Of a stretch of 64,000 nucleotides of DNA, positions 1-64,000 are shown in pieces. The stretch lies in contig NZ_QCZJ01000003.1 in assembly GCF_003075435.1 (NCBI RefSeq), positions 62,001 to 126,000 of the forward strand, given 5' to 3'. Source of the stretch: Terrimonas sp. (lineage in GTDB: Bacteria > Bacteroidota > Bacteroidia > Chitinophagales > Chitinophagaceae). The notes below the pieces were generated by a model that was not told the origin of the DNA, did not search any database, and saw only the letters and a list, made by a program, of their open reading frames with translations. A program made the translations under genes and the position numbers. Position 1 is the stretch's first letter. Every line of letters starts with the position of its first letter.

Positions 1-1127
1 ATTTCCATTTTTCTGATAGTCTTTTATACCTTTTTGCTATAACTGATAATGAAATTCAATCTACAACCATTCCTGTAAGTTCCCTTAATCTTGAGCAGGT
101 TACCCGGGTGCAAAAAGGGTTGGAACACGTAGAGCCGCTAAATGCTAAAGCAACCGATTCAGTGGTGCAGCATTTGTCTGCTGTGCTTATTCAGCCGGTT
201 TTCCCGCTTATTGAAAAGAAAAAAGAATGGATCATTTTACCGGATGGTGTATTCTATTATTTTCCCTTTGAAATTATCAAAAACCCCAAATCCGGGAAAG
301 CGCTTATTGATGATTACGCCATCAGCTATAATTTCTCTATTCAGTTTATAAACAAAAAAGAAAATATTAAAAAAGAAGAGCTACCTAAACTGGTTGCGGT
401 CGCGCCGTTTATTAATAAAGGATTATACTCTTACACAGATTCTGTTTTGCTGGAAAGGTTACCAGCAACTAAAATGGAGATAGCTGGTTTAAATGGTAAA
501 ATATTACTTGATACAAGCGCTACAAAATCAAAGTTCCTTGATCGCATAAATCATTATGACATTTTGCATCTTGCAACACATGCTGTAATGAATCCGGCTA
601 ACCCGTCTCAGTCATATATAGCATTTTATCCCGAAGACTCAACTAAAAATGATAGTTATAAACTTTACCTGAATGAATTATATAATCTTAATCTTGACTC
701 AACCCGGTTGATGTTGCTGAGTGCCTGTGAAACCGGTGTGGGAAAGTTGGTAGAAGGTGAAGGAGTAATGAGCTTAAGCAGGGGAGTGCTGTATGCCGGG
801 TGTCCCAGCGTAATAACTACCTTATGGCCCGCAAACGATCAGTCTACTGCATATATCATCAATCATTTTTATAAGTATATGGATGAGGGAAAAGACCTTA
901 CCACTGCCCTCAAATCTGCCAAACTGGATTTTATAAAAGATTACCCGGCACAAAGCGATCCATCATACTGGGCGCACCTGGTACTGGTTGGCAAAACGCA
1001 ATCACTATATAATGGTACTGCACAGGTGAATGTTCCGCTTGTAATTACTATTGCCGCAATCTTGCTTGCTGCATATGGGTTATGGTGGTATTTAAAACGT
1101 AGAAAGCCGGTAATGGTTAAAGGCTAA
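1..1127 (+). CDS. CHAT-domain protein, C-terminal part (5' end outside window)
   Basis: The frame is open from base 3 with no stop before 1125-1127, so the GTG at 108 is not the true start; the gene begins upstream of the window. What is visible is a CHAT (caspase-HetF-associated with TPRs) peptidase-like domain. The two expected catalytic sites are present: a His in ILHLATHA and a Cys in LSACETG, followed by the family's typical GxGExxxLSRGxxxAG stretch. Near the C terminus is one hydrophobic helix (VPLVITIAAILLAAYGLWW) followed by basic KRRK, so the protein is probably membrane-anchored with a short cytoplasmic tail. In Bacteroidota such proteins usually carry TPR repeats N-terminal to CHAT; these would lie outside the window. 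Substrate unknown. It converges with the methyltransferase gene; a 7-bp stem (CTTTCAA/TTGAAAG, 1129-1152) lies between them. Confidence 0.85.
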   Translation, partial: FHFSDSLLYLFAITDNEIQSTTIPVSSLNLEQVTRVQKGLEHVEPLNAKATDSVVQHLSAVLIQPVFPLIEKKKEWIILPDGVFYYFPFEIIKNPKSGKALIDDYAISYNFSIQFINKKENIKKEELPKLVAVAPFINKGLYSYTDSVLLERLPATKMEIAGLNGKILLDTSATKSKFLDRINHYDILHLATHAVMNPANPSQSYIAFYPEDSTKNDSYKLYLNELYNLNLDSTRLMLLSACETGVGKLVEGEGVMSLSRGVLYAGCPSVITTLWPANDQSTAYIINHFYKYMDEGKDLTTALKSAKLDFIKDYPAQSDPSYWAHLVLVGKTQSLYNGTAQVNVPLVITIAAILLAAYGLWWYLKRRKPVMVKG

Positions 1128-1140
1128 CCTTTCAAAATTA

Positions 1141-1830
1141 TTAAGTTGAAAGCTGGAATTCTTTTTTGAGAATCACACCATCCAGCCACTTTAATTTCCT
1201 TTTTCTATAGATGGGTTCATATTCAAACTCGAAGAAAGTTTCGATATGCCTGGGGCTTGCGTATAAAAAATAGATATCTCTTGGATGCTTTTGAAGTGAT
1301 ACTTCAACTTTTTCAAGAAATATTCTTATCGTTTCATCGTCAAAGGGATTGAACATAAAAAAAACAGATTCCCGTGGCTCTACTATATAATCAATAACAT
1401 TACCGCAGATGATCTCATAATTTATATTAGGGAAATCCTGTTTTAATTTTTTCATATGCTGTTTAGCTTCTTCACAAACTTCCTTTGCAAAGTCTATGCC
1501 TTTCAGGTGAGTGAAGCCAAAATGCGCGGCAACTACCAATGCTCTCCCCTTGCCACAACCAAGGTCAGAAAAAGAAGAGAGGCTTTCAATTGATTGTATT
1601 TTTTGTAATAAGCTTTCAAGAATAAAAAAATTTACTGCTTCGTAGCGGGAAGATTTGGAAATATCTCCGTTTTGAATAGTAAGATCGGGGAGTTCAGCCG
1701 GGGCAGTAGTGTTTATCTGATATTTTTTCTCACCTTTTATTTCATGCCTGAGCATAAATATCGCCAGCCGGAAATTCCAGTTTACCCCGAAATACCAGAA
1801 CAGTTTTATATAATCAATCCATTTTTTCAA
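1141..1830 (-). CDS. class I SAM-dependent methyltransferase
   Basis: 229 aa. A Rossmann-type SAM-binding motif I is visible (DLGCGKG, residues 89-95), followed by an acidic strand end (GIDFAKEVCEEA) and a motif-IV-like FNPFDDE. The N-terminal ~45 residues contain hydrophobic, aromatic helices that may associate with the membrane. The substrate cannot be told from sequence. The start overlaps the 3' end of recJ by 17 bp, so the two are probably co-transcribed with recJ and the prenyl synthase upstream. Confidence 0.8.
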   Translation of the reverse strand: MKKWIDYIKLFWYFGVNWNFRLAIFMLRHEIKGEKKYQINTTAPAELPDLTIQNGDISKSSRYEAVNFFILESLLQKIQSIESLSSFSDLGCGKGRALVVAAHFGFTHLKGIDFAKEVCEEAKQHMKKLKQDFPNINYEIICGNVIDYIVEPRESVFFMFNPFDDETIRIFLEKVEVSLQKHPRDIYFLYASPRHIETFFEFEYEPIYRKRKLKWLDGVILKKEFQLST

Positions 1831-3538
1831 TTGATGAACTTAATCTGAAGTCAATAATTTTGAGTTGAAGATTTTTTTCTCCATTCCATTCATTTTCCTC
1901 GATGGTAAAAACAATATCAACCGGTTGCCTGTTAAGCAGCAGGGGCATTTTTCCAGCCAGGTTAAAACCTATACCGCTTATCATCACATTGTCCTGCTTT
2001 AGGGAAAATTTGATGTGTTGTTCTTTTAATACCCGGGAGTTTCCGGTGTCAACTACATTTTTGCAGATAAAAACCGGGCGCATATTATCCGGTCCAAAAG
2101 GTTCCATTTGGCAAATGATATTATAAAAAGCAGGTTTTATGTCGGTAAGTTCAATTTCAGTATCAATGGTAATAACCGGTATTAACTGCTCGGGTGCTAT
2201 ACGCTCGCTCACCACCTCTTCAAACCTGATGCTGAAGGCTTCAACTTTTTCTGGTAATAAGGTCATGCCTGCTGCTGCAAAATGTCCTCCATATCCTAAC
2301 AGATGTTCCCTGCATTCGTGTATGGCTTCATATAAATTAAACCCGGGAACGCTCCTTGCACTTCCTGCAACAATTTCACCACTTTGAGTTAACACTATTG
2401 TGGGGCGATAAAATTTTTCAATCAATCTTGATGCCACTATGCCAACTACACCCTTGTGCCAGTGCGGTTGATATACAACCGTGGATTTTCTGTTGGTCAG
2501 CTCATAACTGTTCCGGATAATTTCAAGCGCTTCTTCTGTAATATTGCTGTCTGCCTCTTTCCTGTTGTCATTATCATTGTGCAGCTCTGCCGCAAAGGTC
2601 AAAGCTTTTTTATAGTCATTTTCAATAAAAAGCTGAACCGCTTTACGTGCATCATCCATTCTTCCGGCGGCATTTACCCTGGGAGCGATAACAAAAACAA
2701 GGTTAGTTATATGAAGGGTCGCTTTTTTAAAACCGCTTAATTCAATCAGTGCTTTTATTCCGACACAGGGATCTTCATTCACTTTTTTAATGCCATAAAA
2801 TGCAAGTGTCCTGTTTTCACCTGTAATCGGTACTATGTCGGCTGCAATGGCGGTTGCAACAAGGTCTAAATAACAAAAATATTCCTGATCCGGTAATTGA
2901 AGCCGGGATGCAAGAGCTGTTATCAGTTTAAACCCAACACCACAGCCACATAATTCTTTGTAGGGATAAGGGCAATCTTTTTGCTTGGGATTCAGTATAG
3001 CTGCCGCCCGGGGTAATTCAGCATCGGGCAGGTGATGATCGCACACAATGAAATTAATATTAAGCGAAGCCGCATAACGGATCAGGTCAGCAGACTTAAT
3101 GCCGCAATCGAGAGCAATAACCAGGGTTATACCCTGTTGTTTCGCAAAATCTATCCCTTGTTTTGAAACGCCATATCCTTCCCGGTAGCGATGGGGTATA
3201 TAAAATTGAATATTAGCGGGTACGTATATTTTCTGCAGAAACTGGTACATTATTGATACCGCTGTTGTACCATCCACATCATAATCACCAAAAACAAGTA
3301 TTTTTTCCTGATTTTTAAAAGCAGCTGACAAACGGTTTACTGCTTTGTCCATATCCTTCATTAAAAAAGGATCATGAAGAGAAGATAACTGGGGTCTGAA
3401 ATAAGATTTGGCATCCTCGTAATTGGTAATGCTTCTTTGAGCCAGAATATTACATAAGGCCGGATGAATTCTGAGGACATCATTAAGGTGCTTTGCGGTT
3501 TGCTGATCTGTTTTATTTATCGCCCATTTCTTATCCAT
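1814..3538 (-). CDS. recJ: single-stranded-DNA-specific exonuclease RecJ
   Basis: 574 aa, the normal length for RecJ, a Mg/Mn-dependent 5'-3' exonuclease of ssDNA used in recombination repair and mismatch repair. The DHH-phosphoesterase motifs are all present: GDYDVDG (84-90), ALDCG (142-146) and CDHHLP (166-171). The DHHA1 motif follows (GHFAAAGMTL), then a C-terminal OB-fold region. It lies 12 bp downstream of the polyprenyl synthase gene and overlaps the methyltransferase gene, which implies one transcript. Confidence 0.95.
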   Translation of the reverse strand: MDKKWAINKTDQQTAKHLNDVLRIHPALCNILAQRSITNYEDAKSYFRPQLSSLHDPFLMKDMDKAVNRLSAAFKNQEKILVFGDYDVDGTTAVSIMYQFLQKIYVPANIQFYIPHRYREGYGVSKQGIDFAKQQGITLVIALDCGIKSADLIRYAASLNINFIVCDHHLPDAELPRAAAILNPKQKDCPYPYKELCGCGVGFKLITALASRLQLPDQEYFCYLDLVATAIAADIVPITGENRTLAFYGIKKVNEDPCVGIKALIELSGFKKATLHITNLVFVIAPRVNAAGRMDDARKAVQLFIENDYKKALTFAAELHNDNDNRKEADSNITEEALEIIRNSYELTNRKSTVVYQPHWHKGVVGIVASRLIEKFYRPTIVLTQSGEIVAGSARSVPGFNLYEAIHECREHLLGYGGHFAAAGMTLLPEKVEAFSIRFEEVVSERIAPEQLIPVITIDTEIELTDIKPAFYNIICQMEPFGPDNMRPVFICKNVVDTGNSRVLKEQHIKFSLKQDNVMISGIGFNLAGKMPLLLNRQPVDIVFTIEENEWNGEKNLQLKIIDFRLSSSIEKMD

Positions 3539-3550
3539 CCTTTCTGTATA

Positions 3551-4513
3551 TTAAAGTTTTCTGTCGGTTGTGTAATTTACCAATTCTTCCAATGCATCGC
3601 GATTTTCGGAAGGAGGAAATTCGTGCAAGAGCTGAATAGCTTTGTTTTTATATGCTGTCATTTTTTCAAGCCCGTAACTGATGCCGCCCGCCAGCTTAAC
3701 CTGCTCTATTACATAGTTTACCTTTTCCTTATTCTTGTTTTGATTTTTGATGATATAAATGAGCTCCCGGCGTTTGGAAGGCGCTACTTTATTAAGCGTA
3801 TATATTAAAGGAAGCGTAAGCTTTTTTTCTTTGATATCATTGCCGGTAGGTTTTCCGATGGCATCACTGCCATAATCAAACAGGTCATCTTTAATTTGAA
3901 AGGCAACGCCGGCATATTCGCCAAACTGTCTGAATTTTTCAGCCAACGCTTCGTTCTGGGAAGCAGAATATGCGCCCGCAGAGCAGGCCGAAGCCAGGAG
4001 GGAAGCGGTTTTGGTTTTGATGATCTCAAAATAAATAGCTTCATTCAGGTTCAACCCGCGTGCTTTTTCAATTTGAAGCAATTCTCCTTCACTCATTTTC
4101 CGAACTGCTTCCGAGAGTATATGTAATATCCTGTAATCACCTCCATCAAGAGAAAGCAATAACCCTTTGCTCAAAAGATAATCGCCTACCAATACCGATA
4201 CCTTTGATTTCCATAAAGCATAGGTGGAAAAAAAGCCACGCCTTTCATATGATTCATCCACTACATCATCGTGAACAAGGCTGGCGGTATGCAGTAACTC
4301 CACCAGCGAGGCTGCCCTGTATGTGGCATCATTCACGCCACCGCAGAGCTTAGCCGAAAGCAATACAAACATGGGACGGAGTTGCTTCCCTTTCCTCTTT
4401 ACAATATATTGCATTATCCTGTCCAGAAGAGGAACATTACTTTTGACATATGCCTTGAATTTCGTCTCAAAAATACTGAGCTCTTCTGCTGTTAACTTTC
4501 TGGCTAAATTCAT
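3551..4513 (-). CDS. polyprenyl diphosphate synthase (long-chain trans-prenyltransferase)
   Basis: 320 aa. It condenses isopentenyl diphosphate onto an allylic primer to give long-chain (octaprenyl/heptaprenyl-type) diphosphate for menaquinone side chains. Visible motifs are GKQLRP (42-47), the first aspartate-rich motif HDDVVDESYERRG (D82, D83, D86) and the second, QIKDDLFDYG (D209, D210, D213). The chain length cannot be fixed from the motif alone; ispB/hepT-like is most likely. It is the first gene of the minus-strand group with recJ. The shared upstream gap with the divergent OmpA-like gene contains a perfect TTATCCACA nonamer (4560-4568). Confidence 0.92.
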   Translation of the reverse strand: MNLARKLTAEELSIFETKFKAYVKSNVPLLDRIMQYIVKRKGKQLRPMFVLLSAKLCGGVNDATYRAASLVELLHTASLVHDDVVDESYERRGFFSTYALWKSKVSVLVGDYLLSKGLLLSLDGGDYRILHILSEAVRKMSEGELLQIEKARGLNLNEAIYFEIIKTKTASLLASACSAGAYSASQNEALAEKFRQFGEYAGVAFQIKDDLFDYGSDAIGKPTGNDIKEKKLTLPLIYTLNKVAPSKRRELIYIIKNQNKNKEKVNYVIEQVKLAGGISYGLEKMTAYKNKAIQLLHEFPPSENRDALEELVNYTTDRKL

Positions 4514-4559
4514 TTTACTTCAAAAAAATGTAGCGAAACAACGCTATTATAATATATAA

Positions 4560-4568
4560 TTATCCACA
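4560..4568 (+). promoter_or_regulatory. isolated DnaA-box-like nonamer
   Basis: TTATCCACA, an exact match to the E. coli DnaA consensus, in the 177-bp gap between divergent ispB-like and ompA-like genes. A single 9-mer can occur by chance; no second box is seen nearby. Confidence 0.3.
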
Positions 4569-4609
4569 AACGGCTGCAAATTAGCAGTGTAATTTATATT
4601 TTTAAAAAA

Positions 4610-4640
4610 TTTGGTATTTACCCGTCATTCGATACTTTTG
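4610..4640 (+). promoter_or_regulatory. Bacteroidota-type promoter of the OmpA-like gene
   Basis: TTTG at 4610-4613, a 19-bp spacer, then TACTTTTG at 4633-4640. This fits the Bacteroidota sigma-A pattern TTG-N19-TAnnTTTG. The start codon at 4691 leaves a leader of about 45 nt. Confidence 0.6.
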
Positions 4641-4690
4641 CGTATCCTTCCCATGAAAACTCTGATTTATCACACATTATCTACAAAACT

Positions 4691-6355
4691 ATGGCAGCTA
4701 AAAGGTTTTTTTTATTGGTAGGTTTTTTTGCTCTGCTTAACACTTGCTTGTTTGCCCAGGAAACTTCAACAACCTCTGGTAGTTATGATTGGCGGGATTC
4801 TTCATTGATTCCTTCTTCAAGGTTAGCTCAGCATAACGAATTTTTAAACAATCAGTACAATTTTCCGGCAAAGCCAAGAAATCAGTGGGAAGTTGGTTTA
4901 AAAGTAGGAACATTTAATATTTTTGGTGATGTGCCTTCTCATTTCCCTACTCCGGGATTTGGTGTGCATGTTAGAAAGGCGCTGGGATACCTCTTCTCTT
5001 TGCGCGCTGAATACATATATGGCATGGCCAGCGGTATTAACTGGAAACAAAGAACAGCAGGTTATGCACAGCCCTGGCTTGACGCGGGATATGTTCCGGG
5101 AACCAATTATGTGTTTGATAACTATAAATCAAAGGTTCAGGACCTTTCTTTACAGGGTGTTTTAACTTTAAATAATATTCGCTTCCATAAGTCTAAAAAC
5201 GGCTTACTTTTTTATGCGCTGTTTGGTGTAGGCGCTACAGTTTATGACACCAAAACAAACGTTACTTCAGGCGGCGGAGCTTTATATAACTTCAATAATG
5301 TTTCCCCGCATAATGATTATAAAGAGCGCCGCCAAACTATTAAGGATGTGAGAAATATCCTTGATGCAGGCAGCTATAATGTAGATGCAGAAAATGACGG
5401 TAATGCAAGAGCTAAGCTGTTTGGTAATACATTAAGATTTTCAAGAACTGTGGGAGCTGGTATCGCGTTTAAGTTGAGCGACAGGCTGAACCTGGCTATT
5501 GAAGACAGATTGACTATAGTAAAGGATGACTTACTGGATGGTGTACGTTGGCAGAATGTAACTGTGCCAGGCGGCGGTCGTGTATTAAGCCCGGATTATG
5601 ATGTTTACAATATGGCAAGCATTGGTCTGAATATAAATATTGGTTCAAGATCAGTACAGCCTTTATGGTGGATAAACCCGCTTGATTACGCTTACAGCGA
5701 GTTAAATTCTCCAAAGCATATGAAAATACCCAAACCGGTATTGGATGATGCTGATGGAGATGGTGTTCCTGACCAATTTGATATGGAGCCTAATACTCCT
5801 GCAAGTGCTCCTGTTGACAGCCATGGGGTGAGCAGGGATACAGATGGTGACGGCGTACCTGATTATAAGGACAAAGAACTGATTACGCCAACAACCTGCC
5901 AGCCTGTTGATGCTGATGGCGTAGGTAAATGCCCATGCCCCGATGAATCTTGCTTTGACGGGTTTATGATGAAAAAAGGTGGAGCAAGTGATTGTGGAAT
6001 TGGTGATTTACCAAGTATTTCTTTCAATGCAAAAGCATTTAAAGTTAGCAAAGATGCTGAAGCAGTTCTTGCTAATGTAGCTGACAGATTGCGTCAAAAC
6101 CCGAATTGCCGCATAGTGGTTACCAGTTATACCTGCGAACCTTCTAAATCTTCACAGCAGCTAAGCTGGGATCGTGTAAATACTGTAATTAATTACCTGG
6201 TTGAAAAACAAGGTATTAGTTCAGATCGCCTGATCTTTAAATATGGCGAAACCGGTGGAGATTGCAATACTGTAGATTTAAGAGCTGCAGAACTGGGAGA
6301 TGAAGGTCCAAATACGGTACCTGCTCCGCATCCAAACCTGAGAAGAAGAAATTAA
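4691..6355 (+). CDS. OmpA-family outer membrane protein with TSP3-type calcium repeats
   Basis: 554 aa with a signal peptide (hydrophobic 5-20, cleavage near CLFAQ). Residues about 60-330 look like an outer membrane beta-barrel. Residues about 350-410 carry thrombospondin-type-3-like calcium repeats (DADGDGVPDQFD, DTDGDGVPDYKD). The C-terminal 425-540 is OmpA/MotB-like. The canonical peptidoglycan-binding GHTD aspartate appears replaced by Cys (SYTCEPS), while the Arg in LSWDR is kept. The linker and C-terminal domain contain an unusual number of Cys (CQP, KCPCPDESC, DCG, NCR, YTC, DCN), so disulfides are likely. A single-gene unit: own promoter upstream and a strong hairpin terminator downstream. 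Confidence 0.9.
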   Translation: MAAKRFFLLVGFFALLNTCLFAQETSTTSGSYDWRDSSLIPSSRLAQHNEFLNNQYNFPAKPRNQWEVGLKVGTFNIFGDVPSHFPTPGFGVHVRKALGYLFSLRAEYIYGMASGINWKQRTAGYAQPWLDAGYVPGTNYVFDNYKSKVQDLSLQGVLTLNNIRFHKSKNGLLFYALFGVGATVYDTKTNVTSGGGALYNFNNVSPHNDYKERRQTIKDVRNILDAGSYNVDAENDGNARAKLFGNTLRFSRTVGAGIAFKLSDRLNLAIEDRLTIVKDDLLDGVRWQNVTVPGGGRVLSPDYDVYNMASIGLNINIGSRSVQPLWWINPLDYAYSELNSPKHMKIPKPVLDDADGDGVPDQFDMEPNTPASAPVDSHGVSRDTDGDGVPDYKDKELITPTTCQPVDADGVGKCPCPDESCFDGFMMKKGGASDCGIGDLPSISFNAKAFKVSKDAEAVLANVADRLRQNPNCRIVVTSYTCEPSKSSQQLSWDRVNTVINYLVEKQGISSDRLIFKYGETGGDCNTVDLRAAELGDEGPNTVPAPHPNLRRRN

Positions 6356-6385
6356 TACACTGGTAATCAGTAGATAAATAAGAAG

Positions 6386-6415
6386 CAGACTCGTAAAAAA
6401 CGGGTCTGTTTTTTT
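6386..6415 (+). terminator. rho-independent terminator after the OmpA-like gene
   Basis: Stem CAGACTCGT / ACGGGTCTG (9 bp with one G-U), 5-nt A loop, followed by seven T. It begins 31 bp past the stop codon. Confidence 0.8.
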
Positions 6416-6505
6416 ATCAATACCTTAACGTCTTGCTAAAAATGATAAGATTACTTTTATTTTCTAGTAATCTGTTCTAAAAAAACTATTTTTGCCCGCC
6501 TTTTT

Positions 6506-7309
6506 ATGAGAGTATTTAAGATTTTAGCGTTATTTATCGGCTTTTCTGTTGTGTTTTCATCATGCTCTAAGTTTTCTAAAGTGATGAAAAGCAAAGACTA
6601 TGAATACAAGCTTCGTATGGCAGACCAGTATTTTGTAAAAAAGAAATACAGGCTTGCCCAGCAGTTGTACGAAGACTTATTCCCGGTTTTTAAGGGCTCA
6701 AATAAGTTTGAAGCCATTCATTATAATTTTGCCTATTGTGCCTATTATATGAAAGATTACCTTTCTGCTGAAAACCTGTTCAAGAATTTTCTGGAGTACT
6801 TTCCCAATAGTGCAAAAGCTGAGGAAGTTGATTATATGCATGCCTATTGTTTTTACAAGCAGTCACCAAAGCCGGAGCTTGACCAGACAAATACAGTGAA
6901 GGCGATGGGGCAAATGCAGACATTTATAAATACGCATCCCGGTTCCGAGCGAAATAAAGAGGCGCAGGAAATAATCTCCCAATGTTATAATAAATTGATT
7001 ACCAAGGATTATAAGAGTGCAGAGCTTTATTATAACCTCGGGCATTACCGTGCAGCAGCAGTGTCTTTTGCAACCTTACTGAATAGTTATCCCGACGCCC
7101 CTAATGCAGATGAATTTAAGCTTTGGGTTGTTAAATCTTATTATCGTTTTGCAACTTTAAGCGTTTTTGATAAACAGCCTGAACGTTACCAGCAGGTAAT
7201 TGACGAGGTGCAGGATTTCCAGGATAGATTTCCTGAAAGTAAACTATTGAAAGACGCCGAACGTTATTTAACTTTGTCTCAAAATAACATAAAAACCATC
7301 TCCCAATGA
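6506..7309 (+). CDS. bamD: outer membrane assembly lipoprotein BamD
   Basis: 267 aa. A lipoprotein signal peptide ends in FSSC (lipidated Cys20). The rest is helical TPR-like repeats with the family's pattern (YxxKxYxxAxxLYEDL, NFAYCAYYMKDYLSAENLFKNF, HPGSERNKEAQE). BamD is the essential lipoprotein partner of BamA in OMP insertion. The next gene starts inside its stop codon region (4-bp overlap). A -7-like TATTTTTG (6487-6494) ends 11 nt before the ATG, suggesting a very short leader. Confidence 0.9.
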   Translation: MRVFKILALFIGFSVVFSSCSKFSKVMKSKDYEYKLRMADQYFVKKKYRLAQQLYEDLFPVFKGSNKFEAIHYNFAYCAYYMKDYLSAENLFKNFLEYFPNSAKAEEVDYMHAYCFYKQSPKPELDQTNTVKAMGQMQTFINTHPGSERNKEAQEIISQCYNKLITKDYKSAELYYNLGHYRAAAVSFATLLNSYPDAPNADEFKLWVVKSYYRFATLSVFDKQPERYQQVIDEVQDFQDRFPESKLLKDAERYLTLSQNNIKTISQ

Positions 7310-7650
7310 GCAGATTAAGAAAACAATGGGGTACTAATACAACCGCTAACGTAGTGGAAACCAAGAATGTAGTTGATATTAAGGCTAAAACCGGAAATTT
7401 GTACGAATCAATCTCTATAATTGGAAAGCGTGCAAACCAGATCAATATAGCACTTAAGGAAGAGCTGCATAATAAACTGGAAGAGTTTGCCAGCCATACT
7501 GATAGCCTGGAAGAGATTCATGAAAACAAGGAGCAGATAGAAATTTCAAAAGCATATGAAAAAATGCCGAATCCGGCACTTTTAGCTACCCAGGAGTTTT
7601 TTGATGATAAGATCTTTTTCAGGAAGAATGATAATGATCTTTTCAGCTAA
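7306..7650 (+). CDS. rpoZ: RNA polymerase omega/Rpb6-like subunit
   Basis: 114 aa. It begins with the Bacteroidota omega pattern MSRLRKQWGTN..., has the Rpb6 core (NLYESISIIGKRANQI) and a lineage-specific acidic C-terminal tail (ENKEQIEISKAYEKMPNP). Omega stabilises the beta' subunit. It overlaps bamD by 4 bp and is followed by a strong terminator. Identification rests on pattern and on the conserved bamD-omega-coaBC order. Confidence 0.82.
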   Translation: MSRLRKQWGTNTTANVVETKNVVDIKAKTGNLYESISIIGKRANQINIALKEELHNKLEEFASHTDSLEEIHENKEQIEISKAYEKMPNPALLATQEFFDDKIFFRKNDNDLFS

Positions 7651-7680
7651 TACTATTTTAATATAATCTTTATATTTTTC

Positions 7681-7705
7681 GCGGCAATTATCAATTGCCG
7701 CTTTT
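7681..7705 (+). terminator. terminator between omega and coaBC
   Basis: Perfect 9-bp stem GCGGCAATT / AATTGCCGC with a 3-nt loop, followed by TTTT. It separates bamD-rpoZ from coaBC, so coaBC either has its own promoter or depends on read-through. Confidence 0.75.
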
Positions 7706-7750
7706 GTATTTTTAGGCTATCTTATCCTAAGCTACAATCATTCAAATTCA

Positions 7751-8950
7751 ATGCTGAAAGGAAAAAAAATTTTATTGGGCATCACCGGAAGCATCGCAGC
7801 TTATAAAGCCATTCTTGTAATAAGAGGGTTGGTTAAGAAAGGAGCTGACGTAAAAGTAATAATGACGCCTTCAGCAAAAGATTTTGTTTCTCCGCTTACC
7901 ATTTCAACACTATCAAAAAATGAAGTGTTGATTGATATTTTTAAAGAAGATTCCTGGGCAAACCACGTAATGCTTGGCAGGTGGGCTGATATTATGCTTA
8001 TTGCGCCGGTCAGTTGTAATACAATAGCAAAAATGGCAAACGGGCTTTGCGATAATCTGCTTCTTTCAGTATACCTTTCAGCTACCTGCCCGGTTATGAT
8101 TGCACCTGCAATGGATGAAGATATGTGGCTGCATCCTGCTACTCAAAAGAACATTTCGCTTTTAGGTTCATATGGCAATATTGTTTTACCGGTTGAAAAG
8201 GGCGAATTAGCCAGCGGTTTGGTAGGGCCGGGAAGAATGGCTGAGCCTGATACAATTATAACATACCTGGAAGATTATTTTAAGGACAGGCAGGTATTGG
8301 CGGGAAAAAAGGTCCTGGTTACTGCAGGCCCAACCTATGAGCATATAGATCCTGTCAGGTTCATTGGCAATCACTCAAGCGGTAAAATGGGAGTAGCGAT
8401 TGCTAATGATCTTGCAGGCAGGGGGGCAGAAGTAACCTTAGTGCTCGGTCCGGGCAATATATCGTTTAATTTTAATAGTGGGGTAAAGGTAGTACGTGTA
8501 AACAGTGCCCGGGAAATGTATGATGCGTGTGTTAATTCGTTTGAAGATGTGAACTTTGCAGTTATGTCGGCGGCGGTAGCAGATTATACACCGGTTACCG
8601 TGGCAAACGAAAAGATTAAAAAGAAAGATGAAAATCTGTTGCTGGAGTTAAAAAAAACAAAAGATATTTTAAAAAGTCTTGGTGAAAAAAAACGTGAAGA
8701 CCAGGTGCTGGTTGGTTTTGCATTAGAAACGAATAATGAAGAGGCTAATGCCCGTCAGAAAATGCAGCAAAAAAATGCTGATATGATCGTACTTAATTCT
8801 TTGCGCGATAAAGATGCCGGATTTAGTAAAGACACTAATAAAGTGACCATTTACTTTAAAAATGGCGAAGAGAAAAAATTTGATGTAAAAAGTAAAGAAG
8901 CAGTAGCTAAAGATATTGTTGATTGCATAATCCAATACCATCATGCGTAA
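7751..8950 (+). CDS. coaBC: bifunctional phosphopantothenoylcysteine decarboxylase/phosphopantothenate-cysteine ligase
   Basis: 399 aa, two enzymes of CoA synthesis. The N-terminal CoaC flavoprotein (about 1-180) has GITGSIAAYKA (10-20), the active-site His in WANHV (H72) and the substrate-clamp motif as PAMDEDMW (119-126). The C-terminal CoaB ligase (about 190-395) has VTAGPTYEHIDPVR and the HSSGKMG loop. Two residues differ from E. coli Dfp: PxMN is PAMD, and the flap Cys of ACG is Ser in LASGLVGPGRM. From memory these substitutions are common in Bacteroidota homologues. Its last 8 bp overlap the DUF4835 gene. Confidence 0.95.
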   Translation: MLKGKKILLGITGSIAAYKAILVIRGLVKKGADVKVIMTPSAKDFVSPLTISTLSKNEVLIDIFKEDSWANHVMLGRWADIMLIAPVSCNTIAKMANGLCDNLLLSVYLSATCPVMIAPAMDEDMWLHPATQKNISLLGSYGNIVLPVEKGELASGLVGPGRMAEPDTIITYLEDYFKDRQVLAGKKVLVTAGPTYEHIDPVRFIGNHSSGKMGVAIANDLAGRGAEVTLVLGPGNISFNFNSGVKVVRVNSAREMYDACVNSFEDVNFAVMSAAVADYTPVTVANEKIKKKDENLLLELKKTKDILKSLGEKKREDQVLVGFALETNNEEANARQKMQQKNADMIVLNSLRDKDAGFSKDTNKVTIYFKNGEEKKFDVKSKEAVAKDIVDCIIQYHHA

Positions 8951-9866
8951 AATAATAATACTGGTTATAGTGTGCTGCTGTAACTGCTGTTTTTTTGCGG
9001 CAGGGCAGGAGTTGAATGCCAAAGTAACCGTAATAGCATCTCAAATTAAAAGTACTGTAGATAAAAAGGCATTTCAAACCTTACAAACGGCGCTTACCAA
9101 TTTTTTGAATAACAGGAAGTGGACGAATGATAATTACCAGCAACAGGAAAAAATTACCTGTAATTTCCTTTTAACCCTTACAAAGGATGTAGAATCCAAT
9201 GTATATGCGGCTGTGTTAACTGTGCAGTCGGGCAGGCCTGTTTATAACAGCGCGTATGTTTCTCCAATATTAAATTACCAGGATAATGATGTAACCTTTA
9301 AATATGTGGAGTTTCAGCAGGTAGAGTTTAACGAAAACAATGTAATGGGCACAGATCCCGCTGCATCAAATCTTACGGCCATTTTTGCTTATTATGTATA
9401 CCTGATACTTGGATTGGATTATGATTCTTTTTCTCCCCGTGGCGGCGACCAGTTTTTTAGAAAGGCGCAGAGTATTGTTACCAATGCACCCGACGGGCGT
9501 AATATAACAGGGTGGAAAGCTTTTGACGGACAACGTAACAGGTATTGGCTTGCAGAAAATTTTAATAATAGCAAGTATACATTATTACATGATACCTATT
9601 ATGCATATTACAGGCTTGGAATGGATAAAATGTATGAAGATGAAAACCAGGGCAGGCAGCAAATGCTGAACAGCCTGAATAACCTTAATACACTTAATGC
9701 TGATAATCCCAATTTATTTGGAGTGCAATTCTTTTTTTTAGGAAAGAATGATGAGCTGGCGAAAGTATTTAAGAAATCTCCGCCTCAGGAGCGGGTTAGG
9801 GCCTCTGAACTACTGCAAAGATTAGATATTACCAACGCGGAACGTTATAAACAGGAGTTGAAATGA
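8943..9866 (+). CDS. DUF4835 family secreted protein
   Basis: 307 aa with a signal peptide (hydrophobic, Cys-rich start, cleavage near FAAGQ). The mature protein carries the DUF4835 signature of a QELNAKVTV-like start and a long alpha/beta body with TSGRPVYNS-like and GLDYDSFSPRGGD motifs. Periplasmic and of unproven role; some databases link this family to type IX secretion (PorD), which I cannot confirm here. It overlaps coaBC by 8 bp and the DUF4296 gene by 4 bp, so translation is probably coupled. recN, often next in this block in relatives, is not here. Confidence 0.8.
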   Translation: MRKIIILVIVCCCNCCFFAAGQELNAKVTVIASQIKSTVDKKAFQTLQTALTNFLNNRKWTNDNYQQQEKITCNFLLTLTKDVESNVYAAVLTVQSGRPVYNSAYVSPILNYQDNDVTFKYVEFQQVEFNENNVMGTDPAASNLTAIFAYYVYLILGLDYDSFSPRGGDQFFRKAQSIVTNAPDGRNITGWKAFDGQRNRYWLAENFNNSKYTLLHDTYYAYYRLGMDKMYEDENQGRQQMLNSLNNLNTLNADNPNLFGVQFFFLGKNDELAKVFKKSPPQERVRASELLQRLDITNAERYKQELK

Positions 9867-10219
9867 AAGTACATTTAATGTTTGTGTTTTGTTTGTTTTT
9901 GCTAAGCGCTTGCGTTAAAAGTAAATCAGGCAGTGATATTATTGCTTCTGATAAAATGGGCAGTGTGATATTTGATATGAATGTGGCAGAAGAGTTTGTG
10001 AGTATATATGTTGCCAAAGACTCATCAAAAGATAAAAAAGCTGAACTGAGCAAAGAATATCAGAAAATATATTTGCTGTATGAAATAACGGAGCAGCAAT
10101 TTAAAGATAGCTACGACTATTATAAAGCCCATCCGGGAGCATATAAAATTGTGATAGATTCTTTAAACGCCAAAGCACAGCGGCGGCGGGAAGATCTTTA
10201 TCGTATGCCAAATTCTTAA
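9863..10219 (+). CDS. DUF4296 lipoprotein
   Basis: 118 aa. A lipoprotein signal peptide with Cys17 (LLSAC). The mature part matches the DUF4296 pattern: short helices with DMNVAEEFV, an ITEQQFKDSYDYYKAHP motif and a basic tail. Function unknown; it is conserved in Bacteroidota next to DUF4835. ATGA overlap with the previous gene. Confidence 0.75.
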   Translation: MKVHLMFVFCLFLLSACVKSKSGSDIIASDKMGSVIFDMNVAEEFVSIYVAKDSSKDKKAELSKEYQKIYLLYEITEQQFKDSYDYYKAHPGAYKIVIDSLNAKAQRRREDLYRMPNS

Positions 10220-10252
10220 AGAAATTTCCTAATAAGGAAGAAACCTGGAAAT

Positions 10253-11017
10253 ATGTTTGCAAGCAAAGATGATTTAAAGCTTTTTTACGGGATTGATATG
10301 GAGATCGGCCAATTCTTTATTGACAGGAAAATTCCGGAGAACAACCTGTATTGGAAAGGCAGGTATTTGTATATAACTCCAATGCCCGGGTATCTTTTTA
10401 TTCCTACCTATGTTGATCTGCAATATAGGCTGGGCTTACCTAAACAAGCATTACTTAGCGAGGAGCATGCCCGTTTCATAGAAGCCATTATGCATAGTAT
10501 CGGTAAAGAGGAATTTGAAAAAACAGGTCGTGAAGCGCATATCAACGAGTGTGTGGAGATTGCTGCCGCCTATGGAAAAAATGATCAGTTGCTCAACGAG
10601 CTTAAACAATATTTTGCGGGAACCAATGCTATTAACGGCATAGATTTCGGACTGCCTTTAAAAGCGCTTAACAGGGTAGACAGTTATTTATTTACATTAT
10701 GCTTTTTCGATTTTGATAATGATACCAAAAAGAAAATGATTGATGCCTGGCATGCATTGATGACATTTTACCTGCTTACAGATGATATGGATGATATGAA
10801 AGATGACGCGACAGCCAAAGAAGATAATTCCATATTGGATGCAGGATTAACATTGGAAGGAGTGAAAACAATAGAAACATTAATGCACCAGTGTTATATG
10901 GCTATGAATGAAATAAACCCTGTGTTTGCAAACAGGATAGATTATAGCTGGCAACAGATTGACGTAAAAAATGTAATAGAAGAATATTTAAAGGCTGAAG
11001 GAAGATCAATCAATTAA
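10253..11017 (+). CDS. conserved hypothetical alpha-helical protein with an aspartate cluster
   Basis: 254 aa, no signal peptide and no membrane segment; likely cytosolic and helical. I do not recognise the family with certainty. The C-terminal half has an acidic cluster, LLTDDMDDMKDD (about residues 175-186), which superficially resembles the DDxxD metal site of isoprenoid synthases. The second NSE/DDxxD site and the RY pair are not evident, so I do not call a terpene synthase. It starts 33 bp after the DUF4296 gene and converges on the response regulator (12-bp overlap at 11006-11017). Confidence 0.7.
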   Translation: MFASKDDLKLFYGIDMEIGQFFIDRKIPENNLYWKGRYLYITPMPGYLFIPTYVDLQYRLGLPKQALLSEEHARFIEAIMHSIGKEEFEKTGREAHINECVEIAAAYGKNDQLLNELKQYFAGTNAINGIDFGLPLKALNRVDSYLFTLCFFDFDNDTKKKMIDAWHALMTFYLLTDDMDDMKDDATAKEDNSILDAGLTLEGVKTIETLMHQCYMAMNEINPVFANRIDYSWQQIDVKNVIEEYLKAEGRSIN

Positions 11018-11656
11018 GTTGTTGCGAACTGCAAAAAAAACAAGCCCCGCTGTATTTTTTACGTTAAATCTTGCCATCAGCCTGTCTTTAATAGCTTCAA
11101 CCGTTCGCGGGCTGATGTCCATTTTTTGGGCAATTTCAGTTGCAGTAAATTCCATGCATAATAAACGTAATACCTCGCGTTCTTTATCGCTCACAACAAT
11201 TTCGCTATTCAGCGATGGAATGGTTTTAGTACGTGCATGAGATTTCTTGAGTAAAACCTTATTTACAAAATTATTAAGGTAATAGCCCTTGGTTACTACT
11301 TCAACAATCGCTTTTTTAATTTCCGAAGGATCAGCGCTTTTAAGTAAATATCCGTTGGCCCCATTTTCCATCAGGTGAGAAACAAACCGTTCGTCTTCAT
11401 ACATTGTTAAAACAATCACGTGAATCTTGGGAAAGTCCTTGCTGATTGTTTTTGTTGCTTCAATGCCATCCTTTACGGGCATACGTAAATCCATCAAAAC
11501 TACATCCGGCTCAGCAGCAGTTAGCCCATTGAGCAATTCCTCTCCATTCTCGGCTTCTAACACAAATTTAATATTGGTGTAAGGGCGCAATGACAGAATT
11601 ACACCTTTGCGGAATATTTTATGATCATCAGCAATAGCAACTTTAATAATGCTCAT
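11006..11656 (-). CDS. NarL/FixJ-type response regulator
   Basis: 216 aa. Receiver domain (1-125) with acidic pair D10-D11, phospho-acceptor D56 (LMDLRMP) and the conserved Lys in LLKSADP. C-terminal LuxR-type HTH (about 150-215) with VSDKEREVLRLL and MDISPRTVEAIKDRL. Transcribed directly after the HisKA_3 kinase gene (26-bp gap), so the two form a cognate pair. Confidence 0.93.
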   Translation of the reverse strand: MSIIKVAIADDHKIFRKGVILSLRPYTNIKFVLEAENGEELLNGLTAAEPDVVLMDLRMPVKDGIEATKTISKDFPKIHVIVLTMYEDERFVSHLMENGANGYLLKSADPSEIKKAIVEVVTKGYYLNNFVNKVLLKKSHARTKTIPSLNSEIVVSDKEREVLRLLCMEFTATEIAQKMDISPRTVEAIKDRLMARFNVKNTAGLVFFAVRNNLID

Positions 11657-11682
11657 AAAGTGGTTATTCGGTTTTAAGTCCT

Positions 11683-12510
11683 TTAATTACTCATTTCATA
11701 ATCTTCAATGGGCACTTCTAATGTTACTTTAAAATATGTTTCAGACGGATCTCTTTCAAATTCAATCTTAGCCTGGAGTACTTTAGCGCGGCTTTGAATA
11801 TTTTTAAGTCCTAACCCTAAAGCACTCTTATTAAGTCTTTCAAAGTCAGCCTGTGTAATGCCTCTCCCGTCATGGTGCAATCTTATAAAGAATTTGTCTT
11901 CATTATAATTTTGAGTGACGTGAATAAAGCTGGATCCGCTGTGTTTCAGAATGTTGTTTACCAACTCCTGTATAACGCGGAATATCAGCAGTTCTTGTTC
12001 AGGTCTCAATCTTTGCCTGTAGTCATGAAACCTTGAACTGGCATTTACCACACCTGATCCGCTGATCTTTTGAAAAAGATCATTTACCGCAGATTCTAAT
12101 CCGAAATTCTTTAGGGTAGGAGGCATAAGGCTATGAGAAATATTACGGATCAGTTGTATGGTATCGTCAATAATTTGCTTTGCATTATAAATGCTTTGAA
12201 GCTGTGTGTTAATATCCTGGTGTACAAGGTTTTCATTTAAATACAGCCTGGCTGTAGCAAGAAGGGGTCCGGCATCATCATGCAAATCAGCAGCTATACG
12301 TTGCCGTTCTTCCTCCTGCCAGCGTATTGAGGCATTCAACAAGATCTTTTGTTGCTCTTCTTCCATTTCCTGCAACTGCGACTGGTATCTTATAACCCTC
12401 CGTTGATGAAAAATAATGAATACAATAAGCCCTATGGCAAGCGCAAGCATACCCATGGTACCAAACAGGAGAATAGGTTGGGTAGTTGACTGCACTTGTA
12501 GGAGTATCAT
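11683..12510 (-). CDS. membrane sensor histidine kinase (HisKA_3)
   Basis: 275 aa. One N-terminal TM helix (about 13-34), a short coiled coil (40-65), a HisKA_3 dimerisation domain with phospho-His77 (IAADLHDDAG) and a C-terminal HATPase (N box VIQELVNNILKHS, then LGLKNIQSRA). There is almost no extracellular sensor part, so input may come from the 7TM protein encoded 24 bp upstream. It phosphorylates the adjacent NarL-type regulator by inference. Confidence 0.92.
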   Translation of the reverse strand: MILLQVQSTTQPILLFGTMGMLALAIGLIVFIIFHQRRVIRYQSQLQEMEEEQQKILLNASIRWQEEERQRIAADLHDDAGPLLATARLYLNENLVHQDINTQLQSIYNAKQIIDDTIQLIRNISHSLMPPTLKNFGLESAVNDLFQKISGSGVVNASSRFHDYRQRLRPEQELLIFRVIQELVNNILKHSGSSFIHVTQNYNEDKFFIRLHHDGRGITQADFERLNKSALGLGLKNIQSRAKVLQAKIEFERDPSETYFKVTLEVPIEDYEMSN

Positions 12511-12534
12511 TGTTTTCGTCAGGGTTTATAAAAT

Positions 12535-13218
12535 TCAGCGTTTTTTGGATATGGTTTTGCCGGCGTATTTTCTTTCGGGTTTGGTTTTAATCATAATTGC
12601 GAATGAAAAAATAACGTTTTTTACAATATAAAGTGTATCATGTATCAAATCATAAATTTTTTTAAAATCTGCTTCTTCCATATTATTCTTTGCATAAATA
12701 AACGGAAAGAAGGTCCCTGCTGAATATATTATGATCGCAACAACTATCCAGAAAACCGGTGAGGAAAATAAATAAAGAGAACTCGGATCGTTCATTCTCT
12801 CAAATAAATAAAAAATGCTATAAATTAATAAAGTAAGCGATGTAATACCAGTTGGAATGGAATCAAAAGCATCGTGAGGAGCAGTAATCAGGAAAAAAAC
12901 CAGGTAGGCGCCAACAACTGCCGTAATACCCCACATTAACTTTTTAAAATTTCCGGATTCAATTACATGGAAAAAAAAGTAGGAAAGGATTGTAAATTCA
13001 ATAATAGTATGAACACTGCCTAAAAGGTAAAAGTATTTATCCTGTAATTGCTGGTTCGTGCTGATAACAAGATTGAAGAAAACATAGTAGATGAGTAAGA
13101 AAAAGATAACCCTTAGTCCTGAATTTTTTTTGGATTTTGAAAAAAATATAAACAGGACTAAGGGTAAAAAATCGGATAATACCGCTATATTTTGTAAAAT
13201 ACTACCGATGATTTCGAT
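12535..13218 (-). CDS. seven-helix membrane protein, no canonical start codon
   Basis: The frame is open from 13222 (TAA, 13222-13224) to 12535. The first ATG (12936) gives only 133 aa and would cut the protein in the middle of a series of membrane helices. Upstream codons keep clear coding character and encode three or four more hydrophobic segments (LPLVLFIFF, VIFFLLIYYVFF, TIIEFTILSYFFF), for about 7 TM in total. No ATG, GTG or TTG lies in this extension. The ATC at 13216-13218, giving I/M-EIIGSILQNIAVLSDF, is the best candidate start; a TATATTTG box lies just upstream. It precedes a kinase-regulator pair with little sensor domain, so a role as membrane sensor or partner is plausible. Function unknown. 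Confidence 0.6.
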   Translation of the reverse strand: MEIIGSILQNIAVLSDFLPLVLFIFFSKSKKNSGLRVIFFLLIYYVFFNLVISTNQQLQDKYFYLLGSVHTIIEFTILSYFFFHVIESGNFKKLMWGITAVVGAYLVFFLITAPHDAFDSIPTGITSLTLLIYSIFYLFERMNDPSSLYLFSSPVFWIVVAIIIYSAGTFFPFIYAKNNMEEADFKKIYDLIHDTLYIVKNVIFSFAIMIKTKPERKYAGKTISKKR

Positions 13219-13225
13219 GTTTTAC

Positions 13226-13233
13226 CAAATATA
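13226..13233 (-). promoter_or_regulatory. -7-like box before the 7TM protein
   Basis: TATATTTG on the minus strand, matching TAnnTTTG, ending 7 nt before the proposed ATC start. No clear -33 TTG at the usual distance. If used, the transcript would be nearly leaderless. Confidence 0.35.
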
Positions 13234-13250
13234 ACTACTAAAACCCTAAA

Positions 13251-13622
13251 TTAAAAACTCCAGGTAAACCATTGTTCCCTCTTTGAGAATCTGTTGGCTA
13301 CGATTCCGTACTCTTTTTTCAGATCTCCCTGGTAGTTAACCGCTGTATAATCAAGAATAGCTTTTCCGTTGCTGTCAACTCCAATAAACACATAAGTGTC
13401 AACGCCTTTATCGTTTAGCGCTTTGTAAATGGTTATACCAACGCATTCAGGTTGATTAAGCAATTTCTCCAGAATGCTTTTGCCAACAAAATGGCAATGG
13501 GTTTCGCCGTTAAGGTCATAATAATCCTTCACCATTTTAGCCCCTTTTTCAAATCCAATGTTTTCCCCAATGTTTTCGAGTGATACAGGGGTTTCCTGTA
13601 ACAAATTGTTGTTTTTTGTCAT
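13251..13622 (-). CDS. conserved hypothetical small cytosolic protein
   Basis: 123 aa, no signal peptide or TM. It has an MVKDYYDLNGETHCHFVGKSILEK segment with a His/Cys pair and a beta-rich C-terminal half (GVDTYVFIGVDSNGKAILDY). I recall similar unnamed proteins in Chitinophagaceae but no function. It stands alone between the gene-free region and the 7TM gene, 32 bp upstream of the latter. Confidence 0.7.
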   Translation of the reverse strand: MTKNNNLLQETPVSLENIGENIGFEKGAKMVKDYYDLNGETHCHFVGKSILEKLLNQPECVGITIYKALNDKGVDTYVFIGVDSNGKAILDYTAVNYQGDLKKEYGIVANRFSKREQWFTWSF

Positions 13623-13666
13623 AGTTATAGTTTTTGTGGTTTAAGAAATTAAGGATTGATATATAT

Positions 13667-13697
13667 CAAATATGCACCCTCAATATAAAAGTGGCAA
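13667..13697 (-). promoter_or_regulatory. possible promoter of the 123-aa protein
   Basis: On the minus strand TTG (13695-13697), 20-bp spacer, CATATTTG (13667-13674), one mismatch from TAnnTTTG. About 45 nt upstream of the ATG. Confidence 0.35.
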
Positions 13698-13813
13698 CAG
13701 GAGGTGGGAAAACACAAAAAAAATAAGTAGAAAAAAATACTGTAAATAATTTATTTTCAATAACTTAATAATTAAATTGTTTTTTTTAAATAAAGTATAT
13801 TTACTTTTGTAAT

Positions 13814-13829
13814 ATAGTATTTTTACTAT
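13814..13829. promoter_or_regulatory. AGTA-N4-TACT palindrome, site 1
   Basis: ATAGTA TTTT TACTAT, a perfect 6+6 inverted repeat around four T. The central TAGTATTTTTACTA (14 bp) is identical to the site at 63984-63997. Lies 537 bp upstream of the first orphan response regulator. Confidence 0.45.
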
Positions 13830-14249
13830 GGTTTAATACGTAACTCCTTGAAAGGTCTACAAAACAGATAGGAAAATAAGCGCTAACAATGCCTGATTAT
13901 GTGTTGACGTGTTAAAAATTAATTTAATATGTGAAGTAGTAAAATAATTTAGAATCCGGAAGATTGATAATACTTTATGAGCAGATAGAGTGAGTAATTT
14001 TAAAATGAAAGTTGATTGACATAGGATTTTGCTTTGTTTTTTCAAAAAATATTGGAAATAAATTATTGGACGGTTTCAGGTATTGGATTTATCTGAGGTT
14101 GCTGAATCCCGCCAATCAACTTCGTTTTCAAAGGTAAATTTGTGCAAATTTTTCTGCAAGCGGGAATTTGCTGTTTTTTATGGATTCGGAAAATACTGTT
14201 TTATGTGTTTTTTTTACACGTTTAGCGAAGTTTAATTAAATTTAAAATC

Positions 14250-14274
14250 AGTATTTTAACTAAGTATAAATACT
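14250..14274. promoter_or_regulatory. two adjacent AGTA-N4-TACT-like elements, sites 2 and 3
   Basis: AGTATTTTAACT (14250-14261, one mismatch) and AGTATAAATACT (14263-14274, perfect half-sites) follow each other with 1 bp between, 91 bp upstream of the ATG of the response regulator at 14366. The position suits an operator or activator site. Confidence 0.45.
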
Positions 14275-14365
14275 ATGTTTTAATTGTTTTGATTTACGAA
14301 GTTTGTAAGCAATTAAGTTAATAATAATCAACTACTAATAACCCAAAGCTATTAATTTAATATCC

Positions 14366-15031
14366 ATGACCGCAACCAACAACTACCAGATTAAGGTTTC
14401 TATTGCCGATGACCACAAAATTTTCCGGGATGGAATAAAAATGGCAATGGGAGGTAAGGAATACCTGAAAATTATTTGGGAAGCTGAAAATGGCAAAGAT
14501 TTAATGCACAAAATGAAAATCAAGCTTCCTGATGTATTATTAATGGATATCCGTATGCCGGAAATGGATGGGGTAAACGCAATTTCTCTTATCAGGAAGG
14601 AATATGAGCAAATCAAGATAATTGTGTTAACCATGTATGATGACCAGGAGATGATCTCCAAAATGATGGAAATGGGGGCAAACGCGTACCTGACCAAAAC
14701 AACCGACCCGGAAGAGATTTATAATGCTATTCTTACCTGCATGAATGATGATTTTTATTTTAATGACCTGGTAAATAAAGCGGTATTATTAAAATTGCAG
14801 CATAAGAAACAGGTAAGACAATACTATCCTAACCCTGTTAAGTTCAACGAAAAGGAACTGAAAATACTACGCCTGATTGCCAATGATAAAACTACAGAGG
14901 AAATATCTAAAGAAGTTTACCTTAGCCCGAGAACTATTGAAACGGTAAGGCAAAATATGAAAGTGAAGGTTGGAGCTAAGACCATTGCAGGTTTGGTGAT
15001 GTATGGTATGCGAAACAGACTGATAGATTAA
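14366..15031 (+). CDS. NarL/FixJ-type response regulator (orphan, copy 1)
   Basis: 221 aa. Receiver domain with D15-D16, phospho-acceptor D61 (LLMDIRMPEMDG) and Lys in YLTKTTDP. LuxR-type HTH at about 155-220 (FNEKELKILRLI, YLSPRTIETVRQNMK). It is followed after 59 bp by a paralogue and has no kinase gene next to it. The clustered AGTA-N4-TACT elements upstream suggest regulation by itself or by a related regulator. Confidence 0.93.
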   Translation: MTATNNYQIKVSIADDHKIFRDGIKMAMGGKEYLKIIWEAENGKDLMHKMKIKLPDVLLMDIRMPEMDGVNAISLIRKEYEQIKIIVLTMYDDQEMISKMMEMGANAYLTKTTDPEEIYNAILTCMNDDFYFNDLVNKAVLLKLQHKKQVRQYYPNPVKFNEKELKILRLIANDKTTEEISKEVYLSPRTIETVRQNMKVKVGAKTIAGLVMYGMRNRLID

Positions 15032-15090
15032 GAATGCTAATATGAAAATCACACCTAAATCGCTAATTAGAAAGAAAAGAAGACATATTA

Positions 15091-15765
15091 ATGAAAATCC
15101 AGGATGCCGGAAATGCAATCAAAGTAATTATTGCGGATGACCATGTTTTATTTCGCGCAGGAGTAAAAACAGCACTTAGCTCAAAAAAGGATGTTCGGCT
15201 TATTGGCGAAGCCGATAACGGGCAGCAGCTTATTCACCTGCTTAAGCACTTACAGCCAGATGTGATTTTGCTTGATATACAGATGCCGATTATGGACGGT
15301 ATTACCAGTTTGCCTGAGATAAAAAAACTGTATCCGCATATCCGTATTATTATGCTTACCATGCATAACGATCATTCTATGATCTCTAAATTGATGGAGC
15401 TGGGCGCAAATGCATATCTTACCAAAAACTCCGATTCAGAGGTGATATATGATGCAATAAAAACCTGCTATACCAACGAATACTACTTTAACGATCTTAC
15501 CAATAAAGCGCTGCTTGACGGATTGCGTACCAAACGCAACAACGATAATTTTGTAAACACAGAAGTTAAATTAACTGACAAAGAAAAGCATATACTGCGA
15601 TTGATATGTGAAGAAAAAAGCACAAAAGAGATTGCTGATATGGTTGATTTGAGCCCACGTACGGTTGAAGCTATAAGAGATAAGCTGAAATCAAAAACCG
15701 GCGCCAAATCAATGGCCGGACTTGTTATGTATGCTATTAAGGCAGGTATCATCGAGAATAAGTAA
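15091..15765 (+). CDS. NarL/FixJ-type response regulator (orphan, copy 2)
   Basis: 224 aa. Receiver with D16-D17, phospho-acceptor D62 (LLDIQMPIMDG) and Lys in YLTKNSDSE. HTH with LTDKEKHILRLI and VDLSPRTVEAIRDKLKSK. It is clearly paralogous to the preceding gene (shared YFNDL.NKA segment linking the domains) and probably arose by tandem duplication. Its stop codon lies inside another AGTA-N4-TACT element. Confidence 0.93.
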   Translation: MKIQDAGNAIKVIIADDHVLFRAGVKTALSSKKDVRLIGEADNGQQLIHLLKHLQPDVILLDIQMPIMDGITSLPEIKKLYPHIRIIMLTMHNDHSMISKLMELGANAYLTKNSDSEVIYDAIKTCYTNEYYFNDLTNKALLDGLRTKRNNDNFVNTEVKLTDKEKHILRLICEEKSTKEIADMVDLSPRTVEAIRDKLKSKTGAKSMAGLVMYAIKAGIIENK

Positions 15766-15772
15766 TTTTACT
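15761..15772. promoter_or_regulatory. AGTA-N4-TACT palindrome, site 4
   Basis: AGTAATTTTACT; with flanks AAGTAA TT TTACTT it is a 14-bp palindrome. It overlaps the stop of the second orphan regulator and ends 22 bp before the aminotransferase ATG. Confidence 0.35.
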
Positions 15773-15794
15773 TTTCTTAAATAGTATCAGTATT

Positions 15795-16640
15795 ATGCCC
15801 GGCGGTTACTTTGTACATAATGGTCAGCTTTTTAGAGAAGGAAAACCGGTAATATCCCCCGACAACAGGTCCTTCAGGTATGGAGATGGATTATTTGAAA
15901 CGATGCGCGTTATAAGTAATAGCATCATTCTTAAAAAATTTCATTTTGAAAGATTGCTGAAAGGAATGGAACTATTAAAGTTTGACATTCCGGATTTTTT
16001 CACCTCTGCACACCTGGAGAGTGATATTATTTCTCTTTGTAAAAAAAACCGCATGGAAGATGCTGTAATCCGCCTGGTGGTTTTCAGGAGCGACGGTGGA
16101 TTATATGACCTTGAAGATATGCGCCCCAATTATATAATACAAAGTATTGCGTTGCAAAAATTACCTCATCTTAAGGAACAACCAGGCGGCATTACGGTTG
16201 ATATATATGAAGAAGCTACCAAACCCTGCAATGTGTTTTCTGAAATAAAATCTAATAATTTTCTGCCTTACCTGATGGCCGCAGTACATGCCAAACAAAA
16301 CAAATTGGGCGACTGTATTGTGCTTAACCAATATGGGCGTATTGCTGATGCTACAATTGCTAATGTATTTATAATAAAGAATGATGAAGTACATACACCA
16401 CCATTAAGTGAAGGCTGTGTTGCCGGTGTGGTACGCAGATTTTTACTTCAGAAGCTGCCGCTCCATGGGTTCAATGTACAGGAAAAGCCTTTAACCGTGG
16501 ATGATTTGCTTAATGCGGATGAAGTGTTTCTCACCAATGCTGTACGGGGTGTACGTTTTGTAAAGAAATTCAGGGATAAAACATATACTTCAAAACTTAC
16601 CAAAAGTATACAGCAGTTCTGGCAGGAGAGGCAGGCATAG
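15795..16640 (+). CDS. class IV PLP-dependent aminotransferase/aminodeoxychorismate lyase-like
   Basis: 281 aa, fold type IV PLP enzyme. Visible: the N-terminal FRYGDGLFETMRV motif, the PLP-binding Lys in EIKSNNFLPY (K152), the N-IADATIANVF segment and the C-terminal EVFLTNAVRGV. It could be 4-amino-4-deoxychorismate lyase (PabC, folate pathway) or a branched-chain/D-amino-acid aminotransferase; the length and the VFLTNA motif favour a PabC-like enzyme. 35 bp upstream of the photolyase gene, same strand. Confidence 0.85.
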   Translation: MPGGYFVHNGQLFREGKPVISPDNRSFRYGDGLFETMRVISNSIILKKFHFERLLKGMELLKFDIPDFFTSAHLESDIISLCKKNRMEDAVIRLVVFRSDGGLYDLEDMRPNYIIQSIALQKLPHLKEQPGGITVDIYEEATKPCNVFSEIKSNNFLPYLMAAVHAKQNKLGDCIVLNQYGRIADATIANVFIIKNDEVHTPPLSEGCVAGVVRRFLLQKLPLHGFNVQEKPLTVDDLLNADEVFLTNAVRGVRFVKKFRDKTYTSKLTKSIQQFWQERQA

Positions 16641-16675
16641 TTTATGGTTTACCTGTTTCAGTAAATAATTCTTTA

Positions 16676-17980
16676 ATGCAGCCTGTAAATATTTTCTGGT
16701 TCCGGCGTGATCTCCGTTTAACTGATAATACCGGTTTATATTATGCATTGAAAGATATAAACCCCGTTATTCCTGTTTTTATTTTTGATGCCGCCATACT
16801 GGATGAACTGGAAGACAAGCATGACAGCAGGGTTACATTTATACATAATGCGCTTACAGGCATACAACAGCAGCTCATAAAGCTTGAAGCTACACTTGAT
16901 GTGCGCTATGGTTTGCCGGAAAATATATTTTCAGCACTGCTGAGGGAATATACTATTGAGAATGTATTTGCAAACCATGACTATGAACCCTATGCTGTAG
17001 CAAGGGATGAAAGAGTGAAGGCTATTTTGCATGAAAACAATATTTCTTTCCACACATATAAGGACCAGGTAATTTTTGAAAAAGATGAAGCGGTAAAAGA
17101 TAACGGTGAACCTTACACCGTTTTTACGCCATATTCAAGAAAGTGGAAATCTCTGCTGAAAGAAGTTTATATAAAAAGCTACCCCGTTGAGCAATTTTTC
17201 AGCAATTTTTACAAACAAAGCTCAAAGCCTGTGCCGGCTCTCGGGCAAATAGGGTTTTACGAAACAGCGGCTGTTTTTCCGTCTAAAAATATTGATACAA
17301 AAAAATTAGAGTCTTATGAAAAGGAAAGAGATTTTCCTGCCCTGCAAGGAACGTCAAGATTGAGTGTTCATCTCAGGTTTGGCACTGTAAGTATCCGTAA
17401 ACTCGTCAGCCGGGCATTAGAAAGCAGTGACATGTTTTTGAATGAATTGATATGGCGGGAGTTTTATCAATGCATACTCTGGCATTTTCCGCAGGTGGTA
17501 TATCAATCATTTAAGCCCGGGTATGATAAAATAAAATGGCGCAATAATGAAAAGGAATTTGAAGCCTGGTGCACAGGTAATACCGGGTATCCTATTGTAG
17601 ATGCCGGTATGCGTGAATTGAATGAAACTGGCTATATGCATAACCGGGTACGCATGATCGTTGCCTCATTTCTTACAAAGCATTTGTTGATTGACTGGCG
17701 TTGGGGAGAAGCATATTTTGCAAAGAAATTACTGGACTATGATCTTGCTGCCAACAATGGTGGATGGCAGTGGGCTGCGGGTACAGGCTGTGATGCAGCA
17801 CCGTATTTCAGGGTATTCAACCCTTACCTGCAGGCAAAAAAATTTGATCCTGCTTTGATATATATCCGCAGATGGGTTCCTGAATTTGAGGAACTTACTT
17901 ATTCCCAACCTGTAGTTGATCATGAATTTGCGAGAAAGCGGTGTTTGCAGGTATACGCTGAAGCGTTGAAGAGAGGTTGA
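16676..17980 (+). CDS. phr: deoxyribodipyrimidine photolyase / cryptochrome family
   Basis: 434 aa. N-terminal Rossmann domain (FWFRRDLRLTDN at 5-16) for an antenna cofactor and a C-terminal FAD-binding helical domain with GTSRLSVHLRFG, ELIWREFYQ, TGYPIVDAGMRELN, and the FAD/lesion pocket ANNGGWQWAAGTGCDAAPYF. It repairs cyclobutane pyrimidine dimers with blue light. The WQWAAGTG...DA.PYFR signature favours a class I CPD photolyase over a signalling cryptochrome. Confidence 0.92.
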   Translation: MQPVNIFWFRRDLRLTDNTGLYYALKDINPVIPVFIFDAAILDELEDKHDSRVTFIHNALTGIQQQLIKLEATLDVRYGLPENIFSALLREYTIENVFANHDYEPYAVARDERVKAILHENNISFHTYKDQVIFEKDEAVKDNGEPYTVFTPYSRKWKSLLKEVYIKSYPVEQFFSNFYKQSSKPVPALGQIGFYETAAVFPSKNIDTKKLESYEKERDFPALQGTSRLSVHLRFGTVSIRKLVSRALESSDMFLNELIWREFYQCILWHFPQVVYQSFKPGYDKIKWRNNEKEFEAWCTGNTGYPIVDAGMRELNETGYMHNRVRMIVASFLTKHLLIDWRWGEAYFAKKLLDYDLAANNGGWQWAAGTGCDAAPYFRVFNPYLQAKKFDPALIYIRRWVPEFEELTYSQPVVDHEFARKRCLQVYAEALKRG

Positions 17981-18151
17981 CCCCGGAAAGATTGTGCAAT
18001 ATCTGGGCAAATAATGCTTTAAAAGCATGCGGTCAACGAGCTTCTTTGTGGACAGCGCTGGATGGGGGAATATTCTATCAATACGAAGATAAATAGGCGT
18101 TGTGTAAATTGTTTTAAAATACAACAAATTGTAACCTATTCAATTTTATCA

Positions 18152-19024
18152 CTATAGCTCATGTCCGCATTTTTTACAATAACGCGCATCTGCGGCATGG
18201 TCTTTATTATTACAATTAGAACAAATTCTGTCGTCGTTGTCAGCATCCCTGTATTTGGAAACCAGTGATGCAGACATGATGCCTGTAGGCACAGCTATAA
18301 TTGCATAACCTAAGATCATTATAAAAGAGGCTATGATTTTTCCCAAAGCTGTTACCGGTGCAACATCGCCATAGCCAACAGTAGTAATGGTAACTATAGC
18401 CCAGTAAATACTTTGGGGAATACTATGAAAACCGGGGTTATGTTTGTACTCTAATACATACATCAGCGAACCAAGAAAAATGGTAAGCAGGAGGATGAAA
18501 ATAAGAAACACCATGATCTTATTGAAGCTGCGCAGCAGCGCAAAAATCATATACCTGCTCTCATCTAAAAAACGCACCATCCTGAATATTCTGAATATTC
18601 GCAGCAGGCGGAAAGACCGCACAATCATCAGCATATGCCAGGCCGGGAAAGCAAATTCAAGGTATGAAGGTAAAATAGCCAGCAGATCAATAATTCCATA
18701 AAAGCTTTTGGCATACATTTTAGCGCTACGTACGCAGTAAAGCCTTAGTATATATTCAATGGTAAACAATACCATGAAAACATAATCGAGCATGTGAAAA
18801 ACTCCGGCATAAGAACCGGCAACAGTCTCTACACTTTCGAGCATTAATAATATAACATTCGTAAGAATGAGAACGATAAGCGCAATATCAAAAATTTTAC
18901 CTGCAAAAGTGCTGTTTTGAAAAATAGTAACATATAACCAATGCCTGAAGCTATTCTTTTCCACGGGGGCATTTTGGTCTTGCAGCACATCGTGCTTATC
19001 TGGTATAAGATTAAAAAGAGACAT
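18152..19024 (-). CDS. Kv-type potassium channel subunit with C-terminal zinc ribbon
   Basis: 290 aa from the ATG at 19024. A longer frame to 19156 is unlikely because it would run into a perfect 16-bp hairpin terminator. Six TM helices: S4 has regularly spaced Arg (VRSFRLLRIFRIFRMVRF, about 135-152), and the pore carries the K+ selectivity filter TTVGYGD (214-220). The C terminus after S6 ends in CSNC-x11-CKKC (C268, C271, C283, C286), a zinc-ribbon-like module. This architecture is common in bacterial Kv-like channels of about 290 aa. Monocistronic. Confidence 0.9.
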   Translation of the reverse strand: MSLFNLIPDKHDVLQDQNAPVEKNSFRHWLYVTIFQNSTFAGKIFDIALIVLILTNVILLMLESVETVAGSYAGVFHMLDYVFMVLFTIEYILRLYCVRSAKMYAKSFYGIIDLLAILPSYLEFAFPAWHMLMIVRSFRLLRIFRIFRMVRFLDESRYMIFALLRSFNKIMVFLIFILLLTIFLGSLMYVLEYKHNPGFHSIPQSIYWAIVTITTVGYGDVAPVTALGKIIASFIMILGYAIIAVPTGIMSASLVSKYRDADNDDRICSNCNNKDHAADARYCKKCGHEL

Positions 19025-19134
19025 TGAGCAATCTTCGCTGTTATTTTTTAATGAATAACAAGTTATGAAAATACATTTATACTGTGCAGATAACCGTATT
19101 GATAATATAAGCGTGGTTTTGTTCCGGCAATAAA

Positions 19135-19170
19135 CAGGAAAGGTTGCGTTAATCAACGCAACCTTTCCTG
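19135..19170 (-). terminator. strong terminator after the PorT-like OMP gene
   Basis: Perfect 16-bp stem (CAGGAAAGGTTGCGTT and its complement) with a 4-nt loop, followed on the minus strand by TTTATT. It lies 20 bp past the stop of the OMP gene. Confidence 0.8.
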
Positions 19171-19189
19171 TTTACATAGTTGTTTGCTT

Positions 19190-19891
19190 TTAAAATTTAT
19201 ATCCCAATGAAATGCCAAAACCAAGATGTTTTGCATTTGCTTTATTAGCGGTTGTAACGCCTTCTATTTTCGGCTGCATATTGGTTAATCCAAACTGCCC
19301 GTTTACCTGTATATTAAACCCGGCATTAAATTCATATCCTGCCAATACATTCGCGCCAAAATCAAAAGGCTTTAAAAAATAATAATTATTATTAAAAACA
19401 TCTGCTGCTGAAATATCATCCGCAGTAATAGTATTTTTAAATTTTGCATTCAGTTTAGCAGAAGCGTTTTCGGATTCCGACTTTTGAAAACCATTTATGC
19501 CATAAGCAATATATGGCCCTGCGCCGAGTAATAATCTGCCATTCCCCAATCCTGGTTTAAGAAGGAGGTTCACCGGCAATTCTATGTATGAAATGTTTTC
19601 AGTAACATCAGTGCCGGCAGCACTTCTTTTAGCTCCTTTTACTGAATATATTAACGCAGGCTGAAGATAAAAGGCAGGTGTAACCAGCAAATCAGCAGTT
19701 ATTCCTGCATGATAGCCAACCCTGAAATCATTATTTAATTTATCACCGTTAAAAGCTTCACCATAAATGGTTTGAAGCCCGGCTCCTGCACGGATACCTA
19801 ATCTGACCAGCTTATTATCTCCATTTTGTGCAAATACACCAGTGAAGGCCGTGAATAAAATAATAGAAAGCACGAATTTTTTCTTAATCAT
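19190..19891 (-). CDS. outer membrane beta-barrel protein (PorT-like family)
   Basis: 233 aa from the ATG at 19891, which is followed by a clean signal peptide (MIKKKFVLSIILFTAF...VFAQ). The frame can be extended 13 codons to 19930 but those residues do not fit a signal peptide. The mature protein alternates beta strands typical of small barrels (LGIRAGAGLQTIYG, LPVNLLLKPG, LLLGAGPYIAYG) and ends in GFGISLGYKF, with a C-terminal Phe as expected for BAM substrates. Function unknown. Confidence 0.85.
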   Translation of the reverse strand: MIKKKFVLSIILFTAFTGVFAQNGDNKLVRLGIRAGAGLQTIYGEAFNGDKLNNDFRVGYHAGITADLLVTPAFYLQPALIYSVKGAKRSAAGTDVTENISYIELPVNLLLKPGLGNGRLLLGAGPYIAYGINGFQKSESENASAKLNAKFKNTITADDISAADVFNNNYYFLKPFDFGANVLAGYEFNAGFNIQVNGQFGLTNMQPKIEGVTTANKANAKHLGFGISLGYKF

Positions 19892-20075
19892 AATGGGTCT
19901 TGTTTTGTGGCAGCAAAGATAATATGCCATCTGAATGAGGATATTTTATTTTATTAAAGAGTTCTTAAAGTTATTGTTGATCAGCATTTGAGATAATATT
20001 GTTTTTGATGGATGCCCAACAGAAAAATATAAGCCATATTTCTAAAAAAATAAGAGATTTGGTAATTGAATTATT

Positions 20076-20504
20076 ATGCTGCAAAGAAAAAAACCGGATG
20101 TTGATATTGTTAATGATATACTCAAAGCTGTGCTTAACGCACGGCCGGATTCCACGTTCATAAAAAGCCTGGCATTTCAATATGAAGAACGCGGCAGCTT
20201 AAGCAAAAAACAGCTGGAAGGTTTATTTCACAAAGCATCCAGGGTTGACACTATACCGGAAAGTAAATTAACTACGCTTGAGGCTATTATTAAAAAGAAG
20301 CCGACAAGGTTTAAATCCGCTCCACCAAAACCAACGCCACTGTATACCAAAGATGAAGCTGCCGGTAAAATGATTGATGCTATACTGGCAAAATATCCCC
20401 AACATAAAATGGTGTTGTTTTTAAAAGCCAAGTATGATAATAATGAAATGCTGAATGCCTCGGAGATGGCTGATTTACAGCGTTTCGGCAAATTGCTGAA
20501 GTAG
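20076..20504 (+). CDS. conserved hypothetical helical protein with an internal repeat
   Basis: 142 aa, soluble, no signal. The two halves look duplicated: DILKAVLNARPDSTFIKSLA then YEERGSLSKKQLEGL, and later DAILAKYPQHKMVLFLKAKY then DNNEMLNASEMADLQ. A Lys/Pro-rich linker (KKKPTRFKSAPPKPTP) joins them. I do not recognise a named family. It is divergent from the OMP gene and followed by a small lipoprotein. Confidence 0.65.
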   Translation: MLQRKKPDVDIVNDILKAVLNARPDSTFIKSLAFQYEERGSLSKKQLEGLFHKASRVDTIPESKLTTLEAIIKKKPTRFKSAPPKPTPLYTKDEAAGKMIDAILAKYPQHKMVLFLKAKYDNNEMLNASEMADLQRFGKLLK

Positions 20505-20611
20505 GAGTGCGGATATTGTCCGCATTGTGTTAATTCTTCCCCATTGATATAGTTCATACTGCACAGATGTTTAATGGCAGCATTATTGTTGCCCTATAAA
20601 AAAGTATTTGT

Positions 20612-20830
20612 ATGAAAAAGTTATTGGGCGCCGCTGCAGTAATAATATTTGTATCGTGTAGCGGTAATACTTCATCTGATAAGTATATTAAGGAAAATGC
20701 TGCTGTTACTGATAGTGCTGATATGGTAATGAAAAACGATTCTTCAAAACCTAAGGATACTTTATATCCGTCAACAGATACTACTTCTTACAGGAAAGGA
20801 GCGCCCAGGCCGGCAGATACTGCAAAGTAA
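20612..20830 (+). CDS. small lipoprotein, disordered
   Basis: 72 aa. Lipoprotein signal peptide with Cys16 (IFVSC). The mature 56 residues are rich in Ser, Thr, Asp, Lys and Pro and probably disordered. Function unknown. Its stop is directly followed by the EamA transporter region. Confidence 0.6.
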   Translation: MKKLLGAAAVIIFVSCSGNTSSDKYIKENAAVTDSADMVMKNDSSKPKDTLYPSTDTTSYRKGAPRPADTAK

Positions 20831-20841
20831 TTGCGCAATGC

Positions 20842-20849
20842 TATATTTG
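20842..20849 (+). promoter_or_regulatory. -7-like box before the EamA transporter
   Basis: TATATTTG (TAnnTTTG match), ending 11 nt before the ATG at 20861. The same 11-nt distance is seen at bamD. No clear -33 TTG at standard spacing. Confidence 0.4.
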
Positions 20850-20860
20850 CCCTCGCAAAT

Positions 20861-21769
20861 ATGAGCACATCCGGAAAAAGTCAGTTAGCAGGAGCAGGTT
20901 TGGCATTACTAGCTGTAATGATATGGTCGGGAAATTTTATTGTTGCCAGGGCAGTAATACATGATATCCAGCCTTTCAGTCTTGCCTTTTTCAGGTGGTT
21001 GTGTGCGGCGGTTTGTATCTTGCCGTTTTCTTTTAAAAAAATATATGAAGAAAGGACTGTCATCATTGCCTCATGGAAGTATCTTTTCTGGACGGCGTTG
21101 TTTGGCATAACTCTTTTCAACACATTTGTATATATAGGCGGTCATTATACCACAGCTATTAACCTTGCTTTGATCGGCACAACGTCATCGCCTATTATTG
21201 CCATAATACTTGCACGTATATTTTTGAAAGAAGAAATTGGTTTGTTGAAGTTTGCAGGAGTGCTGCTTTGCGTAGCCGGTGTTTTATTCTTATTGAGCCG
21301 GGGCGATTGGCATAACCTGGTAAACTTTCATTTCGGCACCGGGGATAAATGGGTATTACTGGGGGCAGCCTGTTTTGCGGTATATAATATCTTAACCCGG
21401 AAAAAGCCTCCCGGCATTTCTGCCAACAGTTTTCTCGGTATTATTTTCAGCGTGGGCACAATTTTACTTATACCATTTTATATATGGGATGTGCTGCACG
21501 CGCCACCTGTGCAATGGAGCGCTAACCTGGTATATATCATTTTGTTTCTTGGCGTTGGATCTTCAGTGATTTCCTATTTATTATGGAACAGCGCTATTGA
21601 AAAATTAGGCGCCGGAAGAACGGCAATTTTTGGTAACCTGCTTATAATATTCAGCAGTATTGAAGCCGCATTGATTTTACATGAGGCCTTTACATGGGTG
21701 CATGTGGTAGGCATGGTGCTGGTTTTCAGCGGTATATTATTGGCTAACTGGAAGATGTTCAGGAAATAA
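20861..21769 (+). CDS. EamA/DMT-family transporter
   Basis: 302 aa from the ATG at 20861; a TTG 30 bp further up is in frame but would overlap a promoter-like box. Ten TM helices in two EamA repeats (AVMIWSGNFIVARAVI and later WVLLGAACFAVYNILTRK), with the characteristic GTTSSPIIAIILARIFLKE at the end of repeat one. Substrate (amino acid or other metabolite export) unknown. Confidence 0.9.
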   Translation: MSTSGKSQLAGAGLALLAVMIWSGNFIVARAVIHDIQPFSLAFFRWLCAAVCILPFSFKKIYEERTVIIASWKYLFWTALFGITLFNTFVYIGGHYTTAINLALIGTTSSPIIAIILARIFLKEEIGLLKFAGVLLCVAGVLFLLSRGDWHNLVNFHFGTGDKWVLLGAACFAVYNILTRKKPPGISANSFLGIIFSVGTILLIPFYIWDVLHAPPVQWSANLVYIILFLGVGSSVISYLLWNSAIEKLGAGRTAIFGNLLIIFSSIEAALILHEAFTWVHVVGMVLVFSGILLANWKMFRK

Positions 21770-21863
21770 ATAACGGTAGACCTGGTTATTGATAAAATAT
21801 GCTGGAGTAGGGTCTATATACTTTTCAAATAGACAGATAATTGTAATTTGGTTTTCCTCAATA

Positions 21864-22775
21864 TTATATCTCCTTAAGTACTGTTTTTTTACCTGATATT
21901 TTTAAATTCCATTTCACGCCTGTTTTCAATGCGTAGTTTTCTTTATCGTGACTTACAGGAAAATCAAAGCAAACAGGATAGTTATATTCCTGTATTATTT
22001 CACTCACTATGTCATATATATTTTTACCAAATGGGCGCTGCGTGTCCTTCATATCAGTAAAGCCGCCAACTACCAGCCCTGCAAGGTATTTTAACTTTCC
22101 GCTGCGTTTTAATTGATAAAGCATGCGGTCAATGTTATACAAATACTCACCGGTATCTTCAATAAAAAGTATTTTATTTTTTGTATTGACATCAGATGAT
22201 GAGCCCACTACATGAGCCAGCAGTGCGAGGTTTCCGCCGATTAAAGTGCCACTTGCCTCGCCAGGTTTATTATAAACCGATGATGAAATTGAATATTTCG
22301 CAGGTTTACCTGTTAATGCCGCTTTGAGCGATTGAATGGCTTTGCTTTTCACGCCTGCATCTGCAAAAGCTGCAGCCATTGATGCATGCAATGTTGCCGT
22401 ATTATAGTTGCTGAAAATATGCGTATGCAAAATGGTAATATCGCTAAAGCCGATGATCCATTTTGGTTTTTTCCTGAATTTTTTAAAATCAATTTCTTCG
22501 ATAATCCTGCCTGTTCCATATCCGCCGCGGCCGCAGAGAATAGCATTAATATTATCATCATCCAGCATTCGCTGAAAGTCGGCAAGCCTTTCTGCATCTG
22601 AGCCGGAAAAATAGTTTTCAGATGTGCTGAATAAAGTGCTGCCAACTTTTACTTTGTAACCCCATTGTTCCAGGGTTTTTACACAAACCGCAATCCGCTC
22701 TAAAGTCATAAAGCCAGCCGGGCAGGTAATACCTATGGTATCTCCTTTTTTTAGATATGCAGGAATTTTAGTCAT
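21864..22775 (-). CDS. S66 LD-carboxypeptidase (cytosolic-type)
   Basis: 303 aa, peptidase family S66 (LdcA/MccF), which removes the terminal D-Ala from murein tetrapeptides during recycling. The expected Ser-Glu-His triad is in place: S111 in IIGFSDIT, E206 in LFIEDTGE and H276 in FPVSHDKENYAL. No signal peptide. It follows a paralogue with an export signal; the gap between them holds a heptamer repeat array. Confidence 0.92.
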   Translation of the reverse strand: MTKIPAYLKKGDTIGITCPAGFMTLERIAVCVKTLEQWGYKVKVGSTLFSTSENYFSGSDAERLADFQRMLDDDNINAILCGRGGYGTGRIIEEIDFKKFRKKPKWIIGFSDITILHTHIFSNYNTATLHASMAAAFADAGVKSKAIQSLKAALTGKPAKYSISSSVYNKPGEASGTLIGGNLALLAHVVGSSSDVNTKNKILFIEDTGEYLYNIDRMLYQLKRSGKLKYLAGLVVGGFTDMKDTQRPFGKNIYDIVSEIIQEYNYPVCFDFPVSHDKENYALKTGVKWNLKISGKKTVLKEI

Positions 22776-22787
22776 TGTTGTTGAATT

Positions 22788-22836
22788 GGTTTCAAGTTGC
22801 GCGTTTCGGGCTCACAGCTCACTGCTGATAGCTTAA
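22788..22836 (-). repeat. heptamer tandem array F
   Basis: Seven degenerate 7-bp units (GGTTTCA, AGTTGCG, CGTTTCG, GGCTCAC, AGCTCAC, TGCTGAT, AGCTTAA) filling the gap between the two LD-carboxypeptidase genes and running into the stop codon of the upstream gene. Confidence 0.55.
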
Positions 22837-23843
22837 ATCTCCACCAGTTCCACTTTATCCGCTATTACGCTCAACCGGTGCATTACACCGCATTTTAATG
22901 CGAAATTATTTTTTTGATGCCCTACGGGAAAATCAAAACAAACAGGATAATTATACTCCTTTACTTTTTCCCAAACAATATCATATAATGTTCTGCCAAA
23001 TTCTTCTCCCGGATCATCAGGCTTTATTTTAAACCCTCCTATAATAAGTCCTTTAAGCTGAGATAATTTATTGGTACGTTTCAGGTTCCAGAACATACGA
23101 TCAATGCTGTATAAATATTCCCCGGTATCTTCTACAAACAAAATTTTACCCGCGGATTTAATTTCTGATTTTGTTCCGGCTAATGTTTCCAGGGTTTTCA
23201 GGTTGCCTCCAATCAAAGTGCCTTCGGTAATGCCTTTCCTGTTTTTTTCATTAGCAGGCAACCGGTATTTCATCTTAACGCCTGTCAGCGCATCTTTTAT
23301 GGATTGTATGGTTTCTATTTGAGAAGGCTCTGCTTTAGTCCAGTCTTCAGGAAAGCTGTTACACATTTTTGAATGAATGGAAGCTGCCTTATAATTGCTG
23401 TTGATATGTGCATGAATAACGGTTATATCACTAAACCCAATGATCCACTTCGGCTTCAGGTGAAATTTTGAAAAATCTATATTGTCAATAATTCTTACAA
23501 CACCGTAGCCACCCCTTGCACACATTATAGCTTTGATGGAACTATCATCCAGCATTTGCTGAAAGTCAGCAGTTCGTTCCGCGTCAGTGCCACCAAAGCT
23601 GAAATCTCGTTTACCTATGGTTTTTCCCGGGCGTATTTTAAATCCCCATTCCTGCATTTTTTTAACTGCAGGCTGCAATTCGGTTTCTGTTATATACCCT
23701 GCCGGCGAAATAATGCCAATCGTATCTCCTGGTTTTAATGCAGGAGGAACAATCATTGATGGTTCAGGAAATTCAGCCGCGCTTACAATGCCCGGTAAGC
23801 TAATGCCTGCAGTAAAAAGAGAAAGAAAATTTTTCCTGTTCAT
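22833..23843 (-). CDS. S66 LD-carboxypeptidase (exported paralogue)
   Basis: 336 aa. A signal peptide at 1-23 (MNRKNFLSLFTAGISLPGIVSA) precedes a full S66 domain with S138 (IIGFSDIT), E238 (LFVEDTGE) and H309 (FPVGHQKNNFAL). About half identical by eye to the next gene, so the pair looks like a tandem duplication in which one copy acts outside the cytoplasm and the other inside. Confidence 0.92.
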   Translation of the reverse strand: MNRKNFLSLFTAGISLPGIVSAAEFPEPSMIVPPALKPGDTIGIISPAGYITETELQPAVKKMQEWGFKIRPGKTIGKRDFSFGGTDAERTADFQQMLDDSSIKAIMCARGGYGVVRIIDNIDFSKFHLKPKWIIGFSDITVIHAHINSNYKAASIHSKMCNSFPEDWTKAEPSQIETIQSIKDALTGVKMKYRLPANEKNRKGITEGTLIGGNLKTLETLAGTKSEIKSAGKILFVEDTGEYLYSIDRMFWNLKRTNKLSQLKGLIIGGFKIKPDDPGEEFGRTLYDIVWEKVKEYNYPVCFDFPVGHQKNNFALKCGVMHRLSVIADKVELVEI

Positions 23844-23912
23844 GTTTCAAAGTAAAAGAAAATAGTGATTAAACTGACGGTTTGATGTGTTAATTAAAGA
23901 GATATGTAACTA

Positions 23913-25235
23913 CTATATTTTTGACATTCTCAGAAACCTTATCACTAAAAATACAGACGCCAGTGTTAATCCTGTGATCAATCCCAGCCATATACCCGGC
24001 GCGCCCATATTAAACTTGAAAGCAAACAGGTATCCTACCGGTATGCCAACAATCCAGTAGGCAATTACTACCAGCATAGTGGGTACTTTCACATCTTTAA
24101 TTCCCCGTAATAACCCTGCGCCTATAGCCTGTGTACTGTCTGATATCTGGAATATAGCTGCGTATAATAACAGGAGCGCGGCGAGATGGATCACAGTTTC
24201 ATTTTTATTAAAGAAAACAGGAAGATGGTATCTGAAGATGGAAAAGATTATTGCACAAAAAATACCGTAAAATAAGGCTGTGATCAACGTGCTTCTGCCT
24301 ATAACGTTTATCATTACACGATCTTTTCTGCCAAAGGCATTGCTTACCCTTATGGAACCCGCCTGCGCTAATCCCATCGAGACCATAAATGTAAATGAAG
24401 CGCAACTTAAAGCAATCTGGTGGGCAGCCTGTGCAACCGCGCCAATAGTGCCAATGATGATGCCTGATACAGCAAAAGCGCCGGCTTCCATACCTATTTG
24501 TAAGCTACTTGGCACACCAATATGCAGCAATTCCTTTATTGTTTTCCATTTCAGCTTCCATTGAGTACTTTTTACTGCCATATAGCGGCTAAACGTTCTG
24601 TGCTTTGCAACAACCAAAGCAAGTGCAATAAACATCAGCGATCGGGTAATTAACGTAGCCCATCCCGCACCTCTTAATTCAAGCCGGGGAAAACCAAGGT
24701 TTCCGTAAATAAGCAGCCAGTTCAGGAAAATATTAACAGGCATTCCGCATATGGATAACAGCATTGCCGTCCTGGTATATTCCAATCCATCTGTAAATTG
24801 TTTAAGCGTCATAAACAACAACATCGGAATAATAGACAGAGACATCAATTGCATAAAAGGTAATGCCAGTTGCGCCACTTCAACGTCCTGCCCGAGATGG
24901 GTCAATATTCCTTTGCCAAAAACCAGCGAAAGAGATATAAGCAGGGCGGTTACCGTGCAAAGCACAAACCCGTTGAAAAAATAATGAGATACCAGTTGCC
25001 CGTCGCGTTTACCATGCGCCATTGATACCATTTGAGATACGGAAATCGTCATTCCTATACCTAATACAAAAGGAATATTCATTGCACTAATTACCAATGC
25101 CGAAGCGGCAAGTTGCTTATAGCTGATAGCTCCAACCATTGCGGCGTCAATAATGTGCAATGCCATTTGTGCCAGTTCCCCAATAATGATAGGGAAGGCG
25201 AGCCTGAGTGTTTTGCCTGCTTCTTTGCGCAGCAT
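23913..25235 (-). CDS. MATE-family multidrug/Na+ antiporter
   Basis: 440 aa, twelve TM helices in two homologous six-helix halves. Family features include the start LAFPIIIGELAQMALHIIDAAMVG and GIPSSLQIGMEAGAF-like opening of the second half (GVPSSLQIGMEAGAFA), and SNAFGRKD after helix 8. Exports cationic drugs or metabolites using Na+ or H+. Likely NorM subgroup. Confidence 0.92.
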   Translation of the reverse strand: MLRKEAGKTLRLAFPIIIGELAQMALHIIDAAMVGAISYKQLAASALVISAMNIPFVLGIGMTISVSQMVSMAHGKRDGQLVSHYFFNGFVLCTVTALLISLSLVFGKGILTHLGQDVEVAQLALPFMQLMSLSIIPMLLFMTLKQFTDGLEYTRTAMLLSICGMPVNIFLNWLLIYGNLGFPRLELRGAGWATLITRSLMFIALALVVAKHRTFSRYMAVKSTQWKLKWKTIKELLHIGVPSSLQIGMEAGAFAVSGIIIGTIGAVAQAAHQIALSCASFTFMVSMGLAQAGSIRVSNAFGRKDRVMINVIGRSTLITALFYGIFCAIIFSIFRYHLPVFFNKNETVIHLAALLLLYAAIFQISDSTQAIGAGLLRGIKDVKVPTMLVVIAYWIVGIPVGYLFAFKFNMGAPGIWLGLITGLTLASVFLVIRFLRMSKI

Positions 25236-25296
25236 AAATCGTTTATATAAAAAGATATCCGAAGCAGCTTTAAACCGCTCCGGACATCAGCTTTTT

Positions 25297-25373
25297 AGGT
25301 TTCTGGTTTTAAGTTTCGGGTTTCTGGTTATAAGTTGTGCGCTCATTCACTATTCACCATTGCCCATTGCTCT
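25297..25373 (-). repeat. heptamer tandem array E
   Basis: Eleven consecutive 7-bp units without a phase break: AGGTTTC, TGGTTTT, AAGTTTC, GGGTTTC, TGGTTAT, AAGTTGT, GCGCTCA, TTCACTA, TTCACCA, TTGCCCA, TTGCTCT. Two different unit types share one frame. The array ends 2 bp from the stop codon of the next gene. Confidence 0.6.
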
Positions 25374-25375
25374 CT

Positions 25376-26275
25376 CTACTTATTCAGCTTACCTACCTCC
25401 GCATCATAATATTCTCTTGTAAATGTCACATCAGGCAAATTATTATACCAGTTAGATTCATGTTCTATAGATAACATGCCATCAAAACTTTGCCTTTTCA
25501 GTTCGGCAAGTACTGCAGGTATATTAATTACACCCTTGCTTACTACTGTATCCGCAGCTTTAGGATCATCAAACTTTACAATATCTTTCAGATGTCCGCC
25601 ATATACATGTCCTTCCAGTTTTTTAAGACATTCTACAGGGTCCAATCCATTACGTGCCCAGTGACCAATATCTGCGCATGCGCCAATATTCGGATGCCCC
25701 TGTATAGCGGCAAGCACTGAATCAGGATGCTCATACGCATTGGGTTTTGGGTGATCATGAATAGCGATCTTTATTCCTGATGCGCCACCCAGGTTGTCAA
25801 TCAAATCCCAGAATTCCTTTTTAGGTTCGGCAGTAATATATTTTAAACCAAACTCTTTTGCAAGATCAAAAGCCTTAATCCATTCTTCTTTAGTGCCGGG
25901 AGAGATAACGCCCATTGCCACAATGTCAATACCCTTTGATTGCAAAAGTTTTTTCAGTTTTTCTTTGTCTTCGGCAGACATATTAATACCAAATTCGCCC
26001 TTCATATCGCCGCCAAGTTTTTGTCCCCAGAAAGCTTCAATATGCTTAATGCCCGCGCTGTCTACTTTATTTAAGGCATCAGCAACAGGAAACATCCTGA
26101 ATGTCCACATCTGAACACCCAGTTTAAAACCGGCAGTGGTGCCCACGTTTGTGGCAGCGTCTGCATTAGCAACAGCGGCACTATCTGCATTATTTGCAGA
26201 AGATGAATTGCTGTTGCAGGAAGTAATAGCAAAAATACCCAGCATAGAAACCAGGAAGCCTGCAATCAATTTCAT
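25376..26275 (-). CDS. sugar phosphate isomerase/epimerase-like TIM-barrel lipoprotein
   Basis: 299 aa. Lipoprotein signal peptide with Cys20 (AITSC), a Ser/Asn/Ala-rich linker (about 21-48), then an AP-endonuclease-2/xylose-isomerase-like TIM barrel. Metal-site type residues are visible: H in IKHIEAFWG, E in TAEPK, HDHP in IAIHDHPKPN, D-GH in ADIGHWARNG, H-K in GGHLKD and E in SIEHE. Periplasmic; probably acts on a sugar or inositol-like substrate. A TACTTTTG box lies 36 nt upstream. Confidence 0.85.
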   Translation of the reverse strand: MKLIAGFLVSMLGIFAITSCNSNSSSANNADSAAVANADAATNVGTTAGFKLGVQMWTFRMFPVADALNKVDSAGIKHIEAFWGQKLGGDMKGEFGINMSAEDKEKLKKLLQSKGIDIVAMGVISPGTKEEWIKAFDLAKEFGLKYITAEPKKEFWDLIDNLGGASGIKIAIHDHPKPNAYEHPDSVLAAIQGHPNIGACADIGHWARNGLDPVECLKKLEGHVYGGHLKDIVKFDDPKAADTVVSKGVINIPAVLAELKRQSFDGMLSIEHESNWYNNLPDVTFTREYYDAEVGKLNK

Positions 26276-26310
26276 GTGTAAGTTTTAATAGTGAATAATT
26301 GAATAGTTGG

Positions 26311-26318
26311 CAAAAGTA
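26311..26318 (-). promoter_or_regulatory. -7-like box of the TIM-barrel lipoprotein gene
   Basis: TACTTTTG on the minus strand (TAnnTTTG match), 35 nt before the ATG. No clear TTG at -33. Confidence 0.4.
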
Positions 26319-26488
26319 TAGAAATATTTTTTAGTGCCTGAACAGGTGTTTTTACATTTGCTTTAATCAAATGCTTAATGCTGTTTTGTTACCGGCCGCA
26401 GTAATACTATTAGGCTCCTGTTGCGTCGCATTACGTTCATCTGTATATCGCTGCGCGGCTTTTATCGAAGCGTAATGTATGCTTTGTA

Positions 26489-26549
26489 AACCATTAAGAA
26501 GTTAAGATGTATTAAGGGGTTTCTTAATTTCCTTCATGCCTTAATGGTT
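26489..26549. repeat. palindromic intergenic element
   Basis: AACCATTAAG (26489-26498) and CTTAATGGTT (26540-26549) are perfect 10-bp inverted repeats; the 41 bp between them carry further TTAAG/CTTAA words. Could fold into a hairpin at the 3' side of the helicase gene or be a dispersed repeat. Confidence 0.45.
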
Positions 26550-26618
26550 AGCATTTATACTATTGCCCTACAGGTTTCTCCCCGCCGCGACATTCACTTC
26601 TCACGTCTTATCTCTTTC

Positions 26619-29105
26619 CTATCCGTCCCCCAGTTGCCTTTGCATCTTCTTTATCCTGTCTTCTAATTTCTCTGACGTAAGCGATTCCCGCATACTATCT
26701 ACTTTAATAGGAAAGCAAAACGGGGTAAGGTTGTCAGGAAAAGTAATAATAATGGAAGACTGCTGAATACGTTCCAGCATATTTCTTAATCTTACTTCTT
26801 CCATCTGCTGGTCCAGCACTTCCCTGAATGCCTGTTGTATTAATACATTGTCTGAATCATATTCCATAAACACCTTAAAAAGCAATGACGCCGAAGATTG
26901 CAGGTGTCTTGCTTTCTTTTGCTCGCCCGGAAATCCCTGGAAAATCAAACCGCCTATTACTGCTATATCCCTGAATTTCCGCATGGCCATTTCTGTGGCA
27001 TTCACACTGCGTTGTATGTCGTTTAAAAGATTACCCGGCGAAAATAATTCATACACATTGCTGTCATCCACAGGGATTGGCTGATCGCTCAGTAATTCAA
27101 ATCCATAATCATTCATAGCAAATGAAAAAGTGATTGGCATTACCTGGCTGATGCGCCAGGCAAGTATCGCTGCCATCGCTTCGTGCACCAGCCTGCCCTC
27201 AAACGGATAAACAAATAAATGATAGCCATCATCGGTTTGTATATGTTCTATCAGCAGCTCATTATTACGGGGCACATGCGACAATTTCTTTTGCAACGCA
27301 AATAAGGGTTGCAACGCGGATATTTCTATTTCTTTTTGTTTTGTTTTTGTGGTATCCGCTTTATTTAATTCGTTCCGTAATGTTTCTCCAAGATTTGCAG
27401 ATAAAGGCATCCTGCCACCCTGCCAGCTTGGTACGACCGCTTTCCTGGCAGAAGATTTTTTTACCAGTACCATCATATCTTTTATCGCAACAAGCTCCAG
27501 TGTTCTTCCTGCTAAGGTAAAGGTATCTCCTGGATCAAGCCTTGATATAAACCATTCTTCAATTACACCTACATATCCTCCCGACATGAATTTTACCTTC
27601 AGCATTGCTTCACTCACAATAGTGCCGATATGCATGCGGTGGCGCATAGCAATGCGCCTGTTGGTTATGCGGTATATACCATCAATAATTTCAACTTTTT
27701 TAAATTCATCATATTGATTCAGCGCTACGCCACCAGCGGTAATAAATTGCAATATCTGTAACCATTCATCCCGGGTAATATTTTTATAGCAATGTGTTGA
27801 TAATACTTCCTTATAAATTTGCTCTGGTTCAAACCCGTCGGAAACAGCGAGTGTGCAGAGATATTGTATCAGCACATCAAAGCATAATACCATTGGCTCC
27901 CTGCTTTCAATGATTTTTTTATCAATAGCGGTTTTCAATGCAGAAGCTTCAACCAGTTCAAGTGAATGTGTAGGCAGAAAATATATTTTACTTACCGCAT
28001 CTGGCTGATGCCCGCTGCGCCCTGCTCTCTGTAAAAACCTGGCAACCCCTTTAGGTGAACCTACCTGTATAACGGTTTCTACCGGACGAAAATCAACACC
28101 CAGATCAAGGCTTGCGGTACAAACAACGACTTTCAGCACACCCGCGTGCAGCGCCTCTTCCACCCATGTTCTCAGTTCGGGTTCTATACTGCCATGATGC
28201 AGCGCAATTGCGCCTGCTAAATCAGGTGCAGCAGTAAGCAAACCCTGGTACCATATTTCACTCATTCCTCTTGTGTTAATAAAAATGAGTGTAGTGCGGC
28301 TTTCATTTATTATGGGCAATACTTTCTGAACAAGCTTAATACCAAGATGCCCTGCCCAGGGATATTTTTCAATTTCATCCGGTAGTATAGATTCAACCGA
28401 AATACTTTTTTTAAGCGCAGCTTTTACAATAACCGCTTTTTTATTTTCATCTAAAGAAGATAGCAGTACTTCTCCTGCTGCTTCAAGATTGCCTATGGTT
28501 GCGGAAATGCCCCACACCTGTAGCCGGGAACGATTATGTATTTTTGATATCGTTACTAACCGGCTGATGGCAAGCTCAACCTGCACACTACGTTTGCTTC
28601 CCAGCAACTCATGCCATTCGTCAACAGCAATCATTTTAAGTGTGGCAAAAAAATCGGCATACCCTTTTTGGGCAAGCAGCAGGTGCATGCTTTCTGGTGT
28701 AATAATCATTATCTCGGGCGGGGATTTTTTTTGCCGCTGTCTTTCCTTTACTTCCGTATCCCCATTCCTGATGCCCACTTTCCATTGCATGCCTAATTCA
28801 TAAATCACTTCTTCCATAGCACGTCCAATATCTTTTGCCAGTGCGCGCAGCGGTGTAACCCAAATGAGCTGAAGTTTATTAGAAGAGAGTGTTTGATAAT
28901 TGTTGGGATGATGATTAATAAAATCAATTACAGCGCCGAGAAAAACAGAAAAGGTTTTTCCAAAACCGGTAGGCGCGTTAACAAGCCCGCTTTTGCCATT
29001 AATAATATGCTGCCATGTTTCTTCCTGGAAAGCGAAGGCACGAAAATTTTTCTTTGCCAGCCATTCTGAAATAATTTTATACCCTATGGTTTTTTGCAAT
29101 TGCAT
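26619..29105 (-). CDS. ligase-associated DEXH-box DNA helicase (Lhr-like)
   Basis: 828 aa from the ATG at 29105 (MQLQKTIGYKIISEWL...); the frame extends to 29201 but those residues match nothing and run into the neighbouring gene. SF2 helicase motifs: Walker A APTGFGKT (44-51), DEWH box (VDEWHELLG), motif III GISATIG, motif IV-VI HHGSIEPE, TASLDLGVDF and QRAGRSGH. The C-terminal half is the Lhr-core type winged-helix and beta region. In other bacteria this helicase sits with an ATP-dependent ligase, an exonuclease and a phosphoesterase for DNA repair; none of those is next to it here. Confidence 0.9.
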   Translation of the reverse strand: MQLQKTIGYKIISEWLAKKNFRAFAFQEETWQHIINGKSGLVNAPTGFGKTFSVFLGAVIDFINHHPNNYQTLSSNKLQLIWVTPLRALAKDIGRAMEEVIYELGMQWKVGIRNGDTEVKERQRQKKSPPEIMIITPESMHLLLAQKGYADFFATLKMIAVDEWHELLGSKRSVQVELAISRLVTISKIHNRSRLQVWGISATIGNLEAAGEVLLSSLDENKKAVIVKAALKKSISVESILPDEIEKYPWAGHLGIKLVQKVLPIINESRTTLIFINTRGMSEIWYQGLLTAAPDLAGAIALHHGSIEPELRTWVEEALHAGVLKVVVCTASLDLGVDFRPVETVIQVGSPKGVARFLQRAGRSGHQPDAVSKIYFLPTHSLELVEASALKTAIDKKIIESREPMVLCFDVLIQYLCTLAVSDGFEPEQIYKEVLSTHCYKNITRDEWLQILQFITAGGVALNQYDEFKKVEIIDGIYRITNRRIAMRHRMHIGTIVSEAMLKVKFMSGGYVGVIEEWFISRLDPGDTFTLAGRTLELVAIKDMMVLVKKSSARKAVVPSWQGGRMPLSANLGETLRNELNKADTTKTKQKEIEISALQPLFALQKKLSHVPRNNELLIEHIQTDDGYHLFVYPFEGRLVHEAMAAILAWRISQVMPITFSFAMNDYGFELLSDQPIPVDDSNVYELFSPGNLLNDIQRSVNATEMAMRKFRDIAVIGGLIFQGFPGEQKKARHLQSSASLLFKVFMEYDSDNVLIQQAFREVLDQQMEEVRLRNMLERIQQSSIIITFPDNLTPFCFPIKVDSMRESLTSEKLEDRIKKMQRQLGDG

Positions 29106-29145
29106 GGAGGAGGTGCAAATTACGGAGATAAGAGAAAGAAATTTA

Positions 29146-29433
29146 CTAACCAAACCTGGATATCCAAAGAAGATATACCGAACCCAAAGCCAGTATTTCA
29201 ACTAACCAGATTATAGCTGTCTTATATCTAAAAAAAATTAACTTAACAAAAACATCCACAGCCAATAGTATGATAACAACAGGTGCTAAGGCGATGATGC
29301 CTAAAAGACTCCAACCACCTGAGCCGTTGAGTTCAGCATAGCTTATTATTATGCCAATAATGGAAAATATCACTCCCAAAATAGCGGGAGAAAAGATTCT
29401 CACCCAATCTTTTTTTACTGAATTTTCTTCCAT
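29146..29433 (-). CDS. small membrane protein, unknown
   Basis: 95 aa from the ATG at 29433 (MEENSVKKDW); an ATG 15 bp further up is possible. Three hydrophobic helices (about 13-32, 41-60, 70-90). No recognised domain. Separated from the helicase by 40 bp. Confidence 0.5.
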   Translation of the reverse strand: MEENSVKKDWVRIFSPAILGVIFSIIGIIISYAELNGSGGWSLLGIIALAPVVIILLAVDVFVKLIFFRYKTAIIWLVEILALGSVYLLWISRFG

Positions 29434-29508
29434 TAGTTTGCTTAGCACGCATTAAAAAAATACATGATAATAAACTAACGCAAAACCGAATTTAAAATTT
29501 CGTTCAGG

Positions 29509-29868
29509 CTATTTCTTCAATAGTCTCGCCGCAACAAAACTCCTGATAAAGATGATTAATGTAATAAGATTACTGAGGATGCAGATAAGGAAAACATATT
29601 TCTTGGCATTCCAATCTTCAATTTTAAAAAACCGCATAATACACATTACCAAAAGTATAAGTACAACTACTGAAGCAATATGAGCGGCTAATCTTTGTTT
29701 TGAAGGCCATATAAAACCGAGTATCACTAACAGCAAACCACTGAATGCAGGAATTAATGCAGTTGCTGAGCGTTTTTCATCCGGGCCAAGCGGCAGCAAA
29801 AAATAACCATAAATACCTGCTGCTATTAATATAATTGCATTAAGATAGTTTGCGGTAAGCGGCTTCAT
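29509..29868 (-). CDS. small four-helix membrane protein, unknown
   Basis: 119 aa, four TM helices with short loops (AIILIAAGIYGYFLL, FSGLLLVILGFIW, HIASVVVLILLVMCIM, VFLICILSNLITLIIFI). No recognised family. Same strand as and 60 bp upstream of the previous small membrane protein. Confidence 0.55.
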   Translation of the reverse strand: MKPLTANYLNAIILIAAGIYGYFLLPLGPDEKRSATALIPAFSGLLLVILGFIWPSKQRLAAHIASVVVLILLVMCIMRFFKIEDWNAKKYVFLICILSNLITLIIFIRSFVAARLLKK

Positions 29869-30254
29869 TATTAATGATTTTGCTAAAAGTACTAAACATA
29901 TTGATGGGAAAGCAACGACTGGAAGATAATGCTATTTTAAATAGCCGGCCACATCCGTAAAACTATTGCCGGTTACAACAGAAAAACCGGAAAGGCCAAT
30001 GAGATCGAAATTTTTAAAGGATTTTTCCACTTCTAAAGAACTACCGGAGCGTTTGTCCGAAATCATGCAACAAAAATAGGCATCCGCGCAGCGCCTTAGT
30101 ATCGAAATGCGGAAAACCGGTTTACGCATTTGGTAAACTTGCAATTGGATGACAAAGAGAGCTGTCTGGTATCAGCAGGCAGCTATCAGGTATCAGCTAT
30201 CGGCTGTGGGCTGTGGGTTGTCGATGCTCATTCGCAAAGCCTTCCTGTTGAAAA
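29869..30254 (-). other. 386-bp region with heptamer array
   Basis: No convincing gene; a 70-aa frame at 29932-30144 has an unlikely composition. The right half holds heptamer array G (30160-30222), close to the hisS stop. Confidence 0.5.
30160..30222 (-). repeat. heptamer tandem array G
   Basis: Nine contiguous 7-bp units: AGCTGTC, TGGTATC, AGCAGGC, AGCTATC, AGGTATC, AGCTATC, GGCTGTG, GGCTGTG, GGTTGTC. Consensus AGCTRTC. Located 32 bp past the hisS stop codon. Confidence 0.65.
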
Positions 30255-31625
30255 TCAGCTAAATGAATAGTCGCCTAATTCGCTTAATGGCAGGCTCACC
30301 TGTTCTCCTGTTGCCAGTTTTTTGATATTGCAGACGTTATTTTCCAGTTCGCGGCTGCCGATCATCACTACGAAAGGAATATTTTTCTTTTCGGCGTATC
30401 TAAACTGCTTGTCAAATTTTGCCTGTTCGTGGTATAGCTGGCAGGAAATGGCTTTACTGCGCAATTGCTGCATCAGTTCAAACGACTTGTTGCTCTCTGC
30501 TTCTCCCAAATTAAAAAACAACACCTGTGTGCCGCTGTGCACAGCCCGCGGAAATAATTTTAATTCTTCCAGCACATCATATATCCTGTCTACACCAAAT
30601 GAAATACCAACACCGGGTACATTGGGCACGCCGAACAATCCGGTGAGATCATCATATCTGCCCCCACCGCCAATACTGCCTATCTGAGCATCCAATGCTT
30701 TAATTTCAAAGATGGTACCGGTATAATAATTTAATCCTCTTGCTAAGGTAAAATCAATAACCAGTTTGTTTTTGAGGGATGAAGCTGCGGGATGATTAAT
30801 GATGTATGTTAGCTCTTCGATGCCTTTTATACCTGTTTCGCTGGCTGAAAGCAGGTTTTTTATTTTTTCAAGTTTCTCAAAATTATCGCCGGATAAATCA
30901 AGGTATTGTGTAATGATGTCAACCTGGTTTTGCTGAAGCCCTCTTTGTAAGAGTTCTTCTTTTACTTTATCAATGCCTATTTTATCCAGCTTATCAATGG
31001 CAATGGTTATATCCGTGATTTTATCCGCGCCTCCACATATTTCGGCAAGCGCTGCAAGAACTTTACGGTTATTGATCTTTATCTCAACTGCCACACCAAG
31101 TGTTGCAAATACACTGTCGTAAATATTGGTGAGTTCAATTTCATTCAGCAAAGATGTACTGCCCACGACATCCGCATCGCATTGGTAAAACTCACGGTAT
31201 CTTCCTTTTTGTGGGCGGTCAGCGCGCCATACCGGCTGCACCTGGTAGCGTTTAAACGGAAACGTCAGCTGCCCGTGATTCATGGCAACATACCTTGCAA
31301 AAGGTATAGTGAGGTCATACTTTAATGCACGTTCGGTTAAGTGCTTATCATTCTTCCCCTGCAGCACATTTTCAAAAGCCAGTTTTGCTTTGTCAATATT
31401 CTTAGGATCATTTAACCCGTTATTCAGGATTTTGAAAATAAGCTTATCTCCTTCCTCGCCATATTTACCCATGAGTGTGTCAAGATTTTCCATGGCAGGT
31501 GTTTCAAGCGGCTCAAATCCATATACTTCAAATACAACTTTTATAGTGTTGATGATGTAGTTGCGTTTGCGTACAACATCAGGTCCAAAATCCCGCGTGC
31601 CTTGGGGTAGTGAGGGCTTACTCAT
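30255..31625 (-). CDS. hisS: histidyl-tRNA synthetase
   Basis: 456 aa, class II aminoacyl-tRNA synthetase charging tRNA-His. Motif 1 region SLPQGTRDFGPD, motif 2 QVQPVWRADRPQKGRYREFYQCD, the His-specific LARGLNYYTG, and motif 3 FGVDR are present, followed by the C-terminal anticodon-binding domain. Single gene; the phosphatase gene is 50 bp upstream on the same strand. Confidence 0.97.
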   Translation of the reverse strand: MSKPSLPQGTRDFGPDVVRKRNYIINTIKVVFEVYGFEPLETPAMENLDTLMGKYGEEGDKLIFKILNNGLNDPKNIDKAKLAFENVLQGKNDKHLTERALKYDLTIPFARYVAMNHGQLTFPFKRYQVQPVWRADRPQKGRYREFYQCDADVVGSTSLLNEIELTNIYDSVFATLGVAVEIKINNRKVLAALAEICGGADKITDITIAIDKLDKIGIDKVKEELLQRGLQQNQVDIITQYLDLSGDNFEKLEKIKNLLSASETGIKGIEELTYIINHPAASSLKNKLVIDFTLARGLNYYTGTIFEIKALDAQIGSIGGGGRYDDLTGLFGVPNVPGVGISFGVDRIYDVLEELKLFPRAVHSGTQVLFFNLGEAESNKSFELMQQLRSKAISCQLYHEQAKFDKQFRYAEKKNIPFVVMIGSRELENNVCNIKKLATGEQVSLPLSELGDYSFS

Positions 31626-31675
31626 AATATGTTTATTCTGATAATGCTGAATGATTTATTTAATATAAAGGGAGA

Positions 31676-32146
31676 TCATTTTGTTTTTTGCTCTGCGTAT
31701 TTTTTAATAATATTATCACAGGCTTTATCAATCATTTTATATACTTCATGGTAGCCGGGCTCTGGTCCATACCAGGGATCAGGCACATCTACCTTTTTGC
31801 CGGGGTATACTTCATCCATTAATAGTTTTACTTTTCCTGCATCAAAGCTTTTGCCGGCAATCCATTTTATTTTATCAATCACATCTTTTGCCATCGCATA
31901 GATAATATCGAATTTTTCAAAATCACGGGCTGAAAAATCTCTTGCACTTTGTTTGCTGATATCTATACCGTTTACAGCCGCAACTTTTTGTGATAGTCTG
32001 TGCGGTGCTTCGCCAACATGGTAGCCATTTGTGCCTGCGCTGTCCACCTGCCAGTCAAGATGATACTCCTGTATTTTATGCTCCATTATACCTTCTGCCA
32101 GCGGGCTCCTGCATATATTACCGAGGCATACCATTAAAATCTTCAT
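31676..32146 (-). CDS. low-molecular-weight protein-tyrosine phosphatase
   Basis: 156 aa. P-loop CLGNICRS (C7-x5-R13-S14) at the extreme N terminus and the general-acid loop DPWYG (D123), both diagnostic of LMW-PTPs. Acts on phosphotyrosine proteins, in bacteria often those of polysaccharide export, or on small substrates; no kinase or exopolysaccharide gene is adjacent. Confidence 0.93.
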   Translation of the reverse strand: MKILMVCLGNICRSPLAEGIMEHKIQEYHLDWQVDSAGTNGYHVGEAPHRLSQKVAAVNGIDISKQSARDFSARDFEKFDIIYAMAKDVIDKIKWIAGKSFDAGKVKLLMDEVYPGKKVDVPDPWYGPEPGYHEVYKMIDKACDNIIKKYAEQKTK

Positions 32147-32173
32147 AATAAAAAAATGGAGGCAAAGGTAAAG

Positions 32174-32206
32174 AAAGCTGGCAGGTTTTAAAAACCTGCC
32201 AGCTTT
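32174..32206 (-). terminator. terminator-like hairpin after the DUF2807 gene
   Basis: Perfect 15-bp stem (AAAGCTGGCAGGTTT and complement) with a 3-nt loop, followed on the minus strand by TTTCTTTA. It stands between DUF2807 and LMW-PTP genes. Confidence 0.6.
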
Positions 32207-32274
32207 GGAGAAGACGAAGTCTCCGGAGAACTTAGTGATGCGAAGTCTGAAAACTTTGCATAACGATAAATAAG

Positions 32275-32991
32275 TTATTCTATAGTCTTAACAGCGCCGC
32301 TGCCATGAACGTTAGAGGTTACCGCGCCACCGCCTTTATATGATATATCTCCGCTGCCCATAATAGTTGCTTTTAATTTAACGCTGGCAAAAGCCCTGAT
32401 GTTGCCGCTACCCATTGTTTTGGCTTCAGTATTTTCGGCTTTAAGGTCGCTTGCTTTTATATTACCGCTGCCCATTGTGTTGTATGTGGCATCTTTTGTA
32501 TTACCCGCAATATCAATATCGCCTGAACCTGTAACTTTTGCTTCTATGGCAGGTGCATCTAATTCCATCTTTACATTCCCGGAACCCAGCACATTGATCT
32601 CTATTTTATCATCACTTTCAAATTTTCCATCTCCGCTGATATCACCCGAACCCATAACCGAAGCTTCAGTCAATGCCGGCGTGGTTACTTTTACAATAAT
32701 ATCTTTGTCTGCATCAATATTTACATCATCACTGAATTTTACAATAAGCTTATCACCTTCCACTTTTGTTTCAATATAGGGGAGAAGGTTCTCTTCTGCG
32801 TTTATTTCAACAGAACGTTCATCACCTTTTTTTATCTCCACATCCATGGAACCCATCAACTGTATTCGTTTGAATGAGCCGGGGTTTCTAGATTCGGTAG
32901 TTTCATTACCATTACCATGAACAGTTTCCCGGTTTATACAGGAGTGCACCAGTAATAATAGAAACGGTAATACTAATATGTGTTTCATCAA
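32275..32991 (-). CDS. DUF2807 (head-GIN-type) lipoprotein with GSG repeats
   Basis: 238 aa. Lipoprotein signal peptide with Cys18 (LVHSC). The mature part is a right-handed beta-solenoid-like domain: the word (M/L/T/H)GSG(D/N/A)(I/V) occurs seven times at roughly 16-21-residue steps from about residue 112 to the end. This is the DUF2807 pattern of Bacteroidota envelope proteins often called head GIN domain proteins. Function unknown. Monocistronic, with a strong hairpin downstream. Confidence 0.88.
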   Translation of the reverse strand: MMKHILVLPFLLLLVHSCINRETVHGNGNETTESRNPGSFKRIQLMGSMDVEIKKGDERSVEINAEENLLPYIETKVEGDKLIVKFSDDVNIDADKDIIVKVTTPALTEASVMGSGDISGDGKFESDDKIEINVLGSGNVKMELDAPAIEAKVTGSGDIDIAGNTKDATYNTMGSGNIKASDLKAENTEAKTMGSGNIRAFASVKLKATIMGSGDISYKGGGAVTSNVHGSGAVKTIE

Positions 32992-33050
32992 AATAGATTT
33001 ACAGCGTGTTGTAATAAATTTTCTATCAGCTAAGTTAGCAAACTAATATT

Positions 33051-33968
33051 TTAAACAAGATCATTAACAGCAGCTTCTGCAGAAGGAAATATAAATTGAA
33101 AACCGGCATCCTTTATGCGTGTATTGCTTACCGTTATACTTTTCAATAATTCAGCGCTCAATTCTCCGACCGCAAGTTTTAATAAGAATGAAGGTATATA
33201 TACAGGTATGTAAAAAGAGCCTTTAACCTTTTTTGCCAGGGTGGTTACCAAAGTTTTATTATCAACAGGCCTTGGCGCCACAGCATTATATGCTCCGCTC
33301 AGTGATTCATTTTCCAGCGCATGTATAAATATTCTGCATAGATCGTCAATATGTATCCAGCTCTGTATTTGTTTGCCATTGCCTAGTACAGCAGCAAAGC
33401 CAAAACGGAGTGGCTTTGCAAACTCCTGTAATGCGCCGGCTTCTTTGCTCAGTACCATGCCTACCCTTATTTTCACCAGCCTTTTTCCAAGCGCTGTTAC
33501 CGGGTCAATAGCCGCTTCCCATTTCCTGCAGGTTTCTCCAAAAAAATCATTTGCAGGAGGGGCGTCTTCGGTAAAAGCAGGGCTTGTATTGTTTTCATCT
33601 TTACCATACCAGCCAATAGCTGAAGCATTGATTACTGCTTTTATTTTATTGGCATTATTGCGAAGTGTGTTCACAATAAGCCCGCAACTTTTAATCCTGC
33701 TCTCCTCAATAATTTTTTTTCTTTTTTTTGACCATCTTTTGTCGGCAACCCCTTCGCCGGCAAGATTGATGATATAATCTGATTTTGCAAAGGCATTAAT
33801 ATCCATTGCCTGGTTATCGGTATTCCACAGCGCGTATGAAAGTTTGGGGTTGGAGGATGTTTTTGTTTTCCTGGAAAGAATAATAACATCATAGCCTTTT
33901 TCCAAAAGCATGCTAGAAAGCTTGCGGCCGATTAAGCCCGATCCGCCGCCGATAAGTATAGTAGGCAT
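33051..33968 (-). CDS. TIGR01777 family NAD(P)-binding oxidoreductase
   Basis: 305 aa, extended SDR. Nucleotide motif GGGSGLIGRKL (8-18), NLAGEGVADKRWS and the SAIGWYG active-site region with Tyr, plus a C-terminal DUF1731-type tail (IKDAGFQFIFPSAEAAVNDL). This family includes YfcH; physiological substrate unknown. 100 bp downstream of ftsZ on the same strand. Confidence 0.9.
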   Translation of the reverse strand: MPTILIGGGSGLIGRKLSSMLLEKGYDVIILSRKTKTSSNPKLSYALWNTDNQAMDINAFAKSDYIINLAGEGVADKRWSKKRKKIIEESRIKSCGLIVNTLRNNANKIKAVINASAIGWYGKDENNTSPAFTEDAPPANDFFGETCRKWEAAIDPVTALGKRLVKIRVGMVLSKEAGALQEFAKPLRFGFAAVLGNGKQIQSWIHIDDLCRIFIHALENESLSGAYNAVAPRPVDNKTLVTTLAKKVKGSFYIPVYIPSFLLKLAVGELSAELLKSITVSNTRIKDAGFQFIFPSAEAAVNDLV

Positions 33969-34068
33969 GATGGTAAGATATTTGGTGAGTATTTAATATC
34001 ACAGGTTGCTTTGCAGCAGGTGAAAGGAGTGGGCAGGCTCCTTTCACCCATTGTATATCATCCTGAAA

Positions 34069-35889
34069 TTAATCAGGGCGTTTACCATCCAGGAAAGTAT
34101 TGATAGTACTTATCTGGGTTTGGTCGTTTTCATCTTTTTTTACGGAATAATTACTGTAGAATTTTTCTACTGATGCGAGTGCATCTTTTAATTGAAAATT
34201 GCGGCGAACATAAGCTGGTACATTTTCAAACTCATTATTAGGATCCGCAGCATTGTAAGACAAATTGCGCAACTTGTTTATACGTTCTGCCGCTCTCCGT
34301 TTTTGATCTTCTGCCTCGTCCTGCATCGCAGGCTCCTCGACAGAATAGCTTTCGCTTAGAGTTGTCGGTACGATGGGCTCGTTCGCCGCATTGGAATCTT
34401 TTATCACCATCTGCATTTCATTTGTTTGCCCGTCGGCAACCTCTTTACTTTGAGATGATGAAATGTCATCCGTGGTTTTTAAAGCCGAATCTGTTTTAAC
34501 AGGTTCATCCGCATATATATTGGATGGCTTTGACAAATAACCACCTGACGTCGGGGTGGTGCTAGCTTCTTTAATATAAGTTGTGTTAATATCTAAACGG
34601 GTTGCCGGGTTAGGCGAGAAATCCAAAGTGATTTCTTTTGCTTCTTTTTCAATGGATGGAGGCGGGGTTGAAGGTAATGAAGAAATATCTAAATGCAATA
34701 TTTCTTTCTCTTCTTTTCGATCAATTTCAGGAGATGTGCTCACTATATCCAGAACACTTTTATTCTCAGCAACTTCTGTAATGGTAGGCGCCATCGGGTC
34801 TTCTACCAGCGCTACTTTTGGCGTTTCCTGCTTATTTACTTCCTGCCCGTCAAGCGTAAGTATGATTTTTTCCGGAGCCTTCTTTTCTTCAGGCTTTCTT
34901 ACTTCTTCTTTTGCAAACGGATCTTTATGATCAAAGCCTGTGGCTATTAATGTTATACCAATTTTGTTGTCAAGGCTATTATCATATCCAAGGCCGAGTA
35001 TTACATTGGTATGCTCTCCTGCCTGGCTGATCAGGTAATTCTGAATAATATCCACTTCGTCCATCGTAAACTCTGATTCTCCTTCAGCAGAATTGATATT
35101 GATAAGTATCCATTTTGCCCCACGGATATCATTATCGTTCAACAACGGAGAGTTAATAGCATCCTGTATGGCTTTTTGCGCCCTGTTTTCTCCATCAGCA
35201 GAAGCGCTGCCCAGTATGGCAACACCACCATCACGCATAACTGTGCATACATCGGCAAAGTCAACATTTATCTGTCCGGTTGAGTTGATCACATCAGTTA
35301 TACACTTTGCAGCGGTGGCAAGTATATTATCGGCTTTGGCAAACGCGGCACGCATGGTAAGGTTGCCATACTGATGACGCATTTTGTCGTTGCTGATAAC
35401 CAGCAATGTATCAACATAATCCTTTAGTTTATTAATGCCTTCCTGTGCCTGCGCGAATCTTTTTTTGCCCTCGTAAGCAAACGGAGTGGTAACAATACCA
35501 ACGGTGAGTATGCCAAGGTCTTTACAGATTTTTGCAAGTATAGGCGCACCACCGGTACCTGTACCTCCACCCATGCCGGCTGTAATAAAGGCCATCTTGG
35601 TATTTACTTCAAGTATCCTCCTTATTTCTTCAAGGCTTTCTTCAGTAGCCTGCCTGCCAATATCCGGATTGGCACCTGCTCCAAGCCCTTGTGTAAGCAT
35701 GGGTCCAAGCTGCACTTTATTAGGAACCTTACTCAGCGAAAGTGCCTGGGCATCTGTGTTACAGATGATGAAGTTAACGCCATCAATGTCCTGGCTAAAC
35801 ATGTGGTTTACCGCGTTGCTTCCGCCGCCGCCTACTCCAATCACTTTAATGATGGATGACTTCTCTTTAGGCAAATCAAAGTGTATCAT
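34069..35889 (-). CDS. ftsZ: cell division protein FtsZ
   Basis: 606 aa, tubulin-like GTPase forming the Z ring. GTP-binding GGGGSNAVNHM (20-30), G box GGGTGTG (107-113) and the T7 loop NVDFADV are intact. After the globular domain (about 1-320) comes an unusually long acidic, Pro/Ser/Thr-rich linker of roughly 210 residues (about 325-535). The C-terminal tail contains FENVPAYVRRNFQL. E. coli FtsZ has 383 aa; the long linker is a Bacteroidota trait. Last gene of the dcw cluster; the gap to ftsA holds a heptamer array. Confidence 0.97.
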   Translation of the reverse strand: MIHFDLPKEKSSIIKVIGVGGGGSNAVNHMFSQDIDGVNFIICNTDAQALSLSKVPNKVQLGPMLTQGLGAGANPDIGRQATEESLEEIRRILEVNTKMAFITAGMGGGTGTGGAPILAKICKDLGILTVGIVTTPFAYEGKKRFAQAQEGINKLKDYVDTLLVISNDKMRHQYGNLTMRAAFAKADNILATAAKCITDVINSTGQINVDFADVCTVMRDGGVAILGSASADGENRAQKAIQDAINSPLLNDNDIRGAKWILININSAEGESEFTMDEVDIIQNYLISQAGEHTNVILGLGYDNSLDNKIGITLIATGFDHKDPFAKEEVRKPEEKKAPEKIILTLDGQEVNKQETPKVALVEDPMAPTITEVAENKSVLDIVSTSPEIDRKEEKEILHLDISSLPSTPPPSIEKEAKEITLDFSPNPATRLDINTTYIKEASTTPTSGGYLSKPSNIYADEPVKTDSALKTTDDISSSQSKEVADGQTNEMQMVIKDSNAANEPIVPTTLSESYSVEEPAMQDEAEDQKRRAAERINKLRNLSYNAADPNNEFENVPAYVRRNFQLKDALASVEKFYSNYSVKKDENDQTQISTINTFLDGKRPD

Positions 35890-35968
35890 ATTGTCGCTTA
35901 ATTTTTATTCTTACCAGCATGATATAAGCTGCTAAGCATGTTGTGAATTAATGGTTGTAAGTATGTTG

Positions 35969-36024
35969 AGCTATCAGCAGTCAGCTTTCAGCTATTAGCT
36001 GATACCTGATTGCTGATAGCTAAA
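35969..36024 (-). repeat. heptamer tandem array A (ftsZ-ftsA gap)
   Basis: Eight contiguous 7-bp units: AGCTATC, AGCAGTC, AGCTTTC, AGCTATT, AGCTGAT, ACCTGAT, TGCTGAT, AGCTAAA. It ends 2 bp from the ftsA stop codon. Confidence 0.65.
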
Positions 36025-36026
36025 GG

Positions 36027-37394
36027 CTATTTCAACTGCTGATCTCCTTCTTCTTTAAACAAATCAATCAACCCCCCTTTTATGGAATCCATAAAATCTT
36101 TCAGGCTTTTACGTTTTCTGGTTTTCTCTTCACCCAGGCCTTTCACTTTTGTTGCTGCTTCAGGCACTGGTTCTTCTTCTTTTATTTCCTTAGCTATGAA
36201 CTTTAAAAGCTTTGGTTTTTCCAGTGTATTCTCATATACATTATATCCTTTAAGAATTAAACCAATACAGGTTGCATACATTGGTTTGGTTAATTCATCT
36301 ATATGACCGGAAGCAAGGTGTTCATTAGGAAAACCTATGCGTGCATCCAACCCTGTGATATATTCTGTTAACTGAATTAAATGCTTTAACTGTGAACCGC
36401 CTCCTGTTAACACAATACCTCCGTTCAGCATTTTCTTTTCAATGCCTACCTGGTTTAAATGATAGGTTACAAAATCAAGTATCTCACTCATTCTTGCCTG
36501 TATGATTTTTGCAAGGTTCTGTACGCTGATTTCTTTAGGCGTCATGCCGCGTAATCCGGGGATAGTGATATAGGCATTGTTTCTCGCTTCATCCATCAGG
36601 GCGCTGCCAAACTTCACTTTCATTTGTTCAGCCTGTGTTTTTAAAACACCCAACCCTGTTTTAATATCATTGGTGATATTTTCTCCGCCAAAGGGTATAA
36701 CAGCAGTATGTTTTAAAATGCCTTCATAAAAAACAGCAATATCCGTTGTGCCACCACCAATATCTACAATAACAACGCCAGCTTCAAGATCCTGCTCGCA
36801 CATAACAGCCGCTGCTGAAGCTAAAGGCTGCAATACGAGGTCTTTAACCTGCAGGCTCGATTTTTCAACACTCCTGTTGATATTTCTTATCGCGTTTCTG
36901 TCGCCTGTGATAATATGGAAATTAGCGCCAACTTTTACACCGCTATATCCTATAGGGTTGGTAATGTTTTGAAAATTATCTACTGTAAACTCCTGCGGTA
37001 TCACATCAATGATCTGGTCGCCTGCCGGTATATATGTTTTGTATTGATTGGATACCAACTGGTCAATTTCCGCCTGGGAAATTTCTTCATCCGTATTATG
37101 ACGAACAATATCACCACGAGTTTGCAGGCTTTTAATATGATGCCCTGCAATACCCACATATACTTCATTGATCTCAAGATCAGGATTGGAAGCATAGCAA
37201 TTTTCGAGTGCTGCCTGTATGGCTTTGATCGTTTGATCAATATTCAGCACCATGCCGTGCTGCACACCATTGCTGTTGGCACGACCGAAGCCAAGTATCT
37301 CTAATTTGCCATACTCGTTTTTTCTGCCGGCTATAGCGGCAATTTTTGTTGTTCCTATATCAAGTCCTACTATAATGGGTTGTTCGTTATTCAT
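36027..37394 (-). CDS. ftsA: cell division protein FtsA
   Basis: 455 aa, actin-like ATPase that tethers FtsZ to the membrane. PHOSPHATE-1 motif GLDIGTTKIAAI (10-21), the 1C domain (EVYVGIAGHHIKS) and the VVDIGGGTTDIAVF phosphate-2 motif are visible; the adenosine motif is VLTGGGSQL. The C-terminal end has a basic/hydrophobic amphipathic region (SLKDFMDSIKGGLIDLFK) expected for membrane binding. Its start overlaps ftsQ by 8 bp. Confidence 0.96.
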   Translation of the reverse strand: MNNEQPIIVGLDIGTTKIAAIAGRKNEYGKLEILGFGRANSNGVQHGMVLNIDQTIKAIQAALENCYASNPDLEINEVYVGIAGHHIKSLQTRGDIVRHNTDEEISQAEIDQLVSNQYKTYIPAGDQIIDVIPQEFTVDNFQNITNPIGYSGVKVGANFHIITGDRNAIRNINRSVEKSSLQVKDLVLQPLASAAAVMCEQDLEAGVVIVDIGGGTTDIAVFYEGILKHTAVIPFGGENITNDIKTGLGVLKTQAEQMKVKFGSALMDEARNNAYITIPGLRGMTPKEISVQNLAKIIQARMSEILDFVTYHLNQVGIEKKMLNGGIVLTGGGSQLKHLIQLTEYITGLDARIGFPNEHLASGHIDELTKPMYATCIGLILKGYNVYENTLEKPKLLKFIAKEIKEEEPVPEAATKVKGLGEEKTRKRKSLKDFMDSIKGGLIDLFKEEGDQQLK

Positions 37395-38241
37395 GGTCGT
37401 TGATTTGTTGCGTTGGATTGTTGGTATTATTTATATCGTTTAATGTTATTGCTGATTTTTTTGCATCTCTTCGTATAGCTACTACCTGCCCTTTATACTG
37501 TACATCAATAGAAGCATAGGTATTCCATCCTGTTTTTGCCAGCACTTCTTTATAAAATATATACAGCTTTCTGAATTTAACATCAAGGTCAGCGCCATTA
37601 CCTAATACAATTTTATGCTCACCAATTTTTGGATACAGCTCAAATTGTTTTTTATCCGAATAATTTACCTGTTCAACCTGTGCTGTCCAGAAACTGTTTT
37701 TTTCTAAAAATTCGCTGATGGATTGTATTTGGCTGAGCACTGTACTATCTGCGGCGTTCCATTTTGTTTTGTCTAGCGGGCAATTGGTAAATACCGGCAC
37801 ACGCGCAGAAAACCTCGTACTTAAAGGCAGGCGCATCCAGTCCTTATCTATGTAAAAACTTTTACCTGCTGCAGTAAATATCCTTGCCATCGGCTCACGC
37901 TCTTTTATTTTAACCTGCAAAATTTCATTATTGTCGAAAAAGAGCTCAGCATCTTTTATCCACATATTATGCTCAAGCGTTTTTTCCATCTGCTGCAGAT
38001 CAAAATCCTTGATTGCTTTTCCCTTTATTACCGGTGACATGTGTGTAAGCATTCCGGTAATATCATTTTTGTCGGCAAAAAGATTATTTTTTACATCGCC
38101 GGTATCAATATTTATTCCGGCACAGGTTTTATCATCTCTTTTTCGCATAGCAGCAATAAGAAACACCACCAGGCATATGCCGGCCGCTACCCATAAAGTA
38201 GCTGCAATAAACCGTCCTATTTTTTTCCTGTTCAGTTTCAT
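37387..38241 (-). CDS. ftsQ: cell division protein FtsQ
   Basis: 284 aa. Basic N terminus, one TM helix (about 13-28), then the periplasmic POTRA and beta domains. Sequence is poorly conserved; identity rests on size, topology, IKEREPMARIF and its place between murC and ftsA. Bridges early and late division proteins (FtsB/FtsL). Confidence 0.88.
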   Translation of the reverse strand: MKLNRKKIGRFIAATLWVAAGICLVVFLIAAMRKRDDKTCAGINIDTGDVKNNLFADKNDITGMLTHMSPVIKGKAIKDFDLQQMEKTLEHNMWIKDAELFFDNNEILQVKIKEREPMARIFTAAGKSFYIDKDWMRLPLSTRFSARVPVFTNCPLDKTKWNAADSTVLSQIQSISEFLEKNSFWTAQVEQVNYSDKKQFELYPKIGEHKIVLGNGADLDVKFRKLYIFYKEVLAKTGWNTYASIDVQYKGQVVAIRRDAKKSAITLNDINNTNNPTQQINDHE

Positions 38242-38246
38242 ATTAT

Positions 38247-39620
38247 TTAAGCTGTGATGATTTTTTTTATTGGCTCAATCAATTTATCTATATCTCCTGC
38301 GCCGGCTGTTATCAGTAAAGCGTTTTTATTTTGTTTATAATCATGCTCTACCCAATTCATTAATGCTTCCTTACTCTTAATAGATTTATTGGGATTTTTC
38401 ATCCTGCTCAGAATCATTTCACTTGTAACGCCTTCCATTGGCAACTCGCGTGCAGGGTATATGGGTAATAAAACTGTTTCATCTGCCAAGTCGAGGCTTG
38501 CCGCAAATGCATCAGCAAAATCCTTTGTTCTGCTAAACAAATGCGGCTGAAAAATAATCGTGCATTTTTTTTGAGGGAACAGCAATTTTGCTCCACTCAG
38601 CAATGCTTCCAGTTCCGCAGGATGATGCGCATAATCATCTACATACACAATACCGTCACCATCAGCCACAGGAACTATATACTCAAATCTTCTTTTCACT
38701 CCTTTAAAATCAGCTACCGCTGCTTTTATTTTTTCATCATCTATATTAAGCGCTTTAGCTACGCCTATTGCCACTGAAACATTTTCCACATTATGCAAGC
38801 CGCCCATGTATAGCCTTATATCTTTAATAAGTACTTGCGGTGTTTTTACATCAAATAAATATCCTCCGTTATTTGATCGTATGTTTTCCGCATGTATATC
38901 TGCCCTCCATTGCTGAATACTATATGTATAGTGATGGTCAGCTTTCAGTTCATGCTCTAATCCAAACTTGCTGAAAAGGGTACCATTTTTTTTTATTTTT
39001 CCAGCGAACGCTATAAACGCATTCTCCATTTCCTCTGCTGTTCCATATATATCCAAATGGTCGGCATCCATTGCGCTGATCACTGCAATATCAGGACTGA
39101 GTTTTAAAAAACTCCTGTCGTATTCATCAGCCTCCACCACACAAACATTATTCGGGCTGCTCCAGAAATTACTGTTATAGTTGGCAGCTATGCCTCCGAG
39201 AAATGCATTGCAACCATAACCTGTGTGACGCAGTATATGCGCTATCATGGTTGTAATAGTAGTCTTGCCATGCGTGCCTGCTACGCAGATATTAAAAGAA
39301 CTACGGGTGATCATGCCCAGCACATCGCTGCGCTTTAATAAATCATATTCATGCTGCTGGTAATACAGCAACTCCGTATGATTCTTGGGAATAGCCGGGG
39401 TATACACAACAATATCGGTGTCTTTGGGCGCCAGTTCCACATCATCTGTATAATGAATATTTATATCTTCAGCAGTTAGTTGCTGTGTTAATGTGGTTTC
39501 TGTTCTGTCATAACCACTCACATCTTTACCCAGCGACTTAAAATACCTCGCCAGGGCGCTCATGCCAATGCCGCCGATACCGATAAAATATACTTTCTGT
39601 ATGTCCTTCAGTTCCTTCAT
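38247..39620 (-). CDS. murC: UDP-N-acetylmuramate-L-alanine ligase
   Basis: 457 aa Mur ligase adding L-Ala to UDP-MurNAc. N-terminal FIGIGGIGMSALA (12-24), ATP loop GTHGKT (115-120), EADEYDRSFL, and DDYAHHPAE near the C-terminal domain, all MurC-specific. 5 bp upstream of ftsQ. Confidence 0.97.
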   Translation of the reverse strand: MKELKDIQKVYFIGIGGIGMSALARYFKSLGKDVSGYDRTETTLTQQLTAEDINIHYTDDVELAPKDTDIVVYTPAIPKNHTELLYYQQHEYDLLKRSDVLGMITRSSFNICVAGTHGKTTITTMIAHILRHTGYGCNAFLGGIAANYNSNFWSSPNNVCVVEADEYDRSFLKLSPDIAVISAMDADHLDIYGTAEEMENAFIAFAGKIKKNGTLFSKFGLEHELKADHHYTYSIQQWRADIHAENIRSNNGGYLFDVKTPQVLIKDIRLYMGGLHNVENVSVAIGVAKALNIDDEKIKAAVADFKGVKRRFEYIVPVADGDGIVYVDDYAHHPAELEALLSGAKLLFPQKKCTIIFQPHLFSRTKDFADAFAASLDLADETVLLPIYPARELPMEGVTSEMILSRMKNPNKSIKSKEALMNWVEHDYKQNKNALLITAGAGDIDKLIEPIKKIITA

Positions 39621-39627
39621 TAAACGA

Positions 39628-40725
39628 TTACTGCTTTCTGATTACTTTTAATACTTCGTCTGCCACCACTTCGTCAGCATCTGTTATTGCCAGCCTGCTG
39701 ATATTATTTTTTAATTGCAGTCTTTCATTTTCATCCAATGCCAGGTCAATGGCCGTTGTTACCAGCTTATCTTTTGCTTCGCTGTCTTTTACCATCAGTG
39801 CTGCACCTTTTTCCGTAAGCCTGCGGGCATTCACTGTTTGATGATCTTCTGCCGCGAAAGGGTAGGGAACAAAAACCACCGCCTGCTTTACCACACATAA
39901 TTCCGCTACCGACATTGCGCCTGCTCTTGATATCACTACATCAGCCGCTGCAAAAGCGTATTCCATTTTTGTAATGAAATCGTTGGTCCATATCCCTTTT
40001 TTGCCTTCCGCCATTTTTTTTGCCTGCTCCGCGAAGGGCTTGCCTGTTTGCCATATCAACTGCATATCATTCTTTTCAAAAGCATCAATGCCTGCAGCTA
40101 TAGCTTCGTTGATGGATTTTGCACCAAGACTTCCGCCTGTTACCAGTATCGTTTTCTTATCACTGCTCAATCCAAAAAATTGTAAACCTTCTTCTTTACT
40201 TACACTATTGGCCAGTATGCTCTTACGCACCGGATTGCCGGTAACCAGTATTTTTTCCCCAGGGAAAAACTGTTCCATACCATCGCTGCCTGTAAATACC
40301 CTGCTTGCCCTTTTGCTCAACTGAATATTAGCTTTACCTCCAAAAGAATTTGCCTCGTGAATAAATGTTGGGATGCCTTTGGTTTGTGCAAACCGCAAAG
40401 CCGGAAAGCTTGAATATCCGCCAACACCTATCACTGCATCTGGCTTAAAACCATTAATAATGTTTCTAACCTGGAAGAAACTTTTAATGATCTTAAAAGG
40501 CAAGCCGATATTTTTTATCAAAGAGCTCCTGTTAAACCCTGCTATATCCAAACCTTCTATTCTGTAGCCTGCCTGTGGCACTTTTTCCATCTCCATTTTC
40601 CCTTTAGCACCCACAAACAGTATATCTATATCCTTGTCTTTTTCTTTTAATGCATTGGCAATGGCTATCGCAGGAAATATATGACCTCCTGTTCCGCCGC
40701 CTGCTATGATTATTCTTTTTGCCAA
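39628..40725 (-). CDS. murG: undecaprenyl-PP-MurNAc-pentapeptide GlcNAc transferase
   Basis: 365 aa, GT28 enzyme converting lipid I to lipid II at the inner membrane face. N-terminal loop GGGTGGHIFPA (9-19), VGVGGYSSFPAL, ILVTGGSLGAKSIN and the donor-site motif SRAGAMSVAEL are all present. Confidence 0.97.
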   Translation of the reverse strand: MAKRIIIAGGGTGGHIFPAIAIANALKEKDKDIDILFVGAKGKMEMEKVPQAGYRIEGLDIAGFNRSSLIKNIGLPFKIIKSFFQVRNIINGFKPDAVIGVGGYSSFPALRFAQTKGIPTFIHEANSFGGKANIQLSKRASRVFTGSDGMEQFFPGEKILVTGNPVRKSILANSVSKEEGLQFFGLSSDKKTILVTGGSLGAKSINEAIAAGIDAFEKNDMQLIWQTGKPFAEQAKKMAEGKKGIWTNDFITKMEYAFAAADVVISRAGAMSVAELCVVKQAVVFVPYPFAAEDHQTVNARRLTEKGAALMVKDSEAKDKLVTTAIDLALDENERLQLKNNISRLAITDADEVVADEVLKVIRKQ

Positions 40726-40743
40726 TGTTTATAATTTCTTAGT

Positions 40744-41940
40744 TTATGCGTTAACGGCAGTTGCCGCATTACCTTCCATCTTTTCCGCGTTCCGTGCCAC
40801 ACTCAGTAAAATACCAATTGCCAGGCAGGTAAATAAAAAGCTGCTTCCCCCCATGCTGACCAGCGGCAGCGGCACACCGGTAACAGGAAACAGGTTTACA
40901 TTCACTGCCATATTTACCAGCGCCTGTATCACGAGTGTAAAGCTTAATGCAAGCGCCAGAAAAGCACCAAATGCAAAAGGACATTTTTTAAATATTCTTA
41001 TGCTCCGGAAAAGGAAAAGCAGGTATATGAATACTATCGCTATACCGCCTATCAATCCATATTCCTCTATAATAATGGAGTAGATAGAATCACTGTAAGG
41101 ATGCGGCACAAAATTGCGTTGCTCACTATTGCCGGGTCCAAGCCCGAACCACCCGCCTTTGGCGATGGCAATTTTCATTTGCTGCACCTGGTAAGCAGAT
41201 TCATGTTTATCGGAATACGCAAAATCCTGTATTCGTTTTATCCAGGTAGGTATACGACCGATCTGCAACACAGCAGGAAGCTCTTTGCTTTGTCCTTCTT
41301 CCTTATTGTAATACCCTGTGGCAATAGTTACCAGTATTACCAATGGAATTAAAGCAATCCCAACAACCATTGCAATATGTTTTACGCTTACCCTGCCAAT
41401 AAACATCAGCATTATGCTTGTTGCACCAATCAATAATGCAGTGGAAAGATTTGCAGGGGCTATAAGCATGCAGGTAATACCAACAGGCACAATCAACGGC
41501 AGAAATCCTTTCTTAAAGTCTTTTATATCATCCTGCGAACGGCTGAGCTGGCGCGACAGGTACATAAATAATGCAAGCTTTGCCAGGTCAGATGTTTGAA
41601 AGGTAAGATTGATGATAGGGAGCTTTATCCATCTTGTTCCTTCATTAATTTCAGCACCAAAGAAAAGGGTATAGATCAACAAGGGGATAGAAATAACATA
41701 TAATACCAATGCTACCCTTGAGTAGATAGTATAGTTAATACGGTGGGCAAAATAAATGATCAATAAACCAACTGCTGTAAAAGCAAACTGCTTAAACAGG
41801 TATGATTCGGCACTTTTGGATAAACGATATGCAAGCGTGCCCGTGCTGCTGTATACCACAAGCATACTCACCAGGGTGAGCAGTATTACTGCTGCCCATA
41901 TCACTTTGTCGCCTTTGGTTTTATTTAGTAGTGCCTGCAT
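40744..41940 (-). CDS. ftsW: lipid II polymerase / division protein FtsW
   Basis: 398 aa SEDS-family glycosyltransferase with about ten TM helices. Conserved features: MLVVYSSTG, LAKLALFMYLSRQL, FGLGPGNSEQRNFVPHPYSDSIYSIIIEEYG with the catalytic-type Asp in the large loop, and PVTGVPLPLVSMGGSSF. Works with the PBP encoded by ftsI. Confidence 0.95.
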   Translation of the reverse strand: MQALLNKTKGDKVIWAAVILLTLVSMLVVYSSTGTLAYRLSKSAESYLFKQFAFTAVGLLIIYFAHRINYTIYSRVALVLYVISIPLLIYTLFFGAEINEGTRWIKLPIINLTFQTSDLAKLALFMYLSRQLSRSQDDIKDFKKGFLPLIVPVGITCMLIAPANLSTALLIGATSIMLMFIGRVSVKHIAMVVGIALIPLVILVTIATGYYNKEEGQSKELPAVLQIGRIPTWIKRIQDFAYSDKHESAYQVQQMKIAIAKGGWFGLGPGNSEQRNFVPHPYSDSIYSIIIEEYGLIGGIAIVFIYLLFLFRSIRIFKKCPFAFGAFLALALSFTLVIQALVNMAVNVNLFPVTGVPLPLVSMGGSSFLFTCLAIGILLSVARNAEKMEGNAATAVNA

Positions 41941-41948
41941 TTTTTTTG

Positions 41949-42055
41949 AGCTATCGGCTGTCAGCTATCAGCTGTCAGCAATCAGGTTTCAGAACTTTTT
42001 TGTCTATTATTTCGAGTTCCAGGTTTCACGTTTGACCATTCACCATTCCCCCTCA
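41949..42055 (-). repeat. heptamer tandem array B (ftsW-murD gap)
   Basis: Two blocks: AGCTATC, GGCTGTC, AGCTATC, AGCTGTC, AGCAATC, AGGTTTC (41949-41990), and AGGTTTC, ACGTTTG, ACCATTC, ACCATTC, CCCCTCA (42021-42055). The second block overlaps the murD stop codon. Confidence 0.6.
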
Positions 42056-43393
42056 CAGTTCCCTCACCGCTTCTTTAAACTGCCTCCCCCTGTCTTCGTA
42101 GTTTTTGAACAGGTCAAAACTTGCACAGGCAGGACTCAGCAACACCACATCTCCTTTATTTGCTAAATGAAAAGCCGCCTGCACTGCTTCTTTAGCGCTG
42201 GCTGTATTTACCATCACTTCCACATGCTTTCCAAATGCTTCATGAATTTTCCTGTTATCAACACCCATGCATACTATTGCTTTTACTTTTTCCTTTACCA
42301 GCTCAAGCAAAGCAGAATAATCATTACCCTTATCAACTCCGCCGAGTATAAGAATGGTAGGTTGCGTCATGCTTTCCAAAGCAAACCAGGTGCTGTTTAC
42401 ATTCGTTGCCTTGCTATCGTTAATGAAATTTACACCGCGCACCGTAGTAACATTTTCCATGCGGTGTTCAAGATTTTCAAAGGTTTCTACTGCTTCGCGT
42501 ATCTTTTCTTTGCGAATGCCGATAGTTGCTCCTGCCAGTGCTGCTGCCATAGTGTTGTATTGGTTGTGCCTGCCTTTAACTGCAAAGTCAAACACACTGG
42601 TCGTAAATTTTTCTCCGTCTGTCTGTATCGTCATAATATTCTCTTTAATGTAAGCTCCTTTTGGTAGTTGGTAGTACATGGTAAATGGCAATGAATTAGA
42701 ATGTAATGGGTTTCTTGCTATATAGTCAGTGATCACAGGATCATCGACGCAGTATATAAAAGTATCCTGCGGCGTTTGGTTTTTTATGATATTGAATTTG
42801 GATCTTATGTAGTTTTCAAACTTGTGCTCGTACCTGTCAAGATGATCTTCTGTTATATTCAACAGAACAGCTATATCCGGCCTGAATGTTTTTATATCAT
42901 CCAACTGAAAACTGCTGATCTCTGCTACATACAACACTTTCGGATCTGTTGCCACCTGCTTTGCAAATGAGTAACCGATGTTTCCTACCAACGCGCAATC
43001 AATACCACCGGTTTTACATATATGCCAGATCAAAGAAGTAGTTGTACTTTTCCCATTACTTCCGGTGATGGCAATAATCCTGCTATCACCTTTATACCTG
43101 TATGCCAGTTCTATTTCACTGATTATTTCAATGCCTTTCGCTCTTATCTTTTTTACCAGTTCGTTTTTTTCGGGTATGCCCGGGCTCTTCATTACTTCAT
43201 CTGCATTCAGTATTCTTTCTTCACTGTGTTTTCCTTCTTCAAATGCAATATCATATTGCAGCAATTCGTTTTTATATTTTGGTTGAATTGTACCTCCATC
43301 CGAAAGGAACACATCATATCCCTGCTTTTTTGCAAGGATGGCTGCACCTATGCCGCTTTCTCCTCCACCTAATATGACCATTCTTTTTACCAT
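42053..43393 (-). CDS. murD: UDP-N-acetylmuramoylalanine-D-glutamate ligase
   Basis: 446 aa Mur ligase. N-terminal GGGESGIGAAILAK (9-22), ATP loop GSNGKSTT (111-118), LNITEDHLDRY, NDSKATN and LLSPACASFDLFKNYEDRG, which is specific to MurD. Its stop lies in a heptamer array. Confidence 0.97.
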   Translation of the reverse strand: MVKRMVILGGGESGIGAAILAKKQGYDVFLSDGGTIQPKYKNELLQYDIAFEEGKHSEERILNADEVMKSPGIPEKNELVKKIRAKGIEIISEIELAYRYKGDSRIIAITGSNGKSTTTSLIWHICKTGGIDCALVGNIGYSFAKQVATDPKVLYVAEISSFQLDDIKTFRPDIAVLLNITEDHLDRYEHKFENYIRSKFNIIKNQTPQDTFIYCVDDPVITDYIARNPLHSNSLPFTMYYQLPKGAYIKENIMTIQTDGEKFTTSVFDFAVKGRHNQYNTMAAALAGATIGIRKEKIREAVETFENLEHRMENVTTVRGVNFINDSKATNVNSTWFALESMTQPTILILGGVDKGNDYSALLELVKEKVKAIVCMGVDNRKIHEAFGKHVEVMVNTASAKEAVQAAFHLANKGDVVLLSPACASFDLFKNYEDRGRQFKEAVREL

Positions 43394-43421
43394 GCTGCTA
43401 TATCCTTCTCTCTATATTTTA

Positions 43422-44741
43422 TTATCTCATTTTAAATGTTGCGATTGCAAATAATACACAGAGTATGGTTACAATCCAGAACCTTACTGCTATCTTGCTT
43501 TCGTGATACCCCAGCTTTTGATAGTGATGATGGAGCGGGCTCATTAAAAAAATGCGCCTCCCTTCGCCATACTTTCGCTTGGTGTATTTGAAATAACTCA
43601 CCTGTAATATCACGCTCAGGTTTTCTACCAAAAACACACCACAGAATATAGGTATCAATAATTCTTTTCTTACAATAATGGCAAGCGATGCAATAATGCC
43701 TCCAAGCGCAAGACTTCCGGTGTCACCCATAAATACCTGCGCCGGATAGGCGTTATACCATAGAAATCCTATGCATCCGCCAACAAATGCACCCACGAAA
43801 ACCGATAGTTCCCCGAGGTTGGGGATATACATAATATTGAGATACTCTGCAAACCTGGTGCTGCCGCTCACATACACAAATACACCGAGACATGCACCAA
43901 TCAATGCACTTACACCCGCCGCAAGCCCGTCAAGCCCGTCAGTAAGATTTGCCCCATTTGATACAGCGGTGATGATAAGTGTAACAGCAATGATATATAC
44001 AACCCATGTATATTTCTCCATACCATCACCCAGCCAGGTAATGAGCCGACTGTAATTAAATTCATGGCTTTTTACAAAGGGGATAGTGGTAATAGGTGTT
44101 TTCACAACCGCGTACCTGTGCTCTTTGCCTTCCATCGTTACAATGGTATCGCCAATCTTTTTTTCTCCTCTCTTTAAAATATCTGTTACCTGGTTTGTTC
44201 CCTGCGGGTTATAATATTCTCTCCATACCACCACATTATCATTAAAGTATAATGTAGCGCCGATGATGACGCCTAACCCTATCTGCCCGATTATTTTTGA
44301 TATACCCGCTAAACCGTCGCTGTCTTTCTTCTTATAATTTTCTCCTTTGGCCTGCGCTGTCTTTCTTGCTTTAATTTTTAAGTAGTCATCCATAAAACCA
44401 ATAAAGCCCAGCCATACGGTACACAGCAACATTAAACGGATATATACTTTATCGAGATCTGCAAATAATAATGTTGGTATCAATATCGCCAGCAGGATAA
44501 TGATACCACCCATAGTAGGCGTTCCTTTTTTCTGCTGCTCACCGGCAAGCCCTAGATCACGAACACTTTCACCGATCTGTTTTCTTTTTAAAAGATTGAT
44601 CAGCCTTTTTCCATATACCGTTGATATGAACAGGGATAATAAAACAGCCAGCAGTATTCTGAACGTGAGAAACTGCATTAACCCGCTGCCCGGGAATTTT
44701 ATGCCTTCAAATTTTAACCACTCAAATAAATGATACAGCAT
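43422..44741 (-). CDS. mraY: phospho-MurNAc-pentapeptide transferase
   Basis: 439 aa, ten-TM enzyme making lipid I. Active-site motifs: [18 protein letters not shown] (Asp pair) and [12 protein letters not shown], plus [16 protein letters not shown] and the MSPLHHHY His motif. It is about 80 residues longer than E. coli MraY owing to an extra hydrophilic segment (about 160-225) between helices; Bacteroidota homologues are typically longer too. Confidence 0.96.
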
Positions 44742-44755
44742 TTTGGCTTGTTATT

Positions 44756-46222
44756 TTATTTACCCAATAATTCAAAAGTTTCTTTTAATACTTCCTTATC
44801 GTCAAAGGGATGTTTTATTCCTTTTATTTCCTGGTATTTTTCATGGCCTTTTCCTGCAATCAAAACAATATCCTCTGCTGATGCAAGACTGATGGCCGTT
44901 TTAATCGCTTCTTTCCTGTCTGTTATAGCAATATATTTTTTCCGCATAGAAGGCAGTAAACCGGTTTGCATATCATTCAATATCGCTTCAGGGTCTTCTG
45001 ACCGCGGATTGTCTGAAGTAAACACCACTTTATCACTATGCTCGCAGGCCACTTCCGCCATTACAGGCCTTTTGGTTTTATCCCTGTCGCCACCACATCC
45101 TACTACCGTTATTATTTTTTCATGACCCTGTCTTAACTTTTTAATAGTTGCCAGTACATTTAATAATGCATCAGGCGTATGCGCATAATCAACAATGCCG
45201 ATAACTCTTTCCGCTTTCGATGTTATATAATCAAACCTTCCTTCCGCACCGGTAATATTGCTCAATACCTGCAATACTTTATATTTCTCTTCACCCAAAC
45301 AAACCGCGGCGCCATATACTGCCAGCAGGTTATATGCATTGAATTCACCGATAAGCCTGAAATGCACTTCCTGGTCGTTAATATTCATTAGCAAGCCGGT
45401 GAGATTATTCTCAAGAATTTTTCCTTTGAACTCAGCAAGTGTTCTCAGGCTGTATAAATGCTTTTTCGCCTGTGTATTCTGCAGCATTACCAAACCTCTT
45501 TTATCATCCGCATTGCTAATGGCAAATGCATCCGAGGGGAGGCTGTCAAAGAATGATTTTTTTACGCGTATATATTCATCAAAGGTTTTATGATAATCCA
45601 GGTGATCGTGGGTGATGTTGCTGAATATAGCGCCTGCAAAATGCAAACCTGATATACGATGCTGGTGAATGGCATGGCTGCTGCATTCCATAAACACATG
45701 CGTACAGCCTTTATTCAGCATTTCCTTCATCAAAGCATTTATACTTATAGCATCAGGTGTGGTATGTGTTGATGGTAAAACATCATCGCCTACCTGGTTT
45801 TGCACTGTTGAAAGCAATCCGCATTTATATCCCAACCCGGAAAATAATTTGAACAACAGTGTGGCAATGGTCGTTTTACCATTGGTGCCTGTAACGCCAA
45901 CCACTTTCATTTTTGCAGAAGGCGATCCGTAAAAATTATCAGACATATAAGCGGCGGCAAGCGCACTGTTTTCCACCTGTATATAGGTAATGTTTTCCTG
46001 CTTTTGTGCAGGCAAATGCTCTGCCACTATGGATGAAGCACCCTTCTGAATAGCTGCATCTATGTATGCATGTCCGTCAACCGCGTTTCCTTTAATAGCA
46101 ATAAAACAGGCATTGTTTGAAACCCTGCGGGAATCAATCTGCAAATCAGCTACCTGCACGCCGAGATTGCCGTGCACCGACCTGATATTTACTTTGTACA
46201 ATATGTCCTGTAAAACCGCCAT
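44756..46222 (-). CDS. murE: UDP-MurNAc-tripeptide synthetase (meso-DAP-adding)
   Basis: 488 aa. ATP loop GTNGKTT (112-118), SSHAIHQHR, NITHDHLDYH, DYAHTPDAL and the DNPR motif (SDNPRSEDPEAI) that marks meso-diaminopimelate specificity, so the wall is expected to be DAP type. Separated from ftsI by a repeat-filled gap. Confidence 0.96.
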   Translation of the reverse strand: MAVLQDILYKVNIRSVHGNLGVQVADLQIDSRRVSNNACFIAIKGNAVDGHAYIDAAIQKGASSIVAEHLPAQKQENITYIQVENSALAAAYMSDNFYGSPSAKMKVVGVTGTNGKTTIATLLFKLFSGLGYKCGLLSTVQNQVGDDVLPSTHTTPDAISINALMKEMLNKGCTHVFMECSSHAIHQHRISGLHFAGAIFSNITHDHLDYHKTFDEYIRVKKSFFDSLPSDAFAISNADDKRGLVMLQNTQAKKHLYSLRTLAEFKGKILENNLTGLLMNINDQEVHFRLIGEFNAYNLLAVYGAAVCLGEEKYKVLQVLSNITGAEGRFDYITSKAERVIGIVDYAHTPDALLNVLATIKKLRQGHEKIITVVGCGGDRDKTKRPVMAEVACEHSDKVVFTSDNPRSEDPEAILNDMQTGLLPSMRKKYIAITDRKEAIKTAISLASAEDIVLIAGKGHEKYQEIKGIKHPFDDKEVLKETFELLGK

Positions 46223-46235
46223 TGTTTGTTGTTTT

Positions 46236-46270
46236 AGCTGTCAGCTATTAGCTATCAGCCTTCAGCTTTT
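46236..46270 (-). repeat. heptamer tandem array C (murE-ftsI gap)
   Basis: Five contiguous units: AGCTGTC, AGCTATT, AGCTATC, AGCCTTC, AGCTTTT, starting 13 bp upstream of the murE ATG. Confidence 0.6.
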
Positions 46271-46348
46271 GTGTGCTGCATTCTTATTTGCTTCCTGCCT
46301 TTTGCTTTTATTTTTATTATTCTTTCTTTTGTCTTCCTTCTCTAATCC

Positions 46349-46397
46349 CTACACCTTCTACCCTATACCTTCCACCCTACACCTTCCACCTTCTCCT
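46349..46397 (-). repeat. heptamer tandem array D (ftsI 3' end)
   Basis: Seven contiguous units: CTACACC, TTCTACC, CTATACC, TTCCACC, CTACACC, TTCCACC, TTCTCCT. The last unit includes the ftsI stop codon. The unit differs from the AGCTRTC type but has the same 7-bp period. Confidence 0.65.
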
Positions 46398-48525
46398 AAT
46401 CCAGTTCCAGCATTATCGTTTGTCCCTTGCCGATAGTTTGACCTGCCGCAAGAGATTGGTTAATTATTTTTCCTTTTCCCTTTACCTGTACTTTCAGGTT
46501 CATGTTCTCCAGTAAAAACAGCGCATCTTTCAACCCCATACCTTTTACATCAGGCACCTGATTTTCATTAACCGCCAGTGCTTTTATGCCGGGTGTATTA
46601 TTATCGTTGTATACATATCCCCACTCTTCTTTGGCTGCCGAATCAATGAAAGGAATATTCATTTCCTTTAAAATATTCTTAGTATCGCTGCTGTATCCGC
46701 TCCATTTATATTTAATACTATCCGTAGCAGTTTTTGCTATGTACACCGGCATATCCTCTATATCACCCGCATACAACTTGTCTGCTATTTCCCTGAAAAC
46801 AGGAGCAGCCACAGATCCCCCTAAATACTGCGCTGAACGAGGCTTGTTTTTTATTACAACTATGCAGGAATATTTAGGTTTCTCTACCGGAAAATATCCT
46901 GCAAATGAAGACTGGTATACACCGTCGGTATATTTAAAATTTCCATCATTTACTTTTGCCGTTCCGGTTTTTCCTGCTGCATGGTATACTGCGGTTTTGA
47001 AAACTCTTTTTGCTGTGCCATCTACACAAACCGCTGCAAGACATTCCTGCAGTTGATGGAGTGTTTGTTCAGCGCATATTTTTTCGTTTAACACCTGTGG
47101 TTCAAATGCGGTAAGCACATTGCCATCTTTTTCAACTTTATTAACGAGGTATGGCTTCATGAGCTTACCGTTGTTGGCTACCGCGTTATAAATCATGAGT
47201 ATCTGCAGCGGGCTGAGCATTACTTCATATCCAAAACCCATTGACGGCAATGTTTGCATATGCCAGTCTTTACGTTTAGGGTTCTTTACCATTGGTCTGA
47301 ACTCTTCCTTTAAATCAACACCGGTACGCGAAGTGAGGTGCAGGTTTTCGTAATGCTGCACAAACTTTGCAGGAGATTTGCTGTAATAAGTATAGGCTAG
47401 TTTGGCCATCGCTACGTTACTGCTGTGCTCAAATGATTCTTTAATGGTAAGATGGCTCTTTGGAGATTTTTCCGCATCCTGTATCCTGCGGCCGTTCAGC
47501 ATCCAGACGCCGCCATCAATATCAATCATATCATTAAGCGTTACATATTTGTCTTCCAATACCGACATTAATGTAACAAGCTTAATGGTAGAACCCGGTT
47601 CAGATGTTTTTAAAGCGTAATTATCTTTTTCAAAATAAGAGCCATCCGGCATTAAGCCCAGGTTGGCTATTGCTTTAATTTTTCCTGTAGCCACTTCCAT
47701 TACAATAGCAGTGCCTTCAAGCGCCTGGTTGTCTGTCATCATGCGCATTAAGGCGGTTTGCGTAATATCCTGGATGTTCACATCAAGCGTTGTTACTATA
47801 TCTTTCCCGTTTTCCGGTTCAATTTCAGAACCTTCAACAGGCACGTATGCGCCACCGGAAATTCTTCTTACCAGTCTTTTGCCTGAAACGCCTTTCAATA
47901 AGCTGTCATAAGTTTTTTCCAATCCTACATTTTGCGTAACAACCTGCCTGTTATTATCAACATAAGTTCTTGCTAAACCAATAGTGCGGTTTGCCAGCAA
48001 TCCAAATGGCGTAAGCCGCTTTTCCATATCTTCCACTATAAAGCCGCTTTTATTTCTTCCCTGCCGCACCAGTGGCAGTGTTCTCAGCGCCTGGTATTGA
48101 TCAAAACTTACTTTTTTCTTAAGCAGGTAATAACGGTCTTTCTTTTTGTACCCTGCCTGCAATTGTTTTTTATATGCGGCGGCAGACTGATCCTGGAAGA
48201 GCTTACTCAAACCTATGGATAAGGAATCGAGGTTGGTGGTAAAACGTTTGCCTTCTTTTTCGCGAAGGCCATCAGCCATAAAATCAATATGTATGTCAAA
48301 GAACGGAATAGAAGTACTCAGCATACTTCCATCCTCGCTATAAATGGTACCGCGATCGGCATCGAGCGTACGGTAGCTTAAATGCAGGCTGTCGCTCATG
48401 CTTTTCCAGTATTCACCCTGCACCTGTTGTATATAAAATGCTTTACCAATTATAAACAGGCTTAAAGCCACAATGCCCAGAAAGCAAAGCGATACTCTCC
48501 ATAATATGTCTTTTTTTACTTCCAA
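46396..48525 (-). CDS. ftsI: division-specific transpeptidase FtsI / PBP with PASTA domain
   Basis: 709 aa. One N-terminal TM helix (about 9-30), PBP dimer domain (about 50-235), transpeptidase domain with SxxK S312-TIK315 (EPGSTIK), SSN (368-370) and KTG (519-521). A C-terminal PASTA module (about 645-709: VPDVKGMGLKDALFLLENMN...IVL-like end). E. coli FtsI lacks PASTA. Cross-links septal murein made by FtsW. Confidence 0.95.
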   Translation of the reverse strand: MEVKKDILWRVSLCFLGIVALSLFIIGKAFYIQQVQGEYWKSMSDSLHLSYRTLDADRGTIYSEDGSMLSTSIPFFDIHIDFMADGLREKEGKRFTTNLDSLSIGLSKLFQDQSAAAYKKQLQAGYKKKDRYYLLKKKVSFDQYQALRTLPLVRQGRNKSGFIVEDMEKRLTPFGLLANRTIGLARTYVDNNRQVVTQNVGLEKTYDSLLKGVSGKRLVRRISGGAYVPVEGSEIEPENGKDIVTTLDVNIQDITQTALMRMMTDNQALEGTAIVMEVATGKIKAIANLGLMPDGSYFEKDNYALKTSEPGSTIKLVTLMSVLEDKYVTLNDMIDIDGGVWMLNGRRIQDAEKSPKSHLTIKESFEHSSNVAMAKLAYTYYSKSPAKFVQHYENLHLTSRTGVDLKEEFRPMVKNPKRKDWHMQTLPSMGFGYEVMLSPLQILMIYNAVANNGKLMKPYLVNKVEKDGNVLTAFEPQVLNEKICAEQTLHQLQECLAAVCVDGTAKRVFKTAVYHAAGKTGTAKVNDGNFKYTDGVYQSSFAGYFPVEKPKYSCIVVIKNKPRSAQYLGGSVAAPVFREIADKLYAGDIEDMPVYIAKTATDSIKYKWSGYSSDTKNILKEMNIPFIDSAAKEEWGYVYNDNNTPGIKALAVNENQVPDVKGMGLKDALFLLENMNLKVQVKGKGKIINQSLAAGQTIGKGQTIMLELD

Positions 48526-48570
48526 GGTTTTGTACTGTATAATATTTATCTATTAGCTATCTCTTCTTTG

Positions 48571-48812
48571 TGGTTCGTGAGACAAGAACCATGGCGATGG
48601 CGATGTATCTATATCTCTTTTACCGGTTACATACCGTTAGTTTAAAACAGATCCCTCGTGCCTCGGGATGACAAGCGGAAGGGCAACTTTCAGCTTGTCA
48701 ACAACTGTTGGGCATTATATCTATGCTGCTGCTTTACCATTCAGCCCAATAATTATTCCTCAGCTTGTCATTCCGACTTTGGAGGAATCTGCATCCCGTG
48801 TCTCACGAACCA
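48571..48812. mobile_element. MITE-like nested inverted-repeat element
   Basis: Outer perfect 14-bp inverted repeats TGGTTCGTGAGACA (48571-48584) / TGTCTCACGAACCA (48799-48812). Inside is an imperfect 27-bp inverted pair (48649-48675 and 48764-48790), each containing an ATGACAAG / CTTGTCAT core; CAGCTTGTCA also appears as a direct repeat (48692-48701, 48761-48770). No ORF of its own. Size 242 bp and terminal repeats suit a non-autonomous element, but no target duplication was identified. Confidence 0.5.
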
Positions 48813-48838
48813 TTTTTCCTACTGTTGGGTAGGAAAAA
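48813..48838. terminator. bidirectional hairpin after ftsL
   Basis: TTTTTCCTAC-TGTTGG-GTAGGAAAAA: perfect 10-bp stem, 6-nt loop, symmetrical T/A arms. It is 9 bp past the ftsL stop on the minus strand and could terminate or attenuate the dcw transcript before ftsI, or be part of the adjacent element. Confidence 0.45.
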
Positions 48839-48846
48839 GAACGTTA

Positions 48847-49206
48847 CTACTTCTCCCTGCTTTCCACAATCTTAACCGGCGGCGTCTTCAATTCTTTCAA
48901 ACCCAAAGGTTCAACTGCTTTTGCCAGCTCACTCTGTTTGCCCCGCATCATCAGTTCACCCTTTACTGTTTTATATTCATACTGCAATTCTTTCAGCTCT
49001 TTTGCCGTTCTGTTAATATCCTTAATGGTGTTTTCGGCATAATGCCCGTTATATATATAAATAACCGCCAACACTGCAAGAAAGAGGAAATAATACATGT
49101 TCCTGGCAACCCAATCGTTGCTGAACCATTTTTTCCAATGCTTTGCAGGCGCAGTTTCTTTTTGCTGTTCCTGTTTTTCTCGCGGTATGTTTTCTGTTTG
49201 CTCCAT
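48847..49206 (-). CDS. ftsL: FtsL-like cell division protein
   Basis: 119 aa. Charged cytoplasmic N terminus rich in Glu/Gln/Lys (about 1-35), one TM helix (YYFLFLAVLAVIYIYN, about 38-53), then a periplasmic coiled coil (KDINRTAKELKELQYEY). Bacteroidota often annotate it as FtsL/DUF. Called from topology and from its position between rsmH and ftsI. Confidence 0.85.
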   Translation of the reverse strand: MEQTENIPREKQEQQKETAPAKHWKKWFSNDWVARNMYYFLFLAVLAVIYIYNGHYAENTIKDINRTAKELKELQYEYKTVKGELMMRGKQSELAKAVEPLGLKELKTPPVKIVESREK

Positions 49207-49220
49207 TTTACTATCTCCCT

Positions 49221-50129
49221 TTATTTTTTTTCAGCTACTCTTAATCTTGCGCTTCTGCTTCTCGGGTTTTCATTCAACTCCTTTGTTGAAGGGGATATTG
49301 GCTTTTTGGTGATTACATTAAAAGGACTTTCGGATTTTGTGCCGTATATGGAATCAGTTTCAGGTTCATCGAAACTGCCATAGCGGAAAAAATTTTTTAC
49401 CGTTCTGTCTTCAATGCTGTGAAAAGTGATGATGGCAGCGCGGCCGCCTTTCTTCAGGATGTTGGGGATTTGTTGCAGCATTTCTTCCAGTGCTCCAATT
49501 TCATCATTCACTGCAATGCGTAAAGCCTGAAATACCTGGGCAAAATATTTGTTGGGATTACCTTTCACTGCCGAAGCAACGGCATGCTTAAAATCATTCA
49601 CTGTTTTTAGGGAACTAACCTGCCTTTGCTGAACGATGGTTTTGGCCAGGGTTTTTGAATTGGTAACCTCGCCATAGCGTTCAAAAATTTTGTGCAGTTC
49701 CTGCTCGCCATAAGTTTTAATCACATCTGCGGCGGTGGTTGGGTGCCGCTGATCCATCCGCATATCAAGTTCGGCATCTGCAAAGCGGGTGGAAAAGCCT
49801 CTTGCTCCTTCGTCGAACTGATGGCTCGATACACCAAGGTCAGCAAGAATGCCATCTACTTCAGCTATTTTATGCAGGCGCAGCATTTTTTGAACATGCC
49901 GGAAGTTGTATTGAAGAAAAGTGATTCTTGCATCACCGGGAATATTTGCTTTCGCGTCGGCATCCTGGTCAAAAGCGATGAGTTTTCCGGTATCACCTAA
50001 TTTATCAAGAATAGCCCTGCTGTGCCCGCCCCCTCCAAAAGTGCAGTCAACGTATATGCCGCCAGGTTTAATCTGAAGCAGGTCAATCGTTTCCTTTGCT
50101 AAAACGGGTATGTGGTATTGCTGTAACAC
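49221..50129 (-). CDS. rsmH: 16S rRNA (cytosine(1402)-N4)-methyltransferase RsmH
   Basis: 302 aa (MraW). SAM-binding FGGGGHSRAIL (31-41), ILADLGVSSHQFDE, RGFSTRFADAELDMRMDQ and FHSIEDRTVKNFFR are family hallmarks. Methylates C1402 in the ribosomal P site. 14 bp upstream of ftsL; 94 bp downstream of mraZ. Confidence 0.97.
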   Translation of the reverse strand: MLQQYHIPVLAKETIDLLQIKPGGIYVDCTFGGGGHSRAILDKLGDTGKLIAFDQDADAKANIPGDARITFLQYNFRHVQKMLRLHKIAEVDGILADLGVSSHQFDEGARGFSTRFADAELDMRMDQRHPTTAADVIKTYGEQELHKIFERYGEVTNSKTLAKTIVQQRQVSSLKTVNDFKHAVASAVKGNPNKYFAQVFQALRIAVNDEIGALEEMLQQIPNILKKGGRAAIITFHSIEDRTVKNFFRYGSFDEPETDSIYGTKSESPFNVITKKPISPSTKELNENPRSRSARLRVAEKK

Positions 50130-50223
50130 AGTTGCCGGTTAAAAAAGTGAAACCCGCCGTTTCGGAAAGCGGCAGGTATTGAAAACTTGAATCTTTTTAT
50201 CTTCAACCTTTCACCAAATTCCG

Positions 50224-50682
50224 CTAAGCCTGTGGTGGTTTATTAGCCATTACCTCCTGAGCCAGTGTGCTGAATGCTTCGGGTGAAAAAGTGTCAAAGA
50301 GCTGTTGGTACTTATTTTTATCCCAGATTTCTATTTTATCAATGGCGGAAAGCAATACAATGTCTTTTTGCAGCCCGGCATATTCCATCAGGTTTTTGGG
50401 TAACAGTAACCTGCCAGCACTATCCGCTTCCACTGTAACCCCGTTTAAAAAGTAGCGCCTGAATTCCCGCACCTTCGCATCAAAATCATTCTTCCTGCTC
50501 ATTTCCTCAAAAATCGGCTCCCAGTTTTTCATGGGGTAAAGGGTTAAGCAACGCTCAAAGCCCCTGTTAATAAAGAAGCTACCGGTTTCTCCTTCCGGGA
50601 TCTGCCTTTTAAATCCCGTTGGAAAGAGAAACCGACCTTTTGCGTCCAGTGTAGCTTCATATTCCCCTAAAAACCGTATCAT
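50224..50682 (-). CDS. mraZ: transcriptional regulator MraZ
   Basis: 152 aa, two AbrB-like SpoVT swapped-hairpin repeats: FLGEYEATLDAKGRFLFPTGF (first) and VTVEADSAGRLLLPKNLMEYA (second), each with the D-x-x-G-R core. MraZ represses or tunes the dcw cluster by binding TGGGN repeats upstream of itself; such repeats are present 22-56 nt upstream of this ATG. First gene of the dcw cluster. Confidence 0.96.
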   Translation of the reverse strand: MIRFLGEYEATLDAKGRFLFPTGFKRQIPEGETGSFFINRGFERCLTLYPMKNWEPIFEEMSRKNDFDAKVREFRRYFLNGVTVEADSAGRLLLPKNLMEYAGLQKDIVLLSAIDKIEIWDKNKYQQLFDTFSPEAFSTLAQEVMANKPPQA

Positions 50683-50703
50683 TTACAAAATGTTATATCA
50701 ATT

Positions 50704-50738
50704 TCCCATTTATTCCCACAAAATAACACATTTTCCCA
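50704..50738 (-). promoter_or_regulatory. MraZ operator-like TGGGA repeats
   Basis: On the minus strand TGGGA occurs three times in direct orientation, at 50704-50708, 50714-50718 and 50734-50738, i.e. with 10- and 20-bp start-to-start spacing. The two nearer copies are separated by exactly 5 nt, as in E. coli MraZ boxes. Confidence 0.6.
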
Positions 50739-50750
50739 CCTTAAACGCAA
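50719..50750 (-). promoter_or_regulatory. putative dcw promoter
   Basis: TTG (50748-50750), 21-bp spacer, TTATTTTG (50719-50726), one base off TAnnTTTG, 36 nt before the mraZ ATG. The -7-like box lies between the TGGGA repeats, which would allow MraZ to compete with RNA polymerase. Confidence 0.4.
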
Positions 50751-50767
50751 GTTTTAATTTAATTATT

Positions 50768-50776
50768 TTATCCACA
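50768..50776 (+). promoter_or_regulatory. DnaA box, perfect consensus
   Basis: TTATCCACA, in an AT-rich stretch 86 bp upstream of the mraZ ATG and in opposite orientation to the three phased boxes. Confidence 0.5.
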
Positions 50777-50858
50777 GCAAAAGATTTTTTAAAAGCCTTA
50801 ACAGGATTGAGTTTGCAGAGAATTTGGTGGTGTTTTTACGAATGGGCACTGTATATTC

Positions 50859-50887
50859 TGTGGATATATGTGCATAACTGTGAATAA
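50859..50887 (-). promoter_or_regulatory. three DnaA-box-like nonamers phased at 10 bp
   Basis: TGTGGATAT (50859-50867), TGTGCATAA (50869-50877) and TGTGAATAA (50879-50887), all in the same direction, each separated by 1 bp. The second and third match TTATNCACA perfectly on the minus strand, the first has one mismatch. The 10-bp period places them on one face of the helix. Confidence 0.6.
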
Positions 50888-51124
50888 CCTGGGCGAAGTT
50901 AGGTAAATGGTTGATTTTCCGGATTATATTGGGCCTAAGTGTTGTTTAGGATCTCACGAACATGTATCGCAGGATTCACATGAGGCAATACCGTGGGTGA
51001 TATACCTGCCGATAGATCTCCTGAAAATAAAGTGAACGGCTTCGTAGATAGATGCTATCCCGCAATGAAGTAAAAATATTAAAGCACAACAAGGAAGCGG
51101 GAAAAGGCTTGCACGTTATATCTT

Positions 51125-51370
51125 CTAATCATTTTGCTGCAAACCCAACAGCAGATAGTCTAAAGTTATTCCAAGCGCAATACATATTTTTTTAAGCGTC
51201 AGTATAGTGGGGTTAGTACCTCCTTTTTCGAGTCGGTTCATGTTGGGTTTCTCCATATCAATCATATCGCCCAGCTCAACCTGGGTAAAACCTTTTTCTT
51301 TCCTGATATCCCTGATTCGTTTACCCAATGCTTTCAGAAACACATTATCCTCTTTGCTGATCTTGGTCAT
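51125..51370 (-). CDS. XRE-family helix-turn-helix regulator
   Basis: 81 aa, consisting almost only of an HTH_3 domain: IRDIRKEKGFTQVELGDMID (helices 1-2), EKPNMNRLEKGGTNPTI (recognition helix and turn), LKKICIALGITLDYLL. Single gene facing away from the lone-receiver gene. Target unknown. Confidence 0.88.
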   Translation of the reverse strand: MTKISKEDNVFLKALGKRIRDIRKEKGFTQVELGDMIDMEKPNMNRLEKGGTNPTILTLKKICIALGITLDYLLLGLQQND

Positions 51371-51429
51371 AAGGTAGGAAAAGTCCTGATTTACGAAGGA
51401 TTGTCGGTTATCTTAAATGATAACTATTG

Positions 51430-51437
51430 TATATTTG
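51430..51437 (+). promoter_or_regulatory. -7-like box before the lone receiver gene
   Basis: TATATTTG (TAnnTTTG), 42 nt upstream of the ATG at 51480. The nearest TTG is 26 bp upstream, longer than the usual spacing. Confidence 0.35.
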
Positions 51438-51479
51438 TGATAATAGAAGCTCTATCGTATACTAACCAAATTCATCAAT

Positions 51480-51860
51480 ATGAATAACATCAGGCCAACA
51501 GTTGCCATTGCTGATAATCATAGTTTAATGCGGAGCACATTAACAGAATTTTTGCTTAGTCACGGGTATAGCGTAATTATTCAGGCCGGCAATGGGCAAC
51601 ACCTGTTGGAGCAGCTTAGCTATGCAACTCGCCTGCCAGATCTATGCCTGCTCGATATAGATATGCCGATTATGGATGGCTATGAAACAGCCCAACACTT
51701 ACGTAAGCATCATCCGTCAATTAAAATACTCGCTACTTCGGTATTTTATAACGAAGTCAAGAAAGAAAAAATGCTGCGTTGCGGGGTAAATAGCTTTATC
51801 TCCAAAAGCAGTAACCCTGAAGAATGGGAAAAGATATTACATGAGCTCTGCCCGGTATAA
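51480..51860 (+). CDS. single-domain response regulator (CheY-like)
   Basis: 126 aa, receiver domain only. Phospho-acceptor D59 (LLDIDMPIMDG), Thr/Ser switch region (ILATSVF) and the conserved Lys in FISKSSNP. In the acidic pocket the usual Asp-Asp is D12-N13 (IADNHSL), so Mg2+ binding may be altered. No output domain and no kinase nearby. Confidence 0.88.
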   Translation: MNNIRPTVAIADNHSLMRSTLTEFLLSHGYSVIIQAGNGQHLLEQLSYATRLPDLCLLDIDMPIMDGYETAQHLRKHHPSIKILATSVFYNEVKKEKMLRCGVNSFISKSSNPEEWEKILHELCPV

Positions 51861-52051
51861 AAAATTTTCTCAGGGAGATCACGCCGATGCAGTGGCGCAA
51901 GGGGATATCCGTTATTGTTTTCCTTTGTATTCGCTGTTCCATTCTACTCCCGGCTTCTACGCAAAGCCCTAACTCCCGATCATGTGTGTCGGCTGTTCAA
52001 TGTCCATTATCCATTATGGGATATGCGTCATCAGGGAAGAAATCTTGTTTG

Positions 52052-53161
52052 CTAATCAGCATATCTCCATAAAAAATTGCCGGCATGTTTACGTGAACCC
52101 CTTGCAGCCATAACAATACAGGTGCCGTCTACACCTGTTTGCCTTGAGGCTTCTGCAATAGATATGTATCTTTTTATCAATTTTCCCGAAAGAGATAACA
52201 TTTCAATTTTTCTTGCCCTTTTTATTCTGACATCGGAAAACTCTCCATTATAGGCTTCTCCTTCATACCTCCACACAAATCCACCCGCTTGTTTACCTGT
52301 TCCTTTTAAAACCTGCATTATATAATTTTTGTTTGCTTTTGCGGCCGTTGCTGCTTCGTTAAGTGATGAATATGTTTTGATTTTCTTTCCTGCAAGATTG
52401 TATTGCACAATTTTCCTGTAACGTGCAATATTTTTATACTCTCCATTATAAAAGTCATTATCATACCGCCAAACAAAACCACCGGCAAACTTCATTTTTT
52501 TACCTGCAGACAAACAAATGCCTGCTAAGTTTGTACCGGATTTTTTAGCCGCGAGAGTAATGCTTTTGTACTGATTCAATAATTTTCCATCAATATTATA
52601 TTGTTTTACAGCCAGCATTCTGCTGGTGTTTTTCTCTATAATTTTTTTTCTTTCATCAACAGTAAGTTTTTTAAATGAAGATTCTCCCCGCTGGTTAGTA
52701 AATATTTTCTTTTGTCTCGCAGAAATTGATATAAGTGTTAAATTATTTGCCCTGCAATTCAATCCATCTCCATTTTTTGTTGAAACTACCGTATCAGAGT
52801 TTTCGTTTTCAGGCAGGGGAGATACGAAGTGATGATATACGAGCCGTCTGATGTTAAAACGACAACGCCTGCCTTCATAAACCACTCCAGTATATAACTG
52901 GTATGTATAATCGCCCGTGAATTTATTAAGTGTTTTTTGAAAATTTTGACCTATAATTTTCTCTTTTATCCAGTATGAGCCTCCCGACTTTTTCTGAATG
53001 AGCCTGGCACATGCTTTAACTCTCCCTTTATTGGAGATCCAAAATACCTCATCAAAACCATCTATCGGCTTCCATTGCTCTCCTTTTATATCTGCTAAAC
53101 TTCTATTTTTAAATGGATACCGGTTGATCTGCGGCTGTTCGTGGCGATGTATTATTTTCAT
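52052..53161 (-). CDS. NUMOD4/HNH-like protein with three NUMOD1 repeats
   Basis: 369 aa. N-terminal NUMOD4 motif (EQWKPIDGFDEVFWISNKGRVK, about 30-50), an HNH_3-like region (LVYHHFVSPLPENENS then VVSTKNGDGLNCRANNLTLIS) and three C-terminal NUMOD1-type DNA-binding repeats, each ending in (G/A)GxF(V/L)WRY. In active HNH_3 endonucleases the equivalent segment reads xNHxDGNxxNNRxxNL; here N-H is replaced by S-T and D by N, so nuclease activity is doubtful although DNA binding should remain. Freestanding, with no intron or host gene interruption seen. Confidence 0.85.
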   Translation of the reverse strand: MKIIHRHEQPQINRYPFKNRSLADIKGEQWKPIDGFDEVFWISNKGRVKACARLIQKKSGGSYWIKEKIIGQNFQKTLNKFTGDYTYQLYTGVVYEGRRCRFNIRRLVYHHFVSPLPENENSDTVVSTKNGDGLNCRANNLTLISISARQKKIFTNQRGESSFKKLTVDERKKIIEKNTSRMLAVKQYNIDGKLLNQYKSITLAAKKSGTNLAGICLSAGKKMKFAGGFVWRYDNDFYNGEYKNIARYRKIVQYNLAGKKIKTYSSLNEAATAAKANKNYIMQVLKGTGKQAGGFVWRYEGEAYNGEFSDVRIKRARKIEMLSLSGKLIKRYISIAEASRQTGVDGTCIVMAARGSRKHAGNFLWRYAD

Positions 53162-53590
53162 TCAGATCATGTTAACATTAAATGAATTAATCTTAACAAA
53201 GTAAATAATTTTACTTTGATAAATTCATGGTTATATAATATTCCTGCTGGTTATCTTACATCTTGAAGCAGTACAGGAGTAATTTTTTTACACCATTACC
53301 AGGTGTTTGCGAGTTGCTGTGAGCTGGCATCCCGAACAACAGCTAATTTAAGAAACCTTTCGTTGTTATCGGCAAAGGCAAATGGCATTGCATTCATTCA
53401 ATACCAACAATTGTGTGAAAGACAGAATGGTATTTGTTGGGAAATATGTAAAGAAACTGTTGATGATACAGGATTAATGAGTGAAAGCTACTTTGTTATC
53501 ATTAACAGCCGTGGTTCGTGTTTTAAAATGACTCATAAACACACACCGCGGTGAAAGATAAGAAAGTGCATTTCGCAGAGGAAAGCTTGT
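53162..53590. other. 429-bp gene-free region
   Basis: A plus-strand frame at 53303-53554 (83 aa, TTG start) has no recognisable domain and a Cys-rich, atypical composition; I consider it spurious or a remnant. Nothing else stands out. Confidence 0.45.
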
Positions 53591-54457
53591 TTATTGGGTG
53601 TTGATATAATCCTCAAATTTTGTTGCTGGTTTTCCCAGCATTTCCCAGGTTTTTTCAGCTTCAAATTTTTCTGGATAGTTATTCAGTGCTTCAATGATTT
53701 TTGCGCCATAACGAAAATTATTTATAAAACACCCCATCAGTCTTAGCATCTTCAATGGTGCTGTTACAACTTTTATATTTGATGTTGTACAATGTTTCCT
53801 GTAAAAGTCCGCTGCTTCATCTGCGGTAAAGCCTTCCTGTCCCTGGATTATAAACTCCTGGTTGCCATTATCAAGCTCAAAAGCTCTTGCTACCTGTTTT
53901 CCATAATCATCCGCTGCAACCAGGAACATTTTGAATGCAGAGGTGCCGGCAAGCGTAATAAAATCTCCCTGCCGGTATGCCCCTTTGTCAAAATTTTCCA
54001 TAAACGTGGAAGGATAAAAAACAACATACGGAATATGACTGGATTTTATTTTGCTGACAGCCTGCTGCTTTAATTTGAAAACCCACCAGCTAAAACCATG
54101 CTGCCCTTCGTATTGCTGCACCAGTGAAGATAAATAACCGATTCTTTTCAAGCCTGAGTCTTTAACCGCGGCAAGCACATTATCAAGTCCATCGCGTTCG
54201 GGCTGAAAATCATTCTCCCTGCTTTTGGGTTCAACAGAAAGATTTATATAGAGATAATCCTGCTGACTTAAAAGTTTTTTAACAGATTCCATCTCTTTCA
54301 AATCGCCTCTTATATAATTAACCGCGTTCCTGAAAATGGATTGTGCCTTTTCTATATTTCTCACTAAAATCGTTACTTCAAAACCTGCATTTATAAATGC
54401 TTTGGTAACAGGTTGCCCTATCATCCCTGTGGCGCCAATGATTGCTATTTTTTTCAT
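53591..54457 (-). CDS. NmrA-like NAD(P)H-binding protein
   Basis: 288 aa, atypical SDR. Nucleotide-binding GATGMIGQPVTKAF (8-21), LVRNIEKAQ and the FYPSTFMENF segment typical of NmrA/HSCARG and isoflavone-reductase-like proteins. The SDR catalytic Tyr-x3-Lys is not evident. Possibly a redox sensor or a quinone/aromatic reductase. Confidence 0.85.
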   Translation of the reverse strand: MKKIAIIGATGMIGQPVTKAFINAGFEVTILVRNIEKAQSIFRNAVNYIRGDLKEMESVKKLLSQQDYLYINLSVEPKSRENDFQPERDGLDNVLAAVKDSGLKRIGYLSSLVQQYEGQHGFSWWVFKLKQQAVSKIKSSHIPYVVFYPSTFMENFDKGAYRQGDFITLAGTSAFKMFLVAADDYGKQVARAFELDNGNQEFIIQGQEGFTADEAADFYRKHCTTSNIKVVTAPLKMLRLMGCFINNFRYGAKIIEALNNYPEKFEAEKTWEMLGKPATKFEDYINTQ

Positions 54458-54701
54458 ACCTGTTGTATTGTATATTTTGTTTCAGCATTCCGAAAATAGT
54501 TCAGCCTTCTGATATTGCAGGGGGTATTTGTAATGAATTGTTTATTCCTTGTAATGAACCGGGATTTGAAAAATTAAAAGAATACTATAACAGCACCACT
54601 TCATTTCATTACAACAAATCACCACTTCATACCACATACACATAGCCAATAGAAATCTTCCATTTTACTTCGCATACCAATTCCAAACACAATATGTTTT
54701 T

Positions 54702-56141
54702 ATGAACAGGATAATAATGCTCATCATCGTCTTTATATGCAGTACAAAAGGATATGGGCAATTTATTGTAAAAGATACTTTATGTCCTTCTTTTGAATGG
54801 AGCATACACCTGGCAGACATTCCTTACATAACCGATGCTGCAAGGGCGGAAGCGATAAGAGGGGATGACGGAGACGCGGCTTTAAAAGCTACAGTACAGG
54901 CCCGGCATTACGGCAAATTTTACCGCAATCTTAGTATGGAGCAAACAACGGATATGACCCGCAACCTGCACGGCAGCTTGTATTACGGGCATAATATACT
55001 GTGGCATAAACTGGTAAAGCCAACCAACACAAAGAAGTATTTGCTTAACCGGCTACTGGCAAATATTACGGCGCTCGGTACGGATTATCTTGCTATTAAG
55101 CTGCCCTATGGTTATGCCTTTTTGCATGAAGAGTTTCACAGATCGGTGATGACAGCAAGGCATATGTACAGCTATGATGAGGTGTGGGATTTTGGTAAAG
55201 GATTAGATATTGCCGTTACAAACGTGAAAGATGAAGACCTTATTTACCTGAAGAAAAATTTTCCGGCAGACCATGTACGGCTGTCTGCAGCCGGAGTGGA
55301 AGGTGAATACAGGTATCTGCAGAGAATGCGTGAGGATAATTTCTTTAAGCAAACAGCTTATCCGTTTGTGGGCTTATCTATATTAGGTACGCTGCATGCT
55401 GTTAATTACGTTAACCTGCCATTTGCAAAAAGATTTAATGCTATTACAGACAGCATTCTTGCTCATGATAAAAATAATATACTGGCAAGAGATTTTACCG
55501 GTTATGATTTTTCCGCATGGGTATATGACCTGTTCAAGCCAGGTGAGCCGTATGAAGCCCGTGGCACCTGGCCCGGTGGTGTTGGTATTAAACGCCCGGT
55601 AAAGGCATCTGATCTTACAACGGAAATGAAAAGCTTTTTAAGACAAACGGGTAATATGCAATACCTGAATTTTGTATCGCCATTTATAATTGGCATCAAC
55701 AGGATACAACTCAAACCGGGATACTATTTTAATTTTGCTTTGCGAAGTGTACCTGCGTCTTTCGGCTATTATGCAGGGGGTGATTTCTTTTTTGATGCTA
55801 ACAACCGGCAACTGATGGTCAGTGCTGGTTTTAATAAAAGTAATAGTTTAACACTACCGGCATTGGATATACGCTGTTACAATCTTGTAAAAAAGGAAAA
55901 CTCAAAGTTTAATGCCAACATAAGCTTGTCTGCATGGATGCAACCCAAAGACCAAATGTTTTTCGCCGGCAAAGCTGTTCCCGGCATGGCAGTAGGTTTA
56001 CAACCTGCGTATGCAATCAGTAAACATTTTTCTTTGATCGCTGATATATCATACAAAACCAAAGGGTGGGTATTTGGAAATCCATATCTTGATAGTAAAT
56101 TAACAGGACGCATAGGATTTAGCCTGAGGACCTTGCGTTGA
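54702..56141 (+). CDS. exported protein with an HExxH motif and barrel-like C terminus
   Basis: 479 aa, signal peptide (1-20, ending KGYGQ). I do not recognise the family. H142-EEF-H146 in YAFLHEEFHRSVMTARH matches the zinc-metallopeptidase HExxH pattern, and E200 in LSAAGVEGEYRY could be a third ligand. There is no obvious TM helix apart from the signal peptide. From about 320 onward the sequence alternates in the manner of OMP strands (YYFNFALRSVPASFGYYAGGDFFF, LMVSAGFNKS), ending GRIGFSLRTLR. Predicted outer membrane or periplasmic. Monocistronic. Confidence 0.65.
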   Translation: MNRIIMLIIVFICSTKGYGQFIVKDTLCPSFEWSIHLADIPYITDAARAEAIRGDDGDAALKATVQARHYGKFYRNLSMEQTTDMTRNLHGSLYYGHNILWHKLVKPTNTKKYLLNRLLANITALGTDYLAIKLPYGYAFLHEEFHRSVMTARHMYSYDEVWDFGKGLDIAVTNVKDEDLIYLKKNFPADHVRLSAAGVEGEYRYLQRMREDNFFKQTAYPFVGLSILGTLHAVNYVNLPFAKRFNAITDSILAHDKNNILARDFTGYDFSAWVYDLFKPGEPYEARGTWPGGVGIKRPVKASDLTTEMKSFLRQTGNMQYLNFVSPFIIGINRIQLKPGYYFNFALRSVPASFGYYAGGDFFFDANNRQLMVSAGFNKSNSLTLPALDIRCYNLVKKENSKFNANISLSAWMQPKDQMFFAGKAVPGMAVGLQPAYAISKHFSLIADISYKTKGWVFGNPYLDSKLTGRIGFSLRTLR

Positions 56142-56272
56142 TTTGCGAAATGGGAACATGGAGATGCAGGGACTTCGCTTTTAACCTATTCCGCTAATGC
56201 GCCGGATGAATAAGGGCTTTATTACTATGTTTATTTAACTTGCAGTCATGCAGCAGTTAGCTGCACATTACT

Positions 56273-57499
56273 ATGCATCCGAAATATTTATCTATACAGG
56301 ATTTTACCTATCATTTACCTGACAACCGCATAGCACAGCATCCGCTTGCTGACCGGGATGCTTCAAAGCTGCTGGTATATAAAGACGGGAATATTGCAGA
56401 AGATATATACCGGAATATTGCAGCGCATATACCTGCTGGTTCCCTGCTTGTTTTTAATAATACAAAAGTTGTAGAAGCGAGGCTGAAATTCAAAAAACCA
56501 TCCGGTGGTAGTATTGAAATATTCTGCCTGTCGCCGCACAGCCAATACCATGATGTTACTGCTGCTATGCTGCAAAAGGAAAAAGTGTGGTGGAACTGCC
56601 TTATAGGCGGCGCTTCCAAATGGAAACCAGGCATGCAGCTGGAAAAGATCATCTCAGCCCCGGCAGGAGATATTGTACTAAAAGCTGCTATTGTGGAGCG
56701 CAACCCAGAAAATTTTGTGGTGGAGTTATCGTGGCAGCCTGGTGACCTCTCTTTTGCGGAAATATTACATTATACGGGAGAAATTCCCCTGCCACCGTAT
56801 ATGAAACGCGGGGTGGAGAAAGAAGATGAGGAAAGGTATCAAACTATTTATGCCGAACATCACGGTTCAGTAGCAGCGCCAACAGCAGGGCTGCATTTTA
56901 CGGATGAAATTTTTGCCTCCTTTACTGAAAGAAATATTAATACAGGTTTTGTTACACTCCATGTAGGCGCAGGCACCTTTAAGCCCGTAAAAGCAGCGCA
57001 TATGCACGAGCACGCCATGCATGCTGAATTTATTGAAGTGGCGGCAGCAACTATTGAGCAGTTAAGTGAGTATGCGGACAATATTATTTGCGTGGGCACC
57101 ACCTCGCTACGGACAATTGAAAGCTTATACTGGGCAGGAGTAAAGATCATACAACAGCCAGGTATAACCGAAGATGATATCGGCATTAACCAGTGGGAAG
57201 TATATGATGCACTGAATGCCATGCATATCCCTGTAAAAGACGCGTTGAATGCCTTGTTGAAATGGCTCCGTCAAAACAATTTGCAAAAGCTTGTTACGCA
57301 AACGCAGATACTGATAGCGCCCGGGTATGACTTCAGAATGATAAAAGGGCTGATCACCAATTTTCATCAACCGCAATCTACATTATTGCTTTTGGTAGCG
57401 GCTATTATTGGCGATGACTGGCGCGGGGTATATGAATACGCGCTTGAAAATAACTTCAGGTTTTTAAGCTATGGAGACGGGTGTTTGCTGTTTATTTAA
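56273..57499 (+). CDS. queA: S-adenosylmethionine:tRNA ribosyltransferase-isomerase
   Basis: 408 aa. Makes epoxyqueuosine in tRNA from preQ1-tRNA. Family motifs: IAQHPLADRDASKLLVY, GSLLVFNNTKVVEARL, ISAP, PLPPYMKR, GSVAAPTAGLHF, LHVGAGTFKPV and TNFHQPQSTLLLLVAA, all in order. About 50 residues longer than E. coli QueA (356 aa) because of loops after residue 110. It converges on the kinase gene with an 8-bp overlap. Confidence 0.95.
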   Translation: MHPKYLSIQDFTYHLPDNRIAQHPLADRDASKLLVYKDGNIAEDIYRNIAAHIPAGSLLVFNNTKVVEARLKFKKPSGGSIEIFCLSPHSQYHDVTAAMLQKEKVWWNCLIGGASKWKPGMQLEKIISAPAGDIVLKAAIVERNPENFVVELSWQPGDLSFAEILHYTGEIPLPPYMKRGVEKEDEERYQTIYAEHHGSVAAPTAGLHFTDEIFASFTERNINTGFVTLHVGAGTFKPVKAAHMHEHAMHAEFIEVAAATIEQLSEYADNIICVGTTSLRTIESLYWAGVKIIQQPGITEDDIGINQWEVYDALNAMHIPVKDALNALLKWLRQNNLQKLVTQTQILIAPGYDFRMIKGLITNFHQPQSTLLLLVAAIIGDDWRGVYEYALENNFRFLSYGDGCLLFI

Positions 57500-58829
57500 G
57501 TAAGGGAAAATCAAGTGTAAACACAGAACCCTTGCCTAATGCACTTTCCACTTTTATTTTTCCTCTATGCGCATCCACCATTGATTTTACATAGCTTAAT
57601 CCCAAACCAAACCCTTTTACGTTATGGATATTGCCTGTATGCGCCCGGTAGAATTTTTCAAATATCCTGTTCACGGTTTCTTTATTCATACCAATACCAT
57701 TATCCTCAATTTTTATGCGGATATTATTACCGGTATTTTGGGTGGTAATCAATATATGCAACCCGCTATCTTTTGAGTATTTAATGGCATTATCAATAAG
57801 ATTGGTGAGCAGGTTGGTAAAATGTACTTCGTCTGCTTCAATCAAATCGTTTTTAGCATTCAGCATGATGTCGGCCTTCCCTTGCTTATCTTCAAGCTGC
57901 AGCCTGAAATTATCCATTATACCGTTAATAATTTCATGAACGTGCTGGTGTTTCATACTCAGTTGCACATCCTCTTTATCAAGAAGCGCGGCCTGCAAAA
58001 TAGTTTCCACCTGCTTATTCATCCTCTTATTCTCATCCTTAATTATACCACTGAAATATTGCATTTTTTCCCTGCTCTGCATTACTTTTTCATTCTTGAG
58101 CGCATCCACGGCCAGGGATATGGTAGCCAGGGGTGTTTTAAATTCATGCGTCATATTATTGATGAAATCACTTTTGATCTCACTCAGCTTTTTTTGCCGC
58201 AACATAGTTTGCACTGTTATAAAAAAAGCGGTACAAATAAGCAGTGTAAACAATACTGAGCCTGCAATCATCCAGGAAGAAGATTTCCATAAAAAAACTT
58301 TTAGATTAGGCACAATCACCCAAAGCTCCTCATCTGCCACCAGCCCTTCCGCTATACTGCCCGTTGGGGCAGATAAGGGAAATCCGAAAGCCCGGTTTTG
58401 AACGGTATCTGCAAGGAGTTTAGTAAAATTTACGGTTTGCATCTCGTAATTATTGCCCAGTGTATTATTGTTTAATACCGCAAACTCAAAATTTGTTTTG
58501 CTTAATCCGTATTTTTTAAAAGATGTTTTTAGCTTTTCATAAATCTGGTTGGGTGTATAGCGTTGGGCTACCGTAGGCGATTTAAATAACCCGTGCAGCA
58601 ACTGATCTGATGGCCATTCCGGCGATAATTTGGGGACTCCTAAAGCAGGAAACCTGGTAGTCTGGTCGGCAATATCCTGCCCCACATCATTTAAAGCAAG
58701 CTGAATTTTCTGCTCCAGGTCTTCGTTTTTTAAAATAAGCGCGTTTTTTATAGACGTAATCTGTATAGCGATTATGCCTATTAAGGAGAGAGAAATCAGA
58801 ATAATGATCAGGATGTAGATTTTCTTCAT
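57492..58829 (-). CDS. sensor histidine kinase (HisKA), orphan
   Basis: 445 aa. Two TM helices (about 5-25 and 186-206) flanking an extracytoplasmic sensor region with no named domain. HisKA with H228 (NNMTHEFKTPLATI) and HATPase_c with N box LLTNLIDNAIKYS, G1 IKIEDNGIGM, and GFGLGLSYVKSMV. Unlike the other two kinases here it is of the classical HisKA type, and no response regulator gene adjoins it. Confidence 0.92.
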   Translation of the reverse strand: MKKIYILIIILISLSLIGIIAIQITSIKNALILKNEDLEQKIQLALNDVGQDIADQTTRFPALGVPKLSPEWPSDQLLHGLFKSPTVAQRYTPNQIYEKLKTSFKKYGLSKTNFEFAVLNNNTLGNNYEMQTVNFTKLLADTVQNRAFGFPLSAPTGSIAEGLVADEELWVIVPNLKVFLWKSSSWMIAGSVLFTLLICTAFFITVQTMLRQKKLSEIKSDFINNMTHEFKTPLATISLAVDALKNEKVMQSREKMQYFSGIIKDENKRMNKQVETILQAALLDKEDVQLSMKHQHVHEIINGIMDNFRLQLEDKQGKADIMLNAKNDLIEADEVHFTNLLTNLIDNAIKYSKDSGLHILITTQNTGNNIRIKIEDNGIGMNKETVNRIFEKFYRAHTGNIHNVKGFGLGLSYVKSMVDAHRGKIKVESALGKGSVFTLDFPLLK

Positions 58830-58995
58830 TCGGGCTGTAAAATTACTTTCATATTAAGTGCAGTTTACCTGCATAAAGGGTATTTAACTAAGTTTTACAC
58901 AAGATGGGGCAATGAATAAGGTTTAGACGTCAACAATTATACAAAATTCATGAATATAATTGTCAGAAAATAAATTCTATATTAACTTAGAATAT

Positions 58996-59547
58996 ATGGT
59001 TGAACTATCGGCAGGAATATTATTGATAGCAGAGCCCTTTCTTAAAGACCCCAATTTTATGAGGACGGTGGTTTTATTATGCGATCATCAACAGGAGGGC
59101 AGCTTCGGTTTTGTTCTGAACAAGCAGCTTAATCATACCCTGGATGAACTTATTCCGGAGTTGGAAGGAATGAAAATCCCGGTTTTTGCAGGCGGGCCCG
59201 TACAGCTCGATACGCTTCATTTTTTACATACCTATCCTGAGCTTTTACCAGGCAGCCAGGAATTAACAGATGGCGTTTACTGGGGTGGCGATTTTGAGAT
59301 GATGAAAGGGCTTTTAGTAAAGGGTGAGCTTGATTTGAAGCGTATCCGTTTTTTTGTAGGCTATTCCGGTTGGGGCGCAAACCAACTGGAAGAGGAAATG
59401 AACAGCAAGAGCTGGCTTACAGCAAAAGCCCGCAAGAGTATTATATTACACCGGAGTATCAGTGAAATATGGAAAGACTCACTCAGGTTATTAGGTGATG
59501 AATATGCTATGATGATTAATTATCCTACAGATCCCCAATTGAATTAG
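58996..59547 (+). CDS. YqgE/AlgH family protein
   Basis: 183 aa from the ATG at 58996; a TTG at 58960 would add 12 residues without homology. Begins SAGILLIAEPFLKDPNFMRTVVLLCDHQ, then GSFGFVLNK, VFAGGPVQLDTLHFLH and FFVGYSGWGANQLEEEM, all AlgH/DUF179 signatures. Regulatory role in other bacteria is unclear. Confidence 0.93.
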   Translation: MVELSAGILLIAEPFLKDPNFMRTVVLLCDHQQEGSFGFVLNKQLNHTLDELIPELEGMKIPVFAGGPVQLDTLHFLHTYPELLPGSQELTDGVYWGGDFEMMKGLLVKGELDLKRIRFFVGYSGWGANQLEEEMNSKSWLTAKARKSIILHRSISEIWKDSLRLLGDEYAMMINYPTDPQLN

Positions 59548-59622
59548 TAAATAAAAATCCTCACGTTTCCCGGCACCTGTCTTATAATCATATATAACCC
59601 TAATCTTGCTTTTAGCATGTAC

Positions 59623-60246
59623 CTACCTGCTTAACGGAAACCTGACACCTGCATGTATGCCCCAGTTATTGAGGTTCTTAATATCAGCATATTTAAAAGG
59701 CATGTAATTATACTCAGCGCCAATAGTTAAGCCGGATGAACCTGATCTGGTAAAAGGTATTTGTATGCCTGCTTCAGGGGAAACAGCAAATCCAAACCCG
59801 GATTTGCTGCTGCCTGAAAACCCGCCTAGATACTGATTGAACATAATAATATTGCCTCCTGCACCCGCACCAATATAAGGTTGTACAATAGCACCGGGCG
59901 CAAGGTTATATCTCAGTTTTGCCTGTAAAGGAATGGTTTGAACGGTATTGGTTACAACAGCGGATATATCTCCGTCTTTTGTATTATATACCTGCCGTGG
60001 AAATTTTTCATGATAATAATTGAACCCGGTTTGTAAGCCTATTGAAATATGATCATCTATTCCATGTAATATATTAGCATTCCATCCGCGGAATGAAGGT
60101 TTACTTACAATATTATCTTCAAAACTCCCCATCGGGGAGTTAACGGAGTAATTTATATTCAATGTAGTTCTGCCTTGCTGTGAAAACCCTGCAGATGCCC
60201 AGGCAATCAAACAGGCGGTGATCAATATTATTTTTACGGATTTCAT
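59623..60246 (-). CDS. small outer membrane beta-barrel protein
   Basis: 207 aa with signal peptide (cleavage near GFSQQ). Beta-barrel pattern (TLNINYSVNSPMG, HISIGLQTGFNYY, AKLRYNLAPGAIVQPYIGAGAGG, GLTIGAEYNYMPFKY, GIHAGVRFPL). Resembles the OmpW/PorT-type small barrels of Bacteroidota; it does not end in Phe. Follows the DUF4136 lipoprotein by 15 bp, probably one transcript. Confidence 0.85.
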   Translation of the reverse strand: MKSVKIILITACLIAWASAGFSQQGRTTLNINYSVNSPMGSFEDNIVSKPSFRGWNANILHGIDDHISIGLQTGFNYYHEKFPRQVYNTKDGDISAVVTNTVQTIPLQAKLRYNLAPGAIVQPYIGAGAGGNIIMFNQYLGGFSGSSKSGFGFAVSPEAGIQIPFTRSGSSGLTIGAEYNYMPFKYADIKNLNNWGIHAGVRFPLSR

Positions 60247-60261
60247 TGTAATGCGTTTTAA

Positions 60262-60903
60262 TTAATTAACGGTAGTGAGATATGCTGACTGATCAAATAA
60301 AGCTTTTACCTGCGCTGCTGCATTATCAGCATTAAAAATGCCTTGGCCTCTTATAACACCATTCCAAACGCCTTTAATGGTTTTATCGCCGGAAGCATCT
60401 TTCAGATCAATCAGATCAACAGATAAAGCGCCTTCTCTTACCTGGTATATAACGTAAGAAGCGTAAGGAAAATAATAATCATATCCGCCATAGCCCCAGT
60501 AATAGGGGTCCCAATAGCTATTGTAATAATCCCAATACGAGGGGTAGCTTACCAGCCCGGTTTGCGTACTGACAATTTTGGTAACATTTATACCAAGGTC
60601 CGGATTGCCGCTTTTATCTACCAGTTGATATCCTCTTTCGTTCATATTATTCTTTATAGCCTGTATAATGGCTGCTTCAGCTTCAGTGGCGATGCGCTTT
60701 TGCAACATACCATCATCTACAACAGCTACAGAGTCTGATATGCTATATGTTTTAAAGGAGCTGAAAGATGTGGTACTGTCATAGTTGGTTATATAAATCC
60801 TGCTATCATTATCGGAGAGGTTTTTAAGTGGGTCTTTGGCGCAACTGCTCAATGTAAAAATACCCACTGCTACACACCCGGCAATACTTTTAATTATTTT
60901 CAT
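60262..60903 (-). CDS. DUF4136 lipoprotein
   Basis: 213 aa. Lipoprotein signal peptide with Cys21 (TLSSC). DUF4136 pattern: FKTYSISDS at about 50-60, the AIKNNMNERGYQLVD helix, a Tyr/Trp-rich loop (YPSYWDYYNSYWDPYYWGYGG), YVIYQVREGALSVDLID and a C-terminal GVWNGVIRG. Envelope protein of unknown role, encoded with the OMP downstream. Confidence 0.88.
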   Translation of the reverse strand: MKIIKSIAGCVAVGIFTLSSCAKDPLKNLSDNDSRIYITNYDSTTSFSSFKTYSISDSVAVVDDGMLQKRIATEAEAAIIQAIKNNMNERGYQLVDKSGNPDLGINVTKIVSTQTGLVSYPSYWDYYNSYWDPYYWGYGGYDYYFPYASYVIYQVREGALSVDLIDLKDASGDKTIKGVWNGVIRGQGIFNADNAAAQVKALFDQSAYLTTVN

Positions 60904-61157
60904 ATGCTAATGTTTTGCATAATGGTTGACTATATTAAAAGCTGCTGGTTTAAATAACTGTTCTATGCATTAACAGCCATGTAACAATAGGGCTATGCCG
61001 GAAAATGATATAGTGGTTTATACTTAGTAAAAAAGTGTTTTTTTAGGATAAGCGCTTATAATATCAATGTGAATGAGTTTTACACATATTATTTTGTTAA
61101 TTTTAATAACCTGGTATATTCCGATTAAGAATAGCAGTTTGACTTTTAATATCCAGC

Positions 61158-63326
61158 ATGAAAATATCCACAGGAAAAATATTGCTTATAACCCTGTTAC
61201 TTACTGCAATTACTGTAGCAACAGCCCTGTATATTTCCGTGAACCAGTCAAAGAAAGTTAATACAACTTTCCAGTCAGTATCAAATACTCAGAATATCCT
61301 GTTTTTCGCTGAAAAACTATTGGCAGAAGTAACCCAAAGTGAAATGTTAGCTAGGGAATACTTTCTAACAGGACATGAAGAGCACCTGTTGTCCTTTAAC
61401 AAAATGAAAGGCTTAATACAGGATAATTTTGATAAGCTCAAGAGAAGTACCGCGGATAATAAGGTACAACAAAAAAGATTAGATACATTAAGCGAATATA
61501 TGAGTGCCAGTTTGCGGGCTTCCGATAATTTAACTTCTTCCGAGAGATCTGTTCAGCCGGAGGAGATAATTGCATTGGTTTCAAAAGCCACAAACAGCTA
61601 TAATATGGTTGCTATAAAAAACCTGATAAATAATATAGCAAATGAAGAGCAAAGGTTGCTGAGTGTAAGAAAAAATGAAAGCACAATTGCCAATTCCAGC
61701 TTAAGGGCATTGCTGTTTTTAACATTTGCACTGCTGTTTATCCTGATGATGATCCTGGTGCAGAAGTTACGCGTAGAGGTAATTTCAGACAGGGAGACAT
61801 ACCGTATAATGCAGTATAATACTTTATTGATGGATAATATTCATGATGCAGTGATATCCACAGACAAAGATTTATGCATTGTAAGCTGGAATGATAAAGC
61901 TGAAAAAATTTTTGGATGGAAGGAAGAAGAAGTGAGAGGGAAACCAATCCTATCGGTAGTAAAGCCGGGCTATAAAGATGAAGGGCGTGCAGCTATTGAA
62001 AAAAGAGTTAAATCGACCGGCACATGGGATGGTGAAATAAATCTAGAAAAAAAAGATGGGCAAAAAATTACAGCCTCTCTTTCCTGGTCGGCTATCTGGG
62101 CACCCAATGGCAAAGTCCGGGGCAGTATAACCATTGCAAGAGATGTTACGCCACGTAAACAACTGGAAGAGCAATTGAAAAGATTTAATGCAAAACTTGG
62201 CAAGCAGGTAGAAGAAAGAAAGGCTGAAATAAAACATGTAGTTGAGCGGTTGGTATCATCGGAAAAGAAGTACAAGCAATTGTTTGAAAACAATCCGCTG
62301 CCTATGATGATGCTTAGCTATCCTGAATTAAATATTATAGATGTTAATGAAGCGGCAATTTTGCAATATGGTTTTACCAAAGAAATGTTTTTAAAAAAGA
62401 ATATAAAAGATATACAGGTTAAAGAAGAGTTGTTGGATTTTAAAGATTATATAAAGGAAGATGTTGCCGGTTACCAGGAGGCAGGCGTATGGAAGCACCA
62501 TAAAATAGATGAGACTATTATTTTTGTTGAAATATTTGTTCACAGCATGATTATAGACGGGCTAAAAGCAAAGCTTGTATTGGCGCATGATATTACACAA
62601 AAAGTAGAAACGGAAAAAAAGCAAACGGAATACCTGGAACAAATACGGATGCTTACAGGATACCTGCAGGAAGTGAGGGAAACAGAGCGGAAAAATATTG
62701 CAAGGGAAATACACGATGAACTGGGCCAACAACTTACTGTTTTAAAAATGGAAATTGCCTGGATGATAAAAAAGTTAGAAGTAAATGAGAAAAATGTAGA
62801 AGTAAAACTTACGGAGTTACTTGATACCATTGATGGCACAATGACAGCAGTTCGCCGTATCTGCGCAGAACTAAGACCAACAGTATTGGATGATATAGGG
62901 CTTGAAGCAGCTATGGAATGGCATATAAAACAATTTCAGCAGGCAACAGGGATAGCAGTGAAGCTACTCAGTACTACCCAGGATTTTCATATTTCTGCGG
63001 ATATTAAAACCGCGCTATTCAGAATTTTTCAGGAATCACTTACTAACATTGCAAGGCATGCAAACGCGAGTGCTGTTCAGGTTGATTTGAGCAAGAAGGA
63101 TGGATTTATAACTTTGATGATAGCGGATAATGGAAGAGGTTTTGATATGGCAATTGCCGATCAAAAGCGTACGCTTGGAATATTAGGTATGAAGGAGAGA
63201 AGCCTGGCACTTGGCGGAGAATATAAAATTAACAGCAAACCCGGAAAAGGAACGGCAATACGAGTGAGCATTCCACTTATGCCATCTGAAGAAAAACTGG
63301 ATATATTAAACAAGAAAACAGGATAG
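61158..63326 (+). CDS. CHASE3-like/PAS/PAS/HisKA_3 hybrid-sensor histidine kinase
   Basis: 722 aa. TM1 (about 8-26), extracytoplasmic helical CHASE3-like region (about 30-180), TM2 (about 183-203), two PAS domains (about 215-335, with GWKEEEVRGKPI, and about 370-490), a coiled coil between them, HisKA_3 with phospho-His near residue 519 (IAREIHDELGQQ) and HATPase_c ending GILGMKERSLALGG. No receiver domain, so it is a plain kinase. Cognate NarL-type regulator starts 4 bp downstream. Confidence 0.92.
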   Translation: MKISTGKILLITLLLTAITVATALYISVNQSKKVNTTFQSVSNTQNILFFAEKLLAEVTQSEMLAREYFLTGHEEHLLSFNKMKGLIQDNFDKLKRSTADNKVQQKRLDTLSEYMSASLRASDNLTSSERSVQPEEIIALVSKATNSYNMVAIKNLINNIANEEQRLLSVRKNESTIANSSLRALLFLTFALLFILMMILVQKLRVEVISDRETYRIMQYNTLLMDNIHDAVISTDKDLCIVSWNDKAEKIFGWKEEEVRGKPILSVVKPGYKDEGRAAIEKRVKSTGTWDGEINLEKKDGQKITASLSWSAIWAPNGKVRGSITIARDVTPRKQLEEQLKRFNAKLGKQVEERKAEIKHVVERLVSSEKKYKQLFENNPLPMMMLSYPELNIIDVNEAAILQYGFTKEMFLKKNIKDIQVKEELLDFKDYIKEDVAGYQEAGVWKHHKIDETIIFVEIFVHSMIIDGLKAKLVLAHDITQKVETEKKQTEYLEQIRMLTGYLQEVRETERKNIAREIHDELGQQLTVLKMEIAWMIKKLEVNEKNVEVKLTELLDTIDGTMTAVRRICAELRPTVLDDIGLEAAMEWHIKQFQQATGIAVKLLSTTQDFHISADIKTALFRIFQESLTNIARHANASAVQVDLSKKDGFITLMIADNGRGFDMAIADQKRTLGILGMKERSLALGGEYKINSKPGKGTAIRVSIPLMPSEEKLDILNKKTG

Positions 63327-63330
63327 CAAT

Positions 63331-63963
63331 ATGACGATCAGTATTCTTATCGCAGACGACCATGCTATAGTAAGAAAAGGACTTACACAGTTGATCAAGG
63401 ATGAGTTTCCTAATGCCAATATAGCAGGTGTAGGAGATTCAGAAAGCCTTATGTCGAAAATTACCGAAGAGCATTGGGATATTGTAATATGCGATTTGTC
63501 AATGCCCGGGAGAAGCGGGCTTGATGCCCTGCGGCAGATAAAGCAAATATATCCTTCTATGCCGGTGCTGATTATGAGTATGCATGGCGAAGACCAGTAT
63601 GCATTGCGGGTATTAAAAGCCGGAGCCTCTGGTTACCTGGGAAAAGATAGTATTCATGAAGATATTATAAAAGCTATAAGAACAGTTTTATTGGGCAAAA
63701 GGTTTATAACGCCTGGTGTGGCAGAAAAACTTGCACAGATGTTAGAGGGCGACTTAAACCAGATGCCTCACGAAAGATTATCTGACAGAGAATTTGATGT
63801 ATTTAAACTTTTGGCTGGCGGTAAAGCTGTGTCTGATATTGCCGACCAGCTCTCACTTAGTGTAACAACAGTAAGCACATACCGGGCAAGAATTTTAGAA
63901 AAAATGAATCTGAAATCTAACGCCGACCTTACCCGCTACGCTTTGGATAATAATCTTATATAG
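63331..63963 (+). CDS. NarL/FixJ-type response regulator
   Basis: 210 aa. Receiver with D9-D10, phospho-acceptor D55 (VICDLSMPG) and Lys in YLGKDSIH. LuxR-type HTH with LSDREFDVFKLL and LSVTTVSTYRARILEKM. Partner of the kinase just upstream. A TAGTATTTTTACTA palindrome lies 20 bp past its stop. Confidence 0.93.
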   Translation: MTISILIADDHAIVRKGLTQLIKDEFPNANIAGVGDSESLMSKITEEHWDIVICDLSMPGRSGLDALRQIKQIYPSMPVLIMSMHGEDQYALRVLKAGASGYLGKDSIHEDIIKAIRTVLLGKRFITPGVAEKLAQMLEGDLNQMPHERLSDREFDVFKLLAGGKAVSDIADQLSLSVTTVSTYRARILEKMNLKSNADLTRYALDNNLI

Positions 63964-63981
63964 AAAGCATTTTCTGTGCCC

Positions 63982-63999
63982 TGTAGTATTTTTACTACA
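63982..63999. promoter_or_regulatory. AGTA-N4-TACT palindrome, site 5
   Basis: TGTAGTA TTTT TACTACA, a perfect 7+7 inverted repeat around four T, at the window edge. Its core TAGTATTTTTACTA equals that of site 1 near 13.8 kb. It may belong to the promoter of the next gene. Confidence 0.45.
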
Positions 64000-64000
64000 A

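Follow-up and report, generated by a model that had tools for sequence, protein, structure and literature searches.

A phased array of DnaA boxes upstream of mraZ in Chitinophagaceae, a probable DnaA-binding regulatory region of the dcw promoter

How bacteria couple cell division to the initiation of replication is a long-standing question, and the DNA upstream of mraZ in this Terrimonas genome raises it in a concrete form, as three DnaA-box-like nonamers follow one another there at 10-bp steps. A preliminary description of the site left two readings side by side, a chromosomal origin or a link between replication initiation and the expression of division genes. We analysed the window, a 64,000-nucleotide stretch (C3:62001–126000) of a genome of 82 contigs and 6.18 Mb, together with the corresponding loci of its relatives. 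The mraZ product has its closest named relative in Agriterribacter humi of the Chitinophagaceae (87%). The dcw cluster is complete from mraZ through ftsZ and contains rsmH (mraW), an ftsL-like gene, a gene for a PASTA penicillin-binding protein (ftsI), a Mur ligase gene (murE), mraY, a second Mur ligase gene (murD), ftsW, murG, a third Mur ligase gene (murC), an ftsQ-like gene, ftsA and ftsZ, the individual Mur ligase names being assigned from gene order and the ftsQ-like assignment being weak. As had been described, the block is transcribed away from the boxes, with mraZ starting on the minus strand and the cluster running off from the site. On the other side, the minus strand at 52052–53161 encodes a NUMOD4/NUMOD1 protein that resembles the DNA-binding part of homing endonucleases. 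The upstream neighbours vary among the relatives while the array stays with mraZ, as read by eye, and we rejected on this ground a role of the array as a promoter part of the upstream gene.

The three nonamers lie on the minus strand in the exact phasing reported for them and each carries one mismatch to TTATCCACA; towards mraZ the array reads TTATTCACA-g-TTATGCACA-t-ATATCCACA (Table 1). The opposed perfect box that had been noted nearby was likewise recovered, and together the array and this inverted box occupy the region 86–205 bp upstream of mraZ. Single nonamers with one mismatch are unremarkable, with 24 in the window against 19.9 expected from shuffling. The window has a single match to the triple pattern TGTGNAT-N3,4-TGTGNAT-N3,4-TGTGNAT, and 150 windows simulated with a second-order Markov model have none. 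Phased box pairs (WATNCACANNWATNCACA) number three in the whole genome, two of them at the mraZ site, which is also the sole place in its 346-kb contig where four relaxed boxes are grouped within 250 bp. The one other pair, TTATACACATTTATACACA, is found at G000:C4:38490–38507 (locus L268), with an uncharacterised gene on one side and, on the other, a gene whose product is probably an outer-membrane receptor.

Table 1 Features of the dcw promoter region, in window coordinates.
Feature	Position	Strand	Remarks
dcw cluster downstream of mraZ	34069–50129	−	Pfam matches
mraZ, first dcw gene, start 50682	50224–50682	−	Pfam PF02381, E 2.3e-29
Expected MraZ operator, four 10-bp units, GTGGGAAAAT-GTGTTATTTT-GTGGGAATAA-ATGGGAAATT	50700–50739	−	Opposite orientation to array; from sequence
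Invariant TGTTATTTTGTG inside the operator	50717–50728	−	74/74 loci
Proximal inverted DnaA box, perfect TTATCCACA (TGTGGATAA in mraZ sense)	50768–50776	+	48 bp before the TGTTATTTTGTG motif
Spacer, proximal box to array, 82 bp	50777–50858
Distal array, three DnaA-box-like nonamers, 10-bp steps	50859–50887	−	Also in genus loci and across family
Nonamer TGTGGATAT, minus-strand reading ATATCCACA	50859–50867
Nonamer TGTGCATAA, minus-strand reading TTATGCACA	50869–50877
Nonamer TGTGAATAA, minus-strand reading TTATTCACA	50879–50887

Comparison across the Chitinophagaceae, a family found in soil and water, drew on 99 mraZ loci, which reduced to 74 distinct upstream regions; the sample is uneven and consists mostly of MAGs, and loci that are related do not count as independent. 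Most of the forward [AT]TNCACA cores, which average 2.4 per region, are placed between −140 and −240 from mraZ, and the distances between cores on the same strand fall at 10 bp (32 pairs), 11 bp (36), 20–22 bp (48) and 32 bp (16), with almost none between. The cores of the array share one orientation (ATNCACA/TTNCACA); across the 74 regions, cores in the reverse orientation exhibited no periodicity and a reversed-pattern control returned no pairs. At least two in-phase boxes were present in 55 of the 74 regions, against 0.35 expected from shuffled windows. In the remaining 19 the strict pattern finds one box and no in-phase pair; because some species retain only a single box, the array may be tunable or partly dispensable. 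Across the distinct loci the sequence between the boxes is variable while the layout is conserved, and a comparable layout was found in a more distant member of the family (L275). Absence of the boxes from close relatives had been named as a result that would speak against the site; they are clearly conserved upstream of mraZ. Outside the family, about 35 loci from some 20 families of Bacteroidia, read by eye, have MraZ boxes without such an array, with the exception of a phased pair at two loci of one genus of another family (L243, L246). Because other Bacteroidia have the MraZ boxes without the array, the element looks like an innovation of the Chitinophagaceae or one mostly retained there.

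The preliminary description left out the 10-bp repeats that are located between the array and mraZ, a separate feature in which we recognise the operator expected for MraZ. MraZ sites composed of GTG repeats at 10-bp intervals have been described (PMC7761207), and the consensus GTGKKA at 10-bp steps is found in these repeats and not in the array, whose GTGNAT differs at two positions. In the relatives the GTG spacing of the MraZ boxes is almost always strictly 10 bp, and the string TGTTA(T/A)TTTGTG within them is present in all 74 regions. The TGTTATTTTGTG motif contains a TAnTTTG-like string that is probably the −7 promoter element of Bacteroidota, promoter and start site having been placed from conservation alone. 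The inverted box, TGTGGA(A/T)AAA, was found in 56 of the 74 loci within 5 bp of the same place, and in 54 of these 56 it lies exactly 48 bp before the invariant promoter motif, so that boxes of the consensus TTATNCACA are conserved at a fixed position relative to a promoter. Across the family, the last box of the array and the inverted box are between about 55 and 99 bp apart, in steps near 11 bp (55–60, 67–72, 77–82, 88–94 and 99 bp). The Rayleigh R at a period of 11 bp was 0.61 for the 56 loci and 0.59 for the 49 that were left after removal of similar sequences (p about 3e-8, a value made optimistic by residual relatedness). These steps tend to keep the array and the inverted box on the same face of the DNA, a geometry that suits a DnaA oligomer bridging the two.

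That the site is the chromosomal origin, or part of it, is very improbable, even though clustered phased DnaA boxes next to AT-rich DNA, a local minimum that the cumulative GC skew of the 346-kb contig reaches close to the site and the short distance between mraZ and dnaA in several relatives would all favour that reading. The local minimum tracks gene orientation, and around mraZ the four-fold-site skew keeps its sign in both the Terrimonas genome and G006. In two closed relatives, in which 20-kb samples were taken by region and four-fold sites were scored per coding strand, the sign switches near 1.02–1.04 Mb and, almost diametrically opposite, near 2.75 Mb (G218), and near 1.29–1.35 Mb (G239). 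These positions coincide with nadA (1.04 and 1.295 Mb, respectively) and not with mraZ (0.545 and 2.39 Mb), which is 0.5 and 1.1 Mb away from the switch. A skew minimum elsewhere had been named as the outcome that would count against an origin, and this is what both closed genomes exhibit. The G239 switch falls beside mnmG, in the intergenic DNA that separates nadA from a SurA/PpiD-like gene and holds several DnaA boxes; nadA of G218, at 1.039 Mb, sits at that genome's own switch and provides independent confirmation. The conserved sequence upstream of nadA comprises a DnaA box, a GC-rich tetramer and a TAATAGTAATAG repeat, the layout of the DnaA-trio or basal unwinding system (PMC8287927). 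By a simple pattern, this element was detected upstream of nadA in 12 of 15 genomes and, by the same pattern, in none of the 74 mraZ upstream regions. The Terrimonas genome is among the 12, with its element near 129.2 kb of G000:C16 (locus L270, about 5.2–5.7 kb), outside the window. In the window's own genus the four-fold-site skew is weak, including near nadA, although coding direction and raw GC skew of G006 do turn there. The mraZ site therefore has the DnaA-box cluster of an oriC and lacks both the strand switch and the trio, and the skew in the closed relatives together with the trio element at nadA leads us to reject oriC at mraZ. The intergenic region of nadA and ppiD next to mnmG is the probable oriC of the Terrimonas genome and of the family, and it is not adjacent to dnaA. 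An origin at dnaA was also considered and rejected, since the dnaA region, on another contig (C5), has no box cluster and in G218 dnaA, at 488 kb, lies well away from the switch. Upstream of dnaA (locus L033, G000:C5, 5019–5151) there are two TTTTTCACA boxes, 124 bp apart, that are possibly autoregulatory. The separation of mraZ and dnaA, 57–66 kb in several genera (closed or large-contig relatives G218, G054, G239 and G089), marks a conserved neighbourhood, though in G218 and G239 both genes lie apart from the origin.

A motif was built from 207 sites that were seeded on CAC alone and paired at 10 or 11 bp, and gave T (.55), T (.59) or A (.39), A (.80), T (.90), N (T/C/G), CAC and A (.78); this is the DnaA box, TTATNCACA, or in short form [T/c][T/A]A T N CAC A. 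The single DnaA of the genome carries in domain IV the string GGRDHTTV, the canonical box-reading motif, and matches domain IV of the E. coli protein (1j1v, E 1.8e-18). The array could instead be a second, distal MraZ operator, inverted with respect to the proximal one, through which the ring-shaped MraZ would bring its own promoter into a loop; array and operator alike consist of GTG/CAC repeats with a period of about 10 bp, as in the described MraZ sites (PMC7761207), and the array is oriented opposite to the known operator. We consider this unlikely. Read on the strand of the array, the MraZ boxes found in these loci give T (.94), A/C, A/C, CAC, that is T[A/C][A/C]CAC, and counted from the shared CAC the two motifs are mutually exclusive at two positions (T 0.90 in the array versus A/C 0.83, and A 0.80 versus T 0.94). 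The array mixes 10- and 11-bp spacing against the strict 10 bp of the MraZ boxes, and the other Bacteroidia retain MraZ boxes without it. A whole-genome pattern search with overlapping matches merged found a perfect triple array in 31 of 246 Chitinophagaceae genomes, one in each, against one match for the reversed pattern over the same 246. Twenty-eight of the 31 lie upstream of mraZ, two at oriC, where they adjoin the DnaA-trio motif (G139, G224), and one near neither. That exceptional arrays fall at oriC speaks against MraZ and argues for DnaA as the likely ligand. The array near neither (L257, G102:C37:179500–181500, near locus position 1015–1042) is flanked by a gene for an uncharacterised membrane protein and an ABC-transporter ATPase gene. 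DnaA-titration sites such as datA, DARS and the DnaA-box clusters of B. subtilis are box clusters outside oriC, and an array that titrates or recharges DnaA, acting on initiation and not on mraZ transcription, would account for dense consensus boxes away from oriC, for phasing suited to a stable DnaA oligomer and for the frequent closeness of mraZ to dnaA. It is a similarly doubtful reading, for titration does not require boxes to keep a set distance from the mraZ core promoter, and other locations would serve it equally well, yet nearly all perfect arrays are at mraZ. Chance, or a functionless short local repeat, agrees with the ordinary frequency of single nonamers; the failure of the simulated windows to produce the triple pattern, and a layout conserved while the DNA between the boxes varies, contradict it, and we regard it as extremely improbable.

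The site, conserved across the Chitinophagaceae, is thus probably a region where DnaA binds to regulate the dcw promoter. The proposed connection of DnaA with the division genes gains a candidate site, through family-wide conservation, phasing, position and motif; the binding of DnaA and its regulatory action on dcw we infer from sequence. DnaA, probably in its ATP form, would bind cooperatively to the array, as happens at the arrayed boxes of oriC, and would reach the inverted box by way of a short loop or filament. Depending on the level or nucleotide state of DnaA, such a complex would alter the transcription of mraZ and of the genes for division and peptidoglycan, alongside control by MraZ at the same promoter. 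Because the probable core promoter has all of the boxes on its upstream side, activation is slightly favoured as the sign of this regulation, repression through the loop being almost as likely.

This geometry has precedents in other systems. Same-strand DnaA sites 2 bp apart bind ATP-DnaA cooperatively at E. coli oriC (PMC6070618, PMC6727663), and in Thermotoga maritima same-orientation boxes pair best at 2 bp, a 10-bp insertion retaining function and a 5-bp insertion not (PMC10316083). Like the left and right arrays of E. coli oriC, which have 2-bp gaps and an 11-bp period, the mraZ array is built of same-orientation sites, but it is located at a promoter, has near-consensus boxes with 1- or 2-bp gaps and comes without an unwinding element or DnaA-trio. 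Origins of the trio type (PMC8287927) share with it the DnaA boxes, while in this family the trio is found at nadA and is absent at mraZ. DnaA acts as a transcription factor at division genes in Caulobacter crescentus, on the ftsZ and mipZ promoters (PMC3193534), which have one or two boxes; the mraZ site differs in its head-to-tail phased array and fixed inverted box, in serving the promoter of the whole dcw cluster and in belonging to an unrelated phylum. The MraZ operators of E. coli, mollicutes and Burkholderia (PMC7761207) resemble the array in promoter, 10-bp period and GTG repeats and differ from it in consensus and orientation, and in our loci the operator lies between the array and the gene. 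In contrast to titration sites, the array has a geometry fixed to a promoter.

To our knowledge, there has so far been little support for DnaA controlling the dcw cluster directly and as a whole. In open-licence papers on mraZ with DnaA boxes, oriC or DnaA regulation, we found no such site described for Bacteroidota, and, to judge by that open literature, an oriC-like phased array that is fixed to the dcw promoter and shared by a whole family has apparently gone undescribed; DnaA-regulated division promoters are already known elsewhere (PMC3193534). The analysis also places the probable oriC of the family at nadA–mnmG, apart from dnaA. At the dcw promoter, an oriC-like array of putative DnaA boxes has been retained across the family while other intergenic DNA changed, and its parts are small, phased and readily mutated, so that the idea is directly testable. 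Tentatively, and with less confidence than in the site itself, we propose a family-specific switch between replication and division, in which a looped, oriC-like DnaA oligomer at the dcw promoter would read the ATP-DnaA level, so that the threshold for origin firing may also govern how strongly the division and wall genes are expressed, while MraZ would act as a second input at that promoter.
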